Positions 1 to 64,000 of a stretch of DNA of 64,000 nt are shown in pieces (within the stretch, counting starts at the first letter, position 1; each line of letters opens with the position of its first letter). A model generated the notes under the pieces. The model ran no database searches. It worked only from the letters and a program-made list of their open reading frames with translations, and had not been told where the DNA came from. The position numbers and the translations under genes were made by a program. This stretch comes from Streptomyces halobius. GTDB taxonomy: Bacteria > Actinomycetota > Actinomycetes > Streptomycetales > Streptomycetaceae. The stretch spans positions 5,084,001 through 5,148,000 of the forward strand of contig NZ_CP086322.1 in assembly GCF_023277745.1 (NCBI RefSeq), read 5' to 3'.

Positions 1-285
1 GAAGGTGAGCGCGACGCACTTGGCCTTGCGGCAGTCGACGTCGTCGCCGTCCGCGCTCTTGCCCTGCGCGGCTGCGCCCTTACGTCCACCGCTCCGGGCG
101 TCCTTGGCCTTGACATGGGTGGCCGAGGCGTTGTCACGCGCGTCGGCCGGTGCGGTGACGTCGTAGGTGGCGCAGCCGCTGAGGGCCAGGACGAGGGAGG
201 TGGCGGTCAGCAGTCCGGCCAGGGATGCACGGCAAGGCGTGGATATCTGCTTCGGCTGCTTCGGTTTCTTGGGCTTCTTCGGCAT
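1..285 (-). CDS. Lipoprotein, N-terminal part (runs off the window)
   Basis: The frame opens at an ATG at 285 and stays open to base 1, so only the first 95 residues are present. It begins with a Lys/Pro-rich basic stretch (MPKKPKKPKQPKQ). A hydrophobic segment follows and ends in LSGC, a good lipobox with Cys near residue 38. After this comes a hydrophilic linker rich in Ala, Lys and Asp with a CRKAKC motif. It is probably an exported, lipid-anchored protein. The function cannot be told from this part. The gene is transcribed away from the ABC importer that follows. Confidence 0.7.
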   Translation of the reverse strand, partial: MPKKPKKPKQPKQISTPCRASLAGLLTATSLVLALSGCATYDVTAPADARDNASATHVKAKDARSGGRKGAAAQGKSADGDDVDCRKAKCVALTF

Positions 286-447
286 GCGAGGCACTATACA
301 TAGTGAGTATGCATCGCTTGTATACATAGGGTGTGTGCAGGGGGTTTACGCAGGGTGGGTGCGGGGAGGCGTATGCCGGCGCCCCGGCCACCCCGATCGG
401 ACGCGCCCCGCGCGACACCCCGTCCCCGCCCGGGATGGACTCGTACC

Positions 448-1299
448 GTGACCGCCCCGCCGGACGACTGCCTGGCCCGTAACGACTGGATCTGCGGCGA
501 CTACCTGAGCACCCGCCGCGAGATCCTGCTCGACGCGGTCGTCGAGCATGTGCAGCTGACGGCGACCGCTGTGGGTCTCGGGCTGGCCGTCGCGGTTCCG
601 CTGGCGTTGCTGGCCCGCCGCAGACGCTGGACGGCCGGGCCGGTACTGGGCCTCACCACCGTGATCTACACGATCCCGTCGCTGGCGATGTTCTCGCTGC
701 TGCTGCCGCTCTACGGGCTCTCCGGCACGCTCGTCGTGGTCGGCCTCGCCCTCTACTCCCTCACACTCCTGGTACGGAACCTCCTGGCGGGGCTGGCCGG
801 CGTCCCGGCCGAGGCCGAGGAGGCCGCGCGCGGCATGGGCTACGGCCCGATGCGCCAACTGCTCACCGTCGAACTGCCGTTGGCGGTGCCGACCGCGATG
901 GCCGGGCTGCGGATCGCCACCGTATCGGCGGTCTCGCTCGCCACCATCGGGGCGATCGTCGGACATGGCGGCCTGGGCAACCTGATCTACGCCGGCATGA
1001 ACTCCTTCTTCAAGGCGCAGGTGCTCACCGCGTCCGTGCTGTGCGTGATCATCGCGGTCGTCTTCGACGTCCTGCTGCTCGGTGTGGAGCGACTGCTCAC
1101 GCCGTGGCGGCGGCAGTCGCGGCGCAGGAGCCGGCCGCGCGTGCGGACGGCGGGTCGGAAGCCGCCGGTCACCGCCGGTATGGCTGCCGGCGGTACGGCC
1201 CCCGACGGTGCATCGTCCCACCGACCGCCGCCCCCCGACGGTGCATCGTCCCGCCGACCGCCGCCCCCCGACGGCACGGCTCCCGGGCGGCGCACATGA
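448..1299 (+). CDS. ABC transporter permease, glycine betaine/osmoprotectant type (ProW/OpuBB-like)
   Basis: The GTG at 448 is chosen because similarity to permeases begins just after it. The in-frame sequence before it is low-complexity Arg/Pro. The 283-residue protein has about five membrane segments and the BPD permease loop EAARGMGYGPMRQL around residues 125-140. This loop is the site that contacts the ATPase. It then shows GHGGLGNLIYAG, typical of the choline/betaine group. The C-terminus is a hydrophilic tail built from an 11-residue repeat, unlike the rest. Its stop overlaps the next gene as ATGA. It should work in the cytoplasmic membrane in compatible-solute uptake. Substrate is inferred from family only. 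Confidence 0.85.
   Translation: MTAPPDDCLARNDWICGDYLSTRREILLDAVVEHVQLTATAVGLGLAVAVPLALLARRRRWTAGPVLGLTTVIYTIPSLAMFSLLLPLYGLSGTLVVVGLALYSLTLLVRNLLAGLAGVPAEAEEAARGMGYGPMRQLLTVELPLAVPTAMAGLRIATVSAVSLATIGAIVGHGGLGNLIYAGMNSFFKAQVLTASVLCVIIAVVFDVLLLGVERLLTPWRRQSRRRSRPRVRTAGRKPPVTAGMAAGGTAPDGASSHRPPPPDGASSRRPPPPDGTAPGRRT
1203..1274 (+). repeat. 33-bp tandem repeat in the permease C-terminus
   Basis: There are two full copies (1203-1235 and 1236-1268) and a short partial third. Each copy encodes 11 residues centred on PDGASS and RPPP. Copy 2 differs from copy 1 by one base. The period keeps the reading frame, so copy number can change without breaking the gene. Confidence 0.85.
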
Positions 1300-1973
1300 A
1301 CACCCTCTCCGAGGTGTGGTCTTGGCTCACCACCGCCGCCAACTGGTACGGCGAGAACGGAGTCTGGAACCGGCTCGGCCAGCACCTCCTCCTGACCGTC
1401 GTCTGCCTCGTCATCAGCTCCCTGATCGCACTGCCGATCGCGGTCACCCTCGGCCACCTCGGGCGCGGCGGCGCGCTCGCCGTCAACCTCGCCAACATCG
1501 GCCGCGCGGTGCCGACCTTCGCCGTCCTGGTGCTGCTTCTGCTCACCCCCATCGGGCGGCACGGGGAGTGGCCGACGGTCATCGCACTGGTGCTGTTCGC
1601 CATCCCGCCGCTGCTGACCAATGCCTACGTGGGGATGCGCGAGGTCGACCAGGACGTGGTGCGGGCGGCGCGGGGCATGGGGATGACCGGTACGCAGCTG
1701 GTGCGGCGGGTGGAGGTGCCGCTCGCGTTCCCGCTGGTGCTGACCGGCGTACGGATCGCCGCCGTCCAGCTTGTCGCGACCGCCACACTGGCCGCGCTGG
1801 TGGGCGGCGGCGGGCTCGGCCGGATCATCACCGCGGGCTTCAACCTGGCCAGCACTCCGCAGGTGGTGGCCGGTGCGCTGATCGTCGCGGTGTTCGCGCT
1901 GCTCATGGAGGCCGCGTTCGAGATCGGTGAGCGGTGGGGCACGCCGCGGTGGGCGCGGGGGAGGAATCGGTGA
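1296..1973 (+). CDS. ABC transporter permease, second osmoprotectant-type subunit (OpuBD-like)
   Basis: The ATG at 1296 overlaps the stop of the first permease (ATGA), so translation is probably coupled. The 225-residue protein has five to six membrane helices. The BPD loop is seen as RAARGMGMTGTQLVRR near residues 125-140, and the conserved GGGGLGRIITAGF follows near 170-183. Two distinct permeases plus a binding protein is the usual build of OpuB/OpuC-type importers for glycine betaine, choline or proline betaine. Its stop overlaps the GTG of the binding-protein gene. Confidence 0.88.
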   Translation: MNTLSEVWSWLTTAANWYGENGVWNRLGQHLLLTVVCLVISSLIALPIAVTLGHLGRGGALAVNLANIGRAVPTFAVLVLLLLTPIGRHGEWPTVIALVLFAIPPLLTNAYVGMREVDQDVVRAARGMGMTGTQLVRRVEVPLAFPLVLTGVRIAAVQLVATATLAALVGGGGLGRIITAGFNLASTPQVVAGALIVAVFALLMEAAFEIGERWGTPRWARGRNR

Positions 1974-2926
1974 GGCCGGGGAGGTGGGCGCGTTACGCGT
2001 GCGCCGCGCTACTGCTGCTGCTCACCGCCTGTGCCGTCGGCCCCTCACTGGAGAACCGTGGTGCGGTCACCGCCCCGCCCGGCGACAGTCGTCAACTGTC
2101 CATCGGCTCGGCCGGCTTCACCGAGAGCGAGCTGCTCGCCCAGATGTACGCGGCGCTGCTCGACGACGCCGGGTACCGGACCGACATCCTCACGGTCGGC
2201 AACCGGGAGCTGTATGAACCCGCCCTGGAGAGCGGCCAGATCGATGTCGTGCCGGAGTACGCCGCCACCTTCGCGGACTGGCTCAACGCCAAGGTCAACG
2301 GGCCGAAGGCGGCCCCGGTGGCCTCGTCCGACCTTGCCGCCACCATGGCCGCGCTGCGCAGGCTGGCCGCCCCGCGCGGCCTGACCGTCCTCCCGGCGGG
2401 CCGCGCCGTCGACCAGAACGCCTTTGCCGTGAGCGCCGCCTTCGCCGCCAAGCACCGCCTCAAAACCCTCAGCGACCTGGGCCGCGCCAAGCTGCCCGTA
2501 CGGCTGGCGGCGGGCGATGAATGCGTTCAGCGGCCGTCCTGCGCGCCTGGGCTGAAGAAGACCTACGGCATCGAGGTGACCGCTGTCGATCCGAAGGGCG
2601 TCGGGACCACGCCCGCCAAACAGGCCGTCCAGAACGGTCAGGACCAGATGGTGCTGACGACCAGCACGGATGCCACCCTCGACCAGTTCGGCCTGGTGGT
2701 GCTAGCCGACGACAGGAAGCTGCAGAACGCCGACTATGTCGTCCCCGTCGTCAACCGTGCCCGTGCCGGCGGCAAGCGGGTCGCCGCCGCACTCAACCGC
2801 CTCAACACGGTGCTGACCACCGCCGACCTGGCGCGCCTCAACGAGCAGGTCGACAGCTGGCGGCGGCTGCCGGCGGATGTGGCCCACAACTACCTTGAGG
2901 AGAAGGGACTGTTGGAGAAGAAGTGA
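1970..2926 (+). CDS. Osmoprotectant-binding lipoprotein (OpuAC/OpuBC family)
   Basis: The GTG at 1970 overlaps the permease stop as GTGA and gives a short basic N-terminus. A hydrophobic stretch then ends in LLLLLTAC, a lipobox with Cys at residue 21. An upstream ATG at 1934 would spoil this signal. The 318-residue protein matches the OpuAC fold, with motifs GSAGFTESELLAQMY, QIDVVPEYAATFADWL and a C-terminal VAHNYLEEKGLL. It should capture a quaternary amine outside the membrane and hand it to the two permeases. No ATP-binding subunit gene lies in or next to this operon in the window. Confidence 0.9.
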   Translation: MRPGRWARYACAALLLLLTACAVGPSLENRGAVTAPPGDSRQLSIGSAGFTESELLAQMYAALLDDAGYRTDILTVGNRELYEPALESGQIDVVPEYAATFADWLNAKVNGPKAAPVASSDLAATMAALRRLAAPRGLTVLPAGRAVDQNAFAVSAAFAAKHRLKTLSDLGRAKLPVRLAAGDECVQRPSCAPGLKKTYGIEVTAVDPKGVGTTPAKQAVQNGQDQMVLTTSTDATLDQFGLVVLADDRKLQNADYVVPVVNRARAGGKRVAAALNRLNTVLTTADLARLNEQVDSWRRLPADVAHNYLEEKGLLEKK

Positions 2927-3062
2927 GGGACCTGCGGGCGGTGGACCGGCCAGCGGAGGACCGGCCGGGGGGCCTGCGGGCGGTGGGCGAGCCGGGGGCG
3001 GCCGGGCCGGGGGCGGTCCTGCGGGTGGCGGGTGAGCCGGCTGCGGGATATGCGCGGGTTGA

Positions 3063-3761
3063 TCATTCTGCGGCATCCGTCCGTCGGCGCGCCGTCCGTG
3101 CCCCGTCGCCCATCCGGTAGCCCGCGCCCGGGACGGTTTCGATCACCGGTGGCTCGCCGAGCTTGGCGCGCAGTTTGCCGAGCGTGACGCGGACCGCGTT
3201 GGTGCGGTAGCTGGTGTGCTCCTCCCAGACCTCCTCGATCAGGTCATCGCCGCTGACCACCGCCCCCTGGGCGCGCACCAGCACCTCCAGGACCCCGAAC
3301 TCCTTGCGGGAGAGGGCGAGCCGCCGGCCGTCGCGGACGGCGAGCCGACGGGCCGTGTCGACGCAGACACCGGCCCGCTCGATGACCGGCGGCAGCGCGG
3401 GCCGGGCGCGCCGGCCGAGCGCCAGGACCCGGGCGAGCAGCTCCTCGTACGCGAAGGGTTTGGTCAGGTAGTCGTCGGCGCCCAGGTCCAGGCCGTCCAC
3501 CCGGTCGCGCACCGTGCCGGACGCGGTGAGCATCAACACGCGGGTCTGCAGCCGCTGTTGGACGAGGTGGCGGTAGACCTCGTCACCGTGCGGACCGGCC
3601 AGATCGCGGTCCAGGACCAGTACGTCGTAGGCACCGAACCGGAGCTTGGCCAGCGCCTCGCGGCCGTCGTGGGCGACATCGGCCGCGATCGCGTCGCGGT
3701 GCAGCCCCTCAGCAATCATTTCGGCGAGGAATTCCTCGTCCTCCACCAGCAGAACGCGCAT
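3063..3761 (-). CDS. Two-component response regulator, OmpR/PhoB type
   Basis: The start is the ATG at 3761, which gives the receiver beginning MRVLLVEDEE. The 232 residues hold a receiver domain (about 1-118) with the acidic pair E8/D9, the phosphate-accepting D51 in YDVLVLD, and K101 in LTKPF. A winged-helix DNA-binding domain follows (about 125-220), ending in the usual VRGxGYR-like VPGAGYRMG. No histidine kinase gene is adjacent on either side, so this is an orphan regulator here. The FtsX relic upstream suggests it once stood beside an ABC efflux system of the kind often controlled by such regulators. Confidence 0.92.
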   Translation of the reverse strand: MRVLLVEDEEFLAEMIAEGLHRDAIAADVAHDGREALAKLRFGAYDVLVLDRDLAGPHGDEVYRHLVQQRLQTRVLMLTASGTVRDRVDGLDLGADDYLTKPFAYEELLARVLALGRRARPALPPVIERAGVCVDTARRLAVRDGRRLALSRKEFGVLEVLVRAQGAVVSGDDLIEEVWEEHTSYRTNAVRVTLGKLRAKLGEPPVIETVPGAGYRMGDGARTARRRTDAAE

Positions 3762-4470
3762 GGCGTCATGTGTACCCGAGGACCACCTTTCGTTGAGGTA
3801 AGCATCGCCTTTGTCTGTGCGTTTCCTTTCCCTGCCCTTTTTCCCCTCACTGTCCGCTTGCTGTCCCCCGCCTGTGTCATTCCCGTCCGCTCCCGCCCTC
3901 CCGTTAGAAAAAGGAAATGCGGCCCGGTGCCGGCCTCTGCCACGTCGGTCGCATCCGTATTCGACGTGGAGGAAAACCATGAGGCAGCGCAGGGCGTCGG
4001 ACGCGGCGGCATCGTTGACGGCGGATCTGGCGATATGCGCCACGATCCGTCCTCGGCGTTCCAGGCCAAGGCGGCGACCGAGGGCGCGTTCACCGGTCTG
4101 CTGCTCGGGCTGGGCGCGGTGGCGCTGCCGGTCCTGCAGGCCGCGTAGGGCGTACGGGGACGGGGCGGGGCGGGGCGGGGCCGGGCGGGCGAGGTCCGGG
4201 CCGGGTGTGGGGCCGGTGTGGGGGCCCGGTCCGGACCTCACCCGAGGGGCGGGCCCGGTCCGGAAGCCGATGGCATGTACCTGACCTCATGGAGTCGGCG
4301 TCCTGGTGTCGGCATGTACGTCCCATCGAACGGCCGCCGGATCGGTCCCGGACGGGGGGCCGTACGAGTTGCTTCCGTGGCACCGCCTCCCGTCCTGCCG
4401 CATCCGGCCCCACCGCCGTGCTTACGATCCACACCGGCCACCGGTCGGAAGGGTGGAAGGGAACGCCACG
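3762..4470. other. Long intergenic region with G-rich tract and a gene relic
   Basis: This 709-bp stretch separates the response regulator from the oxidoreductase. It holds a polypyrimidine-rich run (about 3815-3910) and the FtsX relic. A tract of repeated GGGGC runs at about 4156-4225 could form G-quadruplex or hairpin structures. The oxidoreductase promoter should lie near its right end, but I see no convincing -35/-10 pair. Confidence 0.4.
4035..4148 (+). pseudogene. Relic of an ABC transporter permease (MacB/FtsX family)
   Basis: The frame ending at the TAG at 4146 reads RHDPSSAFQAKAATEG and then AFTGLLLGLGAVAL. That matches the start of the FtsX domain of actinobacterial MacB-like efflux permeases, where the sequence normally continues LVGGVGVANTMVISVLERR. 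Here it changes to PVLQAA and stops. Only about 38 residues of a protein usually near 400 residues remain, with no start or membrane core. It is a decayed fragment. The homology is from memory of the family. Confidence 0.6.
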
Positions 4471-5418
4471 ATGAGAGCCGTAGCAGTCAGCGCATTCGGC
4501 GAACAGCCGCAGCTCATGGATCTGCCGCAGCCCGAGCCAGGGCCGGGGGAGGTTCTGGTGCGGCTGGCGGCCGCCGGACTCAACCCCGTCGACTGGAAGA
4601 TCGCCGACGGGATGTTCGGCGACGCCAAACCGGCCTCCTTCCCCCTGGTCCTGGGCACGGACGGGGCGGGCGAGGTGGTCGGGATCGGCACCGGCGTACG
4701 GCGGTTCACGGTCGGCGACGCGGTCTTCGGCCAGTTCCAGCGCCCGGAGCAGGGCGGCGGCTCGTACTGCGAACTGGCGGTCGCCGACGAGAACTCCATC
4801 GCCCCGGCGGCCCGCAGCGTCACCTACGCCACCTCCGCCGCCCTGCCGACGGCAGGCATGACCGCGTACAACCTCGTCGAGGAGACCCGGGTCAGCGAGG
4901 GCCTGCGGGTGCTGATCGTCGGCGCGACCGGCGGCGTCGGCACCCTCGCCACCCAGCTAGCGCACGGCCGCGGCGCCGACGTGATCGCCACCGCCCGTCC
5001 CGTCAACGCCGATCTGATGATGACGCTGGGCGCCACCGAAACCGTCGACCACACCCAGGGCCCCGTCGCCGACCAGGTCCTCGCCCGCCACCCCGAAGGC
5101 GTCGACGTCCTCCTCGATCTGACCAGCGGCCCCGAGGAGTTCGACGCCATGACCCGGGCCGTACGGGACGGCGGCACGGCCGTCTCCACCATCGGTTCGG
5201 CCGACGCCGACGCCCTGACCGAGAAGAACCTCCGCGGCTTCAACTTCGCCAACCGCCCCTCGCCCCAGCTCCTGGAGATCCTCGCAGGCCAGGTCGACGC
5301 GGGTCGTCTGACGGTTCTGGTGGGCCGCGAGGTCCCGTTGGAGGAGGCCCCCGACGCCCTGGAGCTCAGCCGCAGCGGCCGGGCGCGGGGGAAGACGGTA
5401 CTGGCGATCACGGGCTGA
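4471..5418 (+). CDS. NADPH:quinone oxidoreductase-like, zinc-independent medium-chain dehydrogenase
   Basis: The ATG at 4471 follows a GGAAGGGA ribosome site at the right distance. The 315-residue protein has the GroES-like fold (about 1-120, motif GLNPVDWKIADG). A Rossmann domain follows with VLIVGATGGVGTLATQLA (about 147-165), the NADPH-binding loop of quinone reductases. Zinc-binding cysteines of alcohol dehydrogenases are missing, so a zinc-free quinone or enoyl reductase is more likely. It stands alone, so its substrate cannot be deduced from context. Confidence 0.88.
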   Translation: MRAVAVSAFGEQPQLMDLPQPEPGPGEVLVRLAAAGLNPVDWKIADGMFGDAKPASFPLVLGTDGAGEVVGIGTGVRRFTVGDAVFGQFQRPEQGGGSYCELAVADENSIAPAARSVTYATSAALPTAGMTAYNLVEETRVSEGLRVLIVGATGGVGTLATQLAHGRGADVIATARPVNADLMMTLGATETVDHTQGPVADQVLARHPEGVDVLLDLTSGPEEFDAMTRAVRDGGTAVSTIGSADADALTEKNLRGFNFANRPSPQLLEILAGQVDAGRLTVLVGREVPLEEAPDALELSRSGRARGKTVLAITG

Positions 5419-5876
5419 CGGGCTGGTGATACGGGCTGAGGCGTCTGGCGGTTACGGGCTGACCTGCCGCCCGGGGATGCGCACCCCTTGCTCGGCCGGT
5501 GCCGCCTTGAGGTAGCCGGTGACGCCGGGCCCGGAAGCGGGTGTGACCGGTGCGGCCGACGTGCCGCAGGCACCAGTCCTGGGGCCCGCCCAGGCGTCGT
5601 CCCGGCCGGAGGACGCGGCGCAGACGGGTGCAACCACACCCGCCCCGGAGCGCGATTCGACCCCGCCTTATGTGCCGGAAACTGCGCGATCTGCGGCCGG
5701 ACCGTCGGTGCAGAGCCCGGTCAGCCAGTGGCGCAGCACCAGAAGCCGGACGGCGGCAACGAGATGTGCCCCGGTTCGGGCACTCCGGCTGTCTAGGCAG
5801 GAGCCTGTGAGGACCTCGGTTGTGGCTGGGGGCTTCCATGCGCCCGGACCTTGTGTGTGAGGTCTCCTCGGCGAGG
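5419..5876. other. Intergenic region without a complete gene
   Basis: Open frames here are short and lack good starts. The only recognisable piece is the Cys-rich tail at 5680-5796. A 61-codon minus-strand frame (5452-5637) has no ribosome site or family motif. I see no tRNA or clear terminator. Confidence 0.5.
5680..5796 (+). pseudogene. C-terminal fragment of a small Cys/His zinc-motif protein
   Basis: The frame ending at the TAG at 5794 reads NCAICGRTVGAEPGQPVAQH and continues to a MCPGSG ending. The pattern CxxC, then His, then C looks like the small zinc-binding proteins common in Streptomyces. No start codon with a ribosome site lies just upstream in this frame, and the preceding codons look non-coding. 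It is either a truncated relic or a very small gene with a missed start. Confidence 0.35.
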
Positions 5877-6131
5877 TCAAGAAGAATCGTCAGGCCGTGA
5901 CGGCGGCGGGCCGGTGTCACGCCACCGCTCAAGCGTCGGGTCCCGGCGCGCGTCGTACACACCACTGCCCCGGCAGTGTTTGCATTCGGCCGCGCGGTGG
6001 ACGGTCTCGGCCGGGCCATGGAACGGGTCCACGCCGGAGGAGTACGCCAGTGCCCGCGTGACATAGCCGGTGCCGCCGCACCAATGGCACATCGTGTCGG
6101 CCGGTTCGGGGGTGTTCTTGCGGTCGTTCAT
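5877..6131 (-). CDS. Small protein with two CxxCxGxG zinc motifs (DnaJ zinc-finger-like)
   Basis: This 84-residue protein starts at the ATG at 6131. It carries CHWCGGTG near residue 15 and CKHCRGSG near residue 50, the two half-motifs that make one zinc site in the DnaJ cysteine-rich domain. There is no J domain or substrate-binding region, so it is not a DnaJ chaperone. It may bind zinc and act as a small scaffold. It lies head-on to the relic at 5680-5796, another Cys-rich frame. Confidence 0.7.
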   Translation of the reverse strand: MNDRKNTPEPADTMCHWCGGTGYVTRALAYSSGVDPFHGPAETVHRAAECKHCRGSGVYDARRDPTLERWRDTGPPPSRPDDSS

Positions 6132-6209
6132 CGCGCTTGCCCTCCAACGTCACCCAGCGTAGAACGCCGCGCGCCAGGTGAGGCGATCGCGCCGACGTCG
6201 TGCGTGCGG

Positions 6210-7202
6210 CTAGGCGCGCCGGGCGCGCGTCCGGGACGGCGAACGCAGTGCACGGGCGATCGGCGGTACCACGGCGGCCAACGTCGCCGTCAGCAGCGCG
6301 ATGAAGACGACGACCCAGATGCCGGTGCGCAGGGAACCGGTGAGCACGTCGAAGCACGCCTCGGCGGCCGGGCGGGAGACCACGGCGGGCAGGGCGTCCA
6401 GGGTGCGGGTACGGATCAGTGCGAGCGCCGCGGCCAGCAGCGCGGCCGCCGTCGCGCAGATCGACGCCGTCCAGATCAGGGCCCGTCGTCGGCGTCGCGC
6501 CAGCAGCAGCCCGGACAGCAGACAGAGCGCGGCGACCGGTGGCAGCATCACCGCGCCGCTGCGTACGGCCTGGTAGGCGGCGCGGACGCGGGGGATGTCC
6601 GGGGACTTCAGCAGCACGACCCGGGTGCCGGTGCGCGGCACCCGGCGGGCGATGTCGATGCCCAGGCCGTTCCCGGACAGCTGGTGTTTGACGCGGGCGA
6701 TGACCGGTGTGAAGTCGAGCGTCACGGGTGTGTTGCCGGACGCGGTCAGGGTGTCGTCCAGGGCCTGGTGCGCGGTGCGGTGCACACCGTTCCAGACGCT
6801 CGGGAAGGAGCGGCTGGTGACGACCTGGCGCACTTGTCTGTCGACGAACTCGCGGATGCCGCGGGTGAAGCGCAGACGCTGCGCGGGCCGTTCGGCGCGC
6901 GGGATGACCTTGAGCAGCCCGTCGAGCCGGACGTGCTGCATCACCCCGGTGGTGACGTGATCGACGATGGCGTCCTGGACGGCGTGGTTCGCGGCGAGCG
7001 GGGCGACCGTGTTCACGTAGCGCTTGGTGTCGGTGAGTTCGGCGCGCGCCCACGCGGCGGGCAGGCTCAACGGCAGCAGCAGCGCCCCGATCAGCAGCAG
7101 CATCCCGACGCCGAGCGCACGTCCGGGGCGCCGGGTCCGCGTCGGCAGGCGTTCCGCCTCCACCTCCTGCCCACCGGCGCGTACCGGTGCGCTCGCTGAC
7201 AT
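6210..7202 (-). CDS. Integral membrane protein of unknown function
   Basis: The start is the ATG at 7202 (MSASAPVRAGG). An upstream in-frame start adds only Arg/Gly-rich sequence. The 330 residues have an N-terminal membrane helix (about 30-52). A large outside-facing middle region carries a conserved-looking ELTDTKRYVNTVAPLA segment near 55-72. Three helices follow in the last third (about 220-310) before a basic tail. This one-plus-three layout with an ELTDT motif occurs in uncharacterised actinobacterial membrane proteins. No enzymatic motif is visible. Confidence 0.75.
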   Translation of the reverse strand: MSASAPVRAGGQEVEAERLPTRTRRPGRALGVGMLLLIGALLLPLSLPAAWARAELTDTKRYVNTVAPLAANHAVQDAIVDHVTTGVMQHVRLDGLLKVIPRAERPAQRLRFTRGIREFVDRQVRQVVTSRSFPSVWNGVHRTAHQALDDTLTASGNTPVTLDFTPVIARVKHQLSGNGLGIDIARRVPRTGTRVVLLKSPDIPRVRAAYQAVRSGAVMLPPVAALCLLSGLLLARRRRRALIWTASICATAAALLAAALALIRTRTLDALPAVVSRPAAEACFDVLTGSLRTGIWVVVFIALLTATLAAVVPPIARALRSPSRTRARRA

Positions 7203-7384
7203 CGCGTCGTCCTCCCGTGAGCCTGGCCCTGCCGTACGGCCACCTCCCAGGCAAGTCCGTACGGTGCCCGTCCGCGAGCGGGGCGGTGCCAATGGGTGAC
7301 CGGAGGGCGGCGGCGGGCTCAGCGTGACTCTGGCCGGTGTGGTCGGCGCCGGTGTGGTCAGTGACGATGCGGTCGGTGCCGATG

Positions 7385-8527
7385 TCAGTGCAGGTGCGGA
7401 CCCGGGCGGTGTACCGGGCCGTGGGTGTCCTCGCAGTAGTCGGGGTCGGGCTGCGCCGTGTCGGGGCCGGGGCGTGGACTCAGCGTCAGGACATCGTCCG
7501 TGTCGCCGTTCTCACCGACGTGGTCGACCTGGAGGGTCGCGTGGGTGATGCCGTACCGCCGGCTCAGCAGCTGCTGCAGGCCGCGGCGGACCTTGTGGCA
7601 GTCGCCGCCGGGCGCCACCAGGATGTGCGCGGAAAGCGCCGGCTGCCCGGAGGTGATCTGCCAGATGTGCAGATCGTGGACCTCGACGACCTGGTCCTGG
7701 GCGACCAGATGATCTCCTATCGCGTCCGGGTCGATGCCGGCCGGTGCGGCCTCCATGAAGATCCGGCCGGACTCGCGGACGAGACCCGTACCGGCCTTCA
7801 GCATCAGCGCGACGACCACCAGCGTGGCGATCGCGTCGGCACGGGCGAAGCCCGTCGTCATCACGACCAGACCGGAGACGGCGGTGGCGATGAAGCCGAA
7901 CAGGTCGGTGAGGATGTGCTGGTAGGCGCCCTCGATGTTCAGGCTGGAGCGGTTGGCCTTGGAGATCAGCCAGACGCAGATCAGGTTGATGACGATGCCG
8001 GAGAGCGCGGTGACCAGCACCAGTCCGCCGGTCACGTCGGGCGGCGCGATCAGCCGGTCGACCGCCTCGTAGGCGAGCCAGACCGACAGCAGCAGCAAGG
8101 TGATGCCGTTGGCCTGCGCGGAGAGGATCTCGGCGCGCTTGAGGCCGTAGGTGTAGCCGCCGCGCGCCGGGCGGGCCGCCAGCCGCATCGCGATCAGGGC
8201 CAGCACAATGGAGACGGCGTCGGTGAGCATGTGGGCGGCGTCCGAGATCAGCGCCAGGGACTGGGCGATGACGCCGACGGCGACCTCGACCGCCATGTAG
8301 GCGGTGAGCAGGATGAGCGCGGCACGCAGCCAGCGGCGGTCGGCGTCCGCGGAGAGGCCGTGGGTGTGGCTGTGCGCGTGGCCGCGGGACTGACCGTGCG
8401 AGTGGCCGGGGGACTGGCTGGGCGAGTGGCCGTGGGAGTGGTTGTCCGTCTGGCCGTCCCCCCGGCCGTCCGCGTGGCTTTCCGTGGGGGCCTCGTTCCC
8501 GTCGGTCCCGTGGGCGTGCTTGGTCAT
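7385..8527 (-). CDS. Cation diffusion facilitator, zinc/cobalt exporter (CzcD/ZitB group)
   Basis: The ATG at 8527 is preceded by a good AGGAGCGCG ribosome site. The 380-residue protein has a His-rich N-terminus (repeated HSHGH units, about residues 28-58) that probably buffers metal. Six membrane helices follow. The transport-site motifs are seen as SDAAHMLTDA in helix 2 and HILTDLFG in helix 5, the HD-HD arrangement of zinc exporters. A cytoplasmic metal-binding domain (about 285-350, HDLHIWQITSG) comes next. It should pump Zn2+ or similar ions out against protons. It ends in a Pro/Asp-rich tail. Confidence 0.93.
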   Translation of the reverse strand: MTKHAHGTDGNEAPTESHADGRGDGQTDNHSHGHSPSQSPGHSHGQSRGHAHSHTHGLSADADRRWLRAALILLTAYMAVEVAVGVIAQSLALISDAAHMLTDAVSIVLALIAMRLAARPARGGYTYGLKRAEILSAQANGITLLLLSVWLAYEAVDRLIAPPDVTGGLVLVTALSGIVINLICVWLISKANRSSLNIEGAYQHILTDLFGFIATAVSGLVVMTTGFARADAIATLVVVALMLKAGTGLVRESGRIFMEAAPAGIDPDAIGDHLVAQDQVVEVHDLHIWQITSGQPALSAHILVAPGGDCHKVRRGLQQLLSRRYGITHATLQVDHVGENGDTDDVLTLSPRPGPDTAQPDPDYCEDTHGPVHRPGPHLH

Positions 8528-8725
8528 GGCGCGCTCCTTCCTGGGTCGTCGCAGCGAAGCAAACCGCACTTCCGCGAAAGATCCAAAGGCTGCAGCGGTG
8601 ACCGTTGTCATTACCGTCGAACGGGCTATCGTGCCTGGTCAGAGCGGTGCGTCAGGGAATGGGAAAGGGACGGGGAGGGGCAACTCTACGCAATCGTGTG
8701 GTAGTTGAGAGTGACCGGGCTTCTT

Positions 8726-8763
8726 CGGGTACGGGTATGCACCCACACTCATACCCATACCCG
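8726..8763. repeat. Imperfect 14-bp inverted repeat (stem-loop)
   Basis: The arms CGGGTACGGGTATG and CATACCCATACCCG pair at 13 of 14 positions around a 10-base loop. It lies between tsaD and the cation exporter, both on the minus strand. It may be a terminator for tsaD or an operator upstream of the exporter. No T-run follows on either strand. Confidence 0.55.
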
Positions 8764-8803
8764 CAGCCGCTGACCTGGGGTCGTGACCGGAAGGAGCGCC
8801 ACC

Positions 8804-8848
8804 GTGCCCGACGCCAACATCCGCGTCCCCATCGACCTGAGCCCATGA
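8804..8848 (+). CDS. Micro-ORF of 14 codons with a strong ribosome site (possible truncated gene)
   Basis: A GGAAGGAG site sits eight bases before the GTG at 8804. The frame reads MPDANIRVPIDLSP and stops at 8846. The opening resembles short actinobacterial ribbon-helix-helix proteins that start with a NIRVP-type strand. The gene may have been cut off by the 16-bp repeat that supplies its stop codon. It could instead be a leader peptide. No partner gene follows on this strand. Confidence 0.3.
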   Translation: MPDANIRVPIDLSP

Positions 8849-8881
8849 GGACCTGAGCCCATGAGGACCTGAGCCCATGAG
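8834..8881. repeat. Three perfect copies of a 16-bp tandem repeat
   Basis: The unit GACCTGAGCCCATGAG is repeated three times without a mismatch just past the 3' end of tsaD. Each copy contains an in-frame ATGAG and TGA, so each would end a plus-strand frame. Confidence 0.95.
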
Positions 8882-8911
8882 GACCGTCCGCCTCTGAGGC
8901 CCCTCCGCCCC

Positions 8912-10024
8912 TCAGATGGTCCGTGTCCCGATACCGGCCATCGAACGTCCCGCCGAACGTACCCCCGAACTTCCCGCCCCCGGATGCAACGCCGCATACT
9001 CCAGCGGCGCCGACGGGTCGATCGAAACGTCCAGCGGGGCGGGCTCCGCGCCCGCGCGAACCAGCAGGTCGCCGACCGCGGCGATCATCGCGCCGTTGTC
9101 CGTGCACAGCCGCAGCGGCGGTACGCGCAGCGTGATGCCCGCCGCGGAGCAGCGTTCCTCGGCCAGGGAGCGGACGCGGGAGTTGGCCGCCACACCGCCC
9201 ACCACGACGAGGGTCCGTACGTCGTGTTCGGCGCAGGCGGCCACCGCCTTGCGGGTGAGGACATCGGCGATGGCCTCCTGGAGCGAGGCCGCGCCGTCGG
9301 CGAGCGGCAGCGGCCGGCCCGCGGCGCGGTGGGCCTCCGCCCAGCGGGCGCCCGCCGTCTTCAGGCCCGAGAAGGAGAAGGTGAAGCGGTTCGCGGGTGC
9401 GCCCGTGGTGAGCGGGCGGGGAAACGGGACAGCGCGCGGATCCCCCTCGCGCGCTGTCCGGTCGATGGCCGGACCGCCGGGATACGGCAGCCCGAAGACC
9501 CGGGCGACCTTGTCGAAGCACTCTCCCGCGGCGTCGTCCAGCGTGTCGCCGAGGTGGGTGATCGGGTCGCGGACCAGGTCGCGGACGAGCAGCAGCGAGG
9601 TGTGGCCGCCGGAGACGATCAGCACCACGCAGGGGTCGGGCAGCGGGCCGTGTTCAAGGGTGTCGGCCGCGACATGACCGGCCAGGTGATGGACGCCGTA
9701 CAGCGGGACACCGAGCGCGTACGCCAGCCCCTTCGCGCCGGCCAGCCCCACTTGGAGCGCGCTGGACAGCCCCGGCCCCGTCGTGACCGCGACCGCGCCG
9801 ATGTCGGCCGTCCGCAACCCCGCGTCGGCGAGCGCACCGCGTACGACCGGGGTCAGCGCGTGCACATGCGCGCGGGCGGCGATCTCCGGCACCACCCCGC
9901 CGAACCGGGCGTGCTCGGCCATGCTCGACGCCAGGGCCCGACCGAGCAGTCGGCCGTCCCGCACCAGGCCCGCGCCCGTCTCGTCGCAGGACGATTCGAT
10001 CCCCAGTACCACCGGTGACCCCAC
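8912..10024 (-). CDS. tsaD: tRNA N6-adenosine threonylcarbamoyltransferase TsaD
   Basis: The GTG at 10024 is preceded by AAGAAGGAGCGG, which fixes the start. The 370-residue protein is full length for the Kae1/Qri7/TsaD family. It begins [13 protein letters not shown], and it carries the iron-binding HxxxH as H113-L-A-G-H117. The ATP-binding motifs SGGHTSLL and [17 protein letters not shown] follow, then a late SFSGLKTAG. TsaD moves the threonylcarbamoyl group onto A37 of ANN-decoding tRNAs, working with TsaB and TsaE. Those partners, and rimI, which often sit beside tsaD in Streptomyces, are not here. It is therefore either relocated or a second copy. Confidence 0.93.
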
Positions 10025-10060
10025 AGCGGACCGCTCCTTCTTGCCCCTCGACCCTTGACG

Positions 10061-10085
10061 CTTATTGCAATCTATATGCAATAAG
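10061..10085. promoter_or_regulatory. Perfect 9-bp palindrome in an AT-rich island, Nur-box-like
   Basis: The arms CTTATTGCA and TGCAATAAG match perfectly around seven bases, in an AT-rich island rare for this window. It reads TTGCAA, five bases, ATGCAA. That is close to the nickel-regulator Nur box described in Streptomyces (tTGCaa-N5-ttGCAA). It lies 37 bp before the tsaD start and about 220 bp before cobL, so it could act on either divergent gene. The palindrome is seen directly. The Nur assignment is inference. Confidence 0.6.
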
Positions 10086-10087
10086 GG

Positions 10088-10205
10088 CCGCTTGCCCATG
10101 AGGGTCGTGCTTTCTGCCGTGAGGGGTGTGTGCCTTCTCCCGTGAGGGGTGCGTGTCTGCTGCCGTGAGGGGACGCGCTTGCTTCCGTGCGGGGTGGGCG
10201 GGGAT
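10088..10205. repeat. Degenerate repeats of a GTGAGGGGTGYGTG element
   Basis: Four to five loose copies, spaced about 30 bp, of a unit ending CCGTGAGGGG or CCATGAGGG fill the tsaD-cobL intergenic region. They look like a decayed minisatellite. No gene is seen between 10025 and 10308. Confidence 0.55.
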
Positions 10206-10308
10206 GAGCCCGCCCCCGGGGATGCCGCCGACCGCCCAGTAGAGTTCGGCTGCCGTCCACCGTCCCCGCCGCCCGTCCGTCCCCTCCCGACCTCTGAGGT
10301 ACTCGGCA

Positions 10309-11685
10309 GTGAGCCCCGCACCACCCCTTCCGCACCCGCTCACCGTCGTCGGCATCGGGGCCGACGGCTGGGGTGGACTGCCCGCCGCCTCCCAGCAGGC
10401 GCTGCGCGAGGCCGAGGTGCTGATCGGCGGCCCGCGCCAGCTCGCCCTGCTGCCCGGTGAGTGCGGCGGCGAGCGGATCCCGTGGCCCTCGCCGCTGCGC
10501 CCCGCCGTCCCCGGACTGCTCGCCGCGCACGCCGGCCGCCGGATCTGCGTACTGGCCAGCGGCGATCCGCTGTTCTACGGGATCGGGCGGACGTTGACGG
10601 AGGTGCTGGGGGGCGGGGCGCCGACGGGTGAGGTGCCGGCGGGTGAGGCGGCCGCCTACGGAACCGAACGCTCCCAAGGGGCCGAACGCTCCGAAGGGGC
10701 CGCGTCCGGGGCGTCGCTCCGCGTCCTCCCCCACCCCTCCTCCGTCTCCTACGCCTGCGCCCGGCTCGGCTGGCCCGTGGAGGACACCGAGGTCATCACG
10801 CTGGTCGGCCGGCCCGCCGAGAGCCTGGCCGCGGCGCTGCACGACGGCCGACGGCTGCTGGTGCTGTCCACCGGTGCCGGCACCCCCGCCGAGGTCGCCG
10901 CGCTGCTGCGTGCCCACGGCTTCGGCCCGACCCGGATGCGGGTCCTCGAACAGCTCGGCGGGGAGCGGGAGTCGACGGCCGAGGGCACCGCGGCCGACTG
11001 GGCACGGCCGCCCGGCGACCCGCTGAACGTCATCGCCCTCGACTGCGCCCGCGAGCCCGGCGCGCTGCGGCTGTCGGCCGTGCCCGGTCTGCCCGACGCG
11101 GCCTACGAGCACGACGGCCAGCTCACCAAGCGCCATGTCCGCGCCGCCACGCTCGCCGCGCTCGCGCCCGCGCCCGGCGAACTGCTGTGGGATGTCGGCG
11201 GCGGCTCCGGCTCCATCGCGATCGAGTGGCTGCGTGCGCACCGCAGTTGCCGGGCGATCACCGTCGAACGCGATCCCGTACGCGCCGAACGGATCGGCCG
11301 TAACGCACGGTCGCTCGGCGTACCGTCGCTGCGCGTCGTCCACGGTCCCGCGCCCGCCGCGCTGGACGGCCTGCCGACGCCGGACGCGGTCTTCATCGGC
11401 GGCGGGCTGACCGCCCCCGGCCTGCTGGCCGCCTGCTGGGAGGCGCTGCCGCCGGGCGGCCGGATCGTCGCCAACACGGTGACGCTGGAGTCCGAGGCGC
11501 TGCTCACCGACTGGTACCGGCGGCACGGCGGCGAACTGGTCCGGCTGGCGGTCGCCCATGCGGTGCCGGTCGGCGGCTTCACCGGCTGGCGACAGGCGAT
11601 GCCGGTCACCCAATGGGCGGCGGTCAAGCCTTCGTCGTCCCGGTCCGCCCGTCCCACGGAAGACGCCAACGCCACGGAAAACTGA
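10309..11685 (+). CDS. cobL: Precorrin-6Y C5,15-methyltransferase (decarboxylating), CbiE-CbiT fusion
   Basis: The protein has 458 residues from the GTG at 10309. The N-terminal half is a tetrapyrrole methylase domain (CbiE) with [14 protein letters not shown] at the start and [13 protein letters not shown] near 85. The C-terminal half (about 255-425) is the CbiT domain with the SAM loop [13 protein letters not shown]. It methylates C5 and C15 of precorrin-6B and removes the acetate carboxyl at C12, giving precorrin-8X. Residues about 102-133 are a Gly/Ala/Glu-rich insertion with [13 protein letters not shown] repeats, absent from usual CobL. cobM follows after 92 bp on the same strand. Confidence 0.93.
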
Positions 11686-11777
11686 AAACGCCGACCCCAT
11701 GGAACACGCGCATCCACATACCACGCATATCGCGCACATTCCGTGGACCTGGAACCCGTTCAGGAGCCCCAAGAACC

Positions 11778-12569
11778 ATGACCGTTTACTTCATCGGCGC
11801 GGGCCCCGGCGCCGCCGACCTGATCACCGTGCGCGGCGCCCGCACCCTCGCCGCCTGTGGGGTCTGCCTGTACGCCGGCAGCCTCGTGCCGCGTGAGCTG
11901 CTCGCCGAGTGCCCGCCCGGGGCCCGGCTCATCGACACCGCGCGGCTGGACCTCGACACCATCACCGCCGAGCTGGTCCGCGCCCACCGGGAAGGCCGAG
12001 ACGTCGCCCGGCTGCACTCCGGCGATCCGTCCGTCTTCAGCGCGGTCGCCGAACAGATGCGGCGCCTGGACGCGGCCGGTGTGCCGTACGAAGTCGTGCC
12101 CGGCGTCCCGGCGTTCGCCGCCGCGGCGGCCGCACTCAAGCGCGAGCTGACCGTCCCCACCGTCGGCCAGACCGTCATCCTCACCCGCGTCGCCCAGCGC
12201 GCCACCCCCATGCCCGAGGGCGAGGACCTCGCCACCCTCGGCCGCAGCGGCGCGCTGCTCGTACTGCACCTGGCCGCCATGTACGTCGACCGTGTCGTCG
12301 ACGAACTCCTCCCGCACTACGGCGCCGACTGCCCGGCCGCCGTCGTCGCGATGGCCTCCCGCCCGGACGAACTGGTGCTGCGCGGCACGCTCGCCGACAT
12401 CGCGGACCAGGTGAAGGCCGCGGGTGTGGTCCGTACGGCCGTCATCATGGTCGGCCGCACCCTCGGCGCCGAACAGTTCCGCGACAGCCATCTGTATTCG
12501 ACGGAGCGGGACCGGGGGGATTGCGGAACGGCGGCCCGGGACCAGGGCGGGACGGCGGCCCGGGACTAG
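11778..12569 (+). CDS. cobM: Precorrin-4 C11-methyltransferase
   Basis: The ATG at 11778 follows a CAGGAG site. The 263-residue protein begins VYFIGAGPGAADLITVRG, the first motif of corrin methyltransferases. It shows ARLHSGDPSVFSAVAEQM (GDP loop) and the VPGVPAFAAAAAALKREL motif of the CobM/CbiF group. It transfers a methyl from SAM to C11 of precorrin-4. The last 15 or so residues come from a 24-bp tandem repeat and are not part of the fold. A terminator follows 85 bp later. Confidence 0.93.
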   Translation: MTVYFIGAGPGAADLITVRGARTLAACGVCLYAGSLVPRELLAECPPGARLIDTARLDLDTITAELVRAHREGRDVARLHSGDPSVFSAVAEQMRRLDAAGVPYEVVPGVPAFAAAAAALKRELTVPTVGQTVILTRVAQRATPMPEGEDLATLGRSGALLVLHLAAMYVDRVVDELLPHYGADCPAAVVAMASRPDELVLRGTLADIADQVKAAGVVRTAVIMVGRTLGAEQFRDSHLYSTERDRGDCGTAARDQGGTAARD

Positions 12570-12590
12570 GGCGGGACGGCGGCCCGGGAC
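12528..12590 (+). repeat. 24-bp tandem repeat across the end of cobM
   Basis: There are nearly three copies of a unit built on ACGGCGGCCCGGGAC with AGGGCGGG. Copies start at 12528, 12552 and 12576. The stop codon of cobM (TAG) arises by a single C-to-T change in the second copy, so repeat growth has set the C-terminus of the protein. Confidence 0.9.
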
Positions 12591-12653
12591 GGGCCTGTCC
12601 GGTGGAATACGCCGTGCGGCCGCCGCGTTGTGGCCTGCAAGGTGCGCCCGCAC

Positions 12654-12693
12654 CCCTTAGGGGATCTGTTCGACTACGCCCCTAAGGGTTTTT
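12654..12693 (+). terminator. Rho-independent terminator after cobM
   Basis: A 10-bp stem (CCCTTAGGGG with CCCCTAAGGG) closes a 15-base loop and is followed by TTTTT. It sits between convergent cobM and cbiD. Further CCTAAGG copies follow, so it may also stop minus-strand transcription. Confidence 0.85.
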
Positions 12694-12725
12694 GCCCCCA
12701 CCCCCTAAGGCTCGTTCCCCCACTC

Positions 12726-13883
12726 CTAGCTCCCTCCCGGCCCCCGCGCCTCCGCCTGGCCCACCACCATCCCCGCCCGGTCGATGCAGATGACATCGAC
12801 CGCGACCGGTGCGCCGCGCAGCACGGCCAGCGCCTCGTCGCGCGCCGCGGCGGCCACCAGGTCGCCGAGCGGGACGCCGGCCGCCGCGCACAACTGGAGC
12901 GCGGCGAGGCCGGTGTTGGCCTCGGCCACCGCCCTCGCCAGCGTCTCGTCCGCGCCGCCGCGCCGGGCCAGCTCGGCGAGGAACTCCTTGTTCACCTGGG
13001 ACCGCGCGGAGTGCAGATCCAGATGCCCGGCCGCCAGCTTGGACAGCTTGGCGAATCCGCCGCAGACGGTGAGCCGTTCGACGGGATGGCGGCGGATGTA
13101 CTTGAGCACCGCGCCCGCGAAGTCCCCCATGTCCAGCAGCGCGTCGTCGGGGAGCTTGTGCACCGCGACGGCGACCTTCTCCGACGTCGAACCCGTACAG
13201 CCGGCCACATGACGCCGTCCCGCCGCACGTGCCACATCCACCCCGCGCCGGATGGAGTCGATCCAGGCGGAGCAGGAGTACGGGACGACGATCCCGGTTG
13301 TCCCGAGGATCGACAGACCGCCCAGGATGCCCAGCCGCGGGTTCCACGTACTGCGGGCGATCTCCTCGCCGTGATCGACCGAGACTTCGACCTCGACGTC
13401 CCCGTTTCCGCCGTACCGGGCGGCGACCTGCGCGAGGTGGTCGCGGATCATCTGCCGCGGCACCGGGTTGATGGCGGGCTCGCCGACGTCCAGCGGCAGT
13501 CCGGGTCGGGTGACGGTACCGACGCCGGGCCCCGCCTTGAAGACGACCCCGGAGCCGACCGGGAGCGCCCGCACCGTCGAGCGGATCAGCGCATCGTGCG
13601 TCACATCCGGATCATCACCGGCATCCTTCACCACCCCCGCCGTCGCACTGGTCCGCCCCGCCGCCAACTCCTCCACCGCGAGCGCGAACGACGGCGTCTG
13701 CCCCTTGGGCAGCGTGATCGTCACCGGATCCGGGAAATCGCCGCTCAGGAGGGCGGTGTACGCGGCCGTGCTCGCCGCCGTCGCACAGGCGCCGGTCGTC
13801 CAGCCGTGCCGCAGGCCGGTGTGCGCGAGCTGGGCGCTGCGGCCTCCCGCGCCTCCCGTAGCCTTCGGTTGCGCCTCAGCCAT
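12726..13883 (-). CDS. cbiD: Cobalt-precorrin-5B C1-methyltransferase family protein CbiD
   Basis: The ATG at 13883 gives 385 residues. The diagnostic N-terminal RHGWTTGACATAASTAAY is at about 25-42. Later come GTVTRPGLPLDVGEPAINPVPR and the FAGAVLKYIRRHPVERLTV region. CbiD removes the C20 fragment and methylates C1 in the anaerobic route. In the aerobic route of Pseudomonas denitrificans this step belongs to CobF. No cobF-like gene is seen here although cobG is present, so CbiD probably serves the C1 step. The gene faces cobM across a shared terminator. Confidence 0.93.
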   Translation of the reverse strand: MAEAQPKATGGAGGRSAQLAHTGLRHGWTTGACATAASTAAYTALLSGDFPDPVTITLPKGQTPSFALAVEELAAGRTSATAGVVKDAGDDPDVTHDALIRSTVRALPVGSGVVFKAGPGVGTVTRPGLPLDVGEPAINPVPRQMIRDHLAQVAARYGGNGDVEVEVSVDHGEEIARSTWNPRLGILGGLSILGTTGIVVPYSCSAWIDSIRRGVDVARAAGRRHVAGCTGSTSEKVAVAVHKLPDDALLDMGDFAGAVLKYIRRHPVERLTVCGGFAKLSKLAAGHLDLHSARSQVNKEFLAELARRGGADETLARAVAEANTGLAALQLCAAAGVPLGDLVAAAARDEALAVLRGAPVAVDVICIDRAGMVVGQAEARGPGGS

Positions 13884-14071
13884 GGAAGAACCCGCCGGCG
13901 ACGGCCGACAAGACGAAGGCCGGGAAGACATAGGCCAGGAAGGCGAAGGCCAGCAGGACGTAGGCCGGCAACCCGTCGAAGACGATGACCGGGAACCCGC
14001 CGACGAAGGCCGACAGCCCGCCGAAGACGATGACCAAGGACCCGCGAACGATGACCGAGGACCCGCTGGCG

Positions 14072-14986
14072 ATGACCGATGACGCCCGGTCGGCGTGCCT
14101 TCCTGCCCACGTCTCCGACCGGGCCTCCGCAAGTGCCCCCGGGCGGCGCCCCGGCAAGGCCCCCCACGTGCTGATCCTCGGCGGTACGACCGAGGCCCGC
14201 CGCCTGGCCGCCGAGCTGACGGCGGCACCACCCTCGCCCAAGCTCTCAACTCCTCCCCCACTCCCCACTTCGTTCGAGCGGGGGGACCCCCATGAGCAGG
14301 GGGTGCTTCCACCGCGGTTCCACGTCACCACCTCCCTCGCCGGCCGCGTCGCCGCGCCGCGGCTGCCCGCCGGGGAGGTCCGCATCGGAGGGTTCGGCGG
14401 CCCCGAGGGCCTCGCCCGCTGGCTGCGCGAGCACGCGGTGGACGCGCTCATCGACGCCACCCATCCTTTCGCCGGCACGATCAGTTTCCATGCGGCGCAG
14501 GCCGCCGCCACCGCCCATGTTCCCCTGCTGGCTCTGCGCCGACCCGGCTGGGTACCGGGCCCGGACGACACCTGGCACCCGGTCGCCTCCCTGGATGAGG
14601 CCGCCGCCGCCCTCCCCGCCCTCGGCACTCGTGTCTTCCTCACCACCGGCCGCATGGGCCTCGCCCACTTCGCCCACCTCACCGACCTCTGGTTCCTCGT
14701 ACGCTCCGTGGATGCCCCCGAGCCTCCGCATCCGCCCCGGATGGAGACCCTTCTCGACCGTGGCCCCTTCACCGTTGCGGGTGAACGGGACCTCCTCCGT
14801 CGCCATCGCATCGACGTCCTGGTCACCAAGGACAGCGGCGCCGCCGCGACCGCCGCGAAACTGACGGCAGCGCGTGCGGCGGGCCTCCCGGTCGTGGTCG
14901 TCCGCCGCCCGCCGGTCCCGGAGGGTGTACCCATCGCGGCGGATCCGGCGGAGGCCGCGGCCTGGGCGCGCCGGCTCCTCGGCTGA
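14072..14986 (+). CDS. cobK: Precorrin-6A reductase with an in-frame repeat insertion
   Basis: CobK similarity begins at HVLILGGTTEARRLAAEL, about 30 codons after the ATG at 14072. The true start is uncertain, since several in-frame ATG codons from 13985 onward lie in a repetitive GATGACC stretch. The enzyme reduces precorrin-6A to precorrin-6B with NADPH, and IDATHPFAGTIS and VTKDSGAAATAAKL are typical family motifs. Between the first strand and FHVTTSLAGR there are about 23 extra residues encoded by a GC-rich palindromic element. They keep the frame but are foreign to the fold. The gene diverges from cbiD. Confidence 0.85.
   Translation: MTDDARSACLPAHVSDRASASAPGRRPGKAPHVLILGGTTEARRLAAELTAAPPSPKLSTPPPLPTSFERGDPHEQGVLPPRFHVTTSLAGRVAAPRLPAGEVRIGGFGGPEGLARWLREHAVDALIDATHPFAGTISFHAAQAAATAHVPLLALRRPGWVPGPDDTWHPVASLDEAAAALPALGTRVFLTTGRMGLAHFAHLTDLWFLVRSVDAPEPPHPPRMETLLDRGPFTVAGERDLLRRHRIDVLVTKDSGAAATAAKLTAARAAGLPVVVVRRPPVPEGVPIAADPAEAAAWARRLLG
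14243..14312. repeat. REP-like palindromic element inside cobK
   Basis: The segment holds runs CTCCCCCACTCC, TTCGTTCGAGCGGGGGGACC and a hairpin ACCCCC-7-GGGGGT (14286-14304). I recognise this CCCCCACTCC/TTCGTTCGAGCGGGGGGACCC motif as a dispersed repeat in Streptomyces genomes, usually between genes. Here it lies inside a coding sequence and is translated as STPPPLPTSFERGDPHEQG. Confidence 0.6.
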
Positions 14987-15003
14987 CCGTCCTCGGTGTC
15001 GCC

Positions 15004-15034
15004 TTGCCTTGGAGCGCACTCCACCTCCTAACGT
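15004..15034 (+). promoter_or_regulatory. MerR-type promoter with 19-bp spacer before the aldo/keto reductase
   Basis: A -35-like TTGCCT (15004-15009) and a -10-like TAACGT (15029-15034) are 19 bp apart. That spacing is used by MerR-family activators. The spacer holds a dyad TGGAG-CGCA-CTCCA (15010-15023). It resembles the CTTGGAGT-type operator of the aldehyde-responsive AdhR/NmlR group. No merR gene is nearby in the window. The function is inferred from the pattern. Confidence 0.6.
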
Positions 15035-15062
15035 CAGACGCACGACGACCCGGCATCAACTG

Positions 15063-15117
15063 CCGGCAGCCGGCAGCCGGCAGCCGGCAACCGGCAACCG
15101 GCATCCGGCAAGCGGCG
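15063..15117. repeat. 7-bp tandem repeat before the aldo/keto reductase
   Basis: About seven to eight tandem copies of CGGCAGC/CGGCAAC lie between the presumed promoter and the ribosome site, in the 5' untranslated region. The number of copies could alter leader length or structure. Confidence 0.9.
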
Positions 15118-15181
15118 GCCGAGCTGAGTTGATGGCGCCTCAGGTCTCGCCTCACCTGACGAAAGGGAACGGGAACATTTC

Positions 15182-16234
15182 GTGCGTTACACACTTTTCG
15201 GCAAGACCGGCCTGCGAGTGAGCGAGCTGAGCCTCGGTGCGATGACCATCGGCGGCGACCAGGGCACTCCCAAGGACACCAGCGGCCGCATTCTCGATAT
15301 GTACGCCGACGCGGGCGGCAACTTCGTCGACACCGCCGACATCTACACAGGCGGCGCCTCCGAGACGCTTCTCGGGGAGCTGCTCGAAGGCCGTCGGGAC
15401 ACCTTCGTACTGGCCAGCAAATACACCTGCGCGACCCGTCCCGGCGAGGTGAATTCGGGGGGTAATCACCGCAAGAATCTCGTCCAATCGGTGGAGGCGA
15501 GCCTGGCCCGGCTGCGTACCGACCGGCTTGACGTCCTGTGGGTGCACGCCCGGGACAACTTCACGCCGGTCGAAGAGGTCATGCGGGCGCTGGACGATCT
15601 CGTACGTACCGGAAAAGTGCTCTACATCGGGGTTTCCGACTGGCCCGCCTGGGAGATCGCACAGGCGAACACCCTCGCCGATCTCCGGGGCTGGACTGCC
15701 TTCGCGGGCTCACAGCTGCGCTACAACCTGCTGGAGCGCACGCCGGAGCGCGAATTGCTCCCCCAGGCCCGCGCCTTCGACCTGGCGGTGCTGGCCTGGG
15801 CCCCGCTCGCGGCGGGCAAGCTCACCGGCAAATACCGCCGTGGTGAGACGGGCCGACTGGACGCGGAGGGTGCGGGCAACCGGGCGGACGGCCGCGAGGA
15901 CGCGGTCATCAGCGCGGTGCTGGAGATCGCCGAGCAAGGTGGCTGGAGCCCGGCCCAGGTAGCGCTGGCCTGGCTCCGCGAGCAGCCCGGCAACATCATC
16001 CCGATCACCGCCGCCACGAAGGAGAGCCAGCTCGCGGACAATCTCGCCAGTGTCGGGGTCACGCTCGACGCGGCTGCCGTCGCACGGCTCGATGAGGTCA
16101 GCGCGGTGCCGCTCGGATTCCCGCACGCGTTCCTGGCGGACCCGGCGGTACAGCAGAACGTCTACGGCGACCGCGGGCCGGACATCGAGGACCGCCGCTC
16201 CACGTACCGCCGCACGATGACCGCGATCCGCTAG
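15182..16234 (+). CDS. Aldo/keto reductase
   Basis: The 350-residue protein starts at the GTG at 15182 behind a GAAAGGGAACGGG leader. It has the family's catalytic tetrad: Asp in NFVDTAD, Tyr in the same helix (IYTGG), Lys in VLASKYT and His in LWVHARD. Later QLRYNLLERTPERELLP and the NADPH-binding end PITAATKESQLADNLA complete the TIM barrel. It probably reduces aldehydes or ketones. It is embedded in the cobalamin block without an obvious part in that pathway. A MerR-like promoter suggests induction by aldehyde or electrophile stress. Confidence 0.92.
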   Translation: MRYTLFGKTGLRVSELSLGAMTIGGDQGTPKDTSGRILDMYADAGGNFVDTADIYTGGASETLLGELLEGRRDTFVLASKYTCATRPGEVNSGGNHRKNLVQSVEASLARLRTDRLDVLWVHARDNFTPVEEVMRALDDLVRTGKVLYIGVSDWPAWEIAQANTLADLRGWTAFAGSQLRYNLLERTPERELLPQARAFDLAVLAWAPLAAGKLTGKYRRGETGRLDAEGAGNRADGREDAVISAVLEIAEQGGWSPAQVALAWLREQPGNIIPITAATKESQLADNLASVGVTLDAAAVARLDEVSAVPLGFPHAFLADPAVQQNVYGDRGPDIEDRRSTYRRTMTAIR

Positions 16235-16321
16235 CCCGACAGGGCACAGGTCAACAGGGCACAGGTCGACAGGGCTTGGGCCGGCGCCGTCCACACAACG
16301 TTTCTGCGCCGGCTGTGCCGC

Positions 16322-16549
16322 TCACCCCGAACACCTGCGCAGCACCTCCGCGAGCCGGCGGGCGACCTCGGGTGCGCAGCGGCCCAGGTCCACGAGCGGA
16401 CGGGGGAAGTCCCCGGCCAGCGAGACCGCGTCAAGGGACAAGGACGGCAGGGTGATTCCCACCCCTTTCAAGGCAGTACGGAGTTCGTCACGGGCCTCCT
16501 GGGCTTCCCTGATCTTTCCGGTGGCCGGACGACGTTCTGCCATTTCCAT
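16322..16549 (-). CDS. Small hypothetical protein, 75 residues
   Basis: The ATG at 16549 is followed by a second in-frame ATG two codons later (16543). The protein has a basic, helical N-terminus (ERRPATGKIREAQEARDEL) and a LPSLSLDAVSLAGDFPRPLV middle that reads like a conserved small actinobacterial protein. It may be a partner of a regulator, but no regulator gene is adjacent here. No catalytic motif is visible. Confidence 0.6.
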   Translation of the reverse strand: MEMAERRPATGKIREAQEARDELRTALKGVGITLPSLSLDAVSLAGDFPRPLVDLGRCAPEVARRLAEVLRRCSG

Positions 16550-16921
16550 GCCTGCTGCTCCGTTCTCGTCCTGACTGGTCTGTTAATGCCCCTTGCGGGG
16601 TACTTCAGTCGCCCCTCGCAAGCAGCTCGACAGGTGCTTGGTGCCTGCTGTTGTCACCGCACGGGCCGACAAGGGGAGTTGACGTGGTCGAACGAATGTA
16701 CGAGATCGAAGCCTGGCTCGTGCGGCGCCGGCCCGCCAACTCCGTCGGCTGGCTGCGACAAGTGTCAGGGAAGTAACTGGCGCAGTCGGCCGAGGACACG
16801 AGCTACGGCCTCACCTATCCGTGCGGAATCACCAGGTCCTGCGGACGTCTCCCCGCTGTCTCTTGCGGATGCGGGGGCGCCGACGCGGGGCCGCGGCCCG
16901 TCCGCGCACCCCGTGCGCCAC
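16550..16921. other. Intergenic region between the small hypothetical gene and cobIJ
   Basis: It holds the 30-codon ORF described separately and otherwise no conserved frame. The right part is GC-rich and ends at the stem-loop after cobIJ. Confidence 0.5.
16684..16776 (+). CDS. Short ORF (30 codons) with ribosome site, unknown
   Basis: A GGGGAG site seven bases before the GTG at 16684 and a well-behaved codon use (MVERMYEIEAWLVRRRP then ANSVGWLRQVSGK) suggest a real peptide or the truncated start of a gene. The plus strand holds no continuation. The function is unknown. Confidence 0.3.
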   Translation: MVERMYEIEAWLVRRRPANSVGWLRQVSGK

Positions 16922-16946
16922 GGCCCCTGCTCCCGAGGCAGGGGCC
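16922..16946 (-). terminator. Perfect 9-bp stem-loop after cobIJ
   Basis: GGCCCCTGC and GCAGGGGCC pair around seven bases, 11 bp past the cobIJ stop. There is no T-run, as is common for high-GC actinomycete terminators. Confidence 0.65.
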
Positions 16947-16957
16947 GCCGCCGGTCC

Positions 16958-18823
16958 CTACCCCTCCGGATACCTCCGTGGCGTCCACACGACCTCCGTG
17001 CCGTCGTCGCGCCGTACCGCCCGGGTCTGGGAGGAGCCGACCAGCAGGATCGTGCGCATATCGACCTGGGTGGGGTCGAGGTCGGCGAGGCGGACGGTGC
17101 GTACGGACTCCTCGGGGCCGCCGATGTCGCGGCCGAGAACCACCGGGGTGTCGGGTGCGCGGTGTTCCAGGAGGAGTTCGCGGGTCTTGCCGACCTGCCA
17201 GGTACGGCTGCGGGAGCCGGGGTTGTAGAGCGCCAGGACCAGATCGGCGGCCACCGCGCGGCGCAGGCGTTCGGCGATGACCTCCCAGGGCTTGAGGCGG
17301 TCGGAGAGGGAGATCACCGCGTAGTCGTGGCCGAGCGGGGCGCCCGCGCGGGCCGCGGCGGCGTTGGCGGCGGTGACACCGGGCAGGACCCGCACGGGGA
17401 CCGAGCGGTAGGGGGACTGGCAGGCCACTTCGAGGACGGCGGTGGCCATGGCGAAGATGCCCGGGTCGCCGCCGGAGACCACGGCCACCCGCCGCCCGCG
17501 CCGGGCCAGGTCGAGGGCGAGTTCGGCGCGCTCGGACTCCACCTTGTTGTCGGAGGCGTGGCGGCGCTGGCCGGGGCGGACGGGGACGCGGTCGAGGTAG
17601 GTGGTGTAGCCGACCAGGTCCTCGGCGGCGGCGAGGGCACCGCGGGACTCCGGGGTGAGCCAGAGGGGGCCGGCCGGGCCGGTGCCGACGACCACGACCT
17701 CGCCGGGGGACGGTGAGCGGTCCGCCGGGGCCGGTTCCGGTTCCGGGGCGTCCAGGGCCGGGTTCGGTTCCGGTTCCGGAGTGTCCATGGCCGTGGCCGC
17801 ATCCCGGGGCACGGCCGGTGTCCGGCTCTCGCCCTGCCGCTGCTTCTCGTGCGGCCCTTGGTTCTCGTCCTGCTCCCGGCTCTCGCCCTGCCCCTGGTTC
17901 TCGTCCTGCCCCCGGCTTTCGTCCTGACCCTGGCTTACGCCTTGTTCCTTGCCCTCGTCCCGCCCCAGGCTCCCGTTCGCGATGCGGCTGGGGAGGACCG
18001 CGACCGAGAAGTACGGCACGGTGTCCGCGTCGATGGCGGCCAGGCGGTCGGTGCGCTCGCCGGGCATGGTGGCACGTTCGACGTAACGGGCCTCCGGCAT
18101 CCGGCCGGAGCGTTCCATGGCGCGGCGGACGGTGGGGAAGGTCCGGCCGAGCTTCATCACGACCGCGGCGTCGGTGGCGGTGAGACGGGCGGTCAGTTCC
18201 TCTTCCGGGAGGGTGCCGGGGAGGATCGTCAGCACCTCGTCGGCCTCGGCGAGCGGGGTGCCCAGGCGGGCCGCGGCGGCGCTGACGGAGGTGACGCCGG
18301 GGATGACCTCGGTCGGATAGCGGTGGGCCAGCCGCTTGTGCATGTGCTGGTACGAACCGTAGAACAGCGGGTCGCCTTCCGATATGACGGCGACCGTGCG
18401 GCCCGCGTCGAGGTGTGCGGCGAGCCGGGCGGCCGCCTCCTCGTAGAACTCGTCCAGCGCGCCCCGGTAGCCGCCGGGGTGATCGGTCGACTCGGTGGTG
18501 ACCGGGTAGACCAGTGGTTCCTCGATGTGGTCGGCACGGAGGTGCCCGGCGGCGATGGAGCGCGCGATCGAGCGTCCGTGCCGGGCGCTGTGATACGCCA
18601 CCACATCGGCCGCGGCGATGACCTCCACGGCCCGTACGGTCATCAGCGACGGGTCACCGGGGCCCAGCCCGACGCCGTAGAGACGGCCGGTGGGGTTGGT
18701 AGGACCTGTGGGGTTGGTAGGACTGGTGGGGTTGGTGGGATCGACGGGCGAAGCGTCCGTCGTGCCGCTGTTGGTGGTCCGGCCCTCGCCCATGGCGTCG
18801 CCGTGGGCCTGCTGCTCGCTCAC
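16958..18823 (-). CDS. cobIJ: Precorrin-2 C20- / precorrin-3B C17-methyltransferase fusion CobIJ
   Basis: The GTG at 18823 lies two bases past the cobH stop, so translation is coupled. The 621-residue protein has two tetrapyrrole methylase domains. Domain one is CobI (LYGVGLGPGDPSLMTVRAVE near 45, then AVISEGDPLFYGSYQHM). Domain two is CobJ (VVVVGTGPAGPLWLTPES, VVSGGDPGIFAMA, LPGVTAANAAAARAGAP). Between them lies about 80 residues of linker rich in Gln, Asp, Glu and Asn with repeated GQDES/EQDENQG units. CobI methylates C20 of precorrin-2. CobJ methylates C17 and contracts the ring. The fusion is common in actinobacteria. The N-terminus has repeated PTNPTG units. Confidence 0.95.
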   Translation of the reverse strand: MSEQQAHGDAMGEGRTTNSGTTDASPVDPTNPTSPTNPTGPTNPTGRLYGVGLGPGDPSLMTVRAVEVIAAADVVAYHSARHGRSIARSIAAGHLRADHIEEPLVYPVTTESTDHPGGYRGALDEFYEEAAARLAAHLDAGRTVAVISEGDPLFYGSYQHMHKRLAHRYPTEVIPGVTSVSAAAARLGTPLAEADEVLTILPGTLPEEELTARLTATDAAVVMKLGRTFPTVRRAMERSGRMPEARYVERATMPGERTDRLAAIDADTVPYFSVAVLPSRIANGSLGRDEGKEQGVSQGQDESRGQDENQGQGESREQDENQGPHEKQRQGESRTPAVPRDAATAMDTPEPEPNPALDAPEPEPAPADRSPSPGEVVVVGTGPAGPLWLTPESRGALAAAEDLVGYTTYLDRVPVRPGQRRHASDNKVESERAELALDLARRGRRVAVVSGGDPGIFAMATAVLEVACQSPYRSVPVRVLPGVTAANAAAARAGAPLGHDYAVISLSDRLKPWEVIAERLRRAVAADLVLALYNPGSRSRTWQVGKTRELLLEHRAPDTPVVLGRDIGGPEESVRTVRLADLDPTQVDMRTILLVGSSQTRAVRRDDGTEVVWTPRRYPEG

Positions 18824-18825
18824 GC

Positions 18826-19458
18826 TTACTCTTCCTCGCTCGCCAGGGCGTTGATCGCGGCCGCGGTCATGGCGCTGCCGCCACGCCGCCCGCGCACCAC
18901 GATGTGGTCCAGCTTCGACGGGTGGGCGATGAGCGCGTCCTTGGACTCGGCCGCACCGATGAAGCCGACGGGGATCCCGATGACGGCGGCGGGGCGCGGC
19001 GCGCCCTCCTCGATCATCTCCAGAAGGCGGAAGAGGGAGGTGGGTGCGTTGCCGATCGCGATCACCGCGCCCGCCATGCGGTCGCGCCACAGCTCCATGG
19101 CGGCGGCGCTGCGGGTGGTGCCCATACGGGCGGCCAGGTCCGGGACGGACGGGTCGGCCAGGGTGCACAGGACGTCGTTGCCGGCCGGCAGCCGCTTGCG
19201 GGTCACGCCGCTGGCGACCATGGTGGCGTCGCACAGGATCGGGGCGCCGGAGCGGAGCGCCGCGCGGGCGTTCGCCACCACCTCGGGGGTGTAAGCGAGA
19301 TCGCGTACGAGGTCGACCATGCCGCAGGCGTGGATCATCCGGACCGCGACCTTGCTGACGTCGGCGGGCAGGCCCGTGAGGTCCGCCTCGGCGCGGATGG
19401 TGGCAAAGGACTGGCGGTAGATCGCCGCCCCGTCCTTCTCGTAGTCGAACACTGTCAC
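18826..19458 (-). CDS. cobH: Precorrin-8X methylmutase
   Basis: The GTG at 19458 overlaps the cobG stop as GTGA. The 210-residue protein has the catalytic His in [12 protein letters not shown] (about residues 40-51) and [10 protein letters not shown], both typical of CobH/CbiC. Late in the chain come [14 protein letters not shown] and [16 protein letters not shown]. It moves the C11 methyl to C12, turning precorrin-8X into hydrogenobyrinic acid. It is the middle gene of the cobG-cobH-cobIJ operon. Confidence 0.95.
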
Positions 19459-21032
19459 TGTGCCTTCGGGGTGGTGGGTCGGGAGGTGGGTACGGGGTTG
19501 GTGGCGGTAGCCGCAGTTGTTGCTGCGGCTGTGGTTGGTGGCGCGGTTGGCGCGTCTGCGTTCGCTGCCCTTGTCGCCGCCGCGATGGCCGTGGCGACAA
19601 GGGGGAGGGGGACGTCCTCCGGTGGCAGGTGATCCGGCCGCACGTCAGGTCGTACCTCCTGCCCCACCGCGGACACCCGATAGCCCTCGCCCGTCGCCAG
19701 GACGTCGATCCACCTGCCCTGCGGATGACCGCACCGGCGTTCGCAGCCGGACCAGTGGACGGGGAGCCGGCGGGCGCCCTCCACCGGCATGCCGCTGCCC
19801 TCCACCGGCATGCCGGCATCCTCCGTCGGCGTGTGGGTGCCCTCCGCGGACGCGCGGGCGCCCTCCGCCGACTCGGCGGCCGTGGCCCGACCGAGGGCGG
19901 CCGCCGCGTCCGCGCGTACGTCGGAGCGGGACTTGACGCACCCGGGGCGGCCGGTGCAGGCGCCGATCCGGTGCCAGGGGGAGTCGGGGTCGATGATCAG
20001 CCCGGCGGCGGCCAGTTCGTGCAGCCGGGGTCCGGCAGTGGCGGCCGTCAGCCCGGGGACGAGCACACCGCGCCAAGGGGTGACCCGCAAGTCGCCGCAG
20101 CCGTCGGCGGCCGCTACGGCGGTCAGCAGGCGCCACTGCGCGACGGTCAGCCGGCCGAGCGGTGCGAGGACGCAGAGCGCACGGCGGCCACCGGGGCCTT
20201 CGACGACGCCGGGAAGGGGGCCTCCGGGGGCAGCGGCAGGCACCGGCTCGGCCCCCGCCGCAGCGACGTACTCCACGCCAACTCCCGCCTTCCGCAGCCC
20301 ATCCGCCACATCACGTGCGTTCAGGGCATATCCGGCAGGGAGTTCGCGTACACGCCACGCGCCCGTGCCGCTCGCCTCGGCGGCGGTGAGGAAGGATTCG
20401 GCGGCGATGAGCGCCGTGCGCGGTACGTCCGGGCCGGCGATCCGTACCGCCGCCGGATCGTCGCCGATACGCAGCAGCGCCCCGCCGCCTCCGGAGCCGT
20501 CCGCTTCTGCGACCAAGGTCACATCCCCGCCGAGCGCCGCCACATCGCCCCGTCCGTCGTCCAGGACGAACAAAAAACGGCCGGAAAGGGCAGTCGCGGA
20601 CGCGCTCGCGCACAGCAGCGCGTCCAGTCGTCGGGCCCACAACTGCACGTCAGAGGGGGTGTGCTGGTCAAGGCCGGCCAGCGGGGAGGCGAGGATGTTG
20701 CGGATGCGTTCATGGCGCGCGGAGGGCAGCAGGCCGGCCTCGCGCAGTACGGCCGCCAGCTCCTGGCCGCAGGCGTCCGGGAGGCCGCGGAGTTCCGTGT
20801 TGCCGCGTGAGGTGAGGGAGAGGTGGCCGTCGCCGAGACGCTCCGCGGCGTCGGCCAGCGCCGCTGCTTGACGTGACGTCAAACAACCGGCAGGTAGCCG
20901 CACTCGCGCGAGATGACCGTCGGCGGCGGAGTGCAGCCGCAGCGCTCCCGGGCAGGCGTCACCGCGATCCCGTACGGGCGGTTCGGCCCCATGGGGGCGC
21001 GGCAAGGGGGAGGGCGGCATGGCGGCGAGCAT
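19455..21032 (-). CDS. cobG: Precorrin-3B synthase (oxygen-dependent)
   Basis: The start is placed at the ATG at 21032. A second in-frame ATG at 21020 is equally possible, because neither has a clear ribosome site. CobG belongs to the nitrite/sulfite reductase fold: [15 protein letters not shown] near residue 65 and a C-terminal cluster region with [19 protein letters not shown] and [14 protein letters not shown], which supply the four cysteines for [4Fe-4S]. It uses O2 to make precorrin-3B, so it marks the aerobic route. About 30 residues between the cysteine pairs are 24-bp-derived repeats ([12 protein letters not shown]). The C-terminus is a Thr/Ala/Pro-rich tail. Confidence 0.9.
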
Positions 21033-21120
21033 ACCGACGTCGGGGAACGCCGGATCCGCGCTCCGACGGACGGAGAGCTGAACGGAGATCCGGCGGAGAT
21101 ATGGAGGAGATTCGGGCGGA

Positions 21121-21196
21121 GATACGGCCTTTCCGCCCGGAAGAGACGGAGATACGGACGTTCCATCCAGAAGATACGGACTTTCCGTCCAGAAGA
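21121..21196. repeat. Three copies of a 24-bp element upstream of cobG
   Basis: Copies begin at 21121, 21151 and 21173 and share GATACGG, TTCC, CC and GAAGA. They lie in the leader or promoter of the cobGHIJ operon, opposite the cobN riboswitch. Each contains a small CGGNNTTTCCG dyad. They may be regulator sites or another minisatellite. Confidence 0.65.
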
Positions 21197-21359
21197 GGTG
21201 TCCGTCCCACCCGAGACGGGGCGCCCTACCCACCCAAAGCGCCGGGCGAAGAGCCGCGCACCCCCAACCGGGCAGCCGCACACCCCCTACGCCAGGCGCC
21301 CCCGCCCACCCGTTCCCACGACCCCAGGGCCCCCTCCCCCGCCCCGCCCCCAGCCCTTA

Positions 21360-21510
21360 CTATGCAGGTCGGTGGGTCAGCTGGCCCGCCGACGCCAGCG
21401 ACGGCGCCGGGCCCTACGGCCCAAGGGAGGAAGCCCGGTGAGAATCCGGCGCGGTCCCGCCACTGTGAACCCGGCCACCACCGGGTGAGTCAGGAACTCC
21501 CGCCGTCCTC
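21360..21510 (+). promoter_or_regulatory. Cobalamin riboswitch before cobN
   Basis: The B12-box core GCCACTG is at 21459-21465, inside GCGGTCCCGCCACTGTGAA. It is preceded by the typical GGTGAGAATCC junction (about 21437-21447) and by a GGAGGAAGCC segment. The element starts near GGTCGGTGGGTCAGC at about 21367 and closes near GAGTCAGGAACTCC at about 21500. It should bind adenosylcobalamin and lower cobN expression when the vitamin is plentiful. The end points are approximate. Confidence 0.9.
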
Positions 21511-21555
21511 ACGACCACCCGGGGCGCGGACACCCCGAGGAAGGCCTGCGCTCGC

Positions 21556-24500
21556 ATGCTCCTGCTGCTGTCGACCTCCGACACCGACCTGCTCAGCGCC
21601 CGCGCTGCCACCGGTCCCGTGCCGTACCGGCTCGCCAACCCCGCCCGCCTCGAACTCGACGAGCTGCCCGCGCTGCTGGACGGCGTCGATCTTGTCGTCG
21701 TACGACTCCTCGGCGGTATCCGCGCCTGGCAGGAGGGCCTCGATCTGCTGCTGGCCGAGGACCAGCACCGGCCGGTCGTCGTCCTCACGGGTGAACAGGC
21801 CCCCGACGCCCAGCTCATGGAGGCGTCCACGGTCCCGGTCGGTATCGCGGCCGAGGCGCACGCCTACCTGGCGCACGGCGGCCCCGCCAACCTCGACCAG
21901 CTCGCCCGCTTCCTCTCCGACACGGTGCTGCTGACCGGCCACGGCTTCGAGCCGCCGGCCCCCGCCCCCACCTGGGGACGCCTGGATCACACCCCGCTGC
22001 CCGGCGTCGCCGCGGACGCCCCGCTCGTCGCCGTGCTCTACTACCGCGCCCACCACATGAGCGGCAACACCGGCTTCGTACGGTCCCTGTGCGAGCAGAT
22101 CGAGCGCGCCGGCGGCCGGGTCCTGCCGCTGTTCGTCGCCTCGCTGCGCGCCCCCGAGCCCGAGCTGATCGAGGAACTCCGCGCCGCCGACGCCATCGTC
22201 ACCACCGTCCTCGCCGCCGGCGGCACCAAGCCGGCCGAGGCATCGGCCGGCGGCGACGACGAATCGTGGGACGCGGGCGCGCTTGCCGCCCTGGATGTGC
22301 CGATCCTCCAAGCGCTCTGCCTGACCGGAACGCGCGCCGCCTGGGAGGAGAACGACGAGGGCCTGTCCCCGCTGGACGCCGCGAGCCAGATCGCGGTACC
22401 GGAGTTCGACGGGCGCCTGATCACCGTCCCGTTCTCCTTCAAGGAGGTCGACGAGGACGGTCTGCCGGTGTATGTCGCCGACCCCGAGCGCGCCGCCCGG
22501 GTCGCCGGGATCGCCGTACGCCACGCCCGCCTGCGCCATATCCCGGCCGCCGACAAGCGCCTGGCGCTGGTCCTCTCCGCGTATCCCACCAAGCACTCCC
22601 GTATCGGCAACGCGGTCGGCCTGGACACCCCCGCCAGCGCCGTCGCCCTCCTCCGCCGCCTCCGCTCCGAGGGCTACGACTTCGGCACCGAAGAGGTGCC
22701 CGGCCTCGCGTCCGGCGACGGCGACGAGCTGATCTACGCCCTTATCGAGGCCGGCGGCCACGACCAGGAGTGGCTCACCGAAGAGCAGCTGGCCCGCAAC
22801 CCGGTCCGTATTCCCGCCGCCGACTACAAGCGCTGGTACGCCACGCTGCCGCAGGAACTGCGCGACGCCGTCGAGGAGCACTGGGGCCCGCCGCCCGGCG
22901 AGATGTTCGTCGACCGCAGCCGGAACCCCGAGGGGGACATCGTCCTGGCGGCCCTCCGCCGCGGCAACCTCCTCATCCTCATCCAGCCGCCGCGCGGCTT
23001 CGGCGAGAACCCGATCGCGATCTACCACGACCCCGATCTGCCGCCGTCGCACCACTACTTGGCGGCCTATCGCTGGATCGCCGCCGCGCAGCGGGACGGA
23101 GGCTTCGGGGCGGACGCCATGGTCCACCTCGGCAAGCACGGCAACCTGGAGTGGCTGCCCGGAAAGAACGCGGGCCTGTCCGCCGCCTGCGGCCCCGACG
23201 CCGCGCTCGGCGACCTCCCCCTCGTCTACCCGTTCCTGGTCAACGACCCGGGCGAGGGTACCCAGGCCAAGCGCCGGGTGCACGCCACCCTCGTCGACCA
23301 TCTCGTCCCGCCCATGGCGCGCGCGGAGTCGTACGGCGACATCGCCCGCCTGGAACAGCTCCTGGACGAGTACGCCGCGATCTCCGCCATGGACCCGGCC
23401 AAACTGCCCGCCATCCGCGCGCAGATCTGGACCCTCATCCAGGCCGCCAAGCTCGACCACGACCTGGGCTTGGACGAACGCCCCGACGACGACGGCTTCG
23501 ACGACTTCCTGCTCCACGTCGACGGCTGGCTGTGCGAAGTCAAGGACGCCCAGATCCGCGACGGCCTGCACGTCCTCGGCAGCGCGCCGACCGGAGAGGC
23601 GCGGGTCAACCTCGTCCTCGCCATCCTGCGCGCCCGCCAGATCTGGGGCGGCACCTCCTCCCTCCCCGGGCTGCGCGAGGCCCTCGGCCTGGACGAGTCC
23701 GGGGCGACGCGCACCACGGCCGACGAGGCGGAGGCCACGGCCCGCGCGCTGGTCCAGGCGATGGAGGACGCCGGCTGGGACCCGACTGCGGTGGCTTCCG
23801 TGACCGCCGGCCACGGCCAACAGGTCGCCGACATCCTCGACTTCGCCGCCCGCCAGGTGGTCCCCCGCCTCTCCTCGACCACCGACGAACTCGACCACGC
23901 CGTGCACGCGCTCAACGGCGGCTTCGTCCCGGCGGGCCCGTCCGGCTCCCCGCTCCGCGGCCTGGTCAACGTCCTGCCGACGGGCCGTAACTTCTACTCC
24001 GTCGACCCCAAGGCGGTCCCGTCCCGCCTCGCCTGGGAAACCGGGCAGTCCCTGGCCGACTCCCTCCTGGAGCGCTACCGCACGGACAACGGCGACTGGC
24101 CGGAGTCCGTCGGCCTCTCCCTCTGGGGCACCAGCGCCATGCGGACCTCCGGCGACGATGTCGCCGAGGCCCTCGCCCTGCTGGGCGTCCGCCCCGTCTG
24201 GGACGACGCCTCCCGCCGCGTGACCGGCCTGGAGCCCATCCCCCTCCCCGAGCTGAACCGCCCCCGTATCGACGTCACCCTCCGCGTCTCCGGCTTCTTC
24301 CGCGACGCGTTCCCGCACGTCATCGGCCTTCTCGACGACGCCGTACGGCTCGCCGCGTCCCTCGACGAGCCCGCCGCCGACAACCACGTCCGCGCCCACA
24401 CCCAGGCCGACCTCGCTTCCCACGGCGACGAACGCCGGGCCACCACCCGCATCTTCGGCTCCCGCCCGGGGACCTACGGCGCGGGCCTGCTCCAGCTCAT

Positions 24501-25167
24501 CGACAGCCGCGACTGGCGCACGGACGCGGACCTCGCCGAGGTCTACTCGGTGTGGGGCGGCTATGCCTACGGCCGCGGCCTGGAAGGTCGTCCGGCACGC
24601 GACGAAATGGAGACCGCCTACAAGCGGATCGCCGTCGCCGCCAAGAACACCGACACCCGCGAACACGACATCGCTGACTCCGACGACTACTTCCAGTACC
24701 ACGGCGGCATGGTCGCCACGGTCCGGGCGCTGCGCGGCCACGCCCCCGAGGCGTACATCGGCGACTCGACCCGGCCCGAAACCGTCCGCACCCGCACCCT
24801 GGTGGAGGAAACCTCCCGCGTCTTCCGCGCGCGCGTCGTCAACCCCCGCTGGATCGAGGCCATGCGGCGCCACGGCTACAAGGGCGCCTTCGAACTCGCC
24901 GCGACCGTCGACTACCTCTTCGGCTACGACGCGACCACGGGAGTCGTGGCCGACTGGATGTACGACAAACTCGCCCAGACCTACGTACTGGACCCGGAAA
25001 ACCGCGCCTTCCTTCAGGACGCCAACCCCTGGGCCCTGCACGGCATCGCCGAACGCCTCCTGGAGGCCGAATCCCGCGGCATGTGGGAAAAGCCGGACGC
25101 CGAGACACTGGCGGCGCTGCGTGAGGCGTTCCTGGAGACGGAGGGGGACTTGGAGGGGGAGGACTGA
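21556..25167 (+). CDS. cobN: Cobaltochelatase large subunit CobN
   Basis: The ATG at 21556 follows GAGGAAGG. The 1203-residue length fits CobN. Family motifs are present, such as YYRAHHMSGNTGFV near 160 and VHLGKHGNLEWLPGKN near 525. The metal-chelation part also shows RIDVTLRVSGFFRDAFP and the YFQYHGGMVATVRAL region near the end. With the CobS/CobT or ChlI/D-type AAA subunits it inserts Co2+ into hydrogenobyrinic acid a,c-diamide. Those small subunits, often adjacent, are not in this window. A cobalamin riboswitch controls it. Confidence 0.95.
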   Translation: MLLLLSTSDTDLLSARAATGPVPYRLANPARLELDELPALLDGVDLVVVRLLGGIRAWQEGLDLLLAEDQHRPVVVLTGEQAPDAQLMEASTVPVGIAAEAHAYLAHGGPANLDQLARFLSDTVLLTGHGFEPPAPAPTWGRLDHTPLPGVAADAPLVAVLYYRAHHMSGNTGFVRSLCEQIERAGGRVLPLFVASLRAPEPELIEELRAADAIVTTVLAAGGTKPAEASAGGDDESWDAGALAALDVPILQALCLTGTRAAWEENDEGLSPLDAASQIAVPEFDGRLITVPFSFKEVDEDGLPVYVADPERAARVAGIAVRHARLRHIPAADKRLALVLSAYPTKHSRIGNAVGLDTPASAVALLRRLRSEGYDFGTEEVPGLASGDGDELIYALIEAGGHDQEWLTEEQLARNPVRIPAADYKRWYATLPQELRDAVEEHWGPPPGEMFVDRSRNPEGDIVLAALRRGNLLILIQPPRGFGENPIAIYHDPDLPPSHHYLAAYRWIAAAQRDGGFGADAMVHLGKHGNLEWLPGKNAGLSAACGPDAALGDLPLVYPFLVNDPGEGTQAKRRVHATLVDHLVPPMARAESYGDIARLEQLLDEYAAISAMDPAKLPAIRAQIWTLIQAAKLDHDLGLDERPDDDGFDDFLLHVDGWLCEVKDAQIRDGLHVLGSAPTGEARVNLVLAILRARQIWGGTSSLPGLREALGLDESGATRTTADEAEATARALVQAMEDAGWDPTAVASVTAGHGQQVADILDFAARQVVPRLSSTTDELDHAVHALNGGFVPAGPSGSPLRGLVNVLPTGRNFYSVDPKAVPSRLAWETGQSLADSLLERYRTDNGDWPESVGLSLWGTSAMRTSGDDVAEALALLGVRPVWDDASRRVTGLEPIPLPELNRPRIDVTLRVSGFFRDAFPHVIGLLDDAVRLAASLDEPAADNHVRAHTQADLASHGDERRATTRIFGSRPGTYGAGLLQLIDSRDWRTDADLAEVYSVWGGYAYGRGLEGRPARDEMETAYKRIAVAAKNTDTREHDIADSDDYFQYHGGMVATVRALRGHAPEAYIGDSTRPETVRTRTLVEETSRVFRARVVNPRWIEAMRRHGYKGAFELAATVDYLFGYDATTGVVADWMYDKLAQTYVLDPENRAFLQDANPWALHGIAERLLEAESRGMWEKPDAETLAALREAFLETEGDLEGED

Positions 25168-25178
25168 GGACGGCTGGG

Positions 25179-25211
25179 GCTCCGGGGGGCGGGAGTTTCG
25201 CCCCCCGGAGC
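25179..25211. terminator. Strong 13-bp stem-loop between cobN and the methyltransferase gene
   Basis: GCTCCGGGGGGCG and CGCCCCCCGGAGC pair perfectly around GGAGTTT. It lies 12 bp after the cobN stop and 45 bp from the convergent methyltransferase stop, so it can serve both strands. Confidence 0.85.
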
Positions 25212-25255
25212 GCCGGAAGTCCTAGGGGGCGGCCGTGCTGAGTCAGCGGAGGCCG

Positions 25256-26380
25256 CTACTCGACCGGGTACATGACCCCGGTGGGCCTCCGCACCCAAAC
25301 GCGCTCGCTGGTCTTGGTGACCGTCAGCCCCATATCAGCATCGGTGGGACGATCCAGCTCGTCCCACTCGCGCCAGACCGCCTCCACGTCACCCCACAAG
25401 CTGCACTCCCCGAACTCGGTGACGGTGCCGTCGGCATCCGCGATGGCACCCGAGCCTCGACTGTCGTGCACCCACACGCGGGGGTCTGTGCCCTGGCTCC
25501 CTTCAGTACGCCCTTCAATGAGCGTGACGTCGGGAAGGCGGGCGCCCGCGTACAGCGCGAATCCGAGCGTGAGCGTCTCCTGAGGAAGGACCTCGGTGGA
25601 CCGCGAGCGGGGCGAGGAGGTGTCCGGGGTGACGCCGGTGGTGCCCCGGTGGGAGCGCATCGGCATGTAGGCGGCACTCCCCGCGAACGAGCCCGACGCG
25701 GTGCCGTCCTCGTCGGCGGTGGCCTCGTCGGCAGTGAGGCGGACCAGGGCGCCGCACCAGAAGTCGCCCATTCTGGGCGCCACCAGCACCCCACCCGGCC
25801 GTAGTTGCTGGACCAAGGCGTACGGAACATGTCGCAGAGCGCAGGTCGCGATGATCCGGTCGTACGGCGCGCCGGCCGGACAGCCGTGCTCCCCGTCGGC
25901 GACGACCAGCCGCGGCCGGTATCCGGCGGCCGACAGATAACGCTCCGCGTGCGCCGCCAGTGACGCGTCGATCTCGACGCTCGTGACGCGGTCGTCGCCG
26001 AGCCGGGCCGACAGCAACCCGGCGACGTGGCCGGTGGCGGTGCCGATCTCCAGGACCTGCTGCCCGTCGCGCACATCGAGCAGGCCCAGCATTCTCGCCA
26101 CCATCGACGGCATGCTGTTGGACGAGGTGGCGACCCCGGGGCCGTCCGCCGCTCCGTCGTCGACCTGCGTGACGACTGGTTTATCGGAGGACACCAGGGC
26201 ACCGCGCTCTTCGGCCGTCGTGACCGGACGGCATCGGTCGGGGTCTTGCCGCCAGACCTGCTCAGGCAGATACGCCTGACGCGGGGTGCGTTCCCATACG
26301 GCGCGCCACTCGGGGGTCAACAGGCCGCGCTCGTCCAGAGACCGGACGAGCGCGGCGTGCCCCTCTTGGGGGTCGGTCAT
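25256..26380 (-). CDS. Protein-L-isoaspartate O-methyltransferase-like enzyme with C-terminal extension
   Basis: The ATG at 26380 lies four bases past the stop of the small upstream ORF. The 374-residue protein has a PCMT-type SAM domain (about 75-225) with VLEIGTATGHVAGLLSARLG and later IIATCALRHVP. Ordinary repair enzymes end near 220 residues. The extra 150 residues resemble methyltransferases that sit beside modified-peptide precursors (graspetide and FxLD-type systems). A DPRVWVHDSRGSGA segment and a WV-rich end close the chain. No ATP-grasp or lanthipeptide synthetase gene is nearby. It may modify the peptide encoded just upstream or act on other proteins. The fold is sure, the target is not. 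Confidence 0.8.
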   Translation of the reverse strand: MTDPQEGHAALVRSLDERGLLTPEWRAVWERTPRQAYLPEQVWRQDPDRCRPVTTAEERGALVSSDKPVVTQVDDGAADGPGVATSSNSMPSMVARMLGLLDVRDGQQVLEIGTATGHVAGLLSARLGDDRVTSVEIDASLAAHAERYLSAAGYRPRLVVADGEHGCPAGAPYDRIIATCALRHVPYALVQQLRPGGVLVAPRMGDFWCGALVRLTADEATADEDGTASGSFAGSAAYMPMRSHRGTTGVTPDTSSPRSRSTEVLPQETLTLGFALYAGARLPDVTLIEGRTEGSQGTDPRVWVHDSRGSGAIADADGTVTEFGECSLWGDVEAVWREWDELDRPTDADMGLTVTKTSERVWVRRPTGVMYPVE

Positions 26381-26384
26381 CGGC

Positions 26385-26501
26385 TCATGCCACCTTGGGC
26401 CGGTCGCCGTCGGGTGACGGCGGGGTGGGCGGAGGCGTCCACGGCTTGTCCTCCGGCGGACCGCCGTGCCTGCCGCTGTCCGACATCTGTGTGAAGTGCA
26501 C
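26385..26501 (-). CDS. Candidate 38-residue precursor-like peptide
   Basis: A near-perfect AAGGAGGAG site lies six to seven bases before the GTG at 26501. The peptide reads MHFTQMSDSGRHGGPPEDKP and then a Trp-Thr-Pro-rich tail rich in PPP and Asp, ending PKVA. It stops four bases before the methyltransferase start. The frame is also open upstream to the TTG at 26786, so it could instead be the C-terminus of a 133-residue protein. The ribosome site and the drop in G+C at third positions just upstream favour a separate start. Its role as a methyltransferase substrate is inference. Confidence 0.5.
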   Translation of the reverse strand: MHFTQMSDSGRHGGPPEDKPWTPPPTPPSPDGDRPKVA

Positions 26502-26786
26502 GATCTCCTCCTTCTGGTTGGGGTTGCTCACTTCTGGTTGGGGTTTGATTGCTGCCCGGACGCGCAGAGCGCTGGCGGTCGGGGGACGGCGGTGGGGCCG
26601 CAGCCCCATGTGCGTCGTCACGGTGTCGAGCATCTCCCGCAAGGGGAGGCTGTTCTCCGCCTGGAGGACTTCGTGCAGTTGGACTGCCAGCAGAGCGCAT
26701 TCGGGGCAGTGACCAGGGTCGGTGGAACCAGGCGCAACGTAGACGTCGGCTGCGGCCTCGCTGTTTTTCCGCGTGTTGGTCGTCAA
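26385..26786 (-). CDS. Small protein with CxxC motif, read through into the peptide ORF
   Basis: A TTG at 26786 overlaps the stop of the previous gene (TTGA), giving 133 residues if read to the stop at 26385. The first part (about 1-75) looks genuinely coding, with GHCPECALLAVQLHEVLQ and LREMLDTVTTHMGL. The segment before the peptide start has poor codon bias and a direct repeat (CTTCTGGTTGGGGTT on the plus strand, 15 bp, at about 26511 and 26530). There is no stop between the two parts. Either this is one protein or a stop was lost between two genes. The function is unknown. Confidence 0.5.
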   Translation of the reverse strand: MTTNTRKNSEAAADVYVAPGSTDPGHCPECALLAVQLHEVLQAENSLPLREMLDTVTTHMGLRPHRRPPTASALRVRAAIKPQPEVSNPNQKEEIVHFTQMSDSGRHGGPPEDKPWTPPPTPPSPDGDRPKVA

Positions 26787-26974
26787 CGGCGCACCGTCTT
26801 CGGGTGGGGGTGGCTGCGGATCTCGATGTTGTAGTCGGTCGCTTTCGACTTGTCCCCGACGGCGTGCGCCTTGGCGCGCTGTTCGGCCAGGGCCATGCAC
26901 ACATCGCACCCGGCGACCGGCACCGGCTCCGACGCCGGTTCCTTGAGGTGAACGGGGTGGCAGATGCGGGCCAT
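26783..26974 (-). CDS. Small hypothetical protein with CDVC motif, 63 residues
   Basis: The ATG at 26974 overlaps the previous stop as TGATG. The protein starts MARICHPVHLKEPASEPVP, then has GCDVCMALAEQRAKAHAVG and a basic end. The two cysteines and flanking histidines might bind a metal. It belongs to the same tightly overlapped minus-strand operon as the methyltransferase. I do not recognise the family. Confidence 0.6.
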   Translation of the reverse strand: MARICHPVHLKEPASEPVPVAGCDVCMALAEQRAKAHAVGDKSKATDYNIEIRSHPHPKTVRR

Positions 26975-27291
26975 CAGCTCACCACCTGCACGCTGTGAAT
27001 CCAGCGCGGGCCTGCGTCGATTCCGTGGACGGCCAGCCACAACACCCGGCGCCGCTTGCGTCGCAGCCGCCGTTCCTGAAGCTCCTCTCTGGTGAGCACG
27101 TACGGCCGGACGAGGGGCGAGTCCTCGCCACGTAGTAGTACAGGCTGCCGGACAGGTACGTGGCTCGGGTGCGGTGGCGGTACGTCTTCGTGGCGCGGGG
27201 CACGCAGTGAGCCCACCACCCGGTGGCGCCCGCGCGCGGGCAGTAACAGCCGTAGCAGTAGCTCGATGAGCCTTCGGCTAGGCTCGCTCAT
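26974..27291 (-). CDS. Small basic hypothetical protein, first gene of the methyltransferase operon
   Basis: The ATG at 27291 gives 105 residues beginning MSEPSRRLIELLLRLLLPAR. This is an amphipathic Leu/Arg helix, followed by Arg-rich and Pro-rich segments and LTREELQERRLRRKRRR. It could bind nucleic acid or membranes. It leads the operon 27291 to 25256. The region before it (27292-27603) should hold the promoter, and it contains the palindrome at 27569-27590. Confidence 0.6.
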   Translation of the reverse strand: MSEPSRRLIELLLRLLLPARGRHRVVGSLRAPRHEDVPPPHPSHVPVRQPVLLRGEDSPLVRPYVLTREELQERRLRRKRRRVLWLAVHGIDAGPRWIHSVQVVS

Positions 27292-27382
27292 GTCGTCAAC
27301 CTCCAGGGGGTTGGTGGCCACGCCCCCGGACCGGTCGCGCGGTTGCGGGGGTCATGTGTGTGGCGCGTGTTTTCGTTTGGAA

Positions 27383-27520
27383 GTGAGTCATGCTCACGCA
27401 CGCATCGAGAAGGCGCAGTTGTCAGTGCAGGCCAAGGTTTTCCTGTGGTCCTGGCGCCTGACGGTCATTGCAACTGTGGTCGCAGCGACCGCCATCGGCT
27501 CGATGACATGGGGGAGTTGA
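27383..27520 (+). CDS. Small single-pass membrane protein, 45 residues
   Basis: The GTG at 27383 has TTTGGAAG just before it. The protein is hydrophilic for 20 residues and then has one membrane segment (LTVIATVVAATAIGSM). It lies on the opposite strand between the methyltransferase operon and the GntR gene, in a stretch of lower G+C. Such tiny membrane proteins accompany GntR regulators in some integrated plasmids. Here the role is unknown. Confidence 0.4.
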   Translation: MSHAHARIEKAQLSVQAKVFLWSWRLTVIATVVAATAIGSMTWGS

Positions 27521-27568
27521 GGGCATCGGTAGTCGTGTGCGCACTCTGCGTATGTGCGTGACTCCACA

Positions 27569-27590
27569 CTGGACCGGTGGACCGGTCCAG
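27569..27590. promoter_or_regulatory. Palindromic operator, site 1 (GntR candidate)
   Basis: The arms CTGGACCGGT and ACCGGTCCAG match perfectly around GG. The core GACCGGT-N2-ACCGGTC is shared with the palindrome on the other side of the GntR gene, as expected if the repressor binds both. It may control the small-gene/methyltransferase operon. Confidence 0.7.
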
Positions 27591-27603
27591 TCAAGATGTG
27601 CCG

Positions 27604-28344
27604 TCAGCTTTCCTCGCCCATCGGGTAGGTGTCGGTGCGTTTCCAAAGGGCGGAGGGTGTGACGCCCTCCTCGCAGACCAAGGCGCTGCCGTGCTGGTCG
27701 TGAGCGGTATGGAGGTCCACGGCGACCGCGGCGGGACGTTTCACCCCCAGGAGTTCCGCTTCGTGCTTCGTTGCGAGGCGGACGGTGGTGATGTCCGTAC
27801 CCTGCACCGGTCCGCGGCCGGTCTCACGGCGCACATAGTGTGTGGTGCCTTCGGCGATGGGCCCCGACTGTGCGAGGCGGGGGCAGACTTCGGCGATGTC
27901 CGGAGGGAACCATGCGACCACGTACGACATGGGCGTGCCGTCATCGTTGAGCACGAGCCGGGCGCGGTGCAGGGCCTTTTGCCGTGGGGAGAGTGTGAGT
28001 GCGTCGGCGATGTGAGCCGGAGGTGTCAGCATCTCCGGATTTCCCAGTCGGCGGAAAGGGCGCCCTCCAGTAGTGCGGCTGGTGCCGGCACGCCGGGAGC
28101 CTGCTGGTCGGGCGAGCGGAGTTTCGGTGACCGTGAATCCACGCCCTTGGTGAGGGATGACAAGGCCGTCGCCCCGCAGTATCTCCATGGCCTTGATCGC
28201 TGTGGCACGGGAGACGCGCCACTGTTCGCACAGGTCACGGCTCGATGGGAGGAACTGACCGGGGGCAAACTCGCCGTCGGCGATCCGCGCGCGAAGGGAC
28301 TCAGCGATCTGTTCGTACTTGAGTTGCGGCATGCGGGGCTGCAC
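27604..28344 (-). CDS. GntR-family transcriptional regulator, HutC/UTRA type
   Basis: The 246-residue frame starts at the GTG at 28344. An ATG four codons later (28332) is an alternative. The winged-helix domain covers about 5-75 (KYEQIAESLRARIADGEFAPG, CEQWRVSRATAIKAMEIL). The UTRA ligand domain covers about 100-235 with PMSYVVAWFPPDIAEVCPRL. Such repressors release DNA on binding a small molecule. Matching palindromes lie upstream of the gene and past its stop. It diverges from a methyltransferase gene that is probably also under its control. Confidence 0.92.
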   Translation of the reverse strand: MQPRMPQLKYEQIAESLRARIADGEFAPGQFLPSSRDLCEQWRVSRATAIKAMEILRGDGLVIPHQGRGFTVTETPLARPAGSRRAGTSRTTGGRPFRRLGNPEMLTPPAHIADALTLSPRQKALHRARLVLNDDGTPMSYVVAWFPPDIAEVCPRLAQSGPIAEGTTHYVRRETGRGPVQGTDITTVRLATKHEAELLGVKRPAAVAVDLHTAHDQHGSALVCEEGVTPSALWKRTDTYPMGEES

Positions 28345-28357
28345 TTCCGTAGGAGGG

Positions 28358-28377
28358 CTGACCGGTCAACCGGTCAG
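28358..28377. promoter_or_regulatory. Palindromic operator, site 2 (GntR candidate)
   Basis: The arms CTGACCGGT and ACCGGTCAG lie around CA, between the divergent GntR and methyltransferase genes. The core is the same as at 27569-27590. A weaker GGACCAGTGG half-site follows at about 28400. Confidence 0.75.
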
Positions 28378-28422
28378 GTTAGGGTCTGGCGTCGGCTGTG
28401 GACCAGTGGCCAGACTGCGTCC

Positions 28423-29250
28423 ATGACCACACAACGAGACCGCCTCGCCGTCGCTCCCGAAATCCTGGAGTTCTATGGCGAGACCAGCAACGAAGCCGAG
28501 CGGCTGACTGGGTCCGCCGACGGTGTTCTGGAGATGGTCCGCACCCAGGAACTGCTTCGGCGCTTCCTGCCTGAGCCGCCCGCTCGTGTGCTGGATGTCG
28601 GGGGCGGCCCGGGGGCGCATGCCCGATGGCTTGTGAAGGACGGCTACACCGTGCATCTGGTCGACCCGGTGCCGAGGCATGTGGAGCAGGCCAAAGAGGC
28701 CGGGGCCACGGTGGAGCTGGGGGACGCGCGGGAGCTGACCGCCGATGACGATTCGTACGATGCCGTGCTGGTCCTCGGCCCGCTCTACCACCTGCTCGAC
28801 CGTCGCGAGAGACTGAAGGCCCTTCGAGAGGCGCGCCGGGCGGTACGGCCGGGTGGCCTGGTCGCCGCTGCGGCAATCGGCCGGTACGCCTCACTGTTCG
28901 AGCACACGGCTACCACATGGCTCGGCACAAAGGACCGGGTACGTGATGCGGTGGTGGACATCCTCGCGTCCGGTCGTCACGACCCGGGTCGCAAGGGCTT
29001 CACCGCCGCGTACTTCCACACGGCTGATCAACTCGCCGAGGAGATGACCGCCGCCGGACTGGCGGGGGTGACGGTGCATGGGATCGAAGGCCCCGCGTGG
29101 GGGGCGCTGAAAGCCACAGAGCAACACACCGGCCAACACCTCGCGGACTCTTCGTTGTTCGATGCTGCTCTTGAAGCGGCGAAGCTGGCGGAGCCGTACC
29201 CTGAGCTCCTCGCCGCTTCATCGCACATGCTCGCCGTGGCGCGGGCATAG
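28423..29250 (+). CDS. Class I SAM-dependent methyltransferase
   Basis: The protein has 275 residues from the ATG at 28423. The SAM loop is RVLDVGGGPGAHARWL near residues 56-71, followed by VHLVDPVPRHVEQAKE and VLVLGPLYHLLDRRERL. The C-terminal half (SSLFDAALEAAKLAEPYPEL) resembles the UbiE/SmtA-like methyltransferases of actinobacteria. The substrate is unknown. It is divergent from the GntR gene across the operator at 28358, so it may be induced by the GntR ligand. Confidence 0.88.
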   Translation: MTTQRDRLAVAPEILEFYGETSNEAERLTGSADGVLEMVRTQELLRRFLPEPPARVLDVGGGPGAHARWLVKDGYTVHLVDPVPRHVEQAKEAGATVELGDARELTADDDSYDAVLVLGPLYHLLDRRERLKALREARRAVRPGGLVAAAAIGRYASLFEHTATTWLGTKDRVRDAVVDILASGRHDPGRKGFTAAYFHTADQLAEEMTAAGLAGVTVHGIEGPAWGALKATEQHTGQHLADSSLFDAALEAAKLAEPYPELLAASSHMLAVARA

Positions 29251-29375
29251 AACCATCCCCCTCTTAGCGGCAGCGGGCCACGGCGGACGCGGTCGGGCCG
29301 ACGAGCGGTCTCTGTTCCCGGACTCGTTCACCATGCGCTTGCGGGACAGACTTGGCGCCACTGGAAGGAGTGCTG

Positions 29376-29693
29376 ATGAGCGAAGGTTTCGCGCTGTTCG
29401 TTCGCTTTACGTTGCGCGACCAGGACGCGGCAACTGCCTTTGATGATCTGTGTGCTCGCACCTTGGAGGGGATCAAGACGCAGGAGCCCGGCACGCTCGC
29501 GTACGTCACCCACATCCCCGTGGATGAGCCCCTGATCCGCGTTTTCTACGAGCTGTACGCCGATCGCGCCGCGTTCGAGGCACATGAGGCGCAGCCGCAC
29601 ACCAAGCGGTTCCTGGCCGAACGCGAGCAATACCTGTCCGGTGTCGAAGTGACGTTCCTGGACACCATCGCGGGGAAGGTGGCGACGGTCTAG
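29376..29693 (+). CDS. ABM-domain protein (antibiotic biosynthesis monooxygenase/quinol monooxygenase-like)
   Basis: The 105-residue protein has a GGAAGGAG site before the ATG at 29376. The ferredoxin-like ABM fold shows FALFVRFTLRDQDA, PGTLAYVTHIPVDEPLIRVF and the classic AHEAQPHTKRF. These cofactor-free enzymes oxidise quinols or act in stress response. Its TAG shares the CTAG tetramer with the stop of the convergent LCP gene, so the two genes overlap by four bases. Confidence 0.88.
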   Translation: MSEGFALFVRFTLRDQDAATAFDDLCARTLEGIKTQEPGTLAYVTHIPVDEPLIRVFYELYADRAAFEAHEAQPHTKRFLAEREQYLSGVEVTFLDTIAGKVATV

Positions 29694-31312
29694 CCCCCCA
29701 CTGCCGCGAAGTCCGGCCCCACCGTCAGCGTGACCTCCCCCGCCGTCGCCTCCGCCGACCGCTTCAGCTCAGTGTCGGGGAAGCGGGAGGCCAGCACCTG
29801 GGCCTGGGGCTTGAGCGGGGCGGGGTAGCCGATGGTGGTCTTGTCGGTGGCCGGGGCGTTGCCGGTGGCCGTGACGGTGAAGCCGAGTCCGCGCAGGCGG
29901 GCGGCGGCGGTGGCGGCCTGGCCCGCGACGCCGGTGCCGTTGAGGACGCGGACCCGGACGGAGCGCGCGGTCACCGGGTGCTTGGCGGCCTCGGCGAGCT
30001 TCTTCTTCCCCGCGGGGCCGATCTCGCGGTCGTGCGCGACGTCGCTGAACAGATCGCCGGCCTGCGGGTATTGCCAGATGACATTGGCCTTGTCGGTCGG
30101 GACGTCGGCCTCGCGGTAGTAGTTGGGCACGGTCAGGAAGGTGAGGCGGTCGCTGGGGATGTCCTTGACCGTAGCGGCGAGGTCGTAGAGCGGCTTGAGT
30201 CCCGCCAGATCCTTGTCGGTGGTGATCGACTTCGTTGCCGAGTCGAGGAAGCCGTAGAGATCGCCGGGGCTGGTGAGTTTGGCCTGGGCCTTGGTGAGCA
30301 GCGCCTTCATGAACTCCTGCTGGCGACCGATGCGGCCGAGGTCGGATCCGTCGCCGACGCTGTAGCGGGTACGGACATAGCCGAGGGCCTTCTCGTCCCG
30401 GACGGTCTGGCAGCCCGCGTCCAGGTCCAGATGGGCCTTCTTGTCGTGGATGGCGTGCTTGGGGCAGACCTCGATGCCGTCCAGTGCGTTGACCATGCCC
30501 TTGAAGCCCTGGAAGTCGATCGAGGCGAAGTTGTCGATGCGCAGGCCGGTGTTCTTCTCGACGGTCTTGATGGTGCAGGCGGCGGCCTTGCCGATGTCGC
30601 CGCTTTCGCCGCCGATCGAGAACGCCTCGTTGATCTTGAAGTGGTGCGGGGTGGACCGCGAGCCGTCGCCGCGCTCGCAGGCGGGTATCCGCACCCAGGA
30701 GTCGCGCGGGAAGGACAGCGCGGTGGCCCACTTACGGTTGGCGGCGATGTGCAGCAGCATCAGGGTGTCCGACTGCATGGTGGTCAGGCCCTTGCCGTAC
30801 TTGGCGTTGGCGCCCGCGCGGCTGTCCGAGCCGACGACCAGGATGTTCTTGGAGCCGGGGCTGAGGTTGACGGGCCGGTCGCCGTCGAGCCCGATGTCCG
30901 CGCCCTGGATGTTGCCGTCCAGTGTGAAGTAGACCCAGGCGCCGACGCCGGCCGTGCCGAGCAGCAGGACGCCGAGGAGGCCGCCGGTCCAGGCGACGAT
31001 CCGGCCGCGGCGGGTGATCCGCAGCTTGCCGTTGCCGGAGCCGGTACGGGGGCCGGTGCCGTTGCCGGATGCCCGGCCCGCCCTCCGGGAGCCGCCGGCG
31101 GCCCTATGGGACGGGGCATCGGCCCTATGGGACGGGGCGTCGGCCCTGCGGGAGTTGGGGCCCGCGCTTCTGCGGCGGGGCGCGCCGGACGTATCCGCCC
31201 CGTCGCCCGGGGGCCCGGTGCCCCGCCGGGGCGTCGCCTGCCTCTGCGGCTGCCCCTGCGATTGCCTTCGCGGCTGCCTGCGCGACTGCCTCTGTATTTG
31301 CCTGTCATGCAC
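29690..31312 (-). CDS. LCP-family cell-wall glycopolymer ligase with LytR_C domain
   Basis: The 540-residue protein has a very basic Arg/Gln-rich cytoplasmic head with repeats (RADAPSHRADAPSHRA, residues about 55-70). One membrane helix follows (about 107-128). The outside LCP domain (about 155-330) has VVGSDSRAG and SFPRDSWVRIP, which hold the Asp/Arg residues that bind polyprenyl-phosphate, and later YVRTRYSVGDGSDLGRIGRQ. A LytR_C domain (about 440-530, RVRVLNGTGVAGQA) closes the protein. It attaches teichoic-acid-like or capsule polymers to peptidoglycan. Confidence 0.93.
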   Translation of the reverse strand: MHDRQIQRQSRRQPRRQSQGQPQRQATPRRGTGPPGDGADTSGAPRRRSAGPNSRRADAPSHRADAPSHRAAGGSRRAGRASGNGTGPRTGSGNGKLRITRRGRIVAWTGGLLGVLLLGTAGVGAWVYFTLDGNIQGADIGLDGDRPVNLSPGSKNILVVGSDSRAGANAKYGKGLTTMQSDTLMLLHIAANRKWATALSFPRDSWVRIPACERGDGSRSTPHHFKINEAFSIGGESGDIGKAAACTIKTVEKNTGLRIDNFASIDFQGFKGMVNALDGIEVCPKHAIHDKKAHLDLDAGCQTVRDEKALGYVRTRYSVGDGSDLGRIGRQQEFMKALLTKAQAKLTSPGDLYGFLDSATKSITTDKDLAGLKPLYDLAATVKDIPSDRLTFLTVPNYYREADVPTDKANVIWQYPQAGDLFSDVAHDREIGPAGKKKLAEAAKHPVTARSVRVRVLNGTGVAGQAATAAARLRGLGFTVTATGNAPATDKTTIGYPAPLKPQAQVLASRFPDTELKRSAEATAGEVTLTVGPDFAAVGG

Positions 31313-31423
31313 GCCGGTGGCCCTTCTGGTCCTTCACATGCTTCGTGGGGGAGGGAGCGGCATCGGCGGCCGGAGGCGGCAGCAGGGGCGAGCTCGGAGA
31401 GCTCGGCGGGAGGGGGCCGGGGG

Positions 31424-31672
31424 TCAGATGCCGGTGCTGGGGAGGAGTCGTACGGACTCGGAGTCGTAACGGAGCCATCGCGGACGGGGGCCGCCGGAGA
31501 GGGTGCGCAGCCGGCACCACTCGTCGCCGGTGTCGTCCGTCCACCAGGCGCTGATCCGTCCCAACTCCCATGTGCCGTCGGGGTATTGGACCTCCACGGG
31601 CTGGTATACCCATCGCACCTCCGCCTCTGGAGGCGGACAATCCCAGGTCAGGAGTCCGCGTTCCGTCGCCAT
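31424..31672 (-). CDS. Small hypothetical protein under a BlaI-type operator
   Basis: The ATG at 31672 has GAAGGGGGAG just before it. An upstream ATG (31699) has no ribosome site. The 82-residue protein is rich in Trp (RWVYQPVEVQYPDGTWELGR, SAWWTDDTGDEW), a compact beta-type pattern. I recognise it only as a conserved small Streptomyces protein. A perfect TCTACA-N4-TGTAGA palindrome lies 55 bp upstream, so it is probably a member of the BlaI regulon. Confidence 0.65.
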   Translation of the reverse strand: MATERGLLTWDCPPPEAEVRWVYQPVEVQYPDGTWELGRISAWWTDDTGDEWCRLRTLSGGPRPRWLRYDSESVRLLPSTGI

Positions 31673-31727
31673 CTCCCCCTTCGGCCGCGCCTGTTGCATG
31701 TGTCCGACGCAAATTCTACCGATCGTA

Positions 31728-31743
31728 TCTACAGTGTTGTAGA
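31728..31743. promoter_or_regulatory. BlaI-type operator A
   Basis: TCTACA, GTGT, TGTAGA, then AGTT. It is identical in plan to two further sites at 32640 and 33321, and matches the TACA-N4-TGTA core of BlaI/MecI boxes. It is upstream of the small gene at 31424-31672. Confidence 0.8.
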
Positions 31744-31981
31744 AGTTGTCCGATTGTGCAGTGGATCACAGTCGAGGAGGCGGATCGCTGCTCAGGGCAG
31801 TGGATCACAGCCTAGGCTGCGGAGCGTCAGGTGTTCAGGCACAGTCGGTGGGCCAGTTGTGGATCAGCCCGAACGTGGACCGGCCTGAGCGTGGACCAGC
31901 CCGATAGCGGAAGCCCGAACGTGGATCAGTCTGCCGTCGCGACGGCGTCGCCGCCTTGAGAACGACGAACAGTGCGGGCGG
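31744..31981. other. Short AT-richer intergenic stretch with repeated GTGGATCA
   Basis: GTGGATCA or CGTGGA(C/T)CA recurs six or more times between 31771 and 31930. No gene is seen. It may be a decayed repeat at the end of the BlaI gene. Confidence 0.45.
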
Positions 31982-32488
31982 TCAGCTGCCGCCCCGGCCG
32001 GGGCTCTGGCCGGGCTCCTGGTCGGTGTCCTCGGCGGTGGCGCGGTCCAGGAGGGTGCGCAGCAACTGCTCGTCGTGCGCCGAGAGCGCGGAGACGAAGC
32101 TGGTGAGGACGGCGTCCCGGTCCGGTTCGCCGTCCAGGACACGGCGCATCCGCAGCGCGGCGAGCCCGGCCTCGTCGGCGGCCGGGGTCCATACGTACGC
32201 GCGGCCGGCGCGCTCGCGGGTGACGGCCTGCTTCGCGTGCAGCCGGGACAGGATCGTCACCACGGTCGTGTACGCGAGATCGCCGCCGAGCCGTTCCTGG
32301 ACCCACGCGGCGGTGACCGGGCCGGGTGAACGGTGCAGCGCGGCCAGCACCTGGGCCTCCAGCTGGCCCTGCCCGCGCCGGCGGCCGCGGCCGTGTCCGG
32401 CGGCCTTGAACCGCCCGCCGAAGTCGGCACCGCCGAGCGAGTCCCCGACCGAATTGCCGGGGGCCTTCCCGAGGGGCCTGCCGCCCAT
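31982..32488 (-). CDS. BlaI/MecI/CopY-family transcriptional repressor
   Basis: The ATG at 32488 is preceded by CGGGAGGCGACAGC. This start is preferred over upstream starts that add Arg/Pro-rich sequence. The 168-residue protein has the family winged helix at about 40-110 (QLEAQVLAALHRSPGPVTAAWVQERL, LAYTTVVTILSRLHAKQAV). A dimerisation tail follows with FVSALSAHDEQLLRTLL. Streptomyces BlaI proteins usually pair with an M56 peptidase (BlaR-like) that senses the signal. None is adjacent. Three matching operators lie within 1.7 kb. Confidence 0.92.
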   Translation of the reverse strand: MGGRPLGKAPGNSVGDSLGGADFGGRFKAAGHGRGRRRGQGQLEAQVLAALHRSPGPVTAAWVQERLGGDLAYTTVVTILSRLHAKQAVTRERAGRAYVWTPAADEAGLAALRMRRVLDGEPDRDAVLTSFVSALSAHDEQLLRTLLDRATAEDTDQEPGQSPGRGGS

Positions 32489-32639
32489 GCTGTCGCCTCC
32501 CGTCGCGCCGGGTGCCCCGCTGGCCGGGACGTCGGGGCATTTTACTGAGCGCCCGGGTATGCGGAGGGGGTCCGTACGGCATGTTCCCGGCGCGGCCTCT
32601 CGCCTGGCACGCACTCGTCATCTCCCCGCGGCCACAACT

Positions 32640-32655
32640 TCTACGCTCCTGTAGA
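32640..32655. promoter_or_regulatory. BlaI-type operator B, before the repressor gene
   Basis: TCTACG, CTCC, TGTAGA: one mismatch from the other two copies. It is 152 bp upstream of the BlaI-type start, consistent with self-repression. Confidence 0.75.
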
Positions 32656-32707
32656 TTTCAGGTTCCTGCACGCGGACGCGATGCCCGGACGTGGGTGCGG
32701 CGCCTGG

Positions 32708-32767
32708 ACGTGGGGCCGGCTCCCCGGACGTAAAGAGACGTGGGGCCGGCTCCCCGGACGCGAAGAG
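32708..32767. repeat. Two 30-bp tandem copies
   Basis: ACGTGGGGCCGGCTCCCCGG with a short tail occurs twice in tandem (32708 and 32738) with two mismatches. Each contains a GGGGCCGGCTCCCC palindrome. Confidence 0.9.
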
Positions 32768-32791
32768 GGGGTGGCCACGGCCACCCCCTCT
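32764..32791 (-). terminator. Terminator after terB-like gene
   Basis: AGAGGGGGTGGCC and GGCCACCCCCTCT form a perfect 13-bp stem. It is 23 bp after the stop at 32815. No T-run follows. Confidence 0.8.
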
Positions 32792-32814
32792 CGTCCGTCC
32801 CTCGGAGGTCGAGC

Positions 32815-33270
32815 TCAGAGATCGAATTCGGCCGGCGCGATGCCCAGCGCGAAGCACACCTCACGCACCAGCGCCTGCTCCGTCTTGTCGAAGTCGCCGT
32901 CGGCGCCGCCGATCACGATGCCGATCTGGATCACGGCTCGCGCCTCGACCGGCTTCTTCTTCACCTTGCCGACCTCCTGCATGACGGCGACCTTGCCGAA
33001 GTCGAAGTCGGCGGTCAGCTTGTCGAGATAGCCGTCGAAGCGCAGCTGGAGATCGTCCGCGGGGAAGTTCTGCAGCACCTCGTTCGTGGCGATGAGCTGG
33101 GCCACCCGCCGGCGCTCCGACGCGTCGACGGTGCCGTCCGCGGCGGCCACCAGGGCGCACATCGCCATGCTCGCGTCCCGGAAGGCGCCGCTCTTGAGGT
33201 CGTTCTTCTTGGCGACGAGCTGGTTCTGCATCGTCTGGGCGGATTCCTTGATCCGGTCCCACAGGGCCAT
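32815..33270 (-). CDS. TerB-family tellurite-resistance-like protein
   Basis: The ATG at 33270 has AGGAGAACCCC before it. The 151-residue all-helical protein has two acidic Asp-rich loops that bind metal: AAADGTVDASERR near 43-55 and GGADGDFDKTEQ near 121-132, the hallmarks of TerB. In ter systems it works at the membrane with TerD-like proteins. Here it stands alone. A perfect BlaI-type operator lies 51 bp upstream. Confidence 0.9.
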   Translation of the reverse strand: MALWDRIKESAQTMQNQLVAKKNDLKSGAFRDASMAMCALVAAADGTVDASERRRVAQLIATNEVLQNFPADDLQLRFDGYLDKLTADFDFGKVAVMQEVGKVKKKPVEARAVIQIGIVIGGADGDFDKTEQALVREVCFALGIAPAEFDL

Positions 33271-33320
33271 GGGGTTCTCCTAGGTCATCGTCTGTGAACA
33301 CGGGTCATGCGCAAGCAAAA

Positions 33321-33336
33321 TCTACAGGCTTGTAGA
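33321..33336. promoter_or_regulatory. BlaI-type operator C
   Basis: TCTACA, GGCT, TGTAGA followed by AGTT. The palindrome is perfect, between terB (minus) and the small-protein/desaturase operon (plus), so it may act on both. A -10-like TAGGAT is at 33375-33380 on the plus side. Confidence 0.85.
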
Positions 33337-33498
33337 AGTTACCCGACGGGATGGTCCCCACCTGGGTAGATCGGTAGGATAATCGTCTCTTTTGTGGTGA
33401 TTTGGCGGTCCGGGTTCGCGTACGGTGGAAGCATCGAAGGGAATTCGTATTCCGGCGGCCGCGCCGGACTCGTCGCAAGGTGCCAGAGGTGAGCACCC

Positions 33499-33735
33499 AT
33501 GCAGACTTTTTTGACCGTGATCGTGCTGCTCGCGCTGGTCGCTCTGGGGATCCTCTTCCTCATGAGGGTCAACGCCCAGACGACCGGACGGCCCGTCCAC
33601 CACCACAGGCACCCGTCCCCACACCCGTCGTTCCGCCTGCGGCCACACAAACGGTCACGCGGCGACACCACCCACGCCGGGTCGCGTGAGGCCGGGCCAC
33701 CGCCCCCTACTCCTAAGGCAGGCGACGACTTGTGA
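33499..33735 (+). CDS. Small membrane-anchored protein, 78 residues
   Basis: The ATG at 33499 follows GAGGTG. One N-terminal membrane segment (TVIVLLALVALGILFLM) is followed by a His-rich stretch (PVHHHRHPSPHP) and a basic tail. Its stop overlaps the GTG of the desaturase gene (GTGA), so the two are co-translated. It may assist the desaturase at the membrane or bind iron. The function is unproven. Confidence 0.65.
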   Translation: MQTFLTVIVLLALVALGILFLMRVNAQTTGRPVHHHRHPSPHPSFRLRPHKRSRGDTTHAGSREAGPPPPTPKAGDDL

Positions 33736-34718
33736 CGTCCACCGCACGCAGCGCCCCGTCCAGCCGGCCGTACGACGGGACGTCGCCGTTCCCGACCGAA
33801 GACCATGTAGCCCCGCCGACCGGCGGCCGCCGGATGTATATGGCGATCACCGGCATCATCGTCATCGCCCCGTTCGTGGGCCTCGCGCTCGCCATCCCCC
33901 TGCTGTGGGGCAGCGTGGTACGCCCCACCGACCTCGTCCTCGCCGCCGTGTTCTACGTCGTCACGGGCCTCGGCGTGACCGTCGGGTTCCACCGCGGCCT
34001 CACCCACGGCAGCTACACCGCGACCCCCGCGCTACGGATCGCGCTCGCCATCGCCGGGTCGCTGAGCTTCCAGGGCGATGTCATCGACTGGGTCGCCACC
34101 CACCGCCGCCACCACGCCTTCACCGACCGCCCCGGCGATCCGCACTCTCCGTACCGCTACGGCACCAGCCTGCGCGGACAGCTGCGCGGGCTCGTCCACT
34201 CGCACATCGGCTGGCTCTTCGGCGACGACCCCACCTCGCATGAGCGCTACGCGCCCGATCTGCTCGCCGACCGCGGCATCCGCGCGGTGGACCGGGCGTT
34301 CCCCGCGCTGTGTCTGCTCACCCTCGGCCTGCCGTTCGCGCTGGGCTGGGCCATCGGCGGGTCATGGGTCACCGGCCTGACCGCCCTGCTGTGGGCGGGC
34401 TTCATCCGGATCGCGCTGCTGCACCATGTCACCTGGAGCGTGAACTCCCTCTGCCACGTCATCGGTGCGCGGCCGTTCCGCACCCGGCGCCACGATCGGG
34501 CCACCAACCTCTGGCCGCTCGCCCTGCTCTCCTTCGGCGAGAGCTGGCACAACCTGCACCACGCCGACCCGACCTGCGCCCGGCACGGCGTCGACCGCGG
34601 TCAGGTCGATCCGTCCGCTGCCCTCATCCGGCTCTTCGAACGCGCCGGCTGGGTGCGCGATGTGCGCTGGCCGGACCCGGCCCGGGTCGCGGCCCGCCGC
34701 GTCCAGGCGGCGGGCTGA
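33732..34718 (+). CDS. Membrane fatty-acid (acyl-CoA) desaturase
   Basis: The 328-residue protein has four membrane helices and the three histidine boxes that hold two irons: HRGLTH (87-92), HRRHH (124-128) and HNLHH (about 275). This makes it a delta-9-type desaturase of the OLE1/DesC group, inserting a double bond into acyl chains using O2 and reductant. It starts at the GTG at 33732, overlapping the small membrane protein gene. Operator C upstream suggests that membrane-lipid changes belong to the BlaI-type regulon. Confidence 0.93.
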   Translation: MTSTARSAPSSRPYDGTSPFPTEDHVAPPTGGRRMYMAITGIIVIAPFVGLALAIPLLWGSVVRPTDLVLAAVFYVVTGLGVTVGFHRGLTHGSYTATPALRIALAIAGSLSFQGDVIDWVATHRRHHAFTDRPGDPHSPYRYGTSLRGQLRGLVHSHIGWLFGDDPTSHERYAPDLLADRGIRAVDRAFPALCLLTLGLPFALGWAIGGSWVTGLTALLWAGFIRIALLHHVTWSVNSLCHVIGARPFRTRRHDRATNLWPLALLSFGESWHNLHHADPTCARHGVDRGQVDPSAALIRLFERAGWVRDVRWPDPARVAARRVQAAG

Positions 34719-34782
34719 GGGGTGTTGGCCGTGCTGCGCCGCCCGTGACGCACCGCCCGTGACCTCCTGCCAGGAGCACACC

Positions 34783-35193
34783 ATGACCACCGCCTCCGGT
34801 GCTCACCCCGAACACCCGGCCCCGCCGCCCGTCGCCCGCCTGGCCATCGCCCCGCACAGCGGGACCGCACGCCGGATCGACGGGATCTGGTGGCCGCACT
34901 CGACCGATCTCGTCACCGAACTGCCCGAGTTGCTGGCCGCGTTGCCCTTCGACTGGCCGCGGATGACCCATGTCACGGTGAACGGCGCGAGGTGGCCCAA
35001 GCTGCCCTGCCACATCCTCGTCGGGGGCCATGTGGTCCGGCTGCGCAGAACCGCCAACCGGCCCGGCCCGGACACCGTCTGCCTGGTCTCCACCGGCGTC
35101 GGGCGGTGGGATCTGCTGTTGCTGCCGCCGGATACGCCGGAGGCGGAGGCCATTCGGGCCATGTCGGATGTGGCGGGCCTCGCGGGGCGGTAG
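34783..35193 (+). CDS. DUF5994 family protein
   Basis: The protein has 136 residues from the ATG at 34783 behind CAGGAG. The hallmark is RIDGIWWPHSTDLVTELPEL near 30-50, then VTVNGARWPKLP, as in DUF5994 proteins common in Streptomyces. The family function is not known. It is 64 bp after the desaturase and probably in the same transcript. Confidence 0.8.
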   Translation: MTTASGAHPEHPAPPPVARLAIAPHSGTARRIDGIWWPHSTDLVTELPELLAALPFDWPRMTHVTVNGARWPKLPCHILVGGHVVRLRRTANRPGPDTVCLVSTGVGRWDLLLLPPDTPEAEAIRAMSDVAGLAGR

Positions 35194-35590
35194 CCCGCTC
35201 GGTTGCTCGCCGTTGTCGGCCGTCCGGCCCCGGGGGGCGCCTGCGGCCGGCCTGCGCCCCACGTTGTCGGCTTTCCCGGCGGGGGGGGGGGGGCGCCTGG
35301 CCTGCGTCGTCTTCGGCTCTCCCGCCGTTGCGCCGTTGCGCCTGCGGCGGGCGTTGTTTTTCGGGTGCGGTGACGGGCCTCCGGACTCCGTCCTGCGACC
35401 GTCCCCTCCCGACTGTGGATGGAAAGGCCGGTGGGTACGCCTGATGCCGATCCGTGGTGCATACGGGTGGGTTTTGTCCGAAGAACGCCACCCCGGGGCG
35501 TCGCTCCCCGGTTCCTCGCATTGCGTACTCATCATAAGAAACCGCAACAGATCTTCCCGTCGGCGAGATCTCTACCGAAAGCGAGGGGCC
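35194..35590. other. Intergenic region with a G13 run and GC-rich repeats
   Basis: It holds CGGCCGTCCGGCCCCGG-type repeats, the poly-G run, and, near the right end, an AT-richer piece (about 35518-35550, TACTCATCATAAGAAACC). The last is a likely promoter or leader for the DUF6344 gene. An AGATCT repeat pair flanks CTTCCCGTCGGCG at about 35550-35575. Confidence 0.4.
35281..35293 (+). repeat. Run of 13 G
   Basis: An uninterrupted G13 in an intergenic stretch. Such runs slip in replication and in sequencing, so the length may vary. Confidence 0.8.
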
Positions 35591-36031
35591 GTGGCTGCGA
35601 CCAAGGTCATGAAGTTCTGGGCGGTGTGTCTTGCCGTACTCGGCAAGCTGCTGGCCTCGCTGGGGGTCTCCGCCGCGGCGTCGGCGGCGCGCCGGGAGGC
35701 GGCGGTGTACGAGGACGGTGTGAGGGACACTGCGCCGGACGCCGCGGGGGACACCGAGCCGGACCGTGACCGTATGCCGCTTGACGGCCATCCCCCCTTC
35801 GGCCGACGGACGGTCGGGGTCGATGCGCAGCTGCCGCCCACCATCAAGCAGCGCATCCGCGCCGAGGCGCACGGTGCCTCGCCCACCGCGCGTACCCGGC
35901 TCGCCACCGACGTCGAGCCGTTGCACACCGTCCCCGCGGGGGCCGTGCTGGACACCGGCACCGACGCGGACAAGATCCCCGCGACCATCCCGGCGGCCCG
36001 CCGCCGTACGCCCGCGAGGATCCTGGCCTGA
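35591..36031 (+). CDS. DUF6344-like small membrane-anchored protein
   Basis: The GTG at 35591 follows GCGAGGGG. The 146-residue protein begins MAATKVMKFWAVCLAVLGKL and a single membrane helix (about 8-30). The rest is acidic then basic and disordered (DTEPDRDRM, IKQRIRAEAHG). The MAATKV-FW opening with a short helix is typical of proteins named DUF6344 in Streptomyces. I rely on memory for that name. Confidence 0.65.
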   Translation: MAATKVMKFWAVCLAVLGKLLASLGVSAAASAARREAAVYEDGVRDTAPDAAGDTEPDRDRMPLDGHPPFGRRTVGVDAQLPPTIKQRIRAEAHGASPTARTRLATDVEPLHTVPAGAVLDTGTDADKIPATIPAARRRTPARILA

Positions 36032-36340
36032 CGGATCGCGAGGACCCGGCCCCGGTTGCACGAGGGCCCGGCCCCGGCTGTGCCCGCAATCGTGTCCACA
36101 GGGTGTGGATCGGTGCCGGCCCAACGGCCGGCACAGTGAATCCCGTGGTCGGACAGGGTGAATGCGGGGAACCGGCCGCTGGTCACGCTTGGTGGATTCC
36201 GGGGTGCCCAGTAGCAGGACCGCGGGTATCAACCCCGAGGGGCAGGACCACACCGTGACGAAGAGGGAGGCGTTTTCGTGCGGTGAGTTGTGGTGGGTTG
36301 CGGTGGGCTATGGTCCGCTGCGGTGGGTGGCGTAACCCTG
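36032..36340. other. Intergenic region, no gene recognised
   Basis: It contains GGTGGGTTGCGGTGGGCTATGG-like G-rich repeats at about 36285-36330 and no good frame with a ribosome site. Confidence 0.4.
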
Positions 36341-36526
36341 TCAGAGGGGGAGGAGCTGGCGGCCGTGACGGTGGCCGGGACCGTGACCGTCGACGATCCG
36401 CTGGATGTCGCTGCTGCCCACCTGGCCGCCCTCGACCGAATGGGCGCTGTTGGTGGACCCGTTGGTGCTTTCGATGTTTCCGCTGTCGTTCGGGTTCCCG
36501 CGATTGAGGAAGTTGTTGCTGTTCAC
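36341..36526 (-). CDS. Small Asn/Ser-rich protein, 61 residues
   Basis: The GTG at 36526 opens a frame with strong GC3 bias in spite of its unusual composition. It starts MNSNNFLNRGNPNDSGNIES, continues with more Asn/Ser, and ends with DGHGPGHRHGRQLLPL. Asn-rich small proteins are rare in this GC-rich background. No ribosome site is clear. It follows the 95-residue gene by 42 bp on the same strand. The family is not recognised. Confidence 0.45.
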   Translation of the reverse strand: MNSNNFLNRGNPNDSGNIESTNGSTNSAHSVEGGQVGSSDIQRIVDGHGPGHRHGRQLLPL

Positions 36527-36568
36527 GCTGAAGCAGGCGAGTGGCCGGCTTACAGGTGGGCAGCTTGC

Positions 36569-36856
36569 TCACAGCAGCAGGCGCTCCGGCATCGGCTCTT
36601 CCACGCCGTCCAGCTCCAGCGTGCAGTGCGGCGGGGCCGGGACGAGGCGCGGTTCGCGGATCCAGACCCGGAACGGGCGGACGGGGTCGTCGGGCAGCTC
36701 GCCGGTCAGCGCGGTCGTCCCCCGGCCGTGCTCCTTCTGGTACGCGACCACTTTGCCGTCGACCAGGAGCTCGATCTCTCCGTCCCGGCCGGGCCCGATG
36801 TTCACGGTGATCGAGTGGGCGGCCCGGTCCAGATGGAAGTGGTGGCTGTGTCCCAT
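36569..36856 (-). CDS. Small conserved hypothetical protein, 95 residues
   Basis: The ATG at 36856 gives MGHSHHFHLDRAAHSITVNI with a His-rich start, then a beta-type region (EIELLVDGKVVAYQKEHG) ending ERLLL. It resembles small Streptomyces proteins near stress genes. Longer in-frame starts come from the repeat tract upstream and are unlikely. Confidence 0.65.
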   Translation of the reverse strand: MGHSHHFHLDRAAHSITVNIGPGRDGEIELLVDGKVVAYQKEHGRGTTALTGELPDDPVRPFRVWIREPRLVPAPPHCTLELDGVEEPMPERLLL

Positions 36857-36879
36857 GACGCACCTCCGGCAGCGCCGTC

Positions 36880-37000
36880 CCGTCGGCAGTGCCGTCCGTC
36901 CAGCCGTGCCGTCCGTCCAGCCGTGGTGTTCGCCCAGCGGTGGTGTCGTCCGGCAATGCCGTCCGTAGAGCAGTGATGTCCGTACGTTCCAGAGTAGGGC
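36880..37000. repeat. Degenerate CCGTCCGTCCAGCCGTG repeats
   Basis: Five to six copies of an 18-20 bp unit based on GCCGTCCGTCCAGC lie upstream of the two minus-strand small genes and the plus-strand M50 gene, in their shared promoter region. Confidence 0.65.
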
Positions 37001-37204
37001 GTGCGCGCCGAAATACGCCGGGTCGGGGCGCCGGCCGAGCGGTGCGGCGGGGTGCCGGTCAGGCGGCCTTCTGCCAGGGCATGGATCAGGCCGTGGCGGG
37101 TGTCGTCGGTCGTGGTGTCGGCAGATCGTCGGGCAGGTCGTCGGTCCACCCCGGCGGCGGCACGGAGGACTTCCGAGGGACAATTGTGGTGGACGGGAGA
37201 GGTG

Positions 37205-38455
37205 ATGAACGGGTCGGTCCGTGTAGGACATGTTGTCGGAGTACCGCTGCGGATGCACTGGAGCGTGCCGCTGCTGGTGGGCCTCTTCGCGTATGGACTC
37301 GGCAGCCGGACCCTTCCCGTGTGGACTCCGGGGCGCTCGGACACCGTGTACGCCCTCGGCGGCGTCGCGGGGGCCGCGCTGCTCATGGGCAGCCTGCTGC
37401 TCCACGAGGCGGCACATGCCGCCACCGCCCTGCGGAAGAAGATCTCGGTCGAGGACGTGACGCTGTGGGCGCTGGGCGGGATGACCCGGATGGGGCGTCC
37501 GAAGACCGCCGGTGCGGCCTTCCTGGTGGCCGTCAGCGGGCCGCTGACCAGCCTTGTCATCGGCGGCGCCGCGCTCGGCGCGGGCCTCGGGCTGCATGCG
37601 CTGGCCGGCTGGGCGGCGGTGCCCGCCGTCGTCCTGGTGTGGCTCGGCTGGGCGAATCTGTTCCTGGGGGTGTTCAATATGCTGCCCGCCGCGCCCCTCG
37701 ACGGGGGACGGGTGATACAGGCACTGCTGTGGTGGCGTACCGGGGACCGGGACCGCGCGGAGCTGGCGGCCTCCCGGAGCGGCCAGGTCATGGGTGTGCT
37801 GATGGTGGCCTTCGGCTGGATCTCGGTGCTGCGCGGGGCGCCGGGCGGACTCTGGATCGTCTTCGTTGGGCTCTTCATCATGATCATCGCCGGGGCGGAA
37901 AAGCGCCGCACCGCGATGAACACCGCCGTGGGGGACGTACGGGTGGGCGAGGCCATGTCCAGCCCGGTGGCAACTGGCGCCGACTGGCTGACCGTCCAGC
38001 GCTTCATCGACGAGGTGGCGGTGCCGGCCCGCCATTCCGTGCTGCCGCTGCTCGACTTCGAGGGCCGGCCCAGCGGAATCGTCCAGGTGGGCAGGCTTGC
38101 GGGGATTCCGGAGGTGCGCCGGGAGACGCTGCGGGTGCGTGAGGTGGCGACACCGCTGTCCCAGTGCGCCGTCGCCGCTCCAGACGATCTGCTGAGCGAG
38201 GCGCTCGACAAGCTCAACATGCGTACCGGCATGCGCATCCTCGTCGTGGACGCGGGGCACCTGGTGGGGATCGTCACCGGGAAGGACATCGACCGGCTGA
38301 TGCAGCGGCACACGCTGGGCGGCAGGTGGACGGGCAAGGGGGACGGCGGCAGCGGGACTGGTGAGGGGACCGGCTGGGGGTTCGGCAAGCAGCCGCCCGG
38401 TGACGGGACCGGCTGGGGGTTCGGCAAGCGGCCGCCCGGTGACGGGACCGGCTGA
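37205..38455 (+). CDS. Site-2-type zinc metalloprotease (M50) with two CBS domains
   Basis: The ATG at 37205 has GGGAGAG upstream. A GTG one codon earlier is an alternative. The 416-residue protein has membrane helices with the zinc motif H67EAAH71 and the third ligand in APLDGGR (D165). Then two CBS repeats (about 235-360) bind adenine nucleotides, with VGEAMSSP and LVGIVTGKDIDRL. This is the S2P group III form that couples intramembrane proteolysis to energy state. The C-terminus is a 13-residue repeat tail. It opens an operon with a PP2C phosphatase and a CapA-like gene. Confidence 0.93.
   Translation: MNGSVRVGHVVGVPLRMHWSVPLLVGLFAYGLGSRTLPVWTPGRSDTVYALGGVAGAALLMGSLLLHEAAHAATALRKKISVEDVTLWALGGMTRMGRPKTAGAAFLVAVSGPLTSLVIGGAALGAGLGLHALAGWAAVPAVVLVWLGWANLFLGVFNMLPAAPLDGGRVIQALLWWRTGDRDRAELAASRSGQVMGVLMVAFGWISVLRGAPGGLWIVFVGLFIMIIAGAEKRRTAMNTAVGDVRVGEAMSSPVATGADWLTVQRFIDEVAVPARHSVLPLLDFEGRPSGIVQVGRLAGIPEVRRETLRVREVATPLSQCAVAAPDDLLSEALDKLNMRTGMRILVVDAGHLVGIVTGKDIDRLMQRHTLGGRWTGKGDGGSGTGEGTGWGFGKQPPGDGTGWGFGKRPPGDGTG
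38366..38450 (+). repeat. 39-bp tandem repeat at the end of the M50 gene
   Basis: Two copies (38366 and 38405) plus the start of a third encode GTGWGFGKxPPGD. Copies differ by one base. The stop codon is inside the partial third copy. Confidence 0.95.
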
Positions 38456-38470
38456 GTCCGTGGGAGGGCG

Positions 38471-39223
38471 ATGCGAATGCGGTATGTAACGGTCACTGCG
38501 CTGAGTCATCCCGGGCTGATGCGTGAGCACAACGAGGACAGCCTGGTGGTCGGTCCGTGGACGCTCTGCGGCACCGTGACGGAGAACCCGCAGACGCTGG
38601 TCTTCCCGCTCGGCAAACCGCTCGTCGTCGCGGTCGCCGACGGAATGGGCGGGCAGCCTGGGGGCGAGGTGGCCAGTGCCCTCACCGTCCGGCACCTGGC
38701 GGCGTACGGCCCGTCGTTGGACAGCGAGGAAGCCGTCCGGGACGTCCTGAAGCTCTGCAATCACGCGGTGTACACGGCCGCCGACCGCGATCCGGAGCTG
38801 ACCACCATGGGCACCACCGTCGCGGGCGCCGTCGTGCTGCCGGATTCGACGCTGGTGTTCAACGTCGGCGACAGCAGGGTGCTCGACGCCCGGGACGGCC
38901 TGCGGCAGGTCAGCGTGGACGACAGCCCGCCGCTGCCGCCGGGGCAGCGCAGCACCCCCGTCATCACCCAGTCACTGGGCGGCTCGACCCGCTTCAACGC
39001 CGTCACCCCGCATGTGCGGACCTCGCCCCTGGCCACCGGCGATCGCTATCTGGTGTGTACCGACGGCCTGACCGACCCGGTACCGGAGGACGATGTCGCC
39101 GGCCTGCTGCGGGCCCACGACAACGGGAGGGCCGCCTTCGAGCTGTGGAAGTCCGCCATCGAGGCGGGCGGCCCGGACAACATCACGCTGGCGCTGATCG
39201 GGATCGGGGGGACATCGGAGTGA
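38471..39223 (+). CDS. PP2C-family protein serine/threonine phosphatase
   Basis: The protein has 250 residues from the ATG at 38471, 15 bp past the M50 gene. All PP2C motifs with metal-binding Asp are present: REHNEDS, VADGMGG, FNVGDSR, CTDGLTD and GGPDNIT. It removes phosphate from Ser/Thr. Its likely targets are substrates of eukaryotic-like kinases. Its TGA overlaps the GTG of the next gene. Confidence 0.93.
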   Translation: MRMRYVTVTALSHPGLMREHNEDSLVVGPWTLCGTVTENPQTLVFPLGKPLVVAVADGMGGQPGGEVASALTVRHLAAYGPSLDSEEAVRDVLKLCNHAVYTAADRDPELTTMGTTVAGAVVLPDSTLVFNVGDSRVLDARDGLRQVSVDDSPPLPPGQRSTPVITQSLGGSTRFNAVTPHVRTSPLATGDRYLVCTDGLTDPVPEDDVAGLLRAHDNGRAAFELWKSAIEAGGPDNITLALIGIGGTSE

Positions 39224-40380
39224 CGGGGGCGGGGCAGGGTATCGACGTGCTGCTCCAGCCTGGTGGCATGGGCGGTGATGTGATCACCGTGTTCCTCTGC
39301 GGTGATGTGATGCTGGGCCGCGGCGTCGACCAGATCCTCCCGAATCCCGGTGACCCCGCGCTGCGGGAGTGGTACGTCCACGACGCCCGGGACTATGTCG
39401 CGCTCGCGGAGGCGGTGAACGGCCCCATCCCCCGGCCGGTCGACTTCGCGTGGCCGTGGGGAGAGGCGCTCCAGGTGCTCGATGACGCCGCGCCCGCCGC
39501 CCGAGTGGTCAATCTGGAGACCAGCGTCACGGGGGACGGCATCTTCGCCCCCGGCAAAGAGGTCCACTACCGGATGAGCCCCGGCAACCTCCCCTCCCTG
39601 GCAGCCGCTCGCCCCGACGTCTGCGTACTGGCCAACAACCACGTCCTGGACTTCGGGCACCGCGGACTGGACGAGACGCTCGACGCCCTGGCGGGCGCGG
39701 GTCTGCGGACGGCCGGCGCGGGCCGCGACGCCGAGGCGGCCGGCCGTCCGGCGATCGTGCCCGTCGAGGGGGGCCGCCGGGTCGTGGTGCTCTCCTTCGG
39801 GATGCCGTCCAGCGGTATCCCGGGCACCTGGGCCGCGACCGGACGCCACGGCGGGGTGGACTTCGTGCCCAGGCCCTCGGACACCGCCGCGGACGCGATC
39901 CTCGCCCGGATACGGCAGGTGAAACGGCCCGGCGACATCGCGGTGGCCTCGGTCCACTGGGGCTCCAACTGGGGCTATGAGGTGCCCCGTGACCAGGTCG
40001 CCTTCGCGCGTGCGCTGATCGACGGCGGGGTGGACGTGGTGCACGGGCACTCCTCGCACCACCCCCGTCCCCTGGAGGCGTACCGGGGAAAGCTCATCCT
40101 CTACGGGTGCGGCGACTTCATCGACGACTACGAGGGCATCACCGGCTACGAGCAGTACCGGGACGATCTGCGGCTGGTGTACCTCGCCTTGCTGGAGCCG
40201 GACACCGGCCGGCTCCGTGACCTGCGGATCACACCGCTCCAGGCCTGGCGGATGCGGCTGCGGCACGCGTCGTCGGAGGACGCGCGGTGGCTGCGGGCGC
40301 TCTTCGACCGGATCGGCTCCGGCTTCGGCCCGTGCGGGACGGGCGAGCCGGAGGGGACGCTCGTACTGCGGCCGGCCTGA
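39220..40380 (+). CDS. CapA-family (poly-gamma-glutamate capsule-like) metallophosphatase-fold protein
   Basis: The GTG at 39220 overlaps the phosphatase stop (GTGA). A later ATG at 39268 is possible. The 386-residue protein shows the CapA pattern: LCGDVMLGRGVDQ, VVNLETSVT, VCVLANNHVLDFGHRGL, ASVHWGSNWGYE and HGHSSHHPRPLE. Metal-binding Asp, Asn and His are all there. Homologues make or handle poly-gamma-glutamate, but many stand-alone copies have unknown substrates. Confidence 0.9.
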   Translation: MTGAGQGIDVLLQPGGMGGDVITVFLCGDVMLGRGVDQILPNPGDPALREWYVHDARDYVALAEAVNGPIPRPVDFAWPWGEALQVLDDAAPAARVVNLETSVTGDGIFAPGKEVHYRMSPGNLPSLAAARPDVCVLANNHVLDFGHRGLDETLDALAGAGLRTAGAGRDAEAAGRPAIVPVEGGRRVVVLSFGMPSSGIPGTWAATGRHGGVDFVPRPSDTAADAILARIRQVKRPGDIAVASVHWGSNWGYEVPRDQVAFARALIDGGVDVVHGHSSHHPRPLEAYRGKLILYGCGDFIDDYEGITGYEQYRDDLRLVYLALLEPDTGRLRDLRITPLQAWRMRLRHASSEDARWLRALFDRIGSGFGPCGTGEPEGTLVLRPA

Positions 40381-40459
40381 GCGGGCCGGCGGGGACCTCG
40401 ACGACCGAGGTGATCCGATGCCGCACAGCCGCACAGTTCACCACCCACCATCCGGTGTG

Positions 40460-41089
40460 TCAGCACCCGCCATCCGGTGTGTCAGCGCGTTCCTGCGGTG
40501 TGTCATCGCGTTCAAACGCCAGCCGGTCGACCACCTCCACCACCCCGTCCACGCTCTCGCAGAGCCGTACGACGATGGGGATCAGGCTCTTGCGCTCCAG
40601 GGTGCCGCTGAGCGTCACCTTGCCGTCGGTGACGTCGACCGTGAGGGCGGCCGGCGACAGGCCGAGGGTGCAGGTCAGGATGTCCTCCAGGATCTCCTCC
40701 TGGATCGCGCGGTCACGCCGCAGGAACAGCTGCAGGATGTCCCGGCGGCTGATCACGCCGATGAGGCGGCCGGAGTCGTCGACCACGGGAAGGCGCTTGA
40801 TCTTCTTCTCGTCCATGGTCCGTGCCGCGAGCACCGCGCTCCACTCGGGCCGCGCCACGATGGCGGGGCTCGTCATGAGTGTCGCGGCCGTGCTGGGCCC
40901 TTCCTTCGACTGTCTGCGCAGCAGATCCGCCTCGGACACCACGCCCACCGTCCGCTCGTTCTCGTCGACGACCGGTACGGCGGTGATGCCGTATTCGTCG
41001 AGCAGGCGGGTGATCTCCTTGAACGTGGTGCCGGGCTGGGCGGTGACCGCGTTCGGCGTCATCAGGTCGGCAACGCTGCGGTTCCTCAT
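40460..41089 (-). CDS. CBS-pair protein with C-terminal BON domain
   Basis: The 209-residue protein starts at the ATG at 41089 (MRNRSVADLMTPNAVTAQPG). Two CBS motifs run from about 1-125 (VGVVSEADLLRRQ, LIGVISRRDILQLFL). A BON domain (about 135-195: LTVDVTDGKVTLSGTLERKS, VDGVVEVVDRL) may bind phospholipid or attach to the envelope. This fusion is common in actinobacteria and is often linked to hypoxia or stress regulons. It faces the CapA gene. Confidence 0.93.
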   Translation of the reverse strand: MRNRSVADLMTPNAVTAQPGTTFKEITRLLDEYGITAVPVVDENERTVGVVSEADLLRRQSKEGPSTAATLMTSPAIVARPEWSAVLAARTMDEKKIKRLPVVDDSGRLIGVISRRDILQLFLRRDRAIQEEILEDILTCTLGLSPAALTVDVTDGKVTLSGTLERKSLIPIVVRLCESVDGVVEVVDRLAFERDDTPQERADTPDGGC

Positions 41090-41350
41090 CGCTGGCCGTC
41101 CCTTCGAGGCGGCGGGTGTCCCGTACGGAGGCGTGCGTGGGACTCGTGCATGGCAGGTGTCCCGTATGTACGAGCCTGCACCGCACGTCGGCCCGCGGGT
41201 AGGGCCGAGCGGACCGCGCGCCGGACGTGCCCCGGACGGACCACCGGGCAGGGCACGCGCCGATCGCCGGATGTGTACTTGCTGGAGAGCCTTGGAACTG
41301 GAGAGCGCTGAGGAACGCACTGAGGAATGCGCCGAGGAACGCACTGAAGG

Positions 41351-41389
41351 ACCCATGCCGGTAAGCGAGAACCCATGCCGGTAAGCGAG
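41351..41389. repeat. Two 20-bp tandem copies before the ATPase gene
   Basis: ACCCATGCCGGTAAGCGAG occurs at 41351 and 41371. Each copy holds an ATG. The second is followed by GGGGAGCGG, the likely ribosome site of the GTG at 41400. Confidence 0.9.
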
Positions 41390-41399
41390 GGGAGCGGCC

Positions 41400-42890
41400 G
41401 TGTCGTCGTCGGATGCCGCTGCTCACCCGGCCAGGCCCGACCAGATGTTCAACCGGGAGGCCGAGTGGGACGCCCTCGCGCGCTTTGTGTGCGACGAGCG
41501 CCCGGGGGCCACGCTCGGCCTCGTCTCCGGACAGCGCAGACACGGCAAGACCTACCTGCTGGAAGCCATGATCAAGGCCACCGGCGGGTTCTACTTCGAC
41601 GGCCAGGCCGCGGCACAGGCCGAGTCCCTGCGCCGTCTCGCCGACCGTCTTGCCGCATACACCGGTGCGCCGCAGCCGCCCGACTGGCGCCGGTGGGAGG
41701 AAGCCGTCGACGCGCTGCTGGCGCTCGGCGATGAGCGCCCCGCCCCCGCCGTCATCGACAACTTCCCCGACCTCGTCGGCCAGAGCCCCGCGCTCCCCGC
41801 CGTCATTCACAGTGCGTACCGCCGCCTGCACAAGGAACGTCCGCACAACCGGGCGCGCTTGATCCTCAGCGGCGGCAGCCCCTCCATCGTGACGAGACTC
41901 TTCTCGGGCCCCTCCTCGCTGCACGACCTCGCCACCTTGGAACTCGTGGTGCGGCCCTTCGACTTCCGGAAGGCGGCGCGGTTCTGGGGCATCGACGACC
42001 CGCGACTCGCGGTTCAGGTCCATGCTGTGGTGGGCGGAACTCCCGCGTACCGGGGCGACTTCGTATGCGACGACGCGCCCGCCGGCCCGGACGACTTCGA
42101 TGCGTGGCTGTGCAGAACCGCTCTCAATCCGCGGGTGCCCCTCTTCTGGGAGGCGCGCCATCTGCTGGAGGAGGAGGCGGACCACGCCGACCGGGCGCTG
42201 TGCCACTCCGCGCTGGTCGCGATCGCGTCCGGCTGCTCCACCCGTGGTGAGATCACCGAATGCGTCGAGGGCTCGCTGAACGATGTGTCCCATGTGCTGG
42301 CGGTGATGGAGAACCGTCATCTGCTGTACGGCGAGCCCGACGCGTTCCGGCCGGGCCTGACGCACTACCGCATCGCGGAGCCACTGCTGGCCTTCGAGCA
42401 CGCCGTCGCCTGGCCCAACCGTGTGTCGCTGGAGCAGGAGGACGTGGCCGAGGTCTGGCGCCGGGCCCGTTCGGGCTTCGACTCCGCCGTGGTCGCACCG
42501 CACTTCGCCCAACTGTGCCGGAACTGGGTAATGGAGTACGCCGCCTCGGACACCTACGGTGGCGTCCCCGAAGCGGCCGTATGCGGCACGGTCCCCGATC
42601 CCGCGCGGCACGCCCGCCTCGATGCCGATGTGGCGGTACGCGGGATGACCGACGGACGGCCCGGGGTCCTGCTGTCGATCGGGCTCGCCCGCTGGGACGA
42701 GACCATGGACCTCCGCCACCTGGACCGCCTGCGCCATATCCGCACCGTCCTCGCCGCCTCCGGGGAGGACACCGGCCAGACCCTCCCGGCCTGCTACAGC
42801 GCGACCGGTTTCACCCCGGAACTCCGCGCCGCGGCGGGCGAGGGCGAGGTGCTGCTGGTCGGGCTGGAGCGGTTGTACGGCGGGGAGTGA
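41400..42890 (+). CDS. STAND/archaeal-type ATPase with C-terminal DUF234-like domain
   Basis: The 496-residue protein starts at the GTG at 41400. Walker A is GLVSGQRRHGKTYLLEA near residues 40-56. PAVIDNFPDLVG near 118 and LILSGGSPSIVTRLF near 158 fit the archaeal_ATPase family. The C-terminal part (about 350-490) resembles the DUF234 PD-(D/E)XK region: LDADVAVRG then LLSIGLARW. The usual catalytic Lys is replaced, so a nuclease role is doubtful. Such proteins occur in defence-like and signalling settings. Here it stands alone. Confidence 0.75.
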   Translation: MSSSDAAAHPARPDQMFNREAEWDALARFVCDERPGATLGLVSGQRRHGKTYLLEAMIKATGGFYFDGQAAAQAESLRRLADRLAAYTGAPQPPDWRRWEEAVDALLALGDERPAPAVIDNFPDLVGQSPALPAVIHSAYRRLHKERPHNRARLILSGGSPSIVTRLFSGPSSLHDLATLELVVRPFDFRKAARFWGIDDPRLAVQVHAVVGGTPAYRGDFVCDDAPAGPDDFDAWLCRTALNPRVPLFWEARHLLEEEADHADRALCHSALVAIASGCSTRGEITECVEGSLNDVSHVLAVMENRHLLYGEPDAFRPGLTHYRIAEPLLAFEHAVAWPNRVSLEQEDVAEVWRRARSGFDSAVVAPHFAQLCRNWVMEYAASDTYGGVPEAAVCGTVPDPARHARLDADVAVRGMTDGRPGVLLSIGLARWDETMDLRHLDRLRHIRTVLAASGEDTGQTLPACYSATGFTPELRAAAGEGEVLLVGLERLYGGE

Positions 42891-42926
42891 GGGTCCAGGG
42901 GCCGGGGGGCTGATGGTGGGCGGGGC

Positions 42927-43081
42927 TGGCGCCGGTTCGGTGATGCGTGGTGCCACCATGACGCCGCGAGCGCCACCCTGGCGCCCCAATTGTGCCCGCC
43001 CTGACGCCACGTGCGGCCCTGACGCCATGTGGCGCCAGCCAGGCGCCATGAAGGCTTGCGATGGCGCCATAGCTGGTGCCA
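42927..43081. promoter_or_regulatory. Array of seven TGGYGCCA sites before the ribbon-helix-helix gene
   Basis: Copies of an 8-bp palindrome TGGCGCCA or near variants begin at 42927, 42948, 42979, 43030, 43041, 43062 and 43074. The last four are spaced about 11-21 bp, and the final one ends 10 bp from the start codon at 43092. They look like operators for the RHH protein encoded next, which would repress itself and possibly the DUF4097 and exporter genes. Confidence 0.75.
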
Positions 43082-43091
43082 TGATGGGGCC

Positions 43092-43634
43092 ATGGACCTC
43101 ACGCCGTACGTCGACAACCTCCGGGACGAGCTCGCGGTCGCCGCGGACGCGGGCGGGGACGAAGCCCGCGCCCTGGCCGAGCGGCTCACCACACCCCTGG
43201 AATCGGCCGCCCGCCTCACCTTGCTCAACGCCCTGTCCGCCGCCATGGGGGAGGTCACCCGCGAACTGGCGCCCGGCTCGGTCGACGTACGGCTGCGCGG
43301 GCTCGACCCCGAGTTCGTGGTGATGATGCCGCCGGGCCATGAGCCGTTCGAGGAGGCGGAGGCCGAGGAGCGGGAGAGCATGCCCGCGCCGCCACCGGTT
43401 CCCTCGGCGGTGCCCCCGGAGGGTGACGAGGGCGGCACCGCGCGCATCAACTTCCGGCTCCCGGCCCACCTCAAGGCCCGGGTCGAGGACGCCGCCGGAC
43501 AGGAGGGCCTCTCCGTCAACGCCTGGCTGGTACGGGCCGTCGCCACCGCCCTGGAACAGCCCGGCGAGCGGACGCGACCAGCCGCCCGCAGCCGCCGGCG
43601 GGGCCAGCAGGGCTTCACGGGCTGGGTCCGCTAG
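43092..43634 (+). CDS. HicB-like ribbon-helix-helix regulator
   Basis: The protein has 180 residues from the ATG at 43092. The N-terminal half (MDLTPYVDNLRDELAVAADA, LTLLNALSAAMGEVTRELAP) is helical. The C-terminal part (about 115-155) is an Arc/HicB ribbon-helix-helix: RINFRLPAHLKARVEDAAGQ and SVNAWLVRAVATAL. A basic tail follows. It is commonly named HicB-family antitoxin, but no toxin gene is adjacent. With the DUF4097 and DrrAB-like genes behind it and the site array before it, a repressor of this operon is more likely. Confidence 0.88.
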   Translation: MDLTPYVDNLRDELAVAADAGGDEARALAERLTTPLESAARLTLLNALSAAMGEVTRELAPGSVDVRLRGLDPEFVVMMPPGHEPFEEAEAEERESMPAPPPVPSAVPPEGDEGGTARINFRLPAHLKARVEDAAGQEGLSVNAWLVRAVATALEQPGERTRPAARSRRRGQQGFTGWVR

Positions 43635-43752
43635 CCCGCACCGCACTACCGGCCCACCCTCCGGCCCCACGTCCTTACGCACTCCCCGTACTTACTCATT
43701 CGCCCGCCTGACCAGCGGGAACTCACACCACAGTCATGAGGACGGCACAGCC

Positions 43753-44589
43753 ATGCCTGATTTCGACACACCCGAACCGATCTCCGTCACCCTCGAATTC
43801 GACCTGGGCACCGCCCGCGTCACCGCGAGCAAGCGCACCGACACCGTCGTCGAGGTGCTGCCGAGCGATGGCGCCGACGACGTCGACGTACGGGCCGCGC
43901 AGCAGACCAAAGTCACCTGCTCGGGCGGCAAGTTGCTGGTCAAGGGGCCCAAGAAGCGCTCCCTGTTCGGCAAGAGCGGCTCGCTCGACGTGACCATCGA
44001 GCTGCCGGCCGGCTCGGACCTCCTCGGTGTCTCTCCCATGGCGGACCTCGTCTGCGAGGGCCGGCTGGGGGAGTGCCGGCTCAAGACCTCGCTCGGCGAC
44101 ATCCAGGTCGACGAGGCGGCAGCCGTCGATCTGCGGACCGACCACGGCGGTATCGGCGTGAACCGTGTGACGGGAGACGCGGAGATCGCCGGGGCGGGCC
44201 GGATCGACATCGGCGAGATCGCCGGGGCGGCGCTGGTGAAGAACCTCAACGGCGAGTCCGTGATCGGCGAGATCGCCGGTGACCTGAAGGCGAGCTCGTC
44301 CAACGGCCGTATCTCCGTGGACACCGCGCGTGCCTCGGTCGAGGCCAAGTGCGCCAACGGCGCCATCCGCATCGGTGAGGCGGCGCGTGGCCGGATCATG
44401 CTCCAGGCGGCCGTCGGGGATATCGAGGTCGGCATCCCGGAGTCCACCGCCGCCTGGCTCGACGTCCAGACCCGCTTCGGCAAGGTGCGCAATTCCCTCG
44501 GCCCGTCCGAAGGCCCCGGCGACGCCGGCAGCACCGTCGAGGTACGCGCCCGCACCGGCGTCGGCGACATCATCATCGGCCGGCCCTGA
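43753..44589 (+). CDS. DUF4097 beta-helix-like protein
   Basis: The protein has 278 residues from the ATG at 43753. Repeating short beta units (GDIQVDEAAAVDLRTDHGGI, GRIDIGEIAGAALVKNLNGE, GDIEVGIPEST) make the right-handed beta-solenoid typical of DUF4097. There is no signal peptide, so it is cytoplasmic. The family often sits with HicB-like regulators and DrrAB-type exporters in Streptomyces, as here. The role is not known. Confidence 0.88.
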   Translation: MPDFDTPEPISVTLEFDLGTARVTASKRTDTVVEVLPSDGADDVDVRAAQQTKVTCSGGKLLVKGPKKRSLFGKSGSLDVTIELPAGSDLLGVSPMADLVCEGRLGECRLKTSLGDIQVDEAAAVDLRTDHGGIGVNRVTGDAEIAGAGRIDIGEIAGAALVKNLNGESVIGEIAGDLKASSSNGRISVDTARASVEAKCANGAIRIGEAARGRIMLQAAVGDIEVGIPESTAAWLDVQTRFGKVRNSLGPSEGPGDAGSTVEVRARTGVGDIIIGRP

Positions 44590-44597
44590 CCACATGA

Positions 44598-44645
44598 GCC
44601 GGGGGCACCTCCCATGCCCGTTCAGGCTATGGGGGAGGCTCCCGC
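44598..44645. repeat. REP-like GC-rich palindrome
   Basis: GGGGGCACCTCCCATGCCC and GGCTATGGGGGAGGCTCCC form a long imperfect hairpin between DUF4097 and the exporter genes. I recognise the GGGGGCACCTCCC...GGGGGAGG pattern as a dispersed Streptomyces repeat, different from the one in cobK. Confidence 0.65.
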
Positions 44646-44701
44646 CCGCGTGATCCGCCCGCTCCGGCCTGCCACGACAACAGCACAGAGAGGGACCTGT
44701 C

Positions 44702-45738
<1,037 letters not shown>

Positions 45739-45742
<4 letters not shown>

Positions 45743-46584
45743 GCACCATGTCCCACACCGACACCACGTCCCGCGCAGGCACCATGCCCCACGCCGGCGG
45801 TATCTCCGACGCCGCCAGAGACTCGATGACGATGCTGCGGCGCAATCTGAAGCACGCGCTGCGCTATCCGTCCATGACGGTCTCGGTCGTCGCGATGCCG
45901 CTCGTGATGCTGTTGCTCTTCAACTATGTCTTCGGCGGCGCCCTGGGCAGCGGCATCGGCGGTATGCCCACCGGCAGCGACGACTACATCGACTATGTCG
46001 CCCCCGGCATCATCCTGATGGCCGCCACCTCCGGCTCCCTGTCCGTCGCCGTCAGCGTCTGCTCCGACATGACCGAAGGCATCGTCAACCGCTTCCGCAC
46101 CATGTCGATCTCCCGCGCGGCCTTCCTGACCGGACATGTTCTCGGCGGCGTCCTCCAGACCCTGGCCAGCATCGCACTCGTCGTCGGCGTCGCCCTCCTG
46201 ATGGGCTTCCGGCCCCACGCCGCCCCCGTGGAGTGGCTCGCGGCCGTCGGCTTCCTCACCCTGCTCGTACTGGCGCTCACCTGGCTCGCGGCCGCGATGG
46301 GCCTGGTGGCCAAGAACGTCGAGACCGCCAGCAATATGCCCATGCCGCTGACGTTCCTGCCCTTCCTCGGCAGCGCCATCGTCCCGCCGGAGTCGATGCC
46401 CACGGGGCTGCGCTGGTTCGCCGAGTACCAGCCCTTCACACCTGTCATCGAGACCCTGCGCGGTCTGCTCATGGGCACCGGCATCGGCAACAGCGGAATC
46501 GTCGCGCTCGCCTGGTGCCTCGGCCTCACCCTGGCCGGCTACCTGTGGGCCCGTACGGCCTTCGACCGCGGCGCCAAGCGGTAA
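45739..46584 (+). CDS. ABC-2-type exporter permease (DrrB-like)
   Basis: The protein has 281 residues from the ATG at 45739, with six membrane helices. It shows RNLKHALRYPSMTVSVVAMP and EGIVNRFRTMSISRAAFL, the conserved ABC-2 loop, and later YQPFTPVIETLRGLLMG. It pairs with the ATPase upstream to export a hydrophobic compound. The P450 relic directly downstream hints at a former biosynthetic or detoxification gene group. Confidence 0.92.
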
Positions 46585-46721
46585 GCGGCCCGCCGCTCAA
46601 GTCCCCATGCGCACAAGCCACGTGCCCCTGGCGGCGCACCGCGGCTCGCCGCACGTCCCTGCGCACAAGGACGTCACTTCTTACCCGGCACGTCACTTCG
46701 TACCAAGCACCGGAGGACACC

Positions 46722-47030
46722 ATGAACGACGCACCGTCACCGTCACCGTCCACCACCACCGCCGGACCGGCCCCGATCGACGGACTCCCGACGAACCGCA
46801 CCACGGGCCGCCGATCCATGCTCCGCGCGGCACTGGAGGACGTCGAGGTGGACGGCCGGGTGATCAAGGCCGGGGAGACGGTCGTCTGCTCGGTCCAGGC
46901 CGCCAACCGCGACGCCCAGCGGTTTCCCCGACCCCGACACCCTCGATCTGCACCGCAAGGCCATCGGCCACCTGAGCTTCGGCCACGGCGGCGGCCGGAG
47001 CTGGAGCACCTGTGCGGCCGGGCCACATCC
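46722..47030 (+). pseudogene. Cytochrome P450 relic
   Basis: From the ATG at 46722 the frame reads a short Pro/Ser/Thr head. Then RAALEDVEVDGRVIKAGETV and VCSVQAANRDAQRF match the region before the haem site of bacterial P450s. At about 46926 one extra C shifts the frame. The continuation FPDPDTLDLHRKAIGHLSFG is in another frame, after which GHGGGRSWSTC replaces the GHGIHQCLG haem loop, so the Cys ligand context is lost. The first 280 or so residues of a P450 are absent. It is a non-functional remnant. Confidence 0.8.
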
Positions 47031-47039
47031 GACGCCGCG

Positions 47040-47225
47040 AGCCGTTCGTACAGCCGAGAGCCGTTCGTACAGTGGTAGAACGATCGCAGAGCGATCGGAG
47101 AGCCGCGTTCGAGCGATCGCGTCGAGTGGCCGCGTCCGAGCGACTGGAGCCCGCGTCCGAGCGACCGGAGACCGCGCGCGGAGCGCAGAGAACCACAAAG
47201 AACCGCGGAGAACCACGGAGAACCG
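47040..47225. repeat. Low-complexity repeats between the P450 relic and the MmpS-like gene
   Basis: GAGCCGTTCGTACAG occurs twice, CGCGTCCGAGCGACYGGAG twice, and GAACCAC/GAGAACC units several times. The stretch has no good frame and looks like collapsed minisatellite DNA. Confidence 0.7.
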
Positions 47226-47232
47226 AGGCCCC

Positions 47233-47706
47233 ATGGCACCCCAGAAGGCATCATCCCGCCTCGCCCGGGGCGACCTCGTTCTCATCCTGCTCGGCCTCCT
47301 CGTGACAGCCCTGGTGGTCGGCGGAGTGCTGTGGGCGAGGGGCCACACGACATGGATCAAGGAGAAGGCGGGCGGGAGCGCCTGGTACCTCACCTATGAG
47401 GGCGAGTCCGTGAGTGGCGAGCCCCGGGCCACCGCCGTGCGCTACCGGCACAACCCCGACCGGTACGAACCGGAGCACCGTGTCGAGCGGCTCGGCCCCA
47501 CCAAGCTCCCGTGGAGCACGAAGGTCACCGTCAACACGGGCGAGGAGGCCCGCGTGGAGGTGACCCCTGCCAGAGACGGGATCGCGTCCTGCCGCATCCT
47601 GCTCGACGGCGTGCGGGTGGTCGCCGAGGGTAGGTCCCCGGGCCCCGGAACGCCCGCGGTCTGCCATGTGGTCACCAGCAGTACGCCCGAGAAGTGGCCG
47701 CGATGA
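47233..47706 (+). CDS. MmpS-like membrane protein
   Basis: The protein has 157 residues from the ATG at 47233. One N-terminal helix (LVLILLGLLVTALVVGGVLW) is followed by an outside domain with the MmpS pattern LTYEGESVSGE, TAVRYRH and LPWSTKVTVNTGE. It ends with two cysteines (ASCRILLDG and AVCHVVTSS) that may form a disulfide. MmpS proteins assist MmpL lipid exporters in mycobacteria. No MmpL gene is near. Confidence 0.75.
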   Translation: MAPQKASSRLARGDLVLILLGLLVTALVVGGVLWARGHTTWIKEKAGGSAWYLTYEGESVSGEPRATAVRYRHNPDRYEPEHRVERLGPTKLPWSTKVTVNTGEEARVEVTPARDGIASCRILLDGVRVVAEGRSPGPGTPAVCHVVTSSTPEKWPR

Positions 47707-48000
47707 GGCCGTAGCGGACCGATGCCGGTAGGGCTGCCGGTACGACGCGCCCTAGCAGGGGCTGGCCGTCACCGCGGCGGCCCCATGTGGTGAACGTCTG
47801 ACCACGCGCACGCTCATCACCCTGCCACGTCACCTCAACTTGTACCGAGAACTTGACACAAGATCCCGGCTGCGGGCATCTTGTGCTCAGTACTTGATAC
47901 AAGTGCGGGCTGAGCGCGGCTTGCGGCAAGCAGCGCCCGCCGCCCACTGGCCACCACTGGGCACACGCCGCGCAGCCATCACCACTCACGGGGTCCACAC
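47707..48000. other. Promoter region of the membrane protein/YtrA-type operon
   Basis: It contains the CTTG-N3-CAAG palindromes described separately and a TTGACA-like -35 at 47853-47858. There is no gene. Confidence 0.5.
47851..47903. promoter_or_regulatory. Two CTTG-N3-CAAG operators (YtrA-type GntR candidates)
   Basis: ACTTGACACAAG (47851-47862) and ACTTGATACAAG (47892-47903) are nearly identical palindromes 41 bp apart, about four helical turns. An ACTTGTACC half-site is at about 47838. They precede the membrane-protein gene that overlaps the YtrA-type regulator gene, so the regulator probably binds here. Confidence 0.7.
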
Positions 48001-48756
48001 ATGCTCGATATCGTCCCGCCCGAAGCCCGTCTCCGCGCCCGCGCCGACCGCTACGCCCGCTGGTCCGGTCTGGCCGCCGGCGCCGTGGTCGCACAGCAGC
48101 TGGCCACCATGGACGGCACCGGGCTCGGCGTGACCTTCCTGTACGCCCTCGCCGGCTTCGGCCTGTGCGCGGTGGGCGGCGTCCTGCTCGGTGACGCCCT
48201 CACCCCCCGCCCCCGGGAAGCGGTGCGCACCGCCGACCTCGCCCCGCGCCGGGTGCGAGACCATGTGCCGCCCCGTATGACCCGCCTCCTTCTCCTCCAG
48301 ACGGCGTCCCTCGTCGTACTGCTGGTGACCGCGGCCGCCGTGGCCTCTCCCGACGACCTGGGCCGGGCGGGCCGGGCCTTCACCGTCACCTGCGGCGGTG
48401 TGACCGAGGGCCACGGCCCCTGGCCCGGCAGCCACTACGGCATCCCGATCCTCACCTCACTCGCCGCCGGAACCGTCGCCTGCGCCTGGGCCCTGCGCCG
48501 CATCGCCCACCGCCCCGGCGGCGAACAGCAGCGCCGCGACCGCTCGTCGGCGATCACCGCGGCCTGGGGGCTGCTGGTCTCGGCCCAGTTGCTCGGTGTC
48601 ATCGTGACCATCACCGGCGCACTGACGAGCACGGCCTGCGACGGCACGGTGGGCACCGTCGCCACCTGGCTGCTCTACTCCTTGGGCCTGCTCGCCCTGC
48701 CCACCCTGGCCTGGTCCCTGCTCACCGTGGTGTCGCCCCGGGGGGCCCGAGGATGA
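48001..48756 (+). CDS. Integral membrane protein co-expressed with a YtrA-type regulator
   Basis: The protein has 251 residues from the ATG at 48001, with about six membrane segments and a soluble Arg-rich N-terminus (PPEARLRARADRYARWSG). Loops hold two Cys (VTCGGVTEGHGPWPG and STACDGTVG). I do not recognise a transporter motif. Its stop overlaps the regulator start (ATGA). Membrane proteins in this position often serve as targets or sensors for YtrA-type regulators. Confidence 0.75.
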   Translation: MLDIVPPEARLRARADRYARWSGLAAGAVVAQQLATMDGTGLGVTFLYALAGFGLCAVGGVLLGDALTPRPREAVRTADLAPRRVRDHVPPRMTRLLLLQTASLVVLLVTAAAVASPDDLGRAGRAFTVTCGGVTEGHGPWPGSHYGIPILTSLAAGTVACAWALRRIAHRPGGEQQRRDRSSAITAAWGLLVSAQLLGVIVTITGALTSTACDGTVGTVATWLLYSLGLLALPTLAWSLLTVVSPRGARG

Positions 48757-49127
48757 CCGGCCCCGCCGTCCGCGTCGACACCACCAGCCCGGTACCTCCG
48801 TACGAGCAGATCCGCGCCCAGCTCGCCGCCCTGATCACCGCAGGCCGACTGACCGAGGGCGAGCGCCTGCCGACCGTGCGACAGCTCTCCGCCGACCTGG
48901 GCCTGGCACCGGGCACCGTGGCCCGCGCCTACCGCGAACTGGAGACCGCTGAGCTGATCCGCACCCGGCGCGGTGCGGGCACCCGCGTCGCGCCGCTCCC
49001 GCCCCGACCCACGCGCTCCAGTCCAGCCCAACTCGCCACACTGGCCCGCGACTTCACCACGGCCGCCCGCGCTCTGGGCGCCGACACCGAAGCCATCCTG
49101 GCCGCCGTGCGCAAGGCCCTGGACTAG
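48753..49127 (+). CDS. GntR-family regulator, YtrA subfamily
   Basis: The 124-residue protein has a winged helix (about 12-80: PPYEQIRAQLAALITAGRLT, RQLSADLGLAPGTVARAYRE) and a short helical tail, the size of the YtrA group, which lacks a large ligand domain. It overlaps the membrane-protein gene as ATGA. An IS701-family element has inserted immediately after its stop codon (TAG at 49125-49127), leaving the gene intact. Confidence 0.92.
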   Translation: MTGPAVRVDTTSPVPPYEQIRAQLAALITAGRLTEGERLPTVRQLSADLGLAPGTVARAYRELETAELIRTRRGAGTRVAPLPPRPTRSSPAQLATLARDFTTAARALGADTEAILAAVRKALD

Positions 49128-49131
49128 CTAG

Positions 49132-50560
49132 TAGGGCTCCGTTAGGTCGGTGTGGGTCTTGGCGGGCGGCGTCTGCCTGATCGTCTGGGCAGGGGGCGGT
49201 GGCAGGTGGTGCAGGTGCCGGTCCAGCAGTTCAGCAGGGTCTGGAGGGCGTCCAGGACCTGGTAGAGCGTGAGGCCGGTGTGCGGGCTTTTGGGGAGAGC
49301 CGCTGTTCGGTGAGGAAGGCGTGGGCGGCGGTGACCAGGGTGACGTGGTGGTGCCAGCCGTTCCAGGAACGTCCCTCGAAGTGGTCCAGGCCCAGGCCGT
49401 GCTTGAGTTCCCGGTAGTCGTGCTCGATGCGCCAGCGGATCTTAGCCAGGCGGACCAGTTCGGCGAGCGGGGTGTCCTCGGGCAGGTTGGACAGCCAGTA
49501 GTCGGTCGGCGCTGCGGCGCCTTCGGGCCACTCGACCAGCAAGGTGACCTCGGGCAGGACACCGTCCCAAGAGCCGTGCCCGGCGACGGCGGCGGACTGG
49601 GTCAGACGACGGACCCGCACTCCGGCCGGCCGGACCCGCAGGGCCAGGAAGCGTGAACGCATTGGTCCGCGTGAGCCTTCACGCCAGGTAACGTCGGTGA
49701 AAGCCTGCCGTCCATGGCTGGTGGCGAGTGCGGCTACTGGGGGCGGCTTGTCGCGGTAGCGGGGCTGCGGTTTGCGGCCGTTGCCGGACCACGGCGGTGC
49801 GGTGGGCACCGCATCGTGCGGGTGGACGGTCACATCCGAGCGGATGGCGACGACGTACTTGATGCCGCGGCCCTCCAGGCCGTCGCGGAAGTCGGCGTTT
49901 TGGCCGTAGCCGGCGTCGGCCACCACCACCGGCGGCGCCAGGCCCCACCCGGCCAGCTCGTCCAGGATGTTCAGGGCCAGGCGCCACTTCTCCTGGTGCC
50001 CGATGTCCTCGGGGATCCCCGTCTTGTGCCGCCGGTCGGCGTCTGCGGCCCACTCTTCGGGCACGAACAGGCGCCACTGCAGCGGGCACGACGCGGTGTC
50101 GGTGACTGCGTGCATGCTCACCGCGACCTGGCAGTTGGCCTGCTTGCCCAGTGCACCGCAGTACTGGTGGGCGACCGCCACCGACATCCGGCCGTCCTTG
50201 GGGAACGACACGTCATCGACTGCCCAGGCATCCGGGCCGATCAGCGGCACCATCCGCTGCGCGATCCGTCGCCGCACCGGCACCGGATCCCAGGTGGACT
50301 GGTTCACGAACTGCTGCAGGTTCTGCTCGTTGCCGTCCGGCAGCCGCTCAGCCATCGGCTGGATCGACTTGCGCCGCCCGTCCAGCATCAATCCCCGCAG
50401 ATAGCAGTCCCCCTTCGCCCGCTGATCCTTCCGCGGCACCGATGCGAACACATCCGCCACAAACGCTGATAACCCCGCCCGCAAACCCTGAACCTGCCGC
50501 ACGTCCATCCGACCAACATGCTCCCCCCGAACTTGATCGGGAAGACCTAACGGAGCCCTA
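49132..50560 (-). mobile_element. IS701-family insertion sequence, 1429 bp
   Basis: The terminal inverted repeats TAGGGCTCCGTTAGGTC (49132-49148) and its complement (50544-50560) match perfectly over 17 bp. The element is bounded by the direct repeat CTAG (49128-49131 and 50561-50564), the 4-bp target typical of IS701. It contains one transposase gene on the minus strand. The intact ends and target repeats point to recent insertion. Confidence 0.95.
49231..50508 (-). CDS. IS701-family DDE transposase, C-terminus frameshifted
   Basis: The protein has 425 residues from the ATG at 50508. Catalytic acids are visible in AWAVDDVSFPKDG (about D98/D99), PVVVADAGYGQN (D198) and IEHDYRELKHGLGLDHFEGR (Glu near 365). 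Near 49290 the frame departs from the family end. The expected continuation (HTGLTLYQVLDALQTLLNCW, then GTCTTCHRP) is in the -1 frame and runs to a TAA inside the left terminal repeat. The shift point is CCCAAAA in the X-XXY-YYZ setting. It may be a programmed -1 frameshift or a damaging one-base change. Confidence 0.9.
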   Translation of the reverse strand: MDVRQVQGLRAGLSAFVADVFASVPRKDQRAKGDCYLRGLMLDGRRKSIQPMAERLPDGNEQNLQQFVNQSTWDPVPVRRRIAQRMVPLIGPDAWAVDDVSFPKDGRMSVAVAHQYCGALGKQANCQVAVSMHAVTDTASCPLQWRLFVPEEWAADADRRHKTGIPEDIGHQEKWRLALNILDELAGWGLAPPVVVADAGYGQNADFRDGLEGRGIKYVVAIRSDVTVHPHDAVPTAPPWSGNGRKPQPRYRDKPPPVAALATSHGRQAFTDVTWREGSRGPMRSRFLALRVRPAGVRVRRLTQSAAVAGHGSWDGVLPEVTLLVEWPEGAAAPTDYWLSNLPEDTPLAELVRLAKIRWRIEHDYRELKHGLGLDHFEGRSWNGWHHHVTLVTAAHAFLTEQRLSPKARTPASRSTRSWTPSRPC

Positions 50561-50642
50561 CTAGGGCCTGTGTCGGAAGTCCGGCCTGCCCCGCGGCGCG
50601 GCCTCGGGTGCGGGAGACGCCGGTGGCCGGGAGGATGGAGGT

Positions 50643-51278
50643 GTGCCCGATCCGAGGAACACCGAGCGGTTGCGTCGTTACTGGGACAAGCACGCCCGCT
50701 CGTACGACCGGCAGATGCGGTTCTTCGACCGCACCCTGTTCGGTGAGAGCCGCGCCTGGGTCTGCTCCCAGGCCAGTGGCGACGTCCTGGAGGTCGCCAT
50801 CGGCACCGGCCGTAACCTTCCCCGCTACCCGCCCGGCGTCCGGTTGACCGGGATCGAGTGGAGCCCGGAGATGCTGGCCCTCGCCCGCCGCCGCGCCGAC
50901 GAGCTCGGTCGGACGGCTGACCTGCGGGAAGCCGACGCGCAGGCGCTTCCGTTCCCCGACGCCTCCTTCGACACCGTGGTCTGCACGCTGTCCCTGTGCG
51001 CCATCCCCGACGACCGGCGCGCCGCCGACGAGATGATCCGCGTACTCAAGCCCGGCGGCAGGCTCCTCCTGCTGGATCACGTCCCCAGTACCGCCTGGCC
51101 CGTCCGCGCCTTCCAGAGGATCACCGAACTCGTCACTGTTCCGCTCGGCGGCGAGCACTTCCTGCGCCGCCCCCTTCGGCGCGTGCAGGAGGCGGGCCTG
51201 GAGATCGAGCAGCGGGACCGGTTCAAGCTCGGCATCGTCGAGCGCCTTGCCGCCAGGAAGCCCGTCGGTACGCCGTAG
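50643..51278 (+). CDS. UbiE-like class I SAM methyltransferase
   Basis: The protein has 211 residues from the GTG at 50643. The SAM loop is DVLEVAIGTGRNLPRYPPG near 46-64. ALPFPDASFDTVVCTLSLCA and EMIRVLKPGGRLLLLDHV are typical of the Methyltransf_11 group. The last third (LVTVPLGGEHFLRRPLRRVQ) resembles phosphatidylethanolamine-type enzymes. The start lies 78 bp past the IS, so insertion may have cut it off from the regulator operon. Confidence 0.88.
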   Translation: MPDPRNTERLRRYWDKHARSYDRQMRFFDRTLFGESRAWVCSQASGDVLEVAIGTGRNLPRYPPGVRLTGIEWSPEMLALARRRADELGRTADLREADAQALPFPDASFDTVVCTLSLCAIPDDRRAADEMIRVLKPGGRLLLLDHVPSTAWPVRAFQRITELVTVPLGGEHFLRRPLRRVQEAGLEIEQRDRFKLGIVERLAARKPVGTP

Positions 51279-51468
51279 CACAGGCCCGCGAGCCCCTCCG
51301 CGCAATGCGACTCGCTTCCCTGAGGCCTCAGCCGCCGCGGCGCCCGGCATCGCCGCCTGACGTGGATCTTATCGAGCCTTTATGTACCCCTTCACTACCG
51401 TCAGGTAAGTCCGATTTGTGGCATGAGATGTCTCTGTGTGATGCGACAGCCACTTACAAGGAGATTCA

Positions 51469-53223
51469 GTGCATCTGTCACCCGACCCTGACCCGCCCGC
51501 CGACACCACGAGGTCCGCCCGTCGCCGCATCCACCCGATCGCGCTCCTGGCAGGGGCCGCGGCCGCCGGCTTCGGCGCTCTTTACGTGGCGGGTCTGCTG
51601 GCTTCCGGTGATGATGTGCCGGCGGGCACGCGGGTGCGCGGCGTGGACATCGGGGGGCTGAGCCGCTCACAGGCCCAGGAGAAGCTGGACCAGCAGATAG
51701 GCAGGACCTGGACGGAGCCGGTGACGGCGCGCATCGGCGACCGTACCGCCACCATCGACGCGCGTGCGGCCGGCTTCTCCCTGGACAGCGCGCAGACCGT
51801 CGCCCATGCCGCGCGAGCGGGCGCCGACCCGCTGACCGTGATCGGCCGCCTGTTCACCGGCGGTGACCGCGACATCGAACCGGTGATCCGCGCCGACGAG
51901 GCGAAGGCCCGCGCGATGCTGACCAAGACGGCCGAGCGGTACGACAGTACGCCCCGGAACGGCGCGATCTCCTTCGAGCAGGGCAAGCCGGTGCCCGTAG
52001 AGCCGCGCGACGGGCAGTCCCTCGATATGCGCGGCGCGGTCGAAGCGCTGCGCTCGGCAGTCCTCAGCCGGCAGGCGGGACCGGTCGCGCTGCCGGTCCG
52101 GCAGCGCGAACCCTCCGTCGACACGGCAGAAATGAACCGCGCCATGACGCAGTTCGCCAGGCCCGCGATGTCGGCCCCGGTCACGGTGACGGTGGGCGGA
52201 CGGCAGATCCCCATCAGCCCCGTGACGGTCGGCAAACACCTCACGATGAAACCGGACAAGACCAACCGGCTCACCCCCGAACTCGACGGCAAGGCGCTCC
52301 TGCGGGATCCGGCGGTGGCCCGCCCCCTGGCACCGGTCACCGGCAAGATGGCCGAGGCCGAACTGCGTCTGGACGGCGACCGGGTGGTGGTGGCCTCGGA
52401 CGGCAAAACCGGCCGGGAGGTCACCGCCAAGGGGATCGAACAAGCCGTGCTGCCCCTGCTGACCAAGACCGGCGCGGCCCGTACCGCAGCGGTGGCCGCC
52501 AAGGAGACACAGCCGAAGCTCACCCGTGACACCATCGGCGCACTGGGCATCAAGGAGAAGATGTCCACCTTCACGGTCAACTTCGAGCGTGCCCCGTACC
52601 GCACGACGAACGTCGGCCGCGCCGCGGAACTGATCAACGGGTCGGTCGTGCTTCCCGGCGAGACCTGGAGCCTGAACCGCACGGTGGGCGAGCGGACCAA
52701 GGCCAATGGTTTCGTGGACGGCACCATCATTCTGAACGACCAGTACACGAAGGCGTCCGGGGGCGGCGTCTCCTCCGTCGCCACCACCGTCTTCAACGCC
52801 CTCTTCTTCGCCGGCGTCAAACCCGTGGAGTACGGGGCCCATTCGTTCTACATCGAACGCTACCCGGAAGGCCGGGAGGCGACGGTGGCCTGGGGCAGTC
52901 TCGACCTGAAGTTCACCAACGACTCGGGCAACGCCCTCTACATCCAGGCGAGTGCTACGGACACCTCCGTCACCGTCACCTTCCTCGGCACCAAGAAATA
53001 CGACTCGGTCGAAGCGGTCACGGGCCCTCGCACCAACGTGAAACAGCCGGGAAGCCGCCCGGGGGCCGCGAAGGACTGTGTGCCGCAGACCCCGCTCGAA
53101 GGCTTCGACGTCAACGTCGACCGGGTCTTCCGGTCCGACGGCGAGGAAGTCAAGCGAGAGACGTTCAAGACCCGCTACGTGCCCCGCGACGAAGTCACCT
53201 GCGGGCCGGAAACCTCCGACTGA
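51469..53223 (+). CDS. VanW-family secreted or membrane-anchored protein
   Basis: The GTG at 51469 follows ACAAGGAGATT. The 584-residue protein has one membrane helix (about 25-45), then repeated alpha/beta units of peptidoglycan-binding type (GVDIGGLSRSQAQEKLDQQI). The VanW domain follows (about 370-510: ELINGSVVLPGETWSLNRTV, GGGVSSVATTVFNALFFAGV, YIERYPEGREATV). A Cys pair near the end may be oxidised. VanW is linked to vancomycin resistance clusters, but its activity is not established. No van genes are near. Confidence 0.93.
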   Translation: MHLSPDPDPPADTTRSARRRIHPIALLAGAAAAGFGALYVAGLLASGDDVPAGTRVRGVDIGGLSRSQAQEKLDQQIGRTWTEPVTARIGDRTATIDARAAGFSLDSAQTVAHAARAGADPLTVIGRLFTGGDRDIEPVIRADEAKARAMLTKTAERYDSTPRNGAISFEQGKPVPVEPRDGQSLDMRGAVEALRSAVLSRQAGPVALPVRQREPSVDTAEMNRAMTQFARPAMSAPVTVTVGGRQIPISPVTVGKHLTMKPDKTNRLTPELDGKALLRDPAVARPLAPVTGKMAEAELRLDGDRVVVASDGKTGREVTAKGIEQAVLPLLTKTGAARTAAVAAKETQPKLTRDTIGALGIKEKMSTFTVNFERAPYRTTNVGRAAELINGSVVLPGETWSLNRTVGERTKANGFVDGTIILNDQYTKASGGGVSSVATTVFNALFFAGVKPVEYGAHSFYIERYPEGREATVAWGSLDLKFTNDSGNALYIQASATDTSVTVTFLGTKKYDSVEAVTGPRTNVKQPGSRPGAAKDCVPQTPLEGFDVNVDRVFRSDGEEVKRETFKTRYVPRDEVTCGPETSD

Positions 53224-53773
53224 CCGGCCGACGACGACCGCCCGACGACGACCGCCCGACTGCTTCCCCACACGAAGGCCGGCGGAGCGGCCGGAGCCGG
53301 GCCTGGGAGGTGAGTGGGCGACCCGGCGAGCGCGGTGCACGGGGCCCGGGGGCGGGCGGAAGGCGCTGTGGCGGCGGGGGCGGCGCGTCCGGCCGTGCGG
53401 CCGACACGGTCGGGGCACGGTGCGCGGGTGACGGGCCGACCGGGATCGTCGGAGCATGACCTGTGGGTGACTGTACGGGCACGGCATGGGACGGGCCTCC
53501 CCGTAGACGGGGGCGCCCTTCGCGGCGTACGCGGCGACTCGCCCGAGTGCGAAGACGTCCGCTGCTGGCCGAGTTCCCGACCGGCGGCCTGCTCGGGCGA
53601 CAGGCAGGCGGGCGTGCCGACAGCGGCACCCGTATGCGGCACCAGGTCCCCGGCCGACCCGTTCGGCGGCCATGGCAACCAGCCCACCGCGGTACGAACA
53701 GTGTCAAGGCGGTGTGCAGTGTGCCCGGCGGCCGTAGCGCACTGCGGCGGTGGAGGGAGAGGGATGAGCTGAC
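53224..53773. other. Intergenic region with a protein-kinase relic
   Basis: Apart from the relic at 53488-53648 there is no coding signal. GCCGACGACGACCGCCCGACGACGACCGCCC tandem units lie near 53225-53255, just past the VanW gene. The promoter of the CtpI-like gene should be at the right end. Confidence 0.5.
53488..53648 (-). pseudogene. Relic of a eukaryotic-type Ser/Thr protein kinase
   Basis: In one frame (53648 down to 53562) the sequence reads HTGAAVGTPACLSPEQAAGR, the activation-loop GTPxxMSPEQ block of Pkn kinases. In the next frame (53562 down to 53488) it continues ADVFALGRVAAYAAKGAPVY, the following block (SDVFSLGxxxYA). A frameshift separates them, and no N-lobe or other domain remains. 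It is a fragment of about 54 codons of a gene normally over 500. Confidence 0.75.
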
Positions 53774-56700
53774 GTGAGGGTTCCGGCTGCGGGCGCGTGG
53801 GGCACGGTGCTGGGGCTTCCGGTCGCAGTGGCCCGTGTGGCGTCGGTGCTGGCCGTAGGGGGTGCGGTGTCCGGCGCAGCCACGTCGGCGCGGATTGCGG
53901 TTCGGGCGGGTGAGCAGGCCGCCGAGATCGTCTCGGCAAGTGCCGGTATGGCGGCTGCCGCGCTTCCGTTGGCGGATGCGGTTCCCGGGCTGCTTCGTCC
54001 GCCCGGCGTCCGCGTGCCGTCGTCCGCGTCATCTGCTGGGCGTACGGGCTGGTCGGCCGTGCGAGATCTGACCGAAGGCCGGTTGCAGGGGGTGGGGCGT
54101 GCCGTAGGAGCGCTGCGGCATCTGGCGGATGGCAAGCGGCGGCGGGTGTGGGCGCGGGCCGGTCGTGCGCATATCCAGGCGCACGGTCTGACCGGGAACG
54201 GCGAGCGGCACCACCTCTACGTGCGCGCGCTCACCGGGGCACTGCACCGGATCGAGGGTGTTCGCTGGGCCGAGGTGAACGCGGTCACCGGGCATGTGCT
54301 CGTTGCCTACGCCGAGGGCTCGGTCGGTCTTGACCGTTTGGTGGAGACGATTGAGGCGGTGGAGGAGGCGCACGATGCGCAGCGCGCCGTCGCGGATACG
54401 GACGGGCGGCCCCCGGACAACGATCTGGCCGCCTCGGCCGCGGCGGTGGCGCTTGCCGCGGACTGTCTGGGAATGGGCGCGGCACTGCTGTGCCGGCGGA
54501 TCGCGCTGCCCGTTGTCCCCAGTCCCGTACGCGCCGCGGTGGCGCTGGTGGATGCGCTGCCGCGGGCGCGGCAGCTGCTGGAACGGCGGATGGGGCGCAC
54601 ACGTACGGACGTGCTGCTCGCTGTCGTGAACGCGGCCGTGCAGGGGACGGCTTCCGGCGTGACGCCGCTTGCCGTGGATGCCGTGTACCGGGGGTTTCAG
54701 CTCTACGAGATCCTGGCGCGTCGGCGGGCCTGGAGTCTGCGTGAGCCGGAGTTGGTCGCGCCGGGCGGTGCGGCGCCGCCACAGGAGTGCGTGGGGCGTA
54801 CCCGGAGGCCCCGTCCGCTGCCGCCCGGGCCGGTGGAGAAGGCCGCCGGCCGTACCGGGCTGGGGCAGCTGGTGGGCGGCGCCGCGGTCTTGCTCAGGAC
54901 CCGTGATCCCGGCGCGGCGGGGGACGCGATTCTGGCCACTGTTCCGAAAGCGGCCAGGCTGGGGCGTGAGGCGTTCGCCACTGTGCTCGGCCATGACCTC
55001 GCCCGGCGCGGTGCGGTGGTGCTCAATCCGGACGCGTTGCGTCGGCTGGACCGTATCGACGCGGTGGTCATCGACTCCTCTGTGCTGTGCGACGGGGAGC
55101 TGCGGCTGCTTTCCGCCGTCTCGACGAGTGAGGCGTTGGACGATGCGGAGGTGTGGAGGCTCGCGAGCGGCCTGTTGGGCGCCTGCGGGGAGGCCGACCT
55201 TCGTGGCGACGGCCCCTGGCCGGAGCAGAGCGGGTCCGACGGAGGCGTGGGCGACTGCCCGGATGTCGGGAAGAGCGGTGGCTGGCGGCTGGCGCGGGCG
55301 AAGGACGCGCCGTCGGGCGGCGGCCCGGCTCATCCGGCCGGGGTCACGCTGGATCTGGTGGACCGTGCCGGACGGCGTGGCGGCCGGGTGCGGGTGGGCA
55401 CCTGTCTCGATCCGCTGGCGGAGGCGGTGCTCTCGGCGGCGTACGAGGCCGCGGGCACCGTCGTCCTGACCCAGCACGCCAGCGTGGCCGAACTGCTCGC
55501 CTGGGGCGATGAGTCCGCGCCCGACGCCGACCGGCTCACCGAGCAGGTCCAGGCCCTGCAGCGGGACGGCCACGGCGTGCTGGTGATCGCGCACGACAAG
55601 CAGCGGGCCCTGGCTGCCGCCGATGTCGGCGTGCACGTACTGCGTCGTTCCGGGGCGACCGACTGGGGCGCCGATCTGGTGTCCGGGCCGGGTCTCGCCG
55701 AGGTGTGGCGGCTGGTGGACGCCGTGCCCGCCGCGCACCGGGCTGCCGGGCGGGCCGCCCGGCACTCGCTCAGCGGCTCGGCGCTCGGCGCACTGCTCGT
55801 CGCCGGTCGACGACGCCGCCACGGCCGGGGACCGATGCGGACGGTCCCCTCATGGCGCGACCTCTCACCGGCGCATGCCGCCTGCCTGACCGCCATGCTG
55901 GCCAACGCCCTCACCGCCCGCCGACTGGATCACCGGCCGCTGCCCCCGCCCGTGGTCCGTGACGCCTGGCACGCGCTTGACGCGCACGAGGTGTACCGCC
56001 GACTGCACCACTGCGGTACGGCAGCGGAGTCGGACGTCACGGATGCCAGGGGGCCCGCGACGGTCCTACGGAACTGCGTCCACCGGATCGTGGAACGGTG
56101 CGGAGCCGGCACCGTGTGGGGCTGGGCCGTGCTCACTCCCGTCCGCGGTGCGGTGCGGCTGGCCGCCGCCGCGCGCCAGGAGCTCGATGACCCGTTGACT
56201 CCCGTACTCGCGCTCGGTGCCGGCGCATCGGCCATCGTCGGTTCCGGTGTGGATGCACTCCTGGTCGTCGGTGTGATGGCCGGCAACGCGGTGATCAGCG
56301 GAGCTCAGCGCATGCGGGCCGAGCGGGCCCTCGGGGAGCTGATGCTCGGTCAGCAGGTGACGGCGCGGCGGCTGCAGCCGGACGAGCGGGAGGGCCTGCG
56401 GCAACCGCTCGCGCCTCTCCTCCGCGCACCGTGCGAACGGATCCCCGCCGAGCAGCTGCGGACCGGCGACCTGATCGCGCTGCGCGCCGACGACATCGTG
56501 CCGGCCGACGCCAGGCTGCTGTTCACGGAGGCGCTGGAAGTCGACGAGGCGGCGCTGACCGGTGAGCCGGTGCCGGTGGAGAAGACTTCCGAGCCGGTGC
56601 CGGGCGCCGATCCGGCCGAGCGTCGTTGCATGGTCTACGAGGGCACCACGGTGCTGGCCGGCAGCGGTATCGCCGTCGTCGTGGCCACCGGCGCGGCCAC

Positions 56701-58636
56701 CGAGGCAGGGCGAGCCACCACCGTCGCCGGGCACGTCGATGCCTCGTCCGGTATGCAGGCCCGGCTCGCCGAACTCACCCGGATCGCCCTGCCCGCCACC
56801 GGCGTCGCCGGCGCCGTGGTGACCGGCCTCGGGCTGCTGCGCGGACTGCCGCTGCGCCAGGCACTGGAGTCCGGGGTCGCGGTGGCGGTGGCCGCTGTGC
56901 CCGAGGGGCTTCCGCTGGTCGCCACCGTCGCGCAACTGGCCGCGGCCCGTCGGCTGTCCCGCAGCGGTGTGCTGGTCCGGTCCACCCGGGCGCTGGAGGC
57001 GCTCGGCCGGGTGGACACCCTGTGCTTCGACAAGACCGGCACGCTCACCGAGGGCCGGCTGCGGGTCACCCGGTTGGCCGGGCCCTTTGCCCCCCAGCCG
57101 CCCGACGGGCCGGTGGGCCGGCGTGTGCTGCGCAGCGCGGCCAGGGCGTGCCCGCCGACCGAGCACCGGGCCCCGCCGCTTTCCCACGCCACCGACCGGG
57201 CCGTCGTCGCGGCCGCCCACGACGCCGACGACGACACCGCCTGGACGCTCGTCGAAGAGCTGCCGTTCGAAACCGGCCGCGGATACGCCGCCTCACTCGG
57301 TCGGGACGGTGATCCGGCGGTGCTCGCGGTGAAGGGCGCCCCCGAGGTCGTCCTCGCGCGCTGCACCCGAGTAGCCGGACCCGGTCACGGCCACCGGGAG
57401 GAACAACCGCTCACCGTCCTCCGACGCAGAGCCGCCACGCGTACCGTGGGCCGCCTGGCCGCCCAGGGGCTGAGGGTGCTGGCCGTCGCCGAACGGACGG
57501 TCCCCGACATCGAATCGGTCCGCGGCCGGCTCACCGAGCATGTGGACGAGCTGACACTGCTCGGATTCGTCGGCATCGCCGACCCCTCGCGGTCAACCGC
57601 GCAGGACACCGTGCAGCGGCTGAGCGAGGCCGGGATCCAGGTCGTCATGATCACCGGCGACCACCCGGACACCGCCACCGCCGTCGCCACCGAGCTCGGC
57701 ATCCCGCACGCCGAGCGGGTCCTCACCGGCGCGGAACTGGAGCTGCTGCCCTCTCCCGACCGCATTGCCGCGGTCACCGAGTCCGCCGTCTTCGCCCGGG
57801 TGTCGCCCGCGCAGAAGGTGCGGATCATCAAGGACCTGCGCAAGGCCGGCCGCGTGGTCGCGATGGCCGGGGACGGCGCGAACGACGCCGCCGCCATCCG
57901 CCGCGCCGACGTCGGCATCGCGGTCGCCGGGCGCGGCTCCGGTTCCGCCCGCACGGCCGCCGACCTCGTCCTCACCGCCGCCGACACCGGGCTCGTCCTG
58001 GACGCGCTGCGCGAGGGCCGCGCCCTGTGGGACAGCGTGCGCGACGCCGCCGCCATCCTGGTCGGCGGCAACGCGGGCGAGGTCGCCTTCACCGTGCTGG
58101 GCACGGCCCTCGGCGGACGTGCACCACTGGGCTCCCGTCAACTCCTCCTGGTGAACATGCTCACCGACATGCTCCCCTCCCTGGCCGTGGCCCTCACCCC
58201 CGCCAGACGCGGCGGCCCGCCCGAAGACCGCCCGCTCGGCTCGGGCCCGGCACGCGGCTTCGCCGGCACGGACATGGCCCGCGCCCTGGCCGTACGCGGC
58301 GGCGCCACCGCGCTCGCCGCACTGACCGCCTGGCAGATCGGCCGCCTCACCCGCCTTGTTCCCGGCGGCAGCCGCCGCGCCTCCACCATGGGCCTGGCCG
58401 CACTCGTCGGCGCCCAGCTCGGACAGACACTGCTCACCCGCTGGCACAGCCCCCTCGTCCTCGGCACCAGCACCGCTTCCGCAATCGTGCTCCTCGCCCT
58501 CATCGAAACGCCGGTGGTCAGTCAGTTCTTCGGGTGTACGCCGCTCGGGCCGTTCGCCTGGGCGGTCGTCACCGGTTCGGCTACCGCCGCCACCCTCGGA
58601 GCGGCCCTCACCTCGCGGCGTCTGCCGCAGAACTGA
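53774..58636 (+). CDS. Giant P-type cation-transporting ATPase (CtpI-like)
   Basis: The 1620-residue protein starts at the GTG at 53774. The size and layout match mycobacterial CtpI (about 1630 residues). A long N-terminal half with several hydrophobic stretches includes an HMA-like beta-alpha segment near 128-200 (HLYVRALTGALHRIEGVRWA, VNAVTGHVLVAYAE). Then comes a full P-ATPase core: EAALTGEPVPVEK near 925, the phosphorylated D1086 in CFDKTGTLTEG, MITGDHPDTA, and GDGANDAAAIRRADVGIAV near 1367. The transported ion is unknown. The promoter region behind it contains the kinase relic. Confidence 0.93.
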   Translation: MRVPAAGAWGTVLGLPVAVARVASVLAVGGAVSGAATSARIAVRAGEQAAEIVSASAGMAAAALPLADAVPGLLRPPGVRVPSSASSAGRTGWSAVRDLTEGRLQGVGRAVGALRHLADGKRRRVWARAGRAHIQAHGLTGNGERHHLYVRALTGALHRIEGVRWAEVNAVTGHVLVAYAEGSVGLDRLVETIEAVEEAHDAQRAVADTDGRPPDNDLAASAAAVALAADCLGMGAALLCRRIALPVVPSPVRAAVALVDALPRARQLLERRMGRTRTDVLLAVVNAAVQGTASGVTPLAVDAVYRGFQLYEILARRRAWSLREPELVAPGGAAPPQECVGRTRRPRPLPPGPVEKAAGRTGLGQLVGGAAVLLRTRDPGAAGDAILATVPKAARLGREAFATVLGHDLARRGAVVLNPDALRRLDRIDAVVIDSSVLCDGELRLLSAVSTSEALDDAEVWRLASGLLGACGEADLRGDGPWPEQSGSDGGVGDCPDVGKSGGWRLARAKDAPSGGGPAHPAGVTLDLVDRAGRRGGRVRVGTCLDPLAEAVLSAAYEAAGTVVLTQHASVAELLAWGDESAPDADRLTEQVQALQRDGHGVLVIAHDKQRALAAADVGVHVLRRSGATDWGADLVSGPGLAEVWRLVDAVPAAHRAAGRAARHSLSGSALGALLVAGRRRRHGRGPMRTVPSWRDLSPAHAACLTAMLANALTARRLDHRPLPPPVVRDAWHALDAHEVYRRLHHCGTAAESDVTDARGPATVLRNCVHRIVERCGAGTVWGWAVLTPVRGAVRLAAAARQELDDPLTPVLALGAGASAIVGSGVDALLVVGVMAGNAVISGAQRMRAERALGELMLGQQVTARRLQPDEREGLRQPLAPLLRAPCERIPAEQLRTGDLIALRADDIVPADARLLFTEALEVDEAALTGEPVPVEKTSEPVPGADPAERRCMVYEGTTVLAGSGIAVVVATGAATEAGRATTVAGHVDASSGMQARLAELTRIALPATGVAGAVVTGLGLLRGLPLRQALESGVAVAVAAVPEGLPLVATVAQLAAARRLSRSGVLVRSTRALEALGRVDTLCFDKTGTLTEGRLRVTRLAGPFAPQPPDGPVGRRVLRSAARACPPTEHRAPPLSHATDRAVVAAAHDADDDTAWTLVEELPFETGRGYAASLGRDGDPAVLAVKGAPEVVLARCTRVAGPGHGHREEQPLTVLRRRAATRTVGRLAAQGLRVLAVAERTVPDIESVRGRLTEHVDELTLLGFVGIADPSRSTAQDTVQRLSEAGIQVVMITGDHPDTATAVATELGIPHAERVLTGAELELLPSPDRIAAVTESAVFARVSPAQKVRIIKDLRKAGRVVAMAGDGANDAAAIRRADVGIAVAGRGSGSARTAADLVLTAADTGLVLDALREGRALWDSVRDAAAILVGGNAGEVAFTVLGTALGGRAPLGSRQLLLVNMLTDMLPSLAVALTPARRGGPPEDRPLGSGPARGFAGTDMARALAVRGGATALAALTAWQIGRLTRLVPGGSRRASTMGLAALVGAQLGQTLLTRWHSPLVLGTSTASAIVLLALIETPVVSQFFGCTPLGPFAWAVVTGSATAATLGAALTSRRLPQN

Positions 58637-58857
58637 GCGCCGACAAGCCGGTGGACACGCGGTTGCCCGGTGGCCGGCTCGCGCTGCGCGTCGGTACGTA
58701 CAGGTAGCCGACCCGGCGCGTCGTTGCTGCGGCCTGGCTTCGTTACCTCGTTGTGCGTGTTGCGATCGTGTGCCGTTGCACGGTTGTGAGGCCGGTGAGA
58801 AGCACGCTCCGTAGCGTTCATTTCGTCCTTCCGAACACCGAACACTCAGGAACTGGT
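58637..58857. other. Intergenic region after the CtpI-like gene
   Basis: Nothing recognisable apart from a GGAACTGGT leader before the next start. Confidence 0.4.
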
Positions 58858-59301
58858 ATGAACATCGCGCTCCTCAAGCGTCCTCGGGTCCGGCGTATAG
58901 CGGCTGCGTCACTGATCGCCGCCACGGCACTCGGCACGACGGCCACCGCCGTCCACGCCGCGACATCCTCCACGGACCACACCCCGGCCCGTACGGTCGC
59001 GGCCAAGCCCTCTGTCTCCTCTTCTCCGGGAGGCAAGCAGGAGACCGCCGAGCGCTCCCAGGGACAGGACGGTGTCACGGGCACGCTGTCGGGGACGTTG
59101 ACGTACCTGGCGCCCGGGAAGCTGACGGTTGTCTCGGATTCCGGGGAGGAGCAGGCGTTCTTCGTCTCCACCGACACCAAGGTGCGCTACGGCACGGAGT
59201 CGCCCACTCTCGCGCAGCTGGAGCAGGCCGCCAAGCAGGGCGGCGTCGAGGTCCGCGTGCACGTCGTGGATGGGGTGGCCACCGACATCACCGAGCGCTG
59301 A
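58858..59301 (+). CDS. Secreted small protein with Sec signal
   Basis: The protein has 147 residues from the ATG at 58858. A basic start (KRPRVRRIAAASLIAATALG) and a cleavage site after AVHA near residue 35 show export. A Ser/Pro-rich linker follows. Then comes a small beta domain (VTGTLSGTLTYLAPGKLTVV, AFFVSTDTKVRYGTESPTLA, GVEVRVHVVDGVATDITER), similar to DUF5666-like or OB-type domains. The function is unknown. Confidence 0.75.
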   Translation: MNIALLKRPRVRRIAAASLIAATALGTTATAVHAATSSTDHTPARTVAAKPSVSSSPGGKQETAERSQGQDGVTGTLSGTLTYLAPGKLTVVSDSGEEQAFFVSTDTKVRYGTESPTLAQLEQAAKQGGVEVRVHVVDGVATDITER

Positions 59302-59624
59302 CACCCCTGAGTCATCCCGGCGGGCTTGCGTGCCGCCCTCCCTCTGCCACTGCCGCCGCCTCGGTCCTTCGCCGGGACGTGCCGAGGTGGCGGCCTGGCG
59401 GCGGGCGAGGACGGCCATCAAGGGGCGGTGGCCCGGCGTCCTTGATGCCGGCACCCCGTGCACGGCCTGGCCCCTGGGTCAGCAGCGTGCCGTGTACTGG
59501 TCATCCATGCTGCGCCGGGCAGCAGCCCGGTCCGGACTCTGCCCTTCAGGGGCTCTGGGAGGTAATGGAACCCTTTCAGGTGTTGCTGTAGATTCACTGC
59601 GTCTTGCTCCGAAATGGGAATTCC
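59302..59624. other. Intergenic region before the lipoprotein gene
   Basis: GGAACC at 59567-59572 resembles an ECF sigma -35 element, with TAGATT 16 bp on. No gene is seen. Confidence 0.35.
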
Positions 59625-60368
59625 GTGCTTTCGCTCTCTTCGGTCGCGCAGGTCAGACGCCTGTTTCTCCTGCCGGCGGTGCTGGCCGCGCTGGCCGGTG
59701 CCGCGGTGGCCGGCTGCGGATCCAGCGGAGAGCTGGTGAGCGACGGGAAGGCCGCGCCTGTGGCACCGCCCGAGCGGTTGTGGCCCCACCGGTCTCCGGC
59801 GCCGATGTCGACGGAGCAGGCCGACGTGACGGTGGCTCCTCTGAAGATCCCCAACGTGCGCGGAGCCGCTGCGGGCAACGTCCGTGCCCTGGTCCCGTCC
59901 GATGTCTTCGCCGCGGAGGTCGCCGCGACGACCGAAGGCCCCATGAACACCTTGGAGCCGTATCTGGACAAAACCGTCTGTACCGCGGGCAAGCCGGGCT
60001 GTCCGGTCCTGGAGCCCGTCTACCACGACCTGACCGGTGACGGTGAAGAGGACCTCATCCTCGGCTTCAGTCTGGAAGACCCCATTCTGAACGTGCGCTG
60101 CTACGCCTTCTTGGACGGCCGGCTGACCCGCATCCTCGACATCGGGGTAGCGCCCCGCTCGGTGGAACTGGCCGACGGCAAACTGCTCGTCAACCAACCC
60201 GCAGACGCCCCGGGTTACGTCATGCGCACCGAGTACGTCTGGGACGCGCACCGGGGCTCGATGACATCCAGCACCGACGAGATCCGACGCGCGGACAAAG
60301 GCGCCACGCCCTCCCCAGGCGCCACGCCGTCCCCAGGCGCCACGCCGTCCCCAGGCGGCCACCGATGA
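59625..60368 (+). CDS. Lipoprotein coupled to a sensor kinase (CseA-like position)
   Basis: The GTG at 59625 is chosen because it gives a clean signal. A TTG at 59604 is possible. The 247-residue protein has a lipobox at GAAVAGCG. Later it has an FG-GAP-like metal loop (YHDLTGDGEEDLILGFSLED) and three ATPSPG repeats at the end. Its stop overlaps the start of the histidine kinase (ATGA). In sigE-cse loci, CseA is a lipoprotein that restrains a sensor kinase. The position and features here are similar, but the response regulator is missing. Confidence 0.75.
   Translation: MLSLSSVAQVRRLFLLPAVLAALAGAAVAGCGSSGELVSDGKAAPVAPPERLWPHRSPAPMSTEQADVTVAPLKIPNVRGAAAGNVRALVPSDVFAAEVAATTEGPMNTLEPYLDKTVCTAGKPGCPVLEPVYHDLTGDGEEDLILGFSLEDPILNVRCYAFLDGRLTRILDIGVAPRSVELADGKLLVNQPADAPGYVMRTEYVWDAHRGSMTSSTDEIRRADKGATPSPGATPSPGATPSPGGHR
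60303..60356 (+). repeat. 18-bp tandem repeat at the end of the lipoprotein gene
   Basis: Three copies of GCCACGCCSTCCCCAGGC at 60303, 60321 and 60339 encode ATPSPG three times. The period is in frame. Confidence 0.95.
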
Positions 60369-61741
60369 CGCACAGCTCGTCCGGCGAGCACGGGCCCCGT
60401 CCTGACGGCCCTGAGCGCGACGCGCCTCGCGCCGGCCGTGCCGAGCGGCGCCGCCTCCCGGCGCGTTGGCCGGCAGGCATCCGGCCTCGCTCATTGCGCT
60501 GGAGATCGGTGCTGTTCCTGGCGGCCGTGTGCTGCCTGGTGGCCGGGCTGCTCGGCGTCCTGGTCCATGTCATCGTCACCGGGCAGACCGTCAAGCAGGC
60601 CCGCACCCAGGCCCTGACCCGCCTCGAAGCCGCCACGCGCGCCTACACCAACGGCGCGCCTCTGCCGGCGCACGCCTCCCTCGACCCGCCCGCCCTGCCC
60701 ACCCAGCTGCGCGCGCTCGCGCACCGCGGTGAGCGCGGCACCGCCCTGGGCACCTTCGCCCAAGCCCCGACCATGTGGGCTGCCATCCCGGCGCGCGGCG
60801 GCAAGGCGCTGGCTGCCCGATACGACTACACCGCAGGCGCCGCAACCATCCGGGGCCTGGACCAGGCCATCGGCCTGTCCGCCGCACTCGCCATCGCCAC
60901 CACCGTCGGCGTGGGCGCCTTCGCCTCCTCCCGCGTGACCCGTCGCCTGCACCACACCGCCGATGTCGCCCGCCGGATCAGCGCCGGCGACCTCGATGCC
61001 CGCGTCGCCGACCCGAGAACCGACAACGGCGCAGGCCGGTGCCTGGACGAGATCGCCGCGGTCTCCGCCGCCCTCGACGCGATGGCCACGACCCTGCAGG
61101 GCAAGCTGCACAGCGAGCAGCGCTTCACCGCCGACGTCGCCCACGAACTGCGCACCCCCCTCGCCGGCCTGCACGTGGCCGCCGGCCTGCTGCCTCCCGG
61201 GCGCCCCACCGAAATGGTCACCGAGCGGATCCAGTCCCTGAACCAGCTGACCGAGGACCTCCTGGAGATCTCCCGCCTCGACTCCCAGACCGAGCAGGCG
61301 GAACTCGACTTCCACCAGATCGCGGACATCGCCGAACGGGCCGTACGGGCCTCCGGGACGCCGACCGAGGTGCGCATTCTGCGCGGCGCCTGGGTGGAGA
61401 CCGACCGGCGCCGCCTGGAGCGCGTACTGGGCAACCTGATCATCAACGCCCATCGCCACGGCACACCGCCGGTCACCCTCACCGTCGACGGACCGGTCCT
61501 CACCGTTCGCGACCACGGCGCCGGCTACCCCGACTACCTCCTGGAAAGCGGCCCCCGACGCTTCCACACCTCCCGCCGCGGCAAAGGCCACGGCCTCGGC
61601 CTGACCATCGCCACCGGCCAAGCACGCCTCATCAACGCCGAACTCCACTTCGCCAACGCCCCCGACGGCGGCGCCCTCACCACCCTCACCCTCCCCACCC
61701 CCACCGACACGCCACAACCACCACCCGAGCCAGGTACGTGA
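60365..61741 (+). CDS. Sensor histidine kinase
   Basis: The protein has 458 residues from the ATG at 60365. Two membrane helices (about 47-71 and 168-188) flank a short outside sensor. HAMP-like DVARRISAGDLDARV follows. The phosphorylated H260 is in FTADVAHELRTPLAGL. The ATP domain has NLIINAHRHG, RDHGAGYP and GKGHGLGLTIA. The tail is Pro/Thr-rich. It resembles CseC-type kinases of Streptomyces. No response regulator gene is adjacent, so its partner is elsewhere (possibly the orphan at 3063-3761, but that is a guess). Confidence 0.92.
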   Translation: MTHSSSGEHGPRPDGPERDAPRAGRAERRRLPARWPAGIRPRSLRWRSVLFLAAVCCLVAGLLGVLVHVIVTGQTVKQARTQALTRLEAATRAYTNGAPLPAHASLDPPALPTQLRALAHRGERGTALGTFAQAPTMWAAIPARGGKALAARYDYTAGAATIRGLDQAIGLSAALAIATTVGVGAFASSRVTRRLHHTADVARRISAGDLDARVADPRTDNGAGRCLDEIAAVSAALDAMATTLQGKLHSEQRFTADVAHELRTPLAGLHVAAGLLPPGRPTEMVTERIQSLNQLTEDLLEISRLDSQTEQAELDFHQIADIAERAVRASGTPTEVRILRGAWVETDRRRLERVLGNLIINAHRHGTPPVTLTVDGPVLTVRDHGAGYPDYLLESGPRRFHTSRRGKGHGLGLTIATGQARLINAELHFANAPDGGALTTLTLPTPTDTPQPPPEPGT

Positions 61742-61821
61742 CGGCCAGGGCACGGAGCGGCGAAGGCCGGACGCGCGAGAGGTCACGCCTGAGAGGTCAC
61801 GCCTGAGGGAGGGCTTCGACG

Positions 61822-61953
61822 GTCTTCGCCCGGCTGACACGACTCCGTTTCTACGACCTGCGGCACACCGGCAACACCCTGGCGGCGGGGAAGACCGGAG
61901 GCCTCAGCTGGGCCGACGAGCAGTCGGCCCAGCTGAGGGGCGCCCGGCTGTGA
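61822..61953 (+). pseudogene. Tyrosine recombinase (integrase) relic
   Basis: The frame ending at the TGA at 61951 reads VFARLTRLRFYDLRHTGNTL followed by AAGKTGGLSW. This includes the integrase box with the catalytic HxxR equivalent (DLRHTGNTLAA). The real proteins continue into a MGHxS block with the catalytic Tyr. Here the frame drifts into the hairpin sequence and stops. Only about 20 residues are recognisable. Confidence 0.65.
61903..61937. repeat. Perfect 15-bp inverted repeat, 5-base loop
   Basis: CTCAGCTGGGCCGAC and GTCGGCCCAGCTGAG around GAGCA. It lies inside the integrase relic, about 160 bp after the kinase gene. It may end kinase transcription, or be part of an old attachment or insertion site. 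Confidence 0.9.
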
Positions 61954-62081
61954 TCTCGGCGCTTCGTCATCGGCGTAGTCGCGCGGGGGGAAGACGGCCC
62001 AGATACGCCCTCCCCATCGGGTGCGCTCTGGCGCGCCTGAGTCGTCGGCTCCGCCTGGCGGGCCGAACGGAGGACACGGCC

Positions 62082-62537
62082 TCAAGGACGGAAGATCATG
62101 CAGGTGGTGGTGGCGTGGGCGACCAGCTTGTGCTGGGCGTCCAGCACCTTGCCTTCGGCCGTGGCCGTGCGGCGGCCCGTGTGGATGACGGTGCCTTGGG
62201 CGGTCAGTTTCCCGGCGTCCAGGGGCACGGTGCGGATGTAGTTCACCTTGAGTTCGAGGGTGGTGTAGCCGACGCGGGGCGGGAGGGTGGTGTGGACGGC
62301 GCAGCCCATCACCGAGTCGAGCAACGTGGCGGCGATGCCGCCGTGCACGGTGCCGAGCGGGTTGGCGTGATCGGGCTTGGTGTTCAGGGACATGACGACG
62401 CGTCCCTCTTCCGTCTCGTCGATCTCCATGCCCAACAGGCGTCCTATGGAGGGGAAGGTGGGCTGCTCCTGCTGCTTCTTCTGTGCCCAGCGCAGGAATT
62501 CCAGTCCGGACATGGCAGCGGTGTCGGCGGGTGGCAT
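62082..62537 (-). CDS. PaaI-type hot-dog thioesterase
   Basis: The protein has 151 residues. ATG at 62537, alternative at 62513. The family signature PLGTVHGGIAATLLDSVMG is near 62-80, with GLEFLRWAQKK before it, and VGYTTLELKVNYIRTVPLDA after it. It should cleave acyl-CoA or phenylacyl-CoA thioesters. The gene lies 57 bp past an enoyl-CoA hydratase on the same strand, so the two probably act in one pathway. Confidence 0.92.
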   Translation of the reverse strand: MPPADTAAMSGLEFLRWAQKKQQEQPTFPSIGRLLGMEIDETEEGRVVMSLNTKPDHANPLGTVHGGIAATLLDSVMGCAVHTTLPPRVGYTTLELKVNYIRTVPLDAGKLTAQGTVIHTGRRTATAEGKVLDAQHKLVAHATTTCMIFRP

Positions 62538-62594
62538 GGCGGGTTGTCTCCTCGTTCTCAGGGATTGACGGTGAGTGTGCGGGGCGATCGGGCG

Positions 62595-63401
62595 TCAGAG
62601 TTTGCCGAGGAAGCGGGCGTGGTCGAGTTCGGCCGGGCCGCGGGTCTGGGTGCCGAGTTCGAGCAGGCGGCGGAGGCGTGCCCGGGTCTGTGGGCGGGCC
62701 AGGGCGAGCTTGGTCTGCCGCCACTCCTCGGCCAGTGCGTTGCTGTCGGGCAGAGTGATCGGGTCGACCATGCCTTTTGCGGCGGCGACGGCTTCGGGTG
62801 GGAAGGAGGCGATCCGGCGGGCGAGGCGGTCGACGAAGGCGTTCAGTTCGGCGTCGGGCAGGGCGCGGTTGATCCAGCCGTAGCGCTCGGCGAGTTCGGC
62901 GTCGAAGTCCTCGGCACCAAGAATGATCTCCAGAGCACGGGCCCGGCCGGCCAAGGCGGGGAGCCGCTGGGTGCCGCCGCCTCCGGGGATCAGGCCCACG
63001 CTCACCTCGGGCTGCGCCAGGATGGCCCGCTCGGCGGAGGCGAACCGCATATCGCAGGCCAGGGCGATCTCGCTGCCCGCGCCGCGGGCCCGGCCGGCGA
63101 TCTTGGCGATCGAGACCTTCGGCAGTGCGGCCAGCCGCTGGAGCACCTGCGGCAGGGGCGGCAGGTCGTGCGGAAGGGCCTCGCCCACGGCGGTCAGGTC
63201 CCAGTGCGCGAGGAAGAACTCCGGGTGGGCGCTGTCCAGGACGATGACCTGCACCGCCGCGTCGTCGGCGGCCTCGTCCACCAGGCGGTCCAGGTCGAAG
63301 ACCATGGCCGGGTCGACGAGGTTGATCTCCGGGTTGTCGAAGGTCGCCCACAGGACGCCGTCGGCGACCCGGGTGCGCAGCGTAGTCAGCTCATATCCCA
63401 T
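62595..63401 (-). CDS. Enoyl-CoA hydratase/isomerase family protein
   Basis: The ATG at 63401 (MGYELTTLRTRVADG) has GAGGAGCGAGGC before it, and upstream in-frame codons are unlike the family. The 268-residue protein has the crotonase fold with IAGRARGAGSEIALACDMRF near 105-125 (oxyanion hole) and PEVSVGLIPGGGGTQRLPAL, which carries the catalytic Glu. DNPEINLVD near the start is also typical. It hydrates or isomerises acyl-CoA. It is divergent from an HxlR regulator whose operator sites lie in between. Confidence 0.92.
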   Translation of the reverse strand: MGYELTTLRTRVADGVLWATFDNPEINLVDPAMVFDLDRLVDEAADDAAVQVIVLDSAHPEFFLAHWDLTAVGEALPHDLPPLPQVLQRLAALPKVSIAKIAGRARGAGSEIALACDMRFASAERAILAQPEVSVGLIPGGGGTQRLPALAGRARALEIILGAEDFDAELAERYGWINRALPDAELNAFVDRLARRIASFPPEAVAAAKGMVDPITLPDSNALAEEWRQTKLALARPQTRARLRRLLELGTQTRGPAELDHARFLGKL

Positions 63402-63429
63402 GCCTCGCTCCTCTCCACGCCCCCATTCA

Positions 63430-63444
63430 CTATCTATTCGATAG
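63430..63444. promoter_or_regulatory. HxlR-type operator, site 1
   Basis: CTATC, TATTC, GATAG, then CTACT. It is one of a pair with the same extended consensus CTATC-N5-GATAG-YTACT, 29 bp before the enoyl-CoA hydratase start. Confidence 0.75.
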
Positions 63445-63518
63445 CTACTGTTTTGAGGATAGCCGCGTGGGGCGGATGCGCAAGCCGGCGCGTCGTCCCT
63501 ACGGTTCGGCGCCATCCG

Positions 63519-63533
63519 CTATCCGGAAGATAG
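63519..63533. promoter_or_regulatory. HxlR-type operator, site 2
   Basis: CTATC, CGGAA, GATAG, then TTACT. It lies 52 bp before the HxlR start. With site 1 it suggests control of both divergent genes by HxlR. A third half-site GGATAGC is at about 63457. Confidence 0.75.
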
Positions 63534-63584
63534 TTACTCTCGGAGGGGGGATGGATGAAGACGAGGGAAAAAGGAGGAGCGCAC

Positions 63585-63938
63585 ATGGACGACGCATTGC
63601 GCCCGTACTGCCCGTACTACGCCAAGGCCGTCGAGATGATCGGACGCCGCTGGGCGGGCGCGGTGCTGCGCGCACTCCTGGCCGGCTCCGCCCGCTTCAA
63701 CGAGATCGCCGCCGCGGTCCCTGGCATGACCGACAAACTGCTCTCCCAGCGACTGAAGGACCTCGAAGCGGACGGACTGATCACCCGACGGGTCCACGGC
63801 ACCACCCCCGTACGGATCGAGTACGCCCTCACCGACAAGGGCGCCGCCCTGGGGCAGGTGCTCCTCGCTCTGAACCGCTGGGCCGTCGAGTGGATCGAGC
63901 TCCCCGAGGAGGCCGGGCGCCCGGCTCGATCCGGCTGA
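63585..63938 (+). CDS. HxlR-family transcriptional regulator
   Basis: The ATG at 63585 is preferred over the ATG at 63555 because AAGGAGGAG sits at the proper distance before it. The 117-residue protein opens MDDALRPYCPYYAKAVEMIG. One Cys (PYCPYY) stands at the place where redox-sensing HxlR members carry it. The winged helix follows (MTDKLLSQRLKDLEADGLIT). It probably represses itself and the enoyl-CoA hydratase-thioesterase operon and responds to aldehyde or quinone stress. Confidence 0.93.
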   Translation: MDDALRPYCPYYAKAVEMIGRRWAGAVLRALLAGSARFNEIAAAVPGMTDKLLSQRLKDLEADGLITRRVHGTTPVRIEYALTDKGAALGQVLLALNRWAVEWIELPEEAGRPARSG

Positions 63939-63941
63939 CCG

Positions 63942-64000
63942 TCAGTCCGGCCGGATGTACGGGACTTCGTCGCCGCCCTCTGGGGTCCGGCCCGCTGATC
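63942..64000 (-). CDS. C-terminal end of a gene running off the window
   Basis: A minus-strand frame ends at the TGA at 63944-63942 and reads SAGRTPEGGDEVPYIRPD before it. Codon use is typical of a real gene. The rest lies outside the window. Its stop is three bases from the HxlR stop, a convergent arrangement. Confidence 0.4.
   Translation of the reverse strand, partial: SAGRTPEGGDEVPYIRPD

Follow-up and report, generated by a model that had tools for sequence, protein, structure and literature searches.

Stand-alone PIMT homologues encoded beside Gly/Pro/Asp-rich precursor peptides were described in 2023 as the imiditides, or type I pamtides, and such pairs are frequent in Streptomyces according to PMC10787088 and PMC13001092. 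The catalogued type I pamtides number 1414. In the same two papers, the PAMTs SpaM and NmaM methylate a specific Asp (+14 Da), followed by formation of an aspartimide (−18 Da) and then of isoAsp or Asp. Substrate recognition in these published imiditides is thought to be charge-based, with the basic end of the precursor used in recognition; this is reported for NmaA and SpaA but is not stated as class-defining. A WXXXGXP motif near the enzyme C terminus is said to be common to imiditide enzymes (PMC13001092); the motif is common to several RiPP PIMT classes and is therefore not class-defining.

We analysed a 64,000-nt stretch (hereafter the window) of the 9.24-Mb chromosome of Streptomyces halobius, in which a minus-strand gene row ends in a gene for a 38-aa peptide and one for an extended PIMT-type methyltransferase, here termed PAMT (Table 1). 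As in the imiditide pairs NmaA/NmaM and SpaA/SpaM, a short Pro/Gly/Asp-rich precursor (about 45 aa in theirs) lies beside a stand-alone PIMT homologue with a C-terminal extension of over 100 aa, with no other primary RiPP enzyme. The system had been proposed as undescribed on first inspection of the DNA, which does not hold because this two-gene layout matches that of the imiditides/type I pamtides published in 2023. We consider it very likely that the pair is a two-gene RiPP cassette of the imiditide/type I pamtide kind, perhaps representing a distinct subfamily: the imiditides of PMC13001092 are strongly positive, but peptides of the window family are near neutral or acidic and their end is not Lys-rich, the window peptide carries a KPWTPP segment, the WXXXGXP motif of the enzyme is not exact, and the predicted Asp is followed by Gly, whereas NmaA is described as having His at this position.

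Group 13 graspetides (fuscimiditide, amycolimiditide, SsfABM) likewise have an extended PAMT of the TIGR04188 type, but the window has no ATP-grasp gene and its PAMT scores under the TIGR04188 cut-off. Cysimiditides, or type II pamtides (FcaA/FcaM), share the two-gene layout and, in FcaA, an Asp-Gly site; unlike them, the window peptide has no Cys. The repair PIMT (Pcm) and the T. maritima enzyme 1dl5 share the catalytic fold, with a C-terminal extension in 1dl5, but the window PAMT is genetically linked to a peptide and a separate repair-type gene is present in the genome (L001, a 231-aa frame).

Gene row and methyltransferase

The genes of the row overlap or abut through TGATG and TTGA junctions and a 4-nt gap between the peptide stop and the PAMT ATG, confirming the arrangement that the sequence-only reading had described. 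The GTG start of the peptide lies at 26501, three bases past AAGGAGGAG, and its TGA stop at 26387–26385. The row is flanked on one side by cobalamin genes (CbiC, CobN and others) and on the other by genes for the GntR regulator, a methyltransferase, an ABM protein, a LytR-CpsA-Psr protein and others. A Pfam scan of ten neighbours (16958–34718) turned up no RiPP enzyme, protease or transporter, and tblastn with the ATP-grasp protein of the graspetide locus in the same genome had no match in the window, which upholds the earlier statement that no ATP-grasp or lanthipeptide enzyme is present. A 15-bp direct repeat, AACCCCAACCAGAAG, occurs at 26531–26545 and 26511–26525, 20 bp apart, within the 133-aa frame, and its second copy extends into the ribosome site of the peptide.

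Table 1. Positions of the features discussed, in window coordinates or by phage locus
Feature	Position	Strand	Basis or remark
GntR/UTRA regulator, upstream of the gene row	27604–28344	minus	Pfam
105-aa ORF	26974–27291	minus	faint resemblance to DUF6284 (E 0.014, short of the cut-off); probable bystander
63-aa CDVC mini-protein	26783–26974	minus	TGATG overlap with 105-aa ORF; common Streptomyces family, probable bystander
133-aa ORF from TTG	26385–26786	minus	TTGA overlap with 63-aa ORF
95-codon in-frame stretch before the peptide, CPEC motif	26502–26786	minus	N-terminal part of 133-aa ORF; not peptide
Ribosome binding site of the peptide, AAGGAGGAG	26505–26513	minus	sequence
Precursor peptide gene, 38 aa, GTG start, MHFTQMSDSGRHGGPPEDKPWTPPPTPPSPDGDRPKVA	26385–26501	minus	upstream of PAMT relatives, 27/27 loci
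Asp31 codon (PDG step), predicted modified residue	26409–26411	minus	only Asp column filled 24/24
374-aa extended PIMT-type methyltransferase (PAMT), ATG at 26380	25256–26380	minus	PF01135, TIGR04188, model, Foldseek
PAMT C-terminal extension, about residues 245–374	25256–25648	minus	resembles T. maritima PIMT extension
Phage-borne PAMT and precursor	L336, L337, L338, L340, L341		phages Austintatious, Alderaan, PapayaSalad, Ididsumtinwong, Bioscum

The two mini-proteins at the head of the row have no Pfam or NCBIfam family at cut-off. The 63-aa CxxC protein was found in 87 of 150 Streptomyces genomes (four copies in S. halobius itself) and the 105-aa protein in 48 of 150 (six copies), and a PAMT gene was near the 63-aa gene in 3 of 19 fetched loci. 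As common Streptomyces proteins with a PAMT near few of the 63-aa loci, they are disfavoured as partners of the system; the two genes probably form a recurrent block that is not part of the modification system. A similar 105/63-aa pair also precedes the graspetide locus of the same genome (L153, 6275000–6286000), where the mini-block is followed by a TgmA-like peptide, an ATP-grasp gene and a PAMT gene (names assigned by eye).

The description of PAMT as an extended PCMT-type enzyme was corroborated: PF01135 matches residues 86–202 only of its 374 (91 bits), and the predicted structure (pLDDT 83.9) shows a C-terminal domain of about 130 more residues. The best Foldseek match of this model was 1dl5, the Thermotoga maritima PIMT, matched over the length, and PAMT is thus predicted to have a PIMT fold with a 1dl5-like C-terminal domain; the VIA-align listing, which excludes nothing, contained no further PIMT with a full-length match. 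The named homologues among the best 120 listed were all from Streptomyces, and most of the loci outside Actinomycetota among the 80 listed in a broad enzyme scan match the catalytic domain only. At the position of the WXXXGXP motif the window enzyme has WDELDRP; of 118 relatives with 340 aa or more, only 6 have the exact motif, and 14 have it when D, E or N is accepted in place of G. A role in anti-phage defence was considered on account of a domain-level mad2 match in PADLOC (56.8 bits, residues 91–201), which was judged to reflect the shared methyltransferase fold and was rejected.

Conservation of the peptide and its linkage to the methyltransferase

At a threshold of E 1e-85 or better, 246 Streptomyces genomes yielded close enzyme relatives at 27 loci in 20 genomes, window included; the neighbour set examined here consists of the 26 non-window loci and L018 from Streptomyces fimicarius. 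Whether a short ORF sits upstream of homologous enzymes had been put forward as a check on the pair, and a peptide, in some cases damaged, was present directly upstream of PAMT in all 27 neighbour loci, typically with the pattern KHxG...KPWTPP...PDG...P; 26 of them keep the PDG Asp in frame. The alignment covers 24 of 28 peptides (L135, L140, L146 and L149 were left out, the L149 peptide being identical to that of L145) and contains 13 invariant columns: H12, G14, P16, K19, P20, W21, P23, P24, P28, P30, D31, G32 and P35. In 40 distinct cores, the codons of conserved Pro and Gly residues show third-base variation; all 40 have GAC as the Asp codon. The window peptide is rich in Pro (26.3%), Asp (10.5%) and Gly (10.5%) and has no Cys, and hence no CxxCxGxG zinc ribbon. 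Over the 24 peptides the charge ranges from −4 to +3 (His not counted), and the basic end described for imiditides was not found, the tail after the DG carrying −2 to +2 (+1 in the window peptide).

Several copies are damaged. In L146 (G095) the frame is broken inside the core with PAMT intact, and a second intact pair (L148) is present in the same genome; the L135 peptide lacks an ATG, GTG or TTG start; and L140 lacks KHxG, has no start codon within 20 codons and has an in-frame stop in PAMT.

The linkage was also approached from the peptide side. Searching 392 Streptomyces genomes with a profile built from the 24 peptides alone yielded 57 matches (the window among them) spread over 46 genomes, and PAMT lies directly downstream at 56 of the 57 (30 loci, 15 of 16 fetched loci and 11 from the neighbour set). 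Twenty-seven of the matches correspond to loci of the enzyme search; the other 30 were new and outside the building of the profile, and PAMT is downstream in 29 of these 30 loci that the enzyme search had missed. The exception, L246 (G166), carries a family peptide and, within the 6.5 kb fetched, nothing that matches PAMT. Among individual loci, the PAMT adjoining the L236 peptide is truncated (L187), the contig ends at L245, and L241 and L242 appear to be duplicates of a single locus, one near each end of the chromosome. With the starts chosen here, the distance from peptide stop to PAMT start falls mostly between −4 and +10 nt. In an order-wide draw of 197 genomes from six genera, 25 genomes matched the peptide profile, all in one genus. 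The 27 of 27 neighbour loci and the 56 of 57 profile matches show that the pairing is no accident, and the proposal that peptide and extended enzyme form a modification pair is well supported.

Candidate reaction and competing explanations

Asp-Gly steps are prone to aspartimide formation. D31 of the PDG step is the only Asp common to all 24 aligned peptides and, on the strength of this comparison, is the predicted site of methylation, aspartimide and isoAsp. In the reaction that we infer, the peptide would be translated and PAMT made from the next gene, perhaps via coupled translation given the 4 nt between stop and start. The enzyme would then recognize the linear peptide, probably with its C-terminal domain, and methylate the side chain of this Asp; the methyl ester would collapse to an aspartimide (−18 Da), either kept or hydrolysed mainly to isoAsp. 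Recognition is more likely to proceed via the invariant H-x-G and KPW-x-P segments than via charge because both peptide and tail are near neutral.

The Asp of the SDKPW/EDKPW segment, present in 20 of the 24 aligned peptides next to the invariant KPW, offers another modified residue, and we regard it as quite an unlikely one: the PIKPW forms (4 of 24 aligned peptides; 11 of 69 tree rows) lack it and still have PAMT, phage peptides without the KPW segment keep an SDG, and by established chemistry Asp-Gly is the better aspartimide site. The peptide might instead be a regulatory partner or decoy that docks the enzyme through KPWTPP, the real substrate being a cellular protein. The near-unit linkage, the absence of a protease or transporter nearby and the conservation of much of the peptide, with no clearly variable core, would fit such a role, which is nevertheless unlikely, as the PDG Asp is invariant, the middle and tail of the peptide differ between clades and in phages, and the relative SpaM modifies its encoded peptide SpaA in vitro (PMC10787088).

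Two further explanations were considered. The sequence-only reading had itself named the possibility that the peptide region is the conserved C terminus of the 133-aa CPEC protein: in the window, no stop interrupts the frame between 26786 and 26385, and many relatives likewise have open upstream frames. Because the window frame is open for 159 codons upstream of the peptide start, the 38-aa start was assigned by comparison and from the ribosome site. This explanation is nonetheless highly improbable, since the N-terminal part is not conserved: the 133-aa protein has matches in 9 of 149 other genomes, eight of which are confined to residues 74–133, the peptide end, and the ninth (residues 19–133) has a stop inside. 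Moreover, six loci (L129, L132, L136, L139, L142 and L147) have a stop 0–3 codons ahead of the peptide start, and the ribosome site matches at five or six bases in 25 of 28 loci, the start having been chosen for that match. The in-frame stretch ahead of the peptide is, by these alignments, neither conserved nor part of the peptide. The pair could also be the remnant of a graspetide cluster that lost its precursor and ATP-grasp genes, in keeping with TIGR04188 as the best NCBIfam model for PAMT and with the similar mini-block before the graspetide locus; this we find scarcely credible, as PAMT scores 279 bits against a cut-off of 380, with 430 bits for the graspetide enzyme of the same genome, and the peptide–PAMT pairs group in a supported clade of 37 rows, none with ATP-grasp neighbours.

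Copies on chromosomes, plasmids and phages

Four further PAMT–peptide pairs without ATP-grasp (L150, L151, L152 and L154) occur in the S. halobius genome, with different precursors as judged by eye, in addition to L153 and two weaker matches (L155 and L156). The positions of the four pairs in the chromosome include 0.92, 5.81, 6.23 and 6.78 Mb. The close relatives L124 and L129 have, by eye, gene neighbours unlike those of the window. In L149 (G055), apparent ATP-grasp and PAMT genes lie a few kb upstream of a PIKPW-type PAMT–peptide pair, and in Actinomadura syzygii (L021) a peptide with two type II pamtide-like Cys motifs lies upstream of PAMT. The near-neutral KPWTPP-type precursor family is possibly new, being unlike the basic imiditides described; the scatter of precursor variants over the enzyme tree may also be new. 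A literature search with KPWTPP as the term found no mention.

Relatives of PAMT were found in 62 plasmid records at 1e-20, and the one plasmid record examined, from Streptomyces anulatus (L339), carries a KPW peptide with the PAMT relative. Among 50,697 phage records, PAMT was found in eight, representing five different Streptomyces venezuelae phages (Austintatiousvirus); the Austintatious enzyme has 36 percent identity over 391 columns. In all five phages, a 47–48-aa peptide, MSGKHGG...SSDGSGP(S/A)K(K), is encoded behind a ribosome site and 8 nt before the GTG of PAMT. This peptide keeps GKHGG and SDGSGP, the first and last motifs of the family, and lacks the Trp-Pro middle. The pair sits between a helix-turn-helix gene and the endolysin gene and is annotated as a methyltransferase and a hypothetical protein, a longer peptide frame from an upstream start being annotated in the Austintatious and Alderaan records. 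Three database proteins match the phage peptide, of which two are named, both from Streptomyces. The word 'phage' is absent from the main texts of PMC10787088 and PMC13001092, and no literature treating both Austintatious and a methyltransferase was found. The phage-borne pair is possibly new, and both the KPWTPP peptide family and its phage version look little explored.

Of the leads opened here, the pair carried by phages is of greatest interest. A strongly conserved family with one invariant Asp-Gly and a motif independent of charge would be a good substrate for structural work on enzyme and peptide, and the natural copies in cultivable S. venezuelae phages and in plasmids would allow tests of function by gene removal. 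A possible, if on balance unlikely, reading is that peptide and PAMT make up a self-contained mobile cassette that moves between chromosomal sites, plasmids and phages and uses a recognition code of its own (KHxG and KPW-x-P, not charge), and that the phage form, next to the genes for repressor and lysis, acts as a lysogenic-conversion RiPP. The available portions of PMC10787088 and PMC13001092 name no biological role for imiditides/pamtides; if this reading is true, a role of the phage RiPP, such as one in competition between phages or in control of the host, would provide the orphan class with a first biological function that can be tested.
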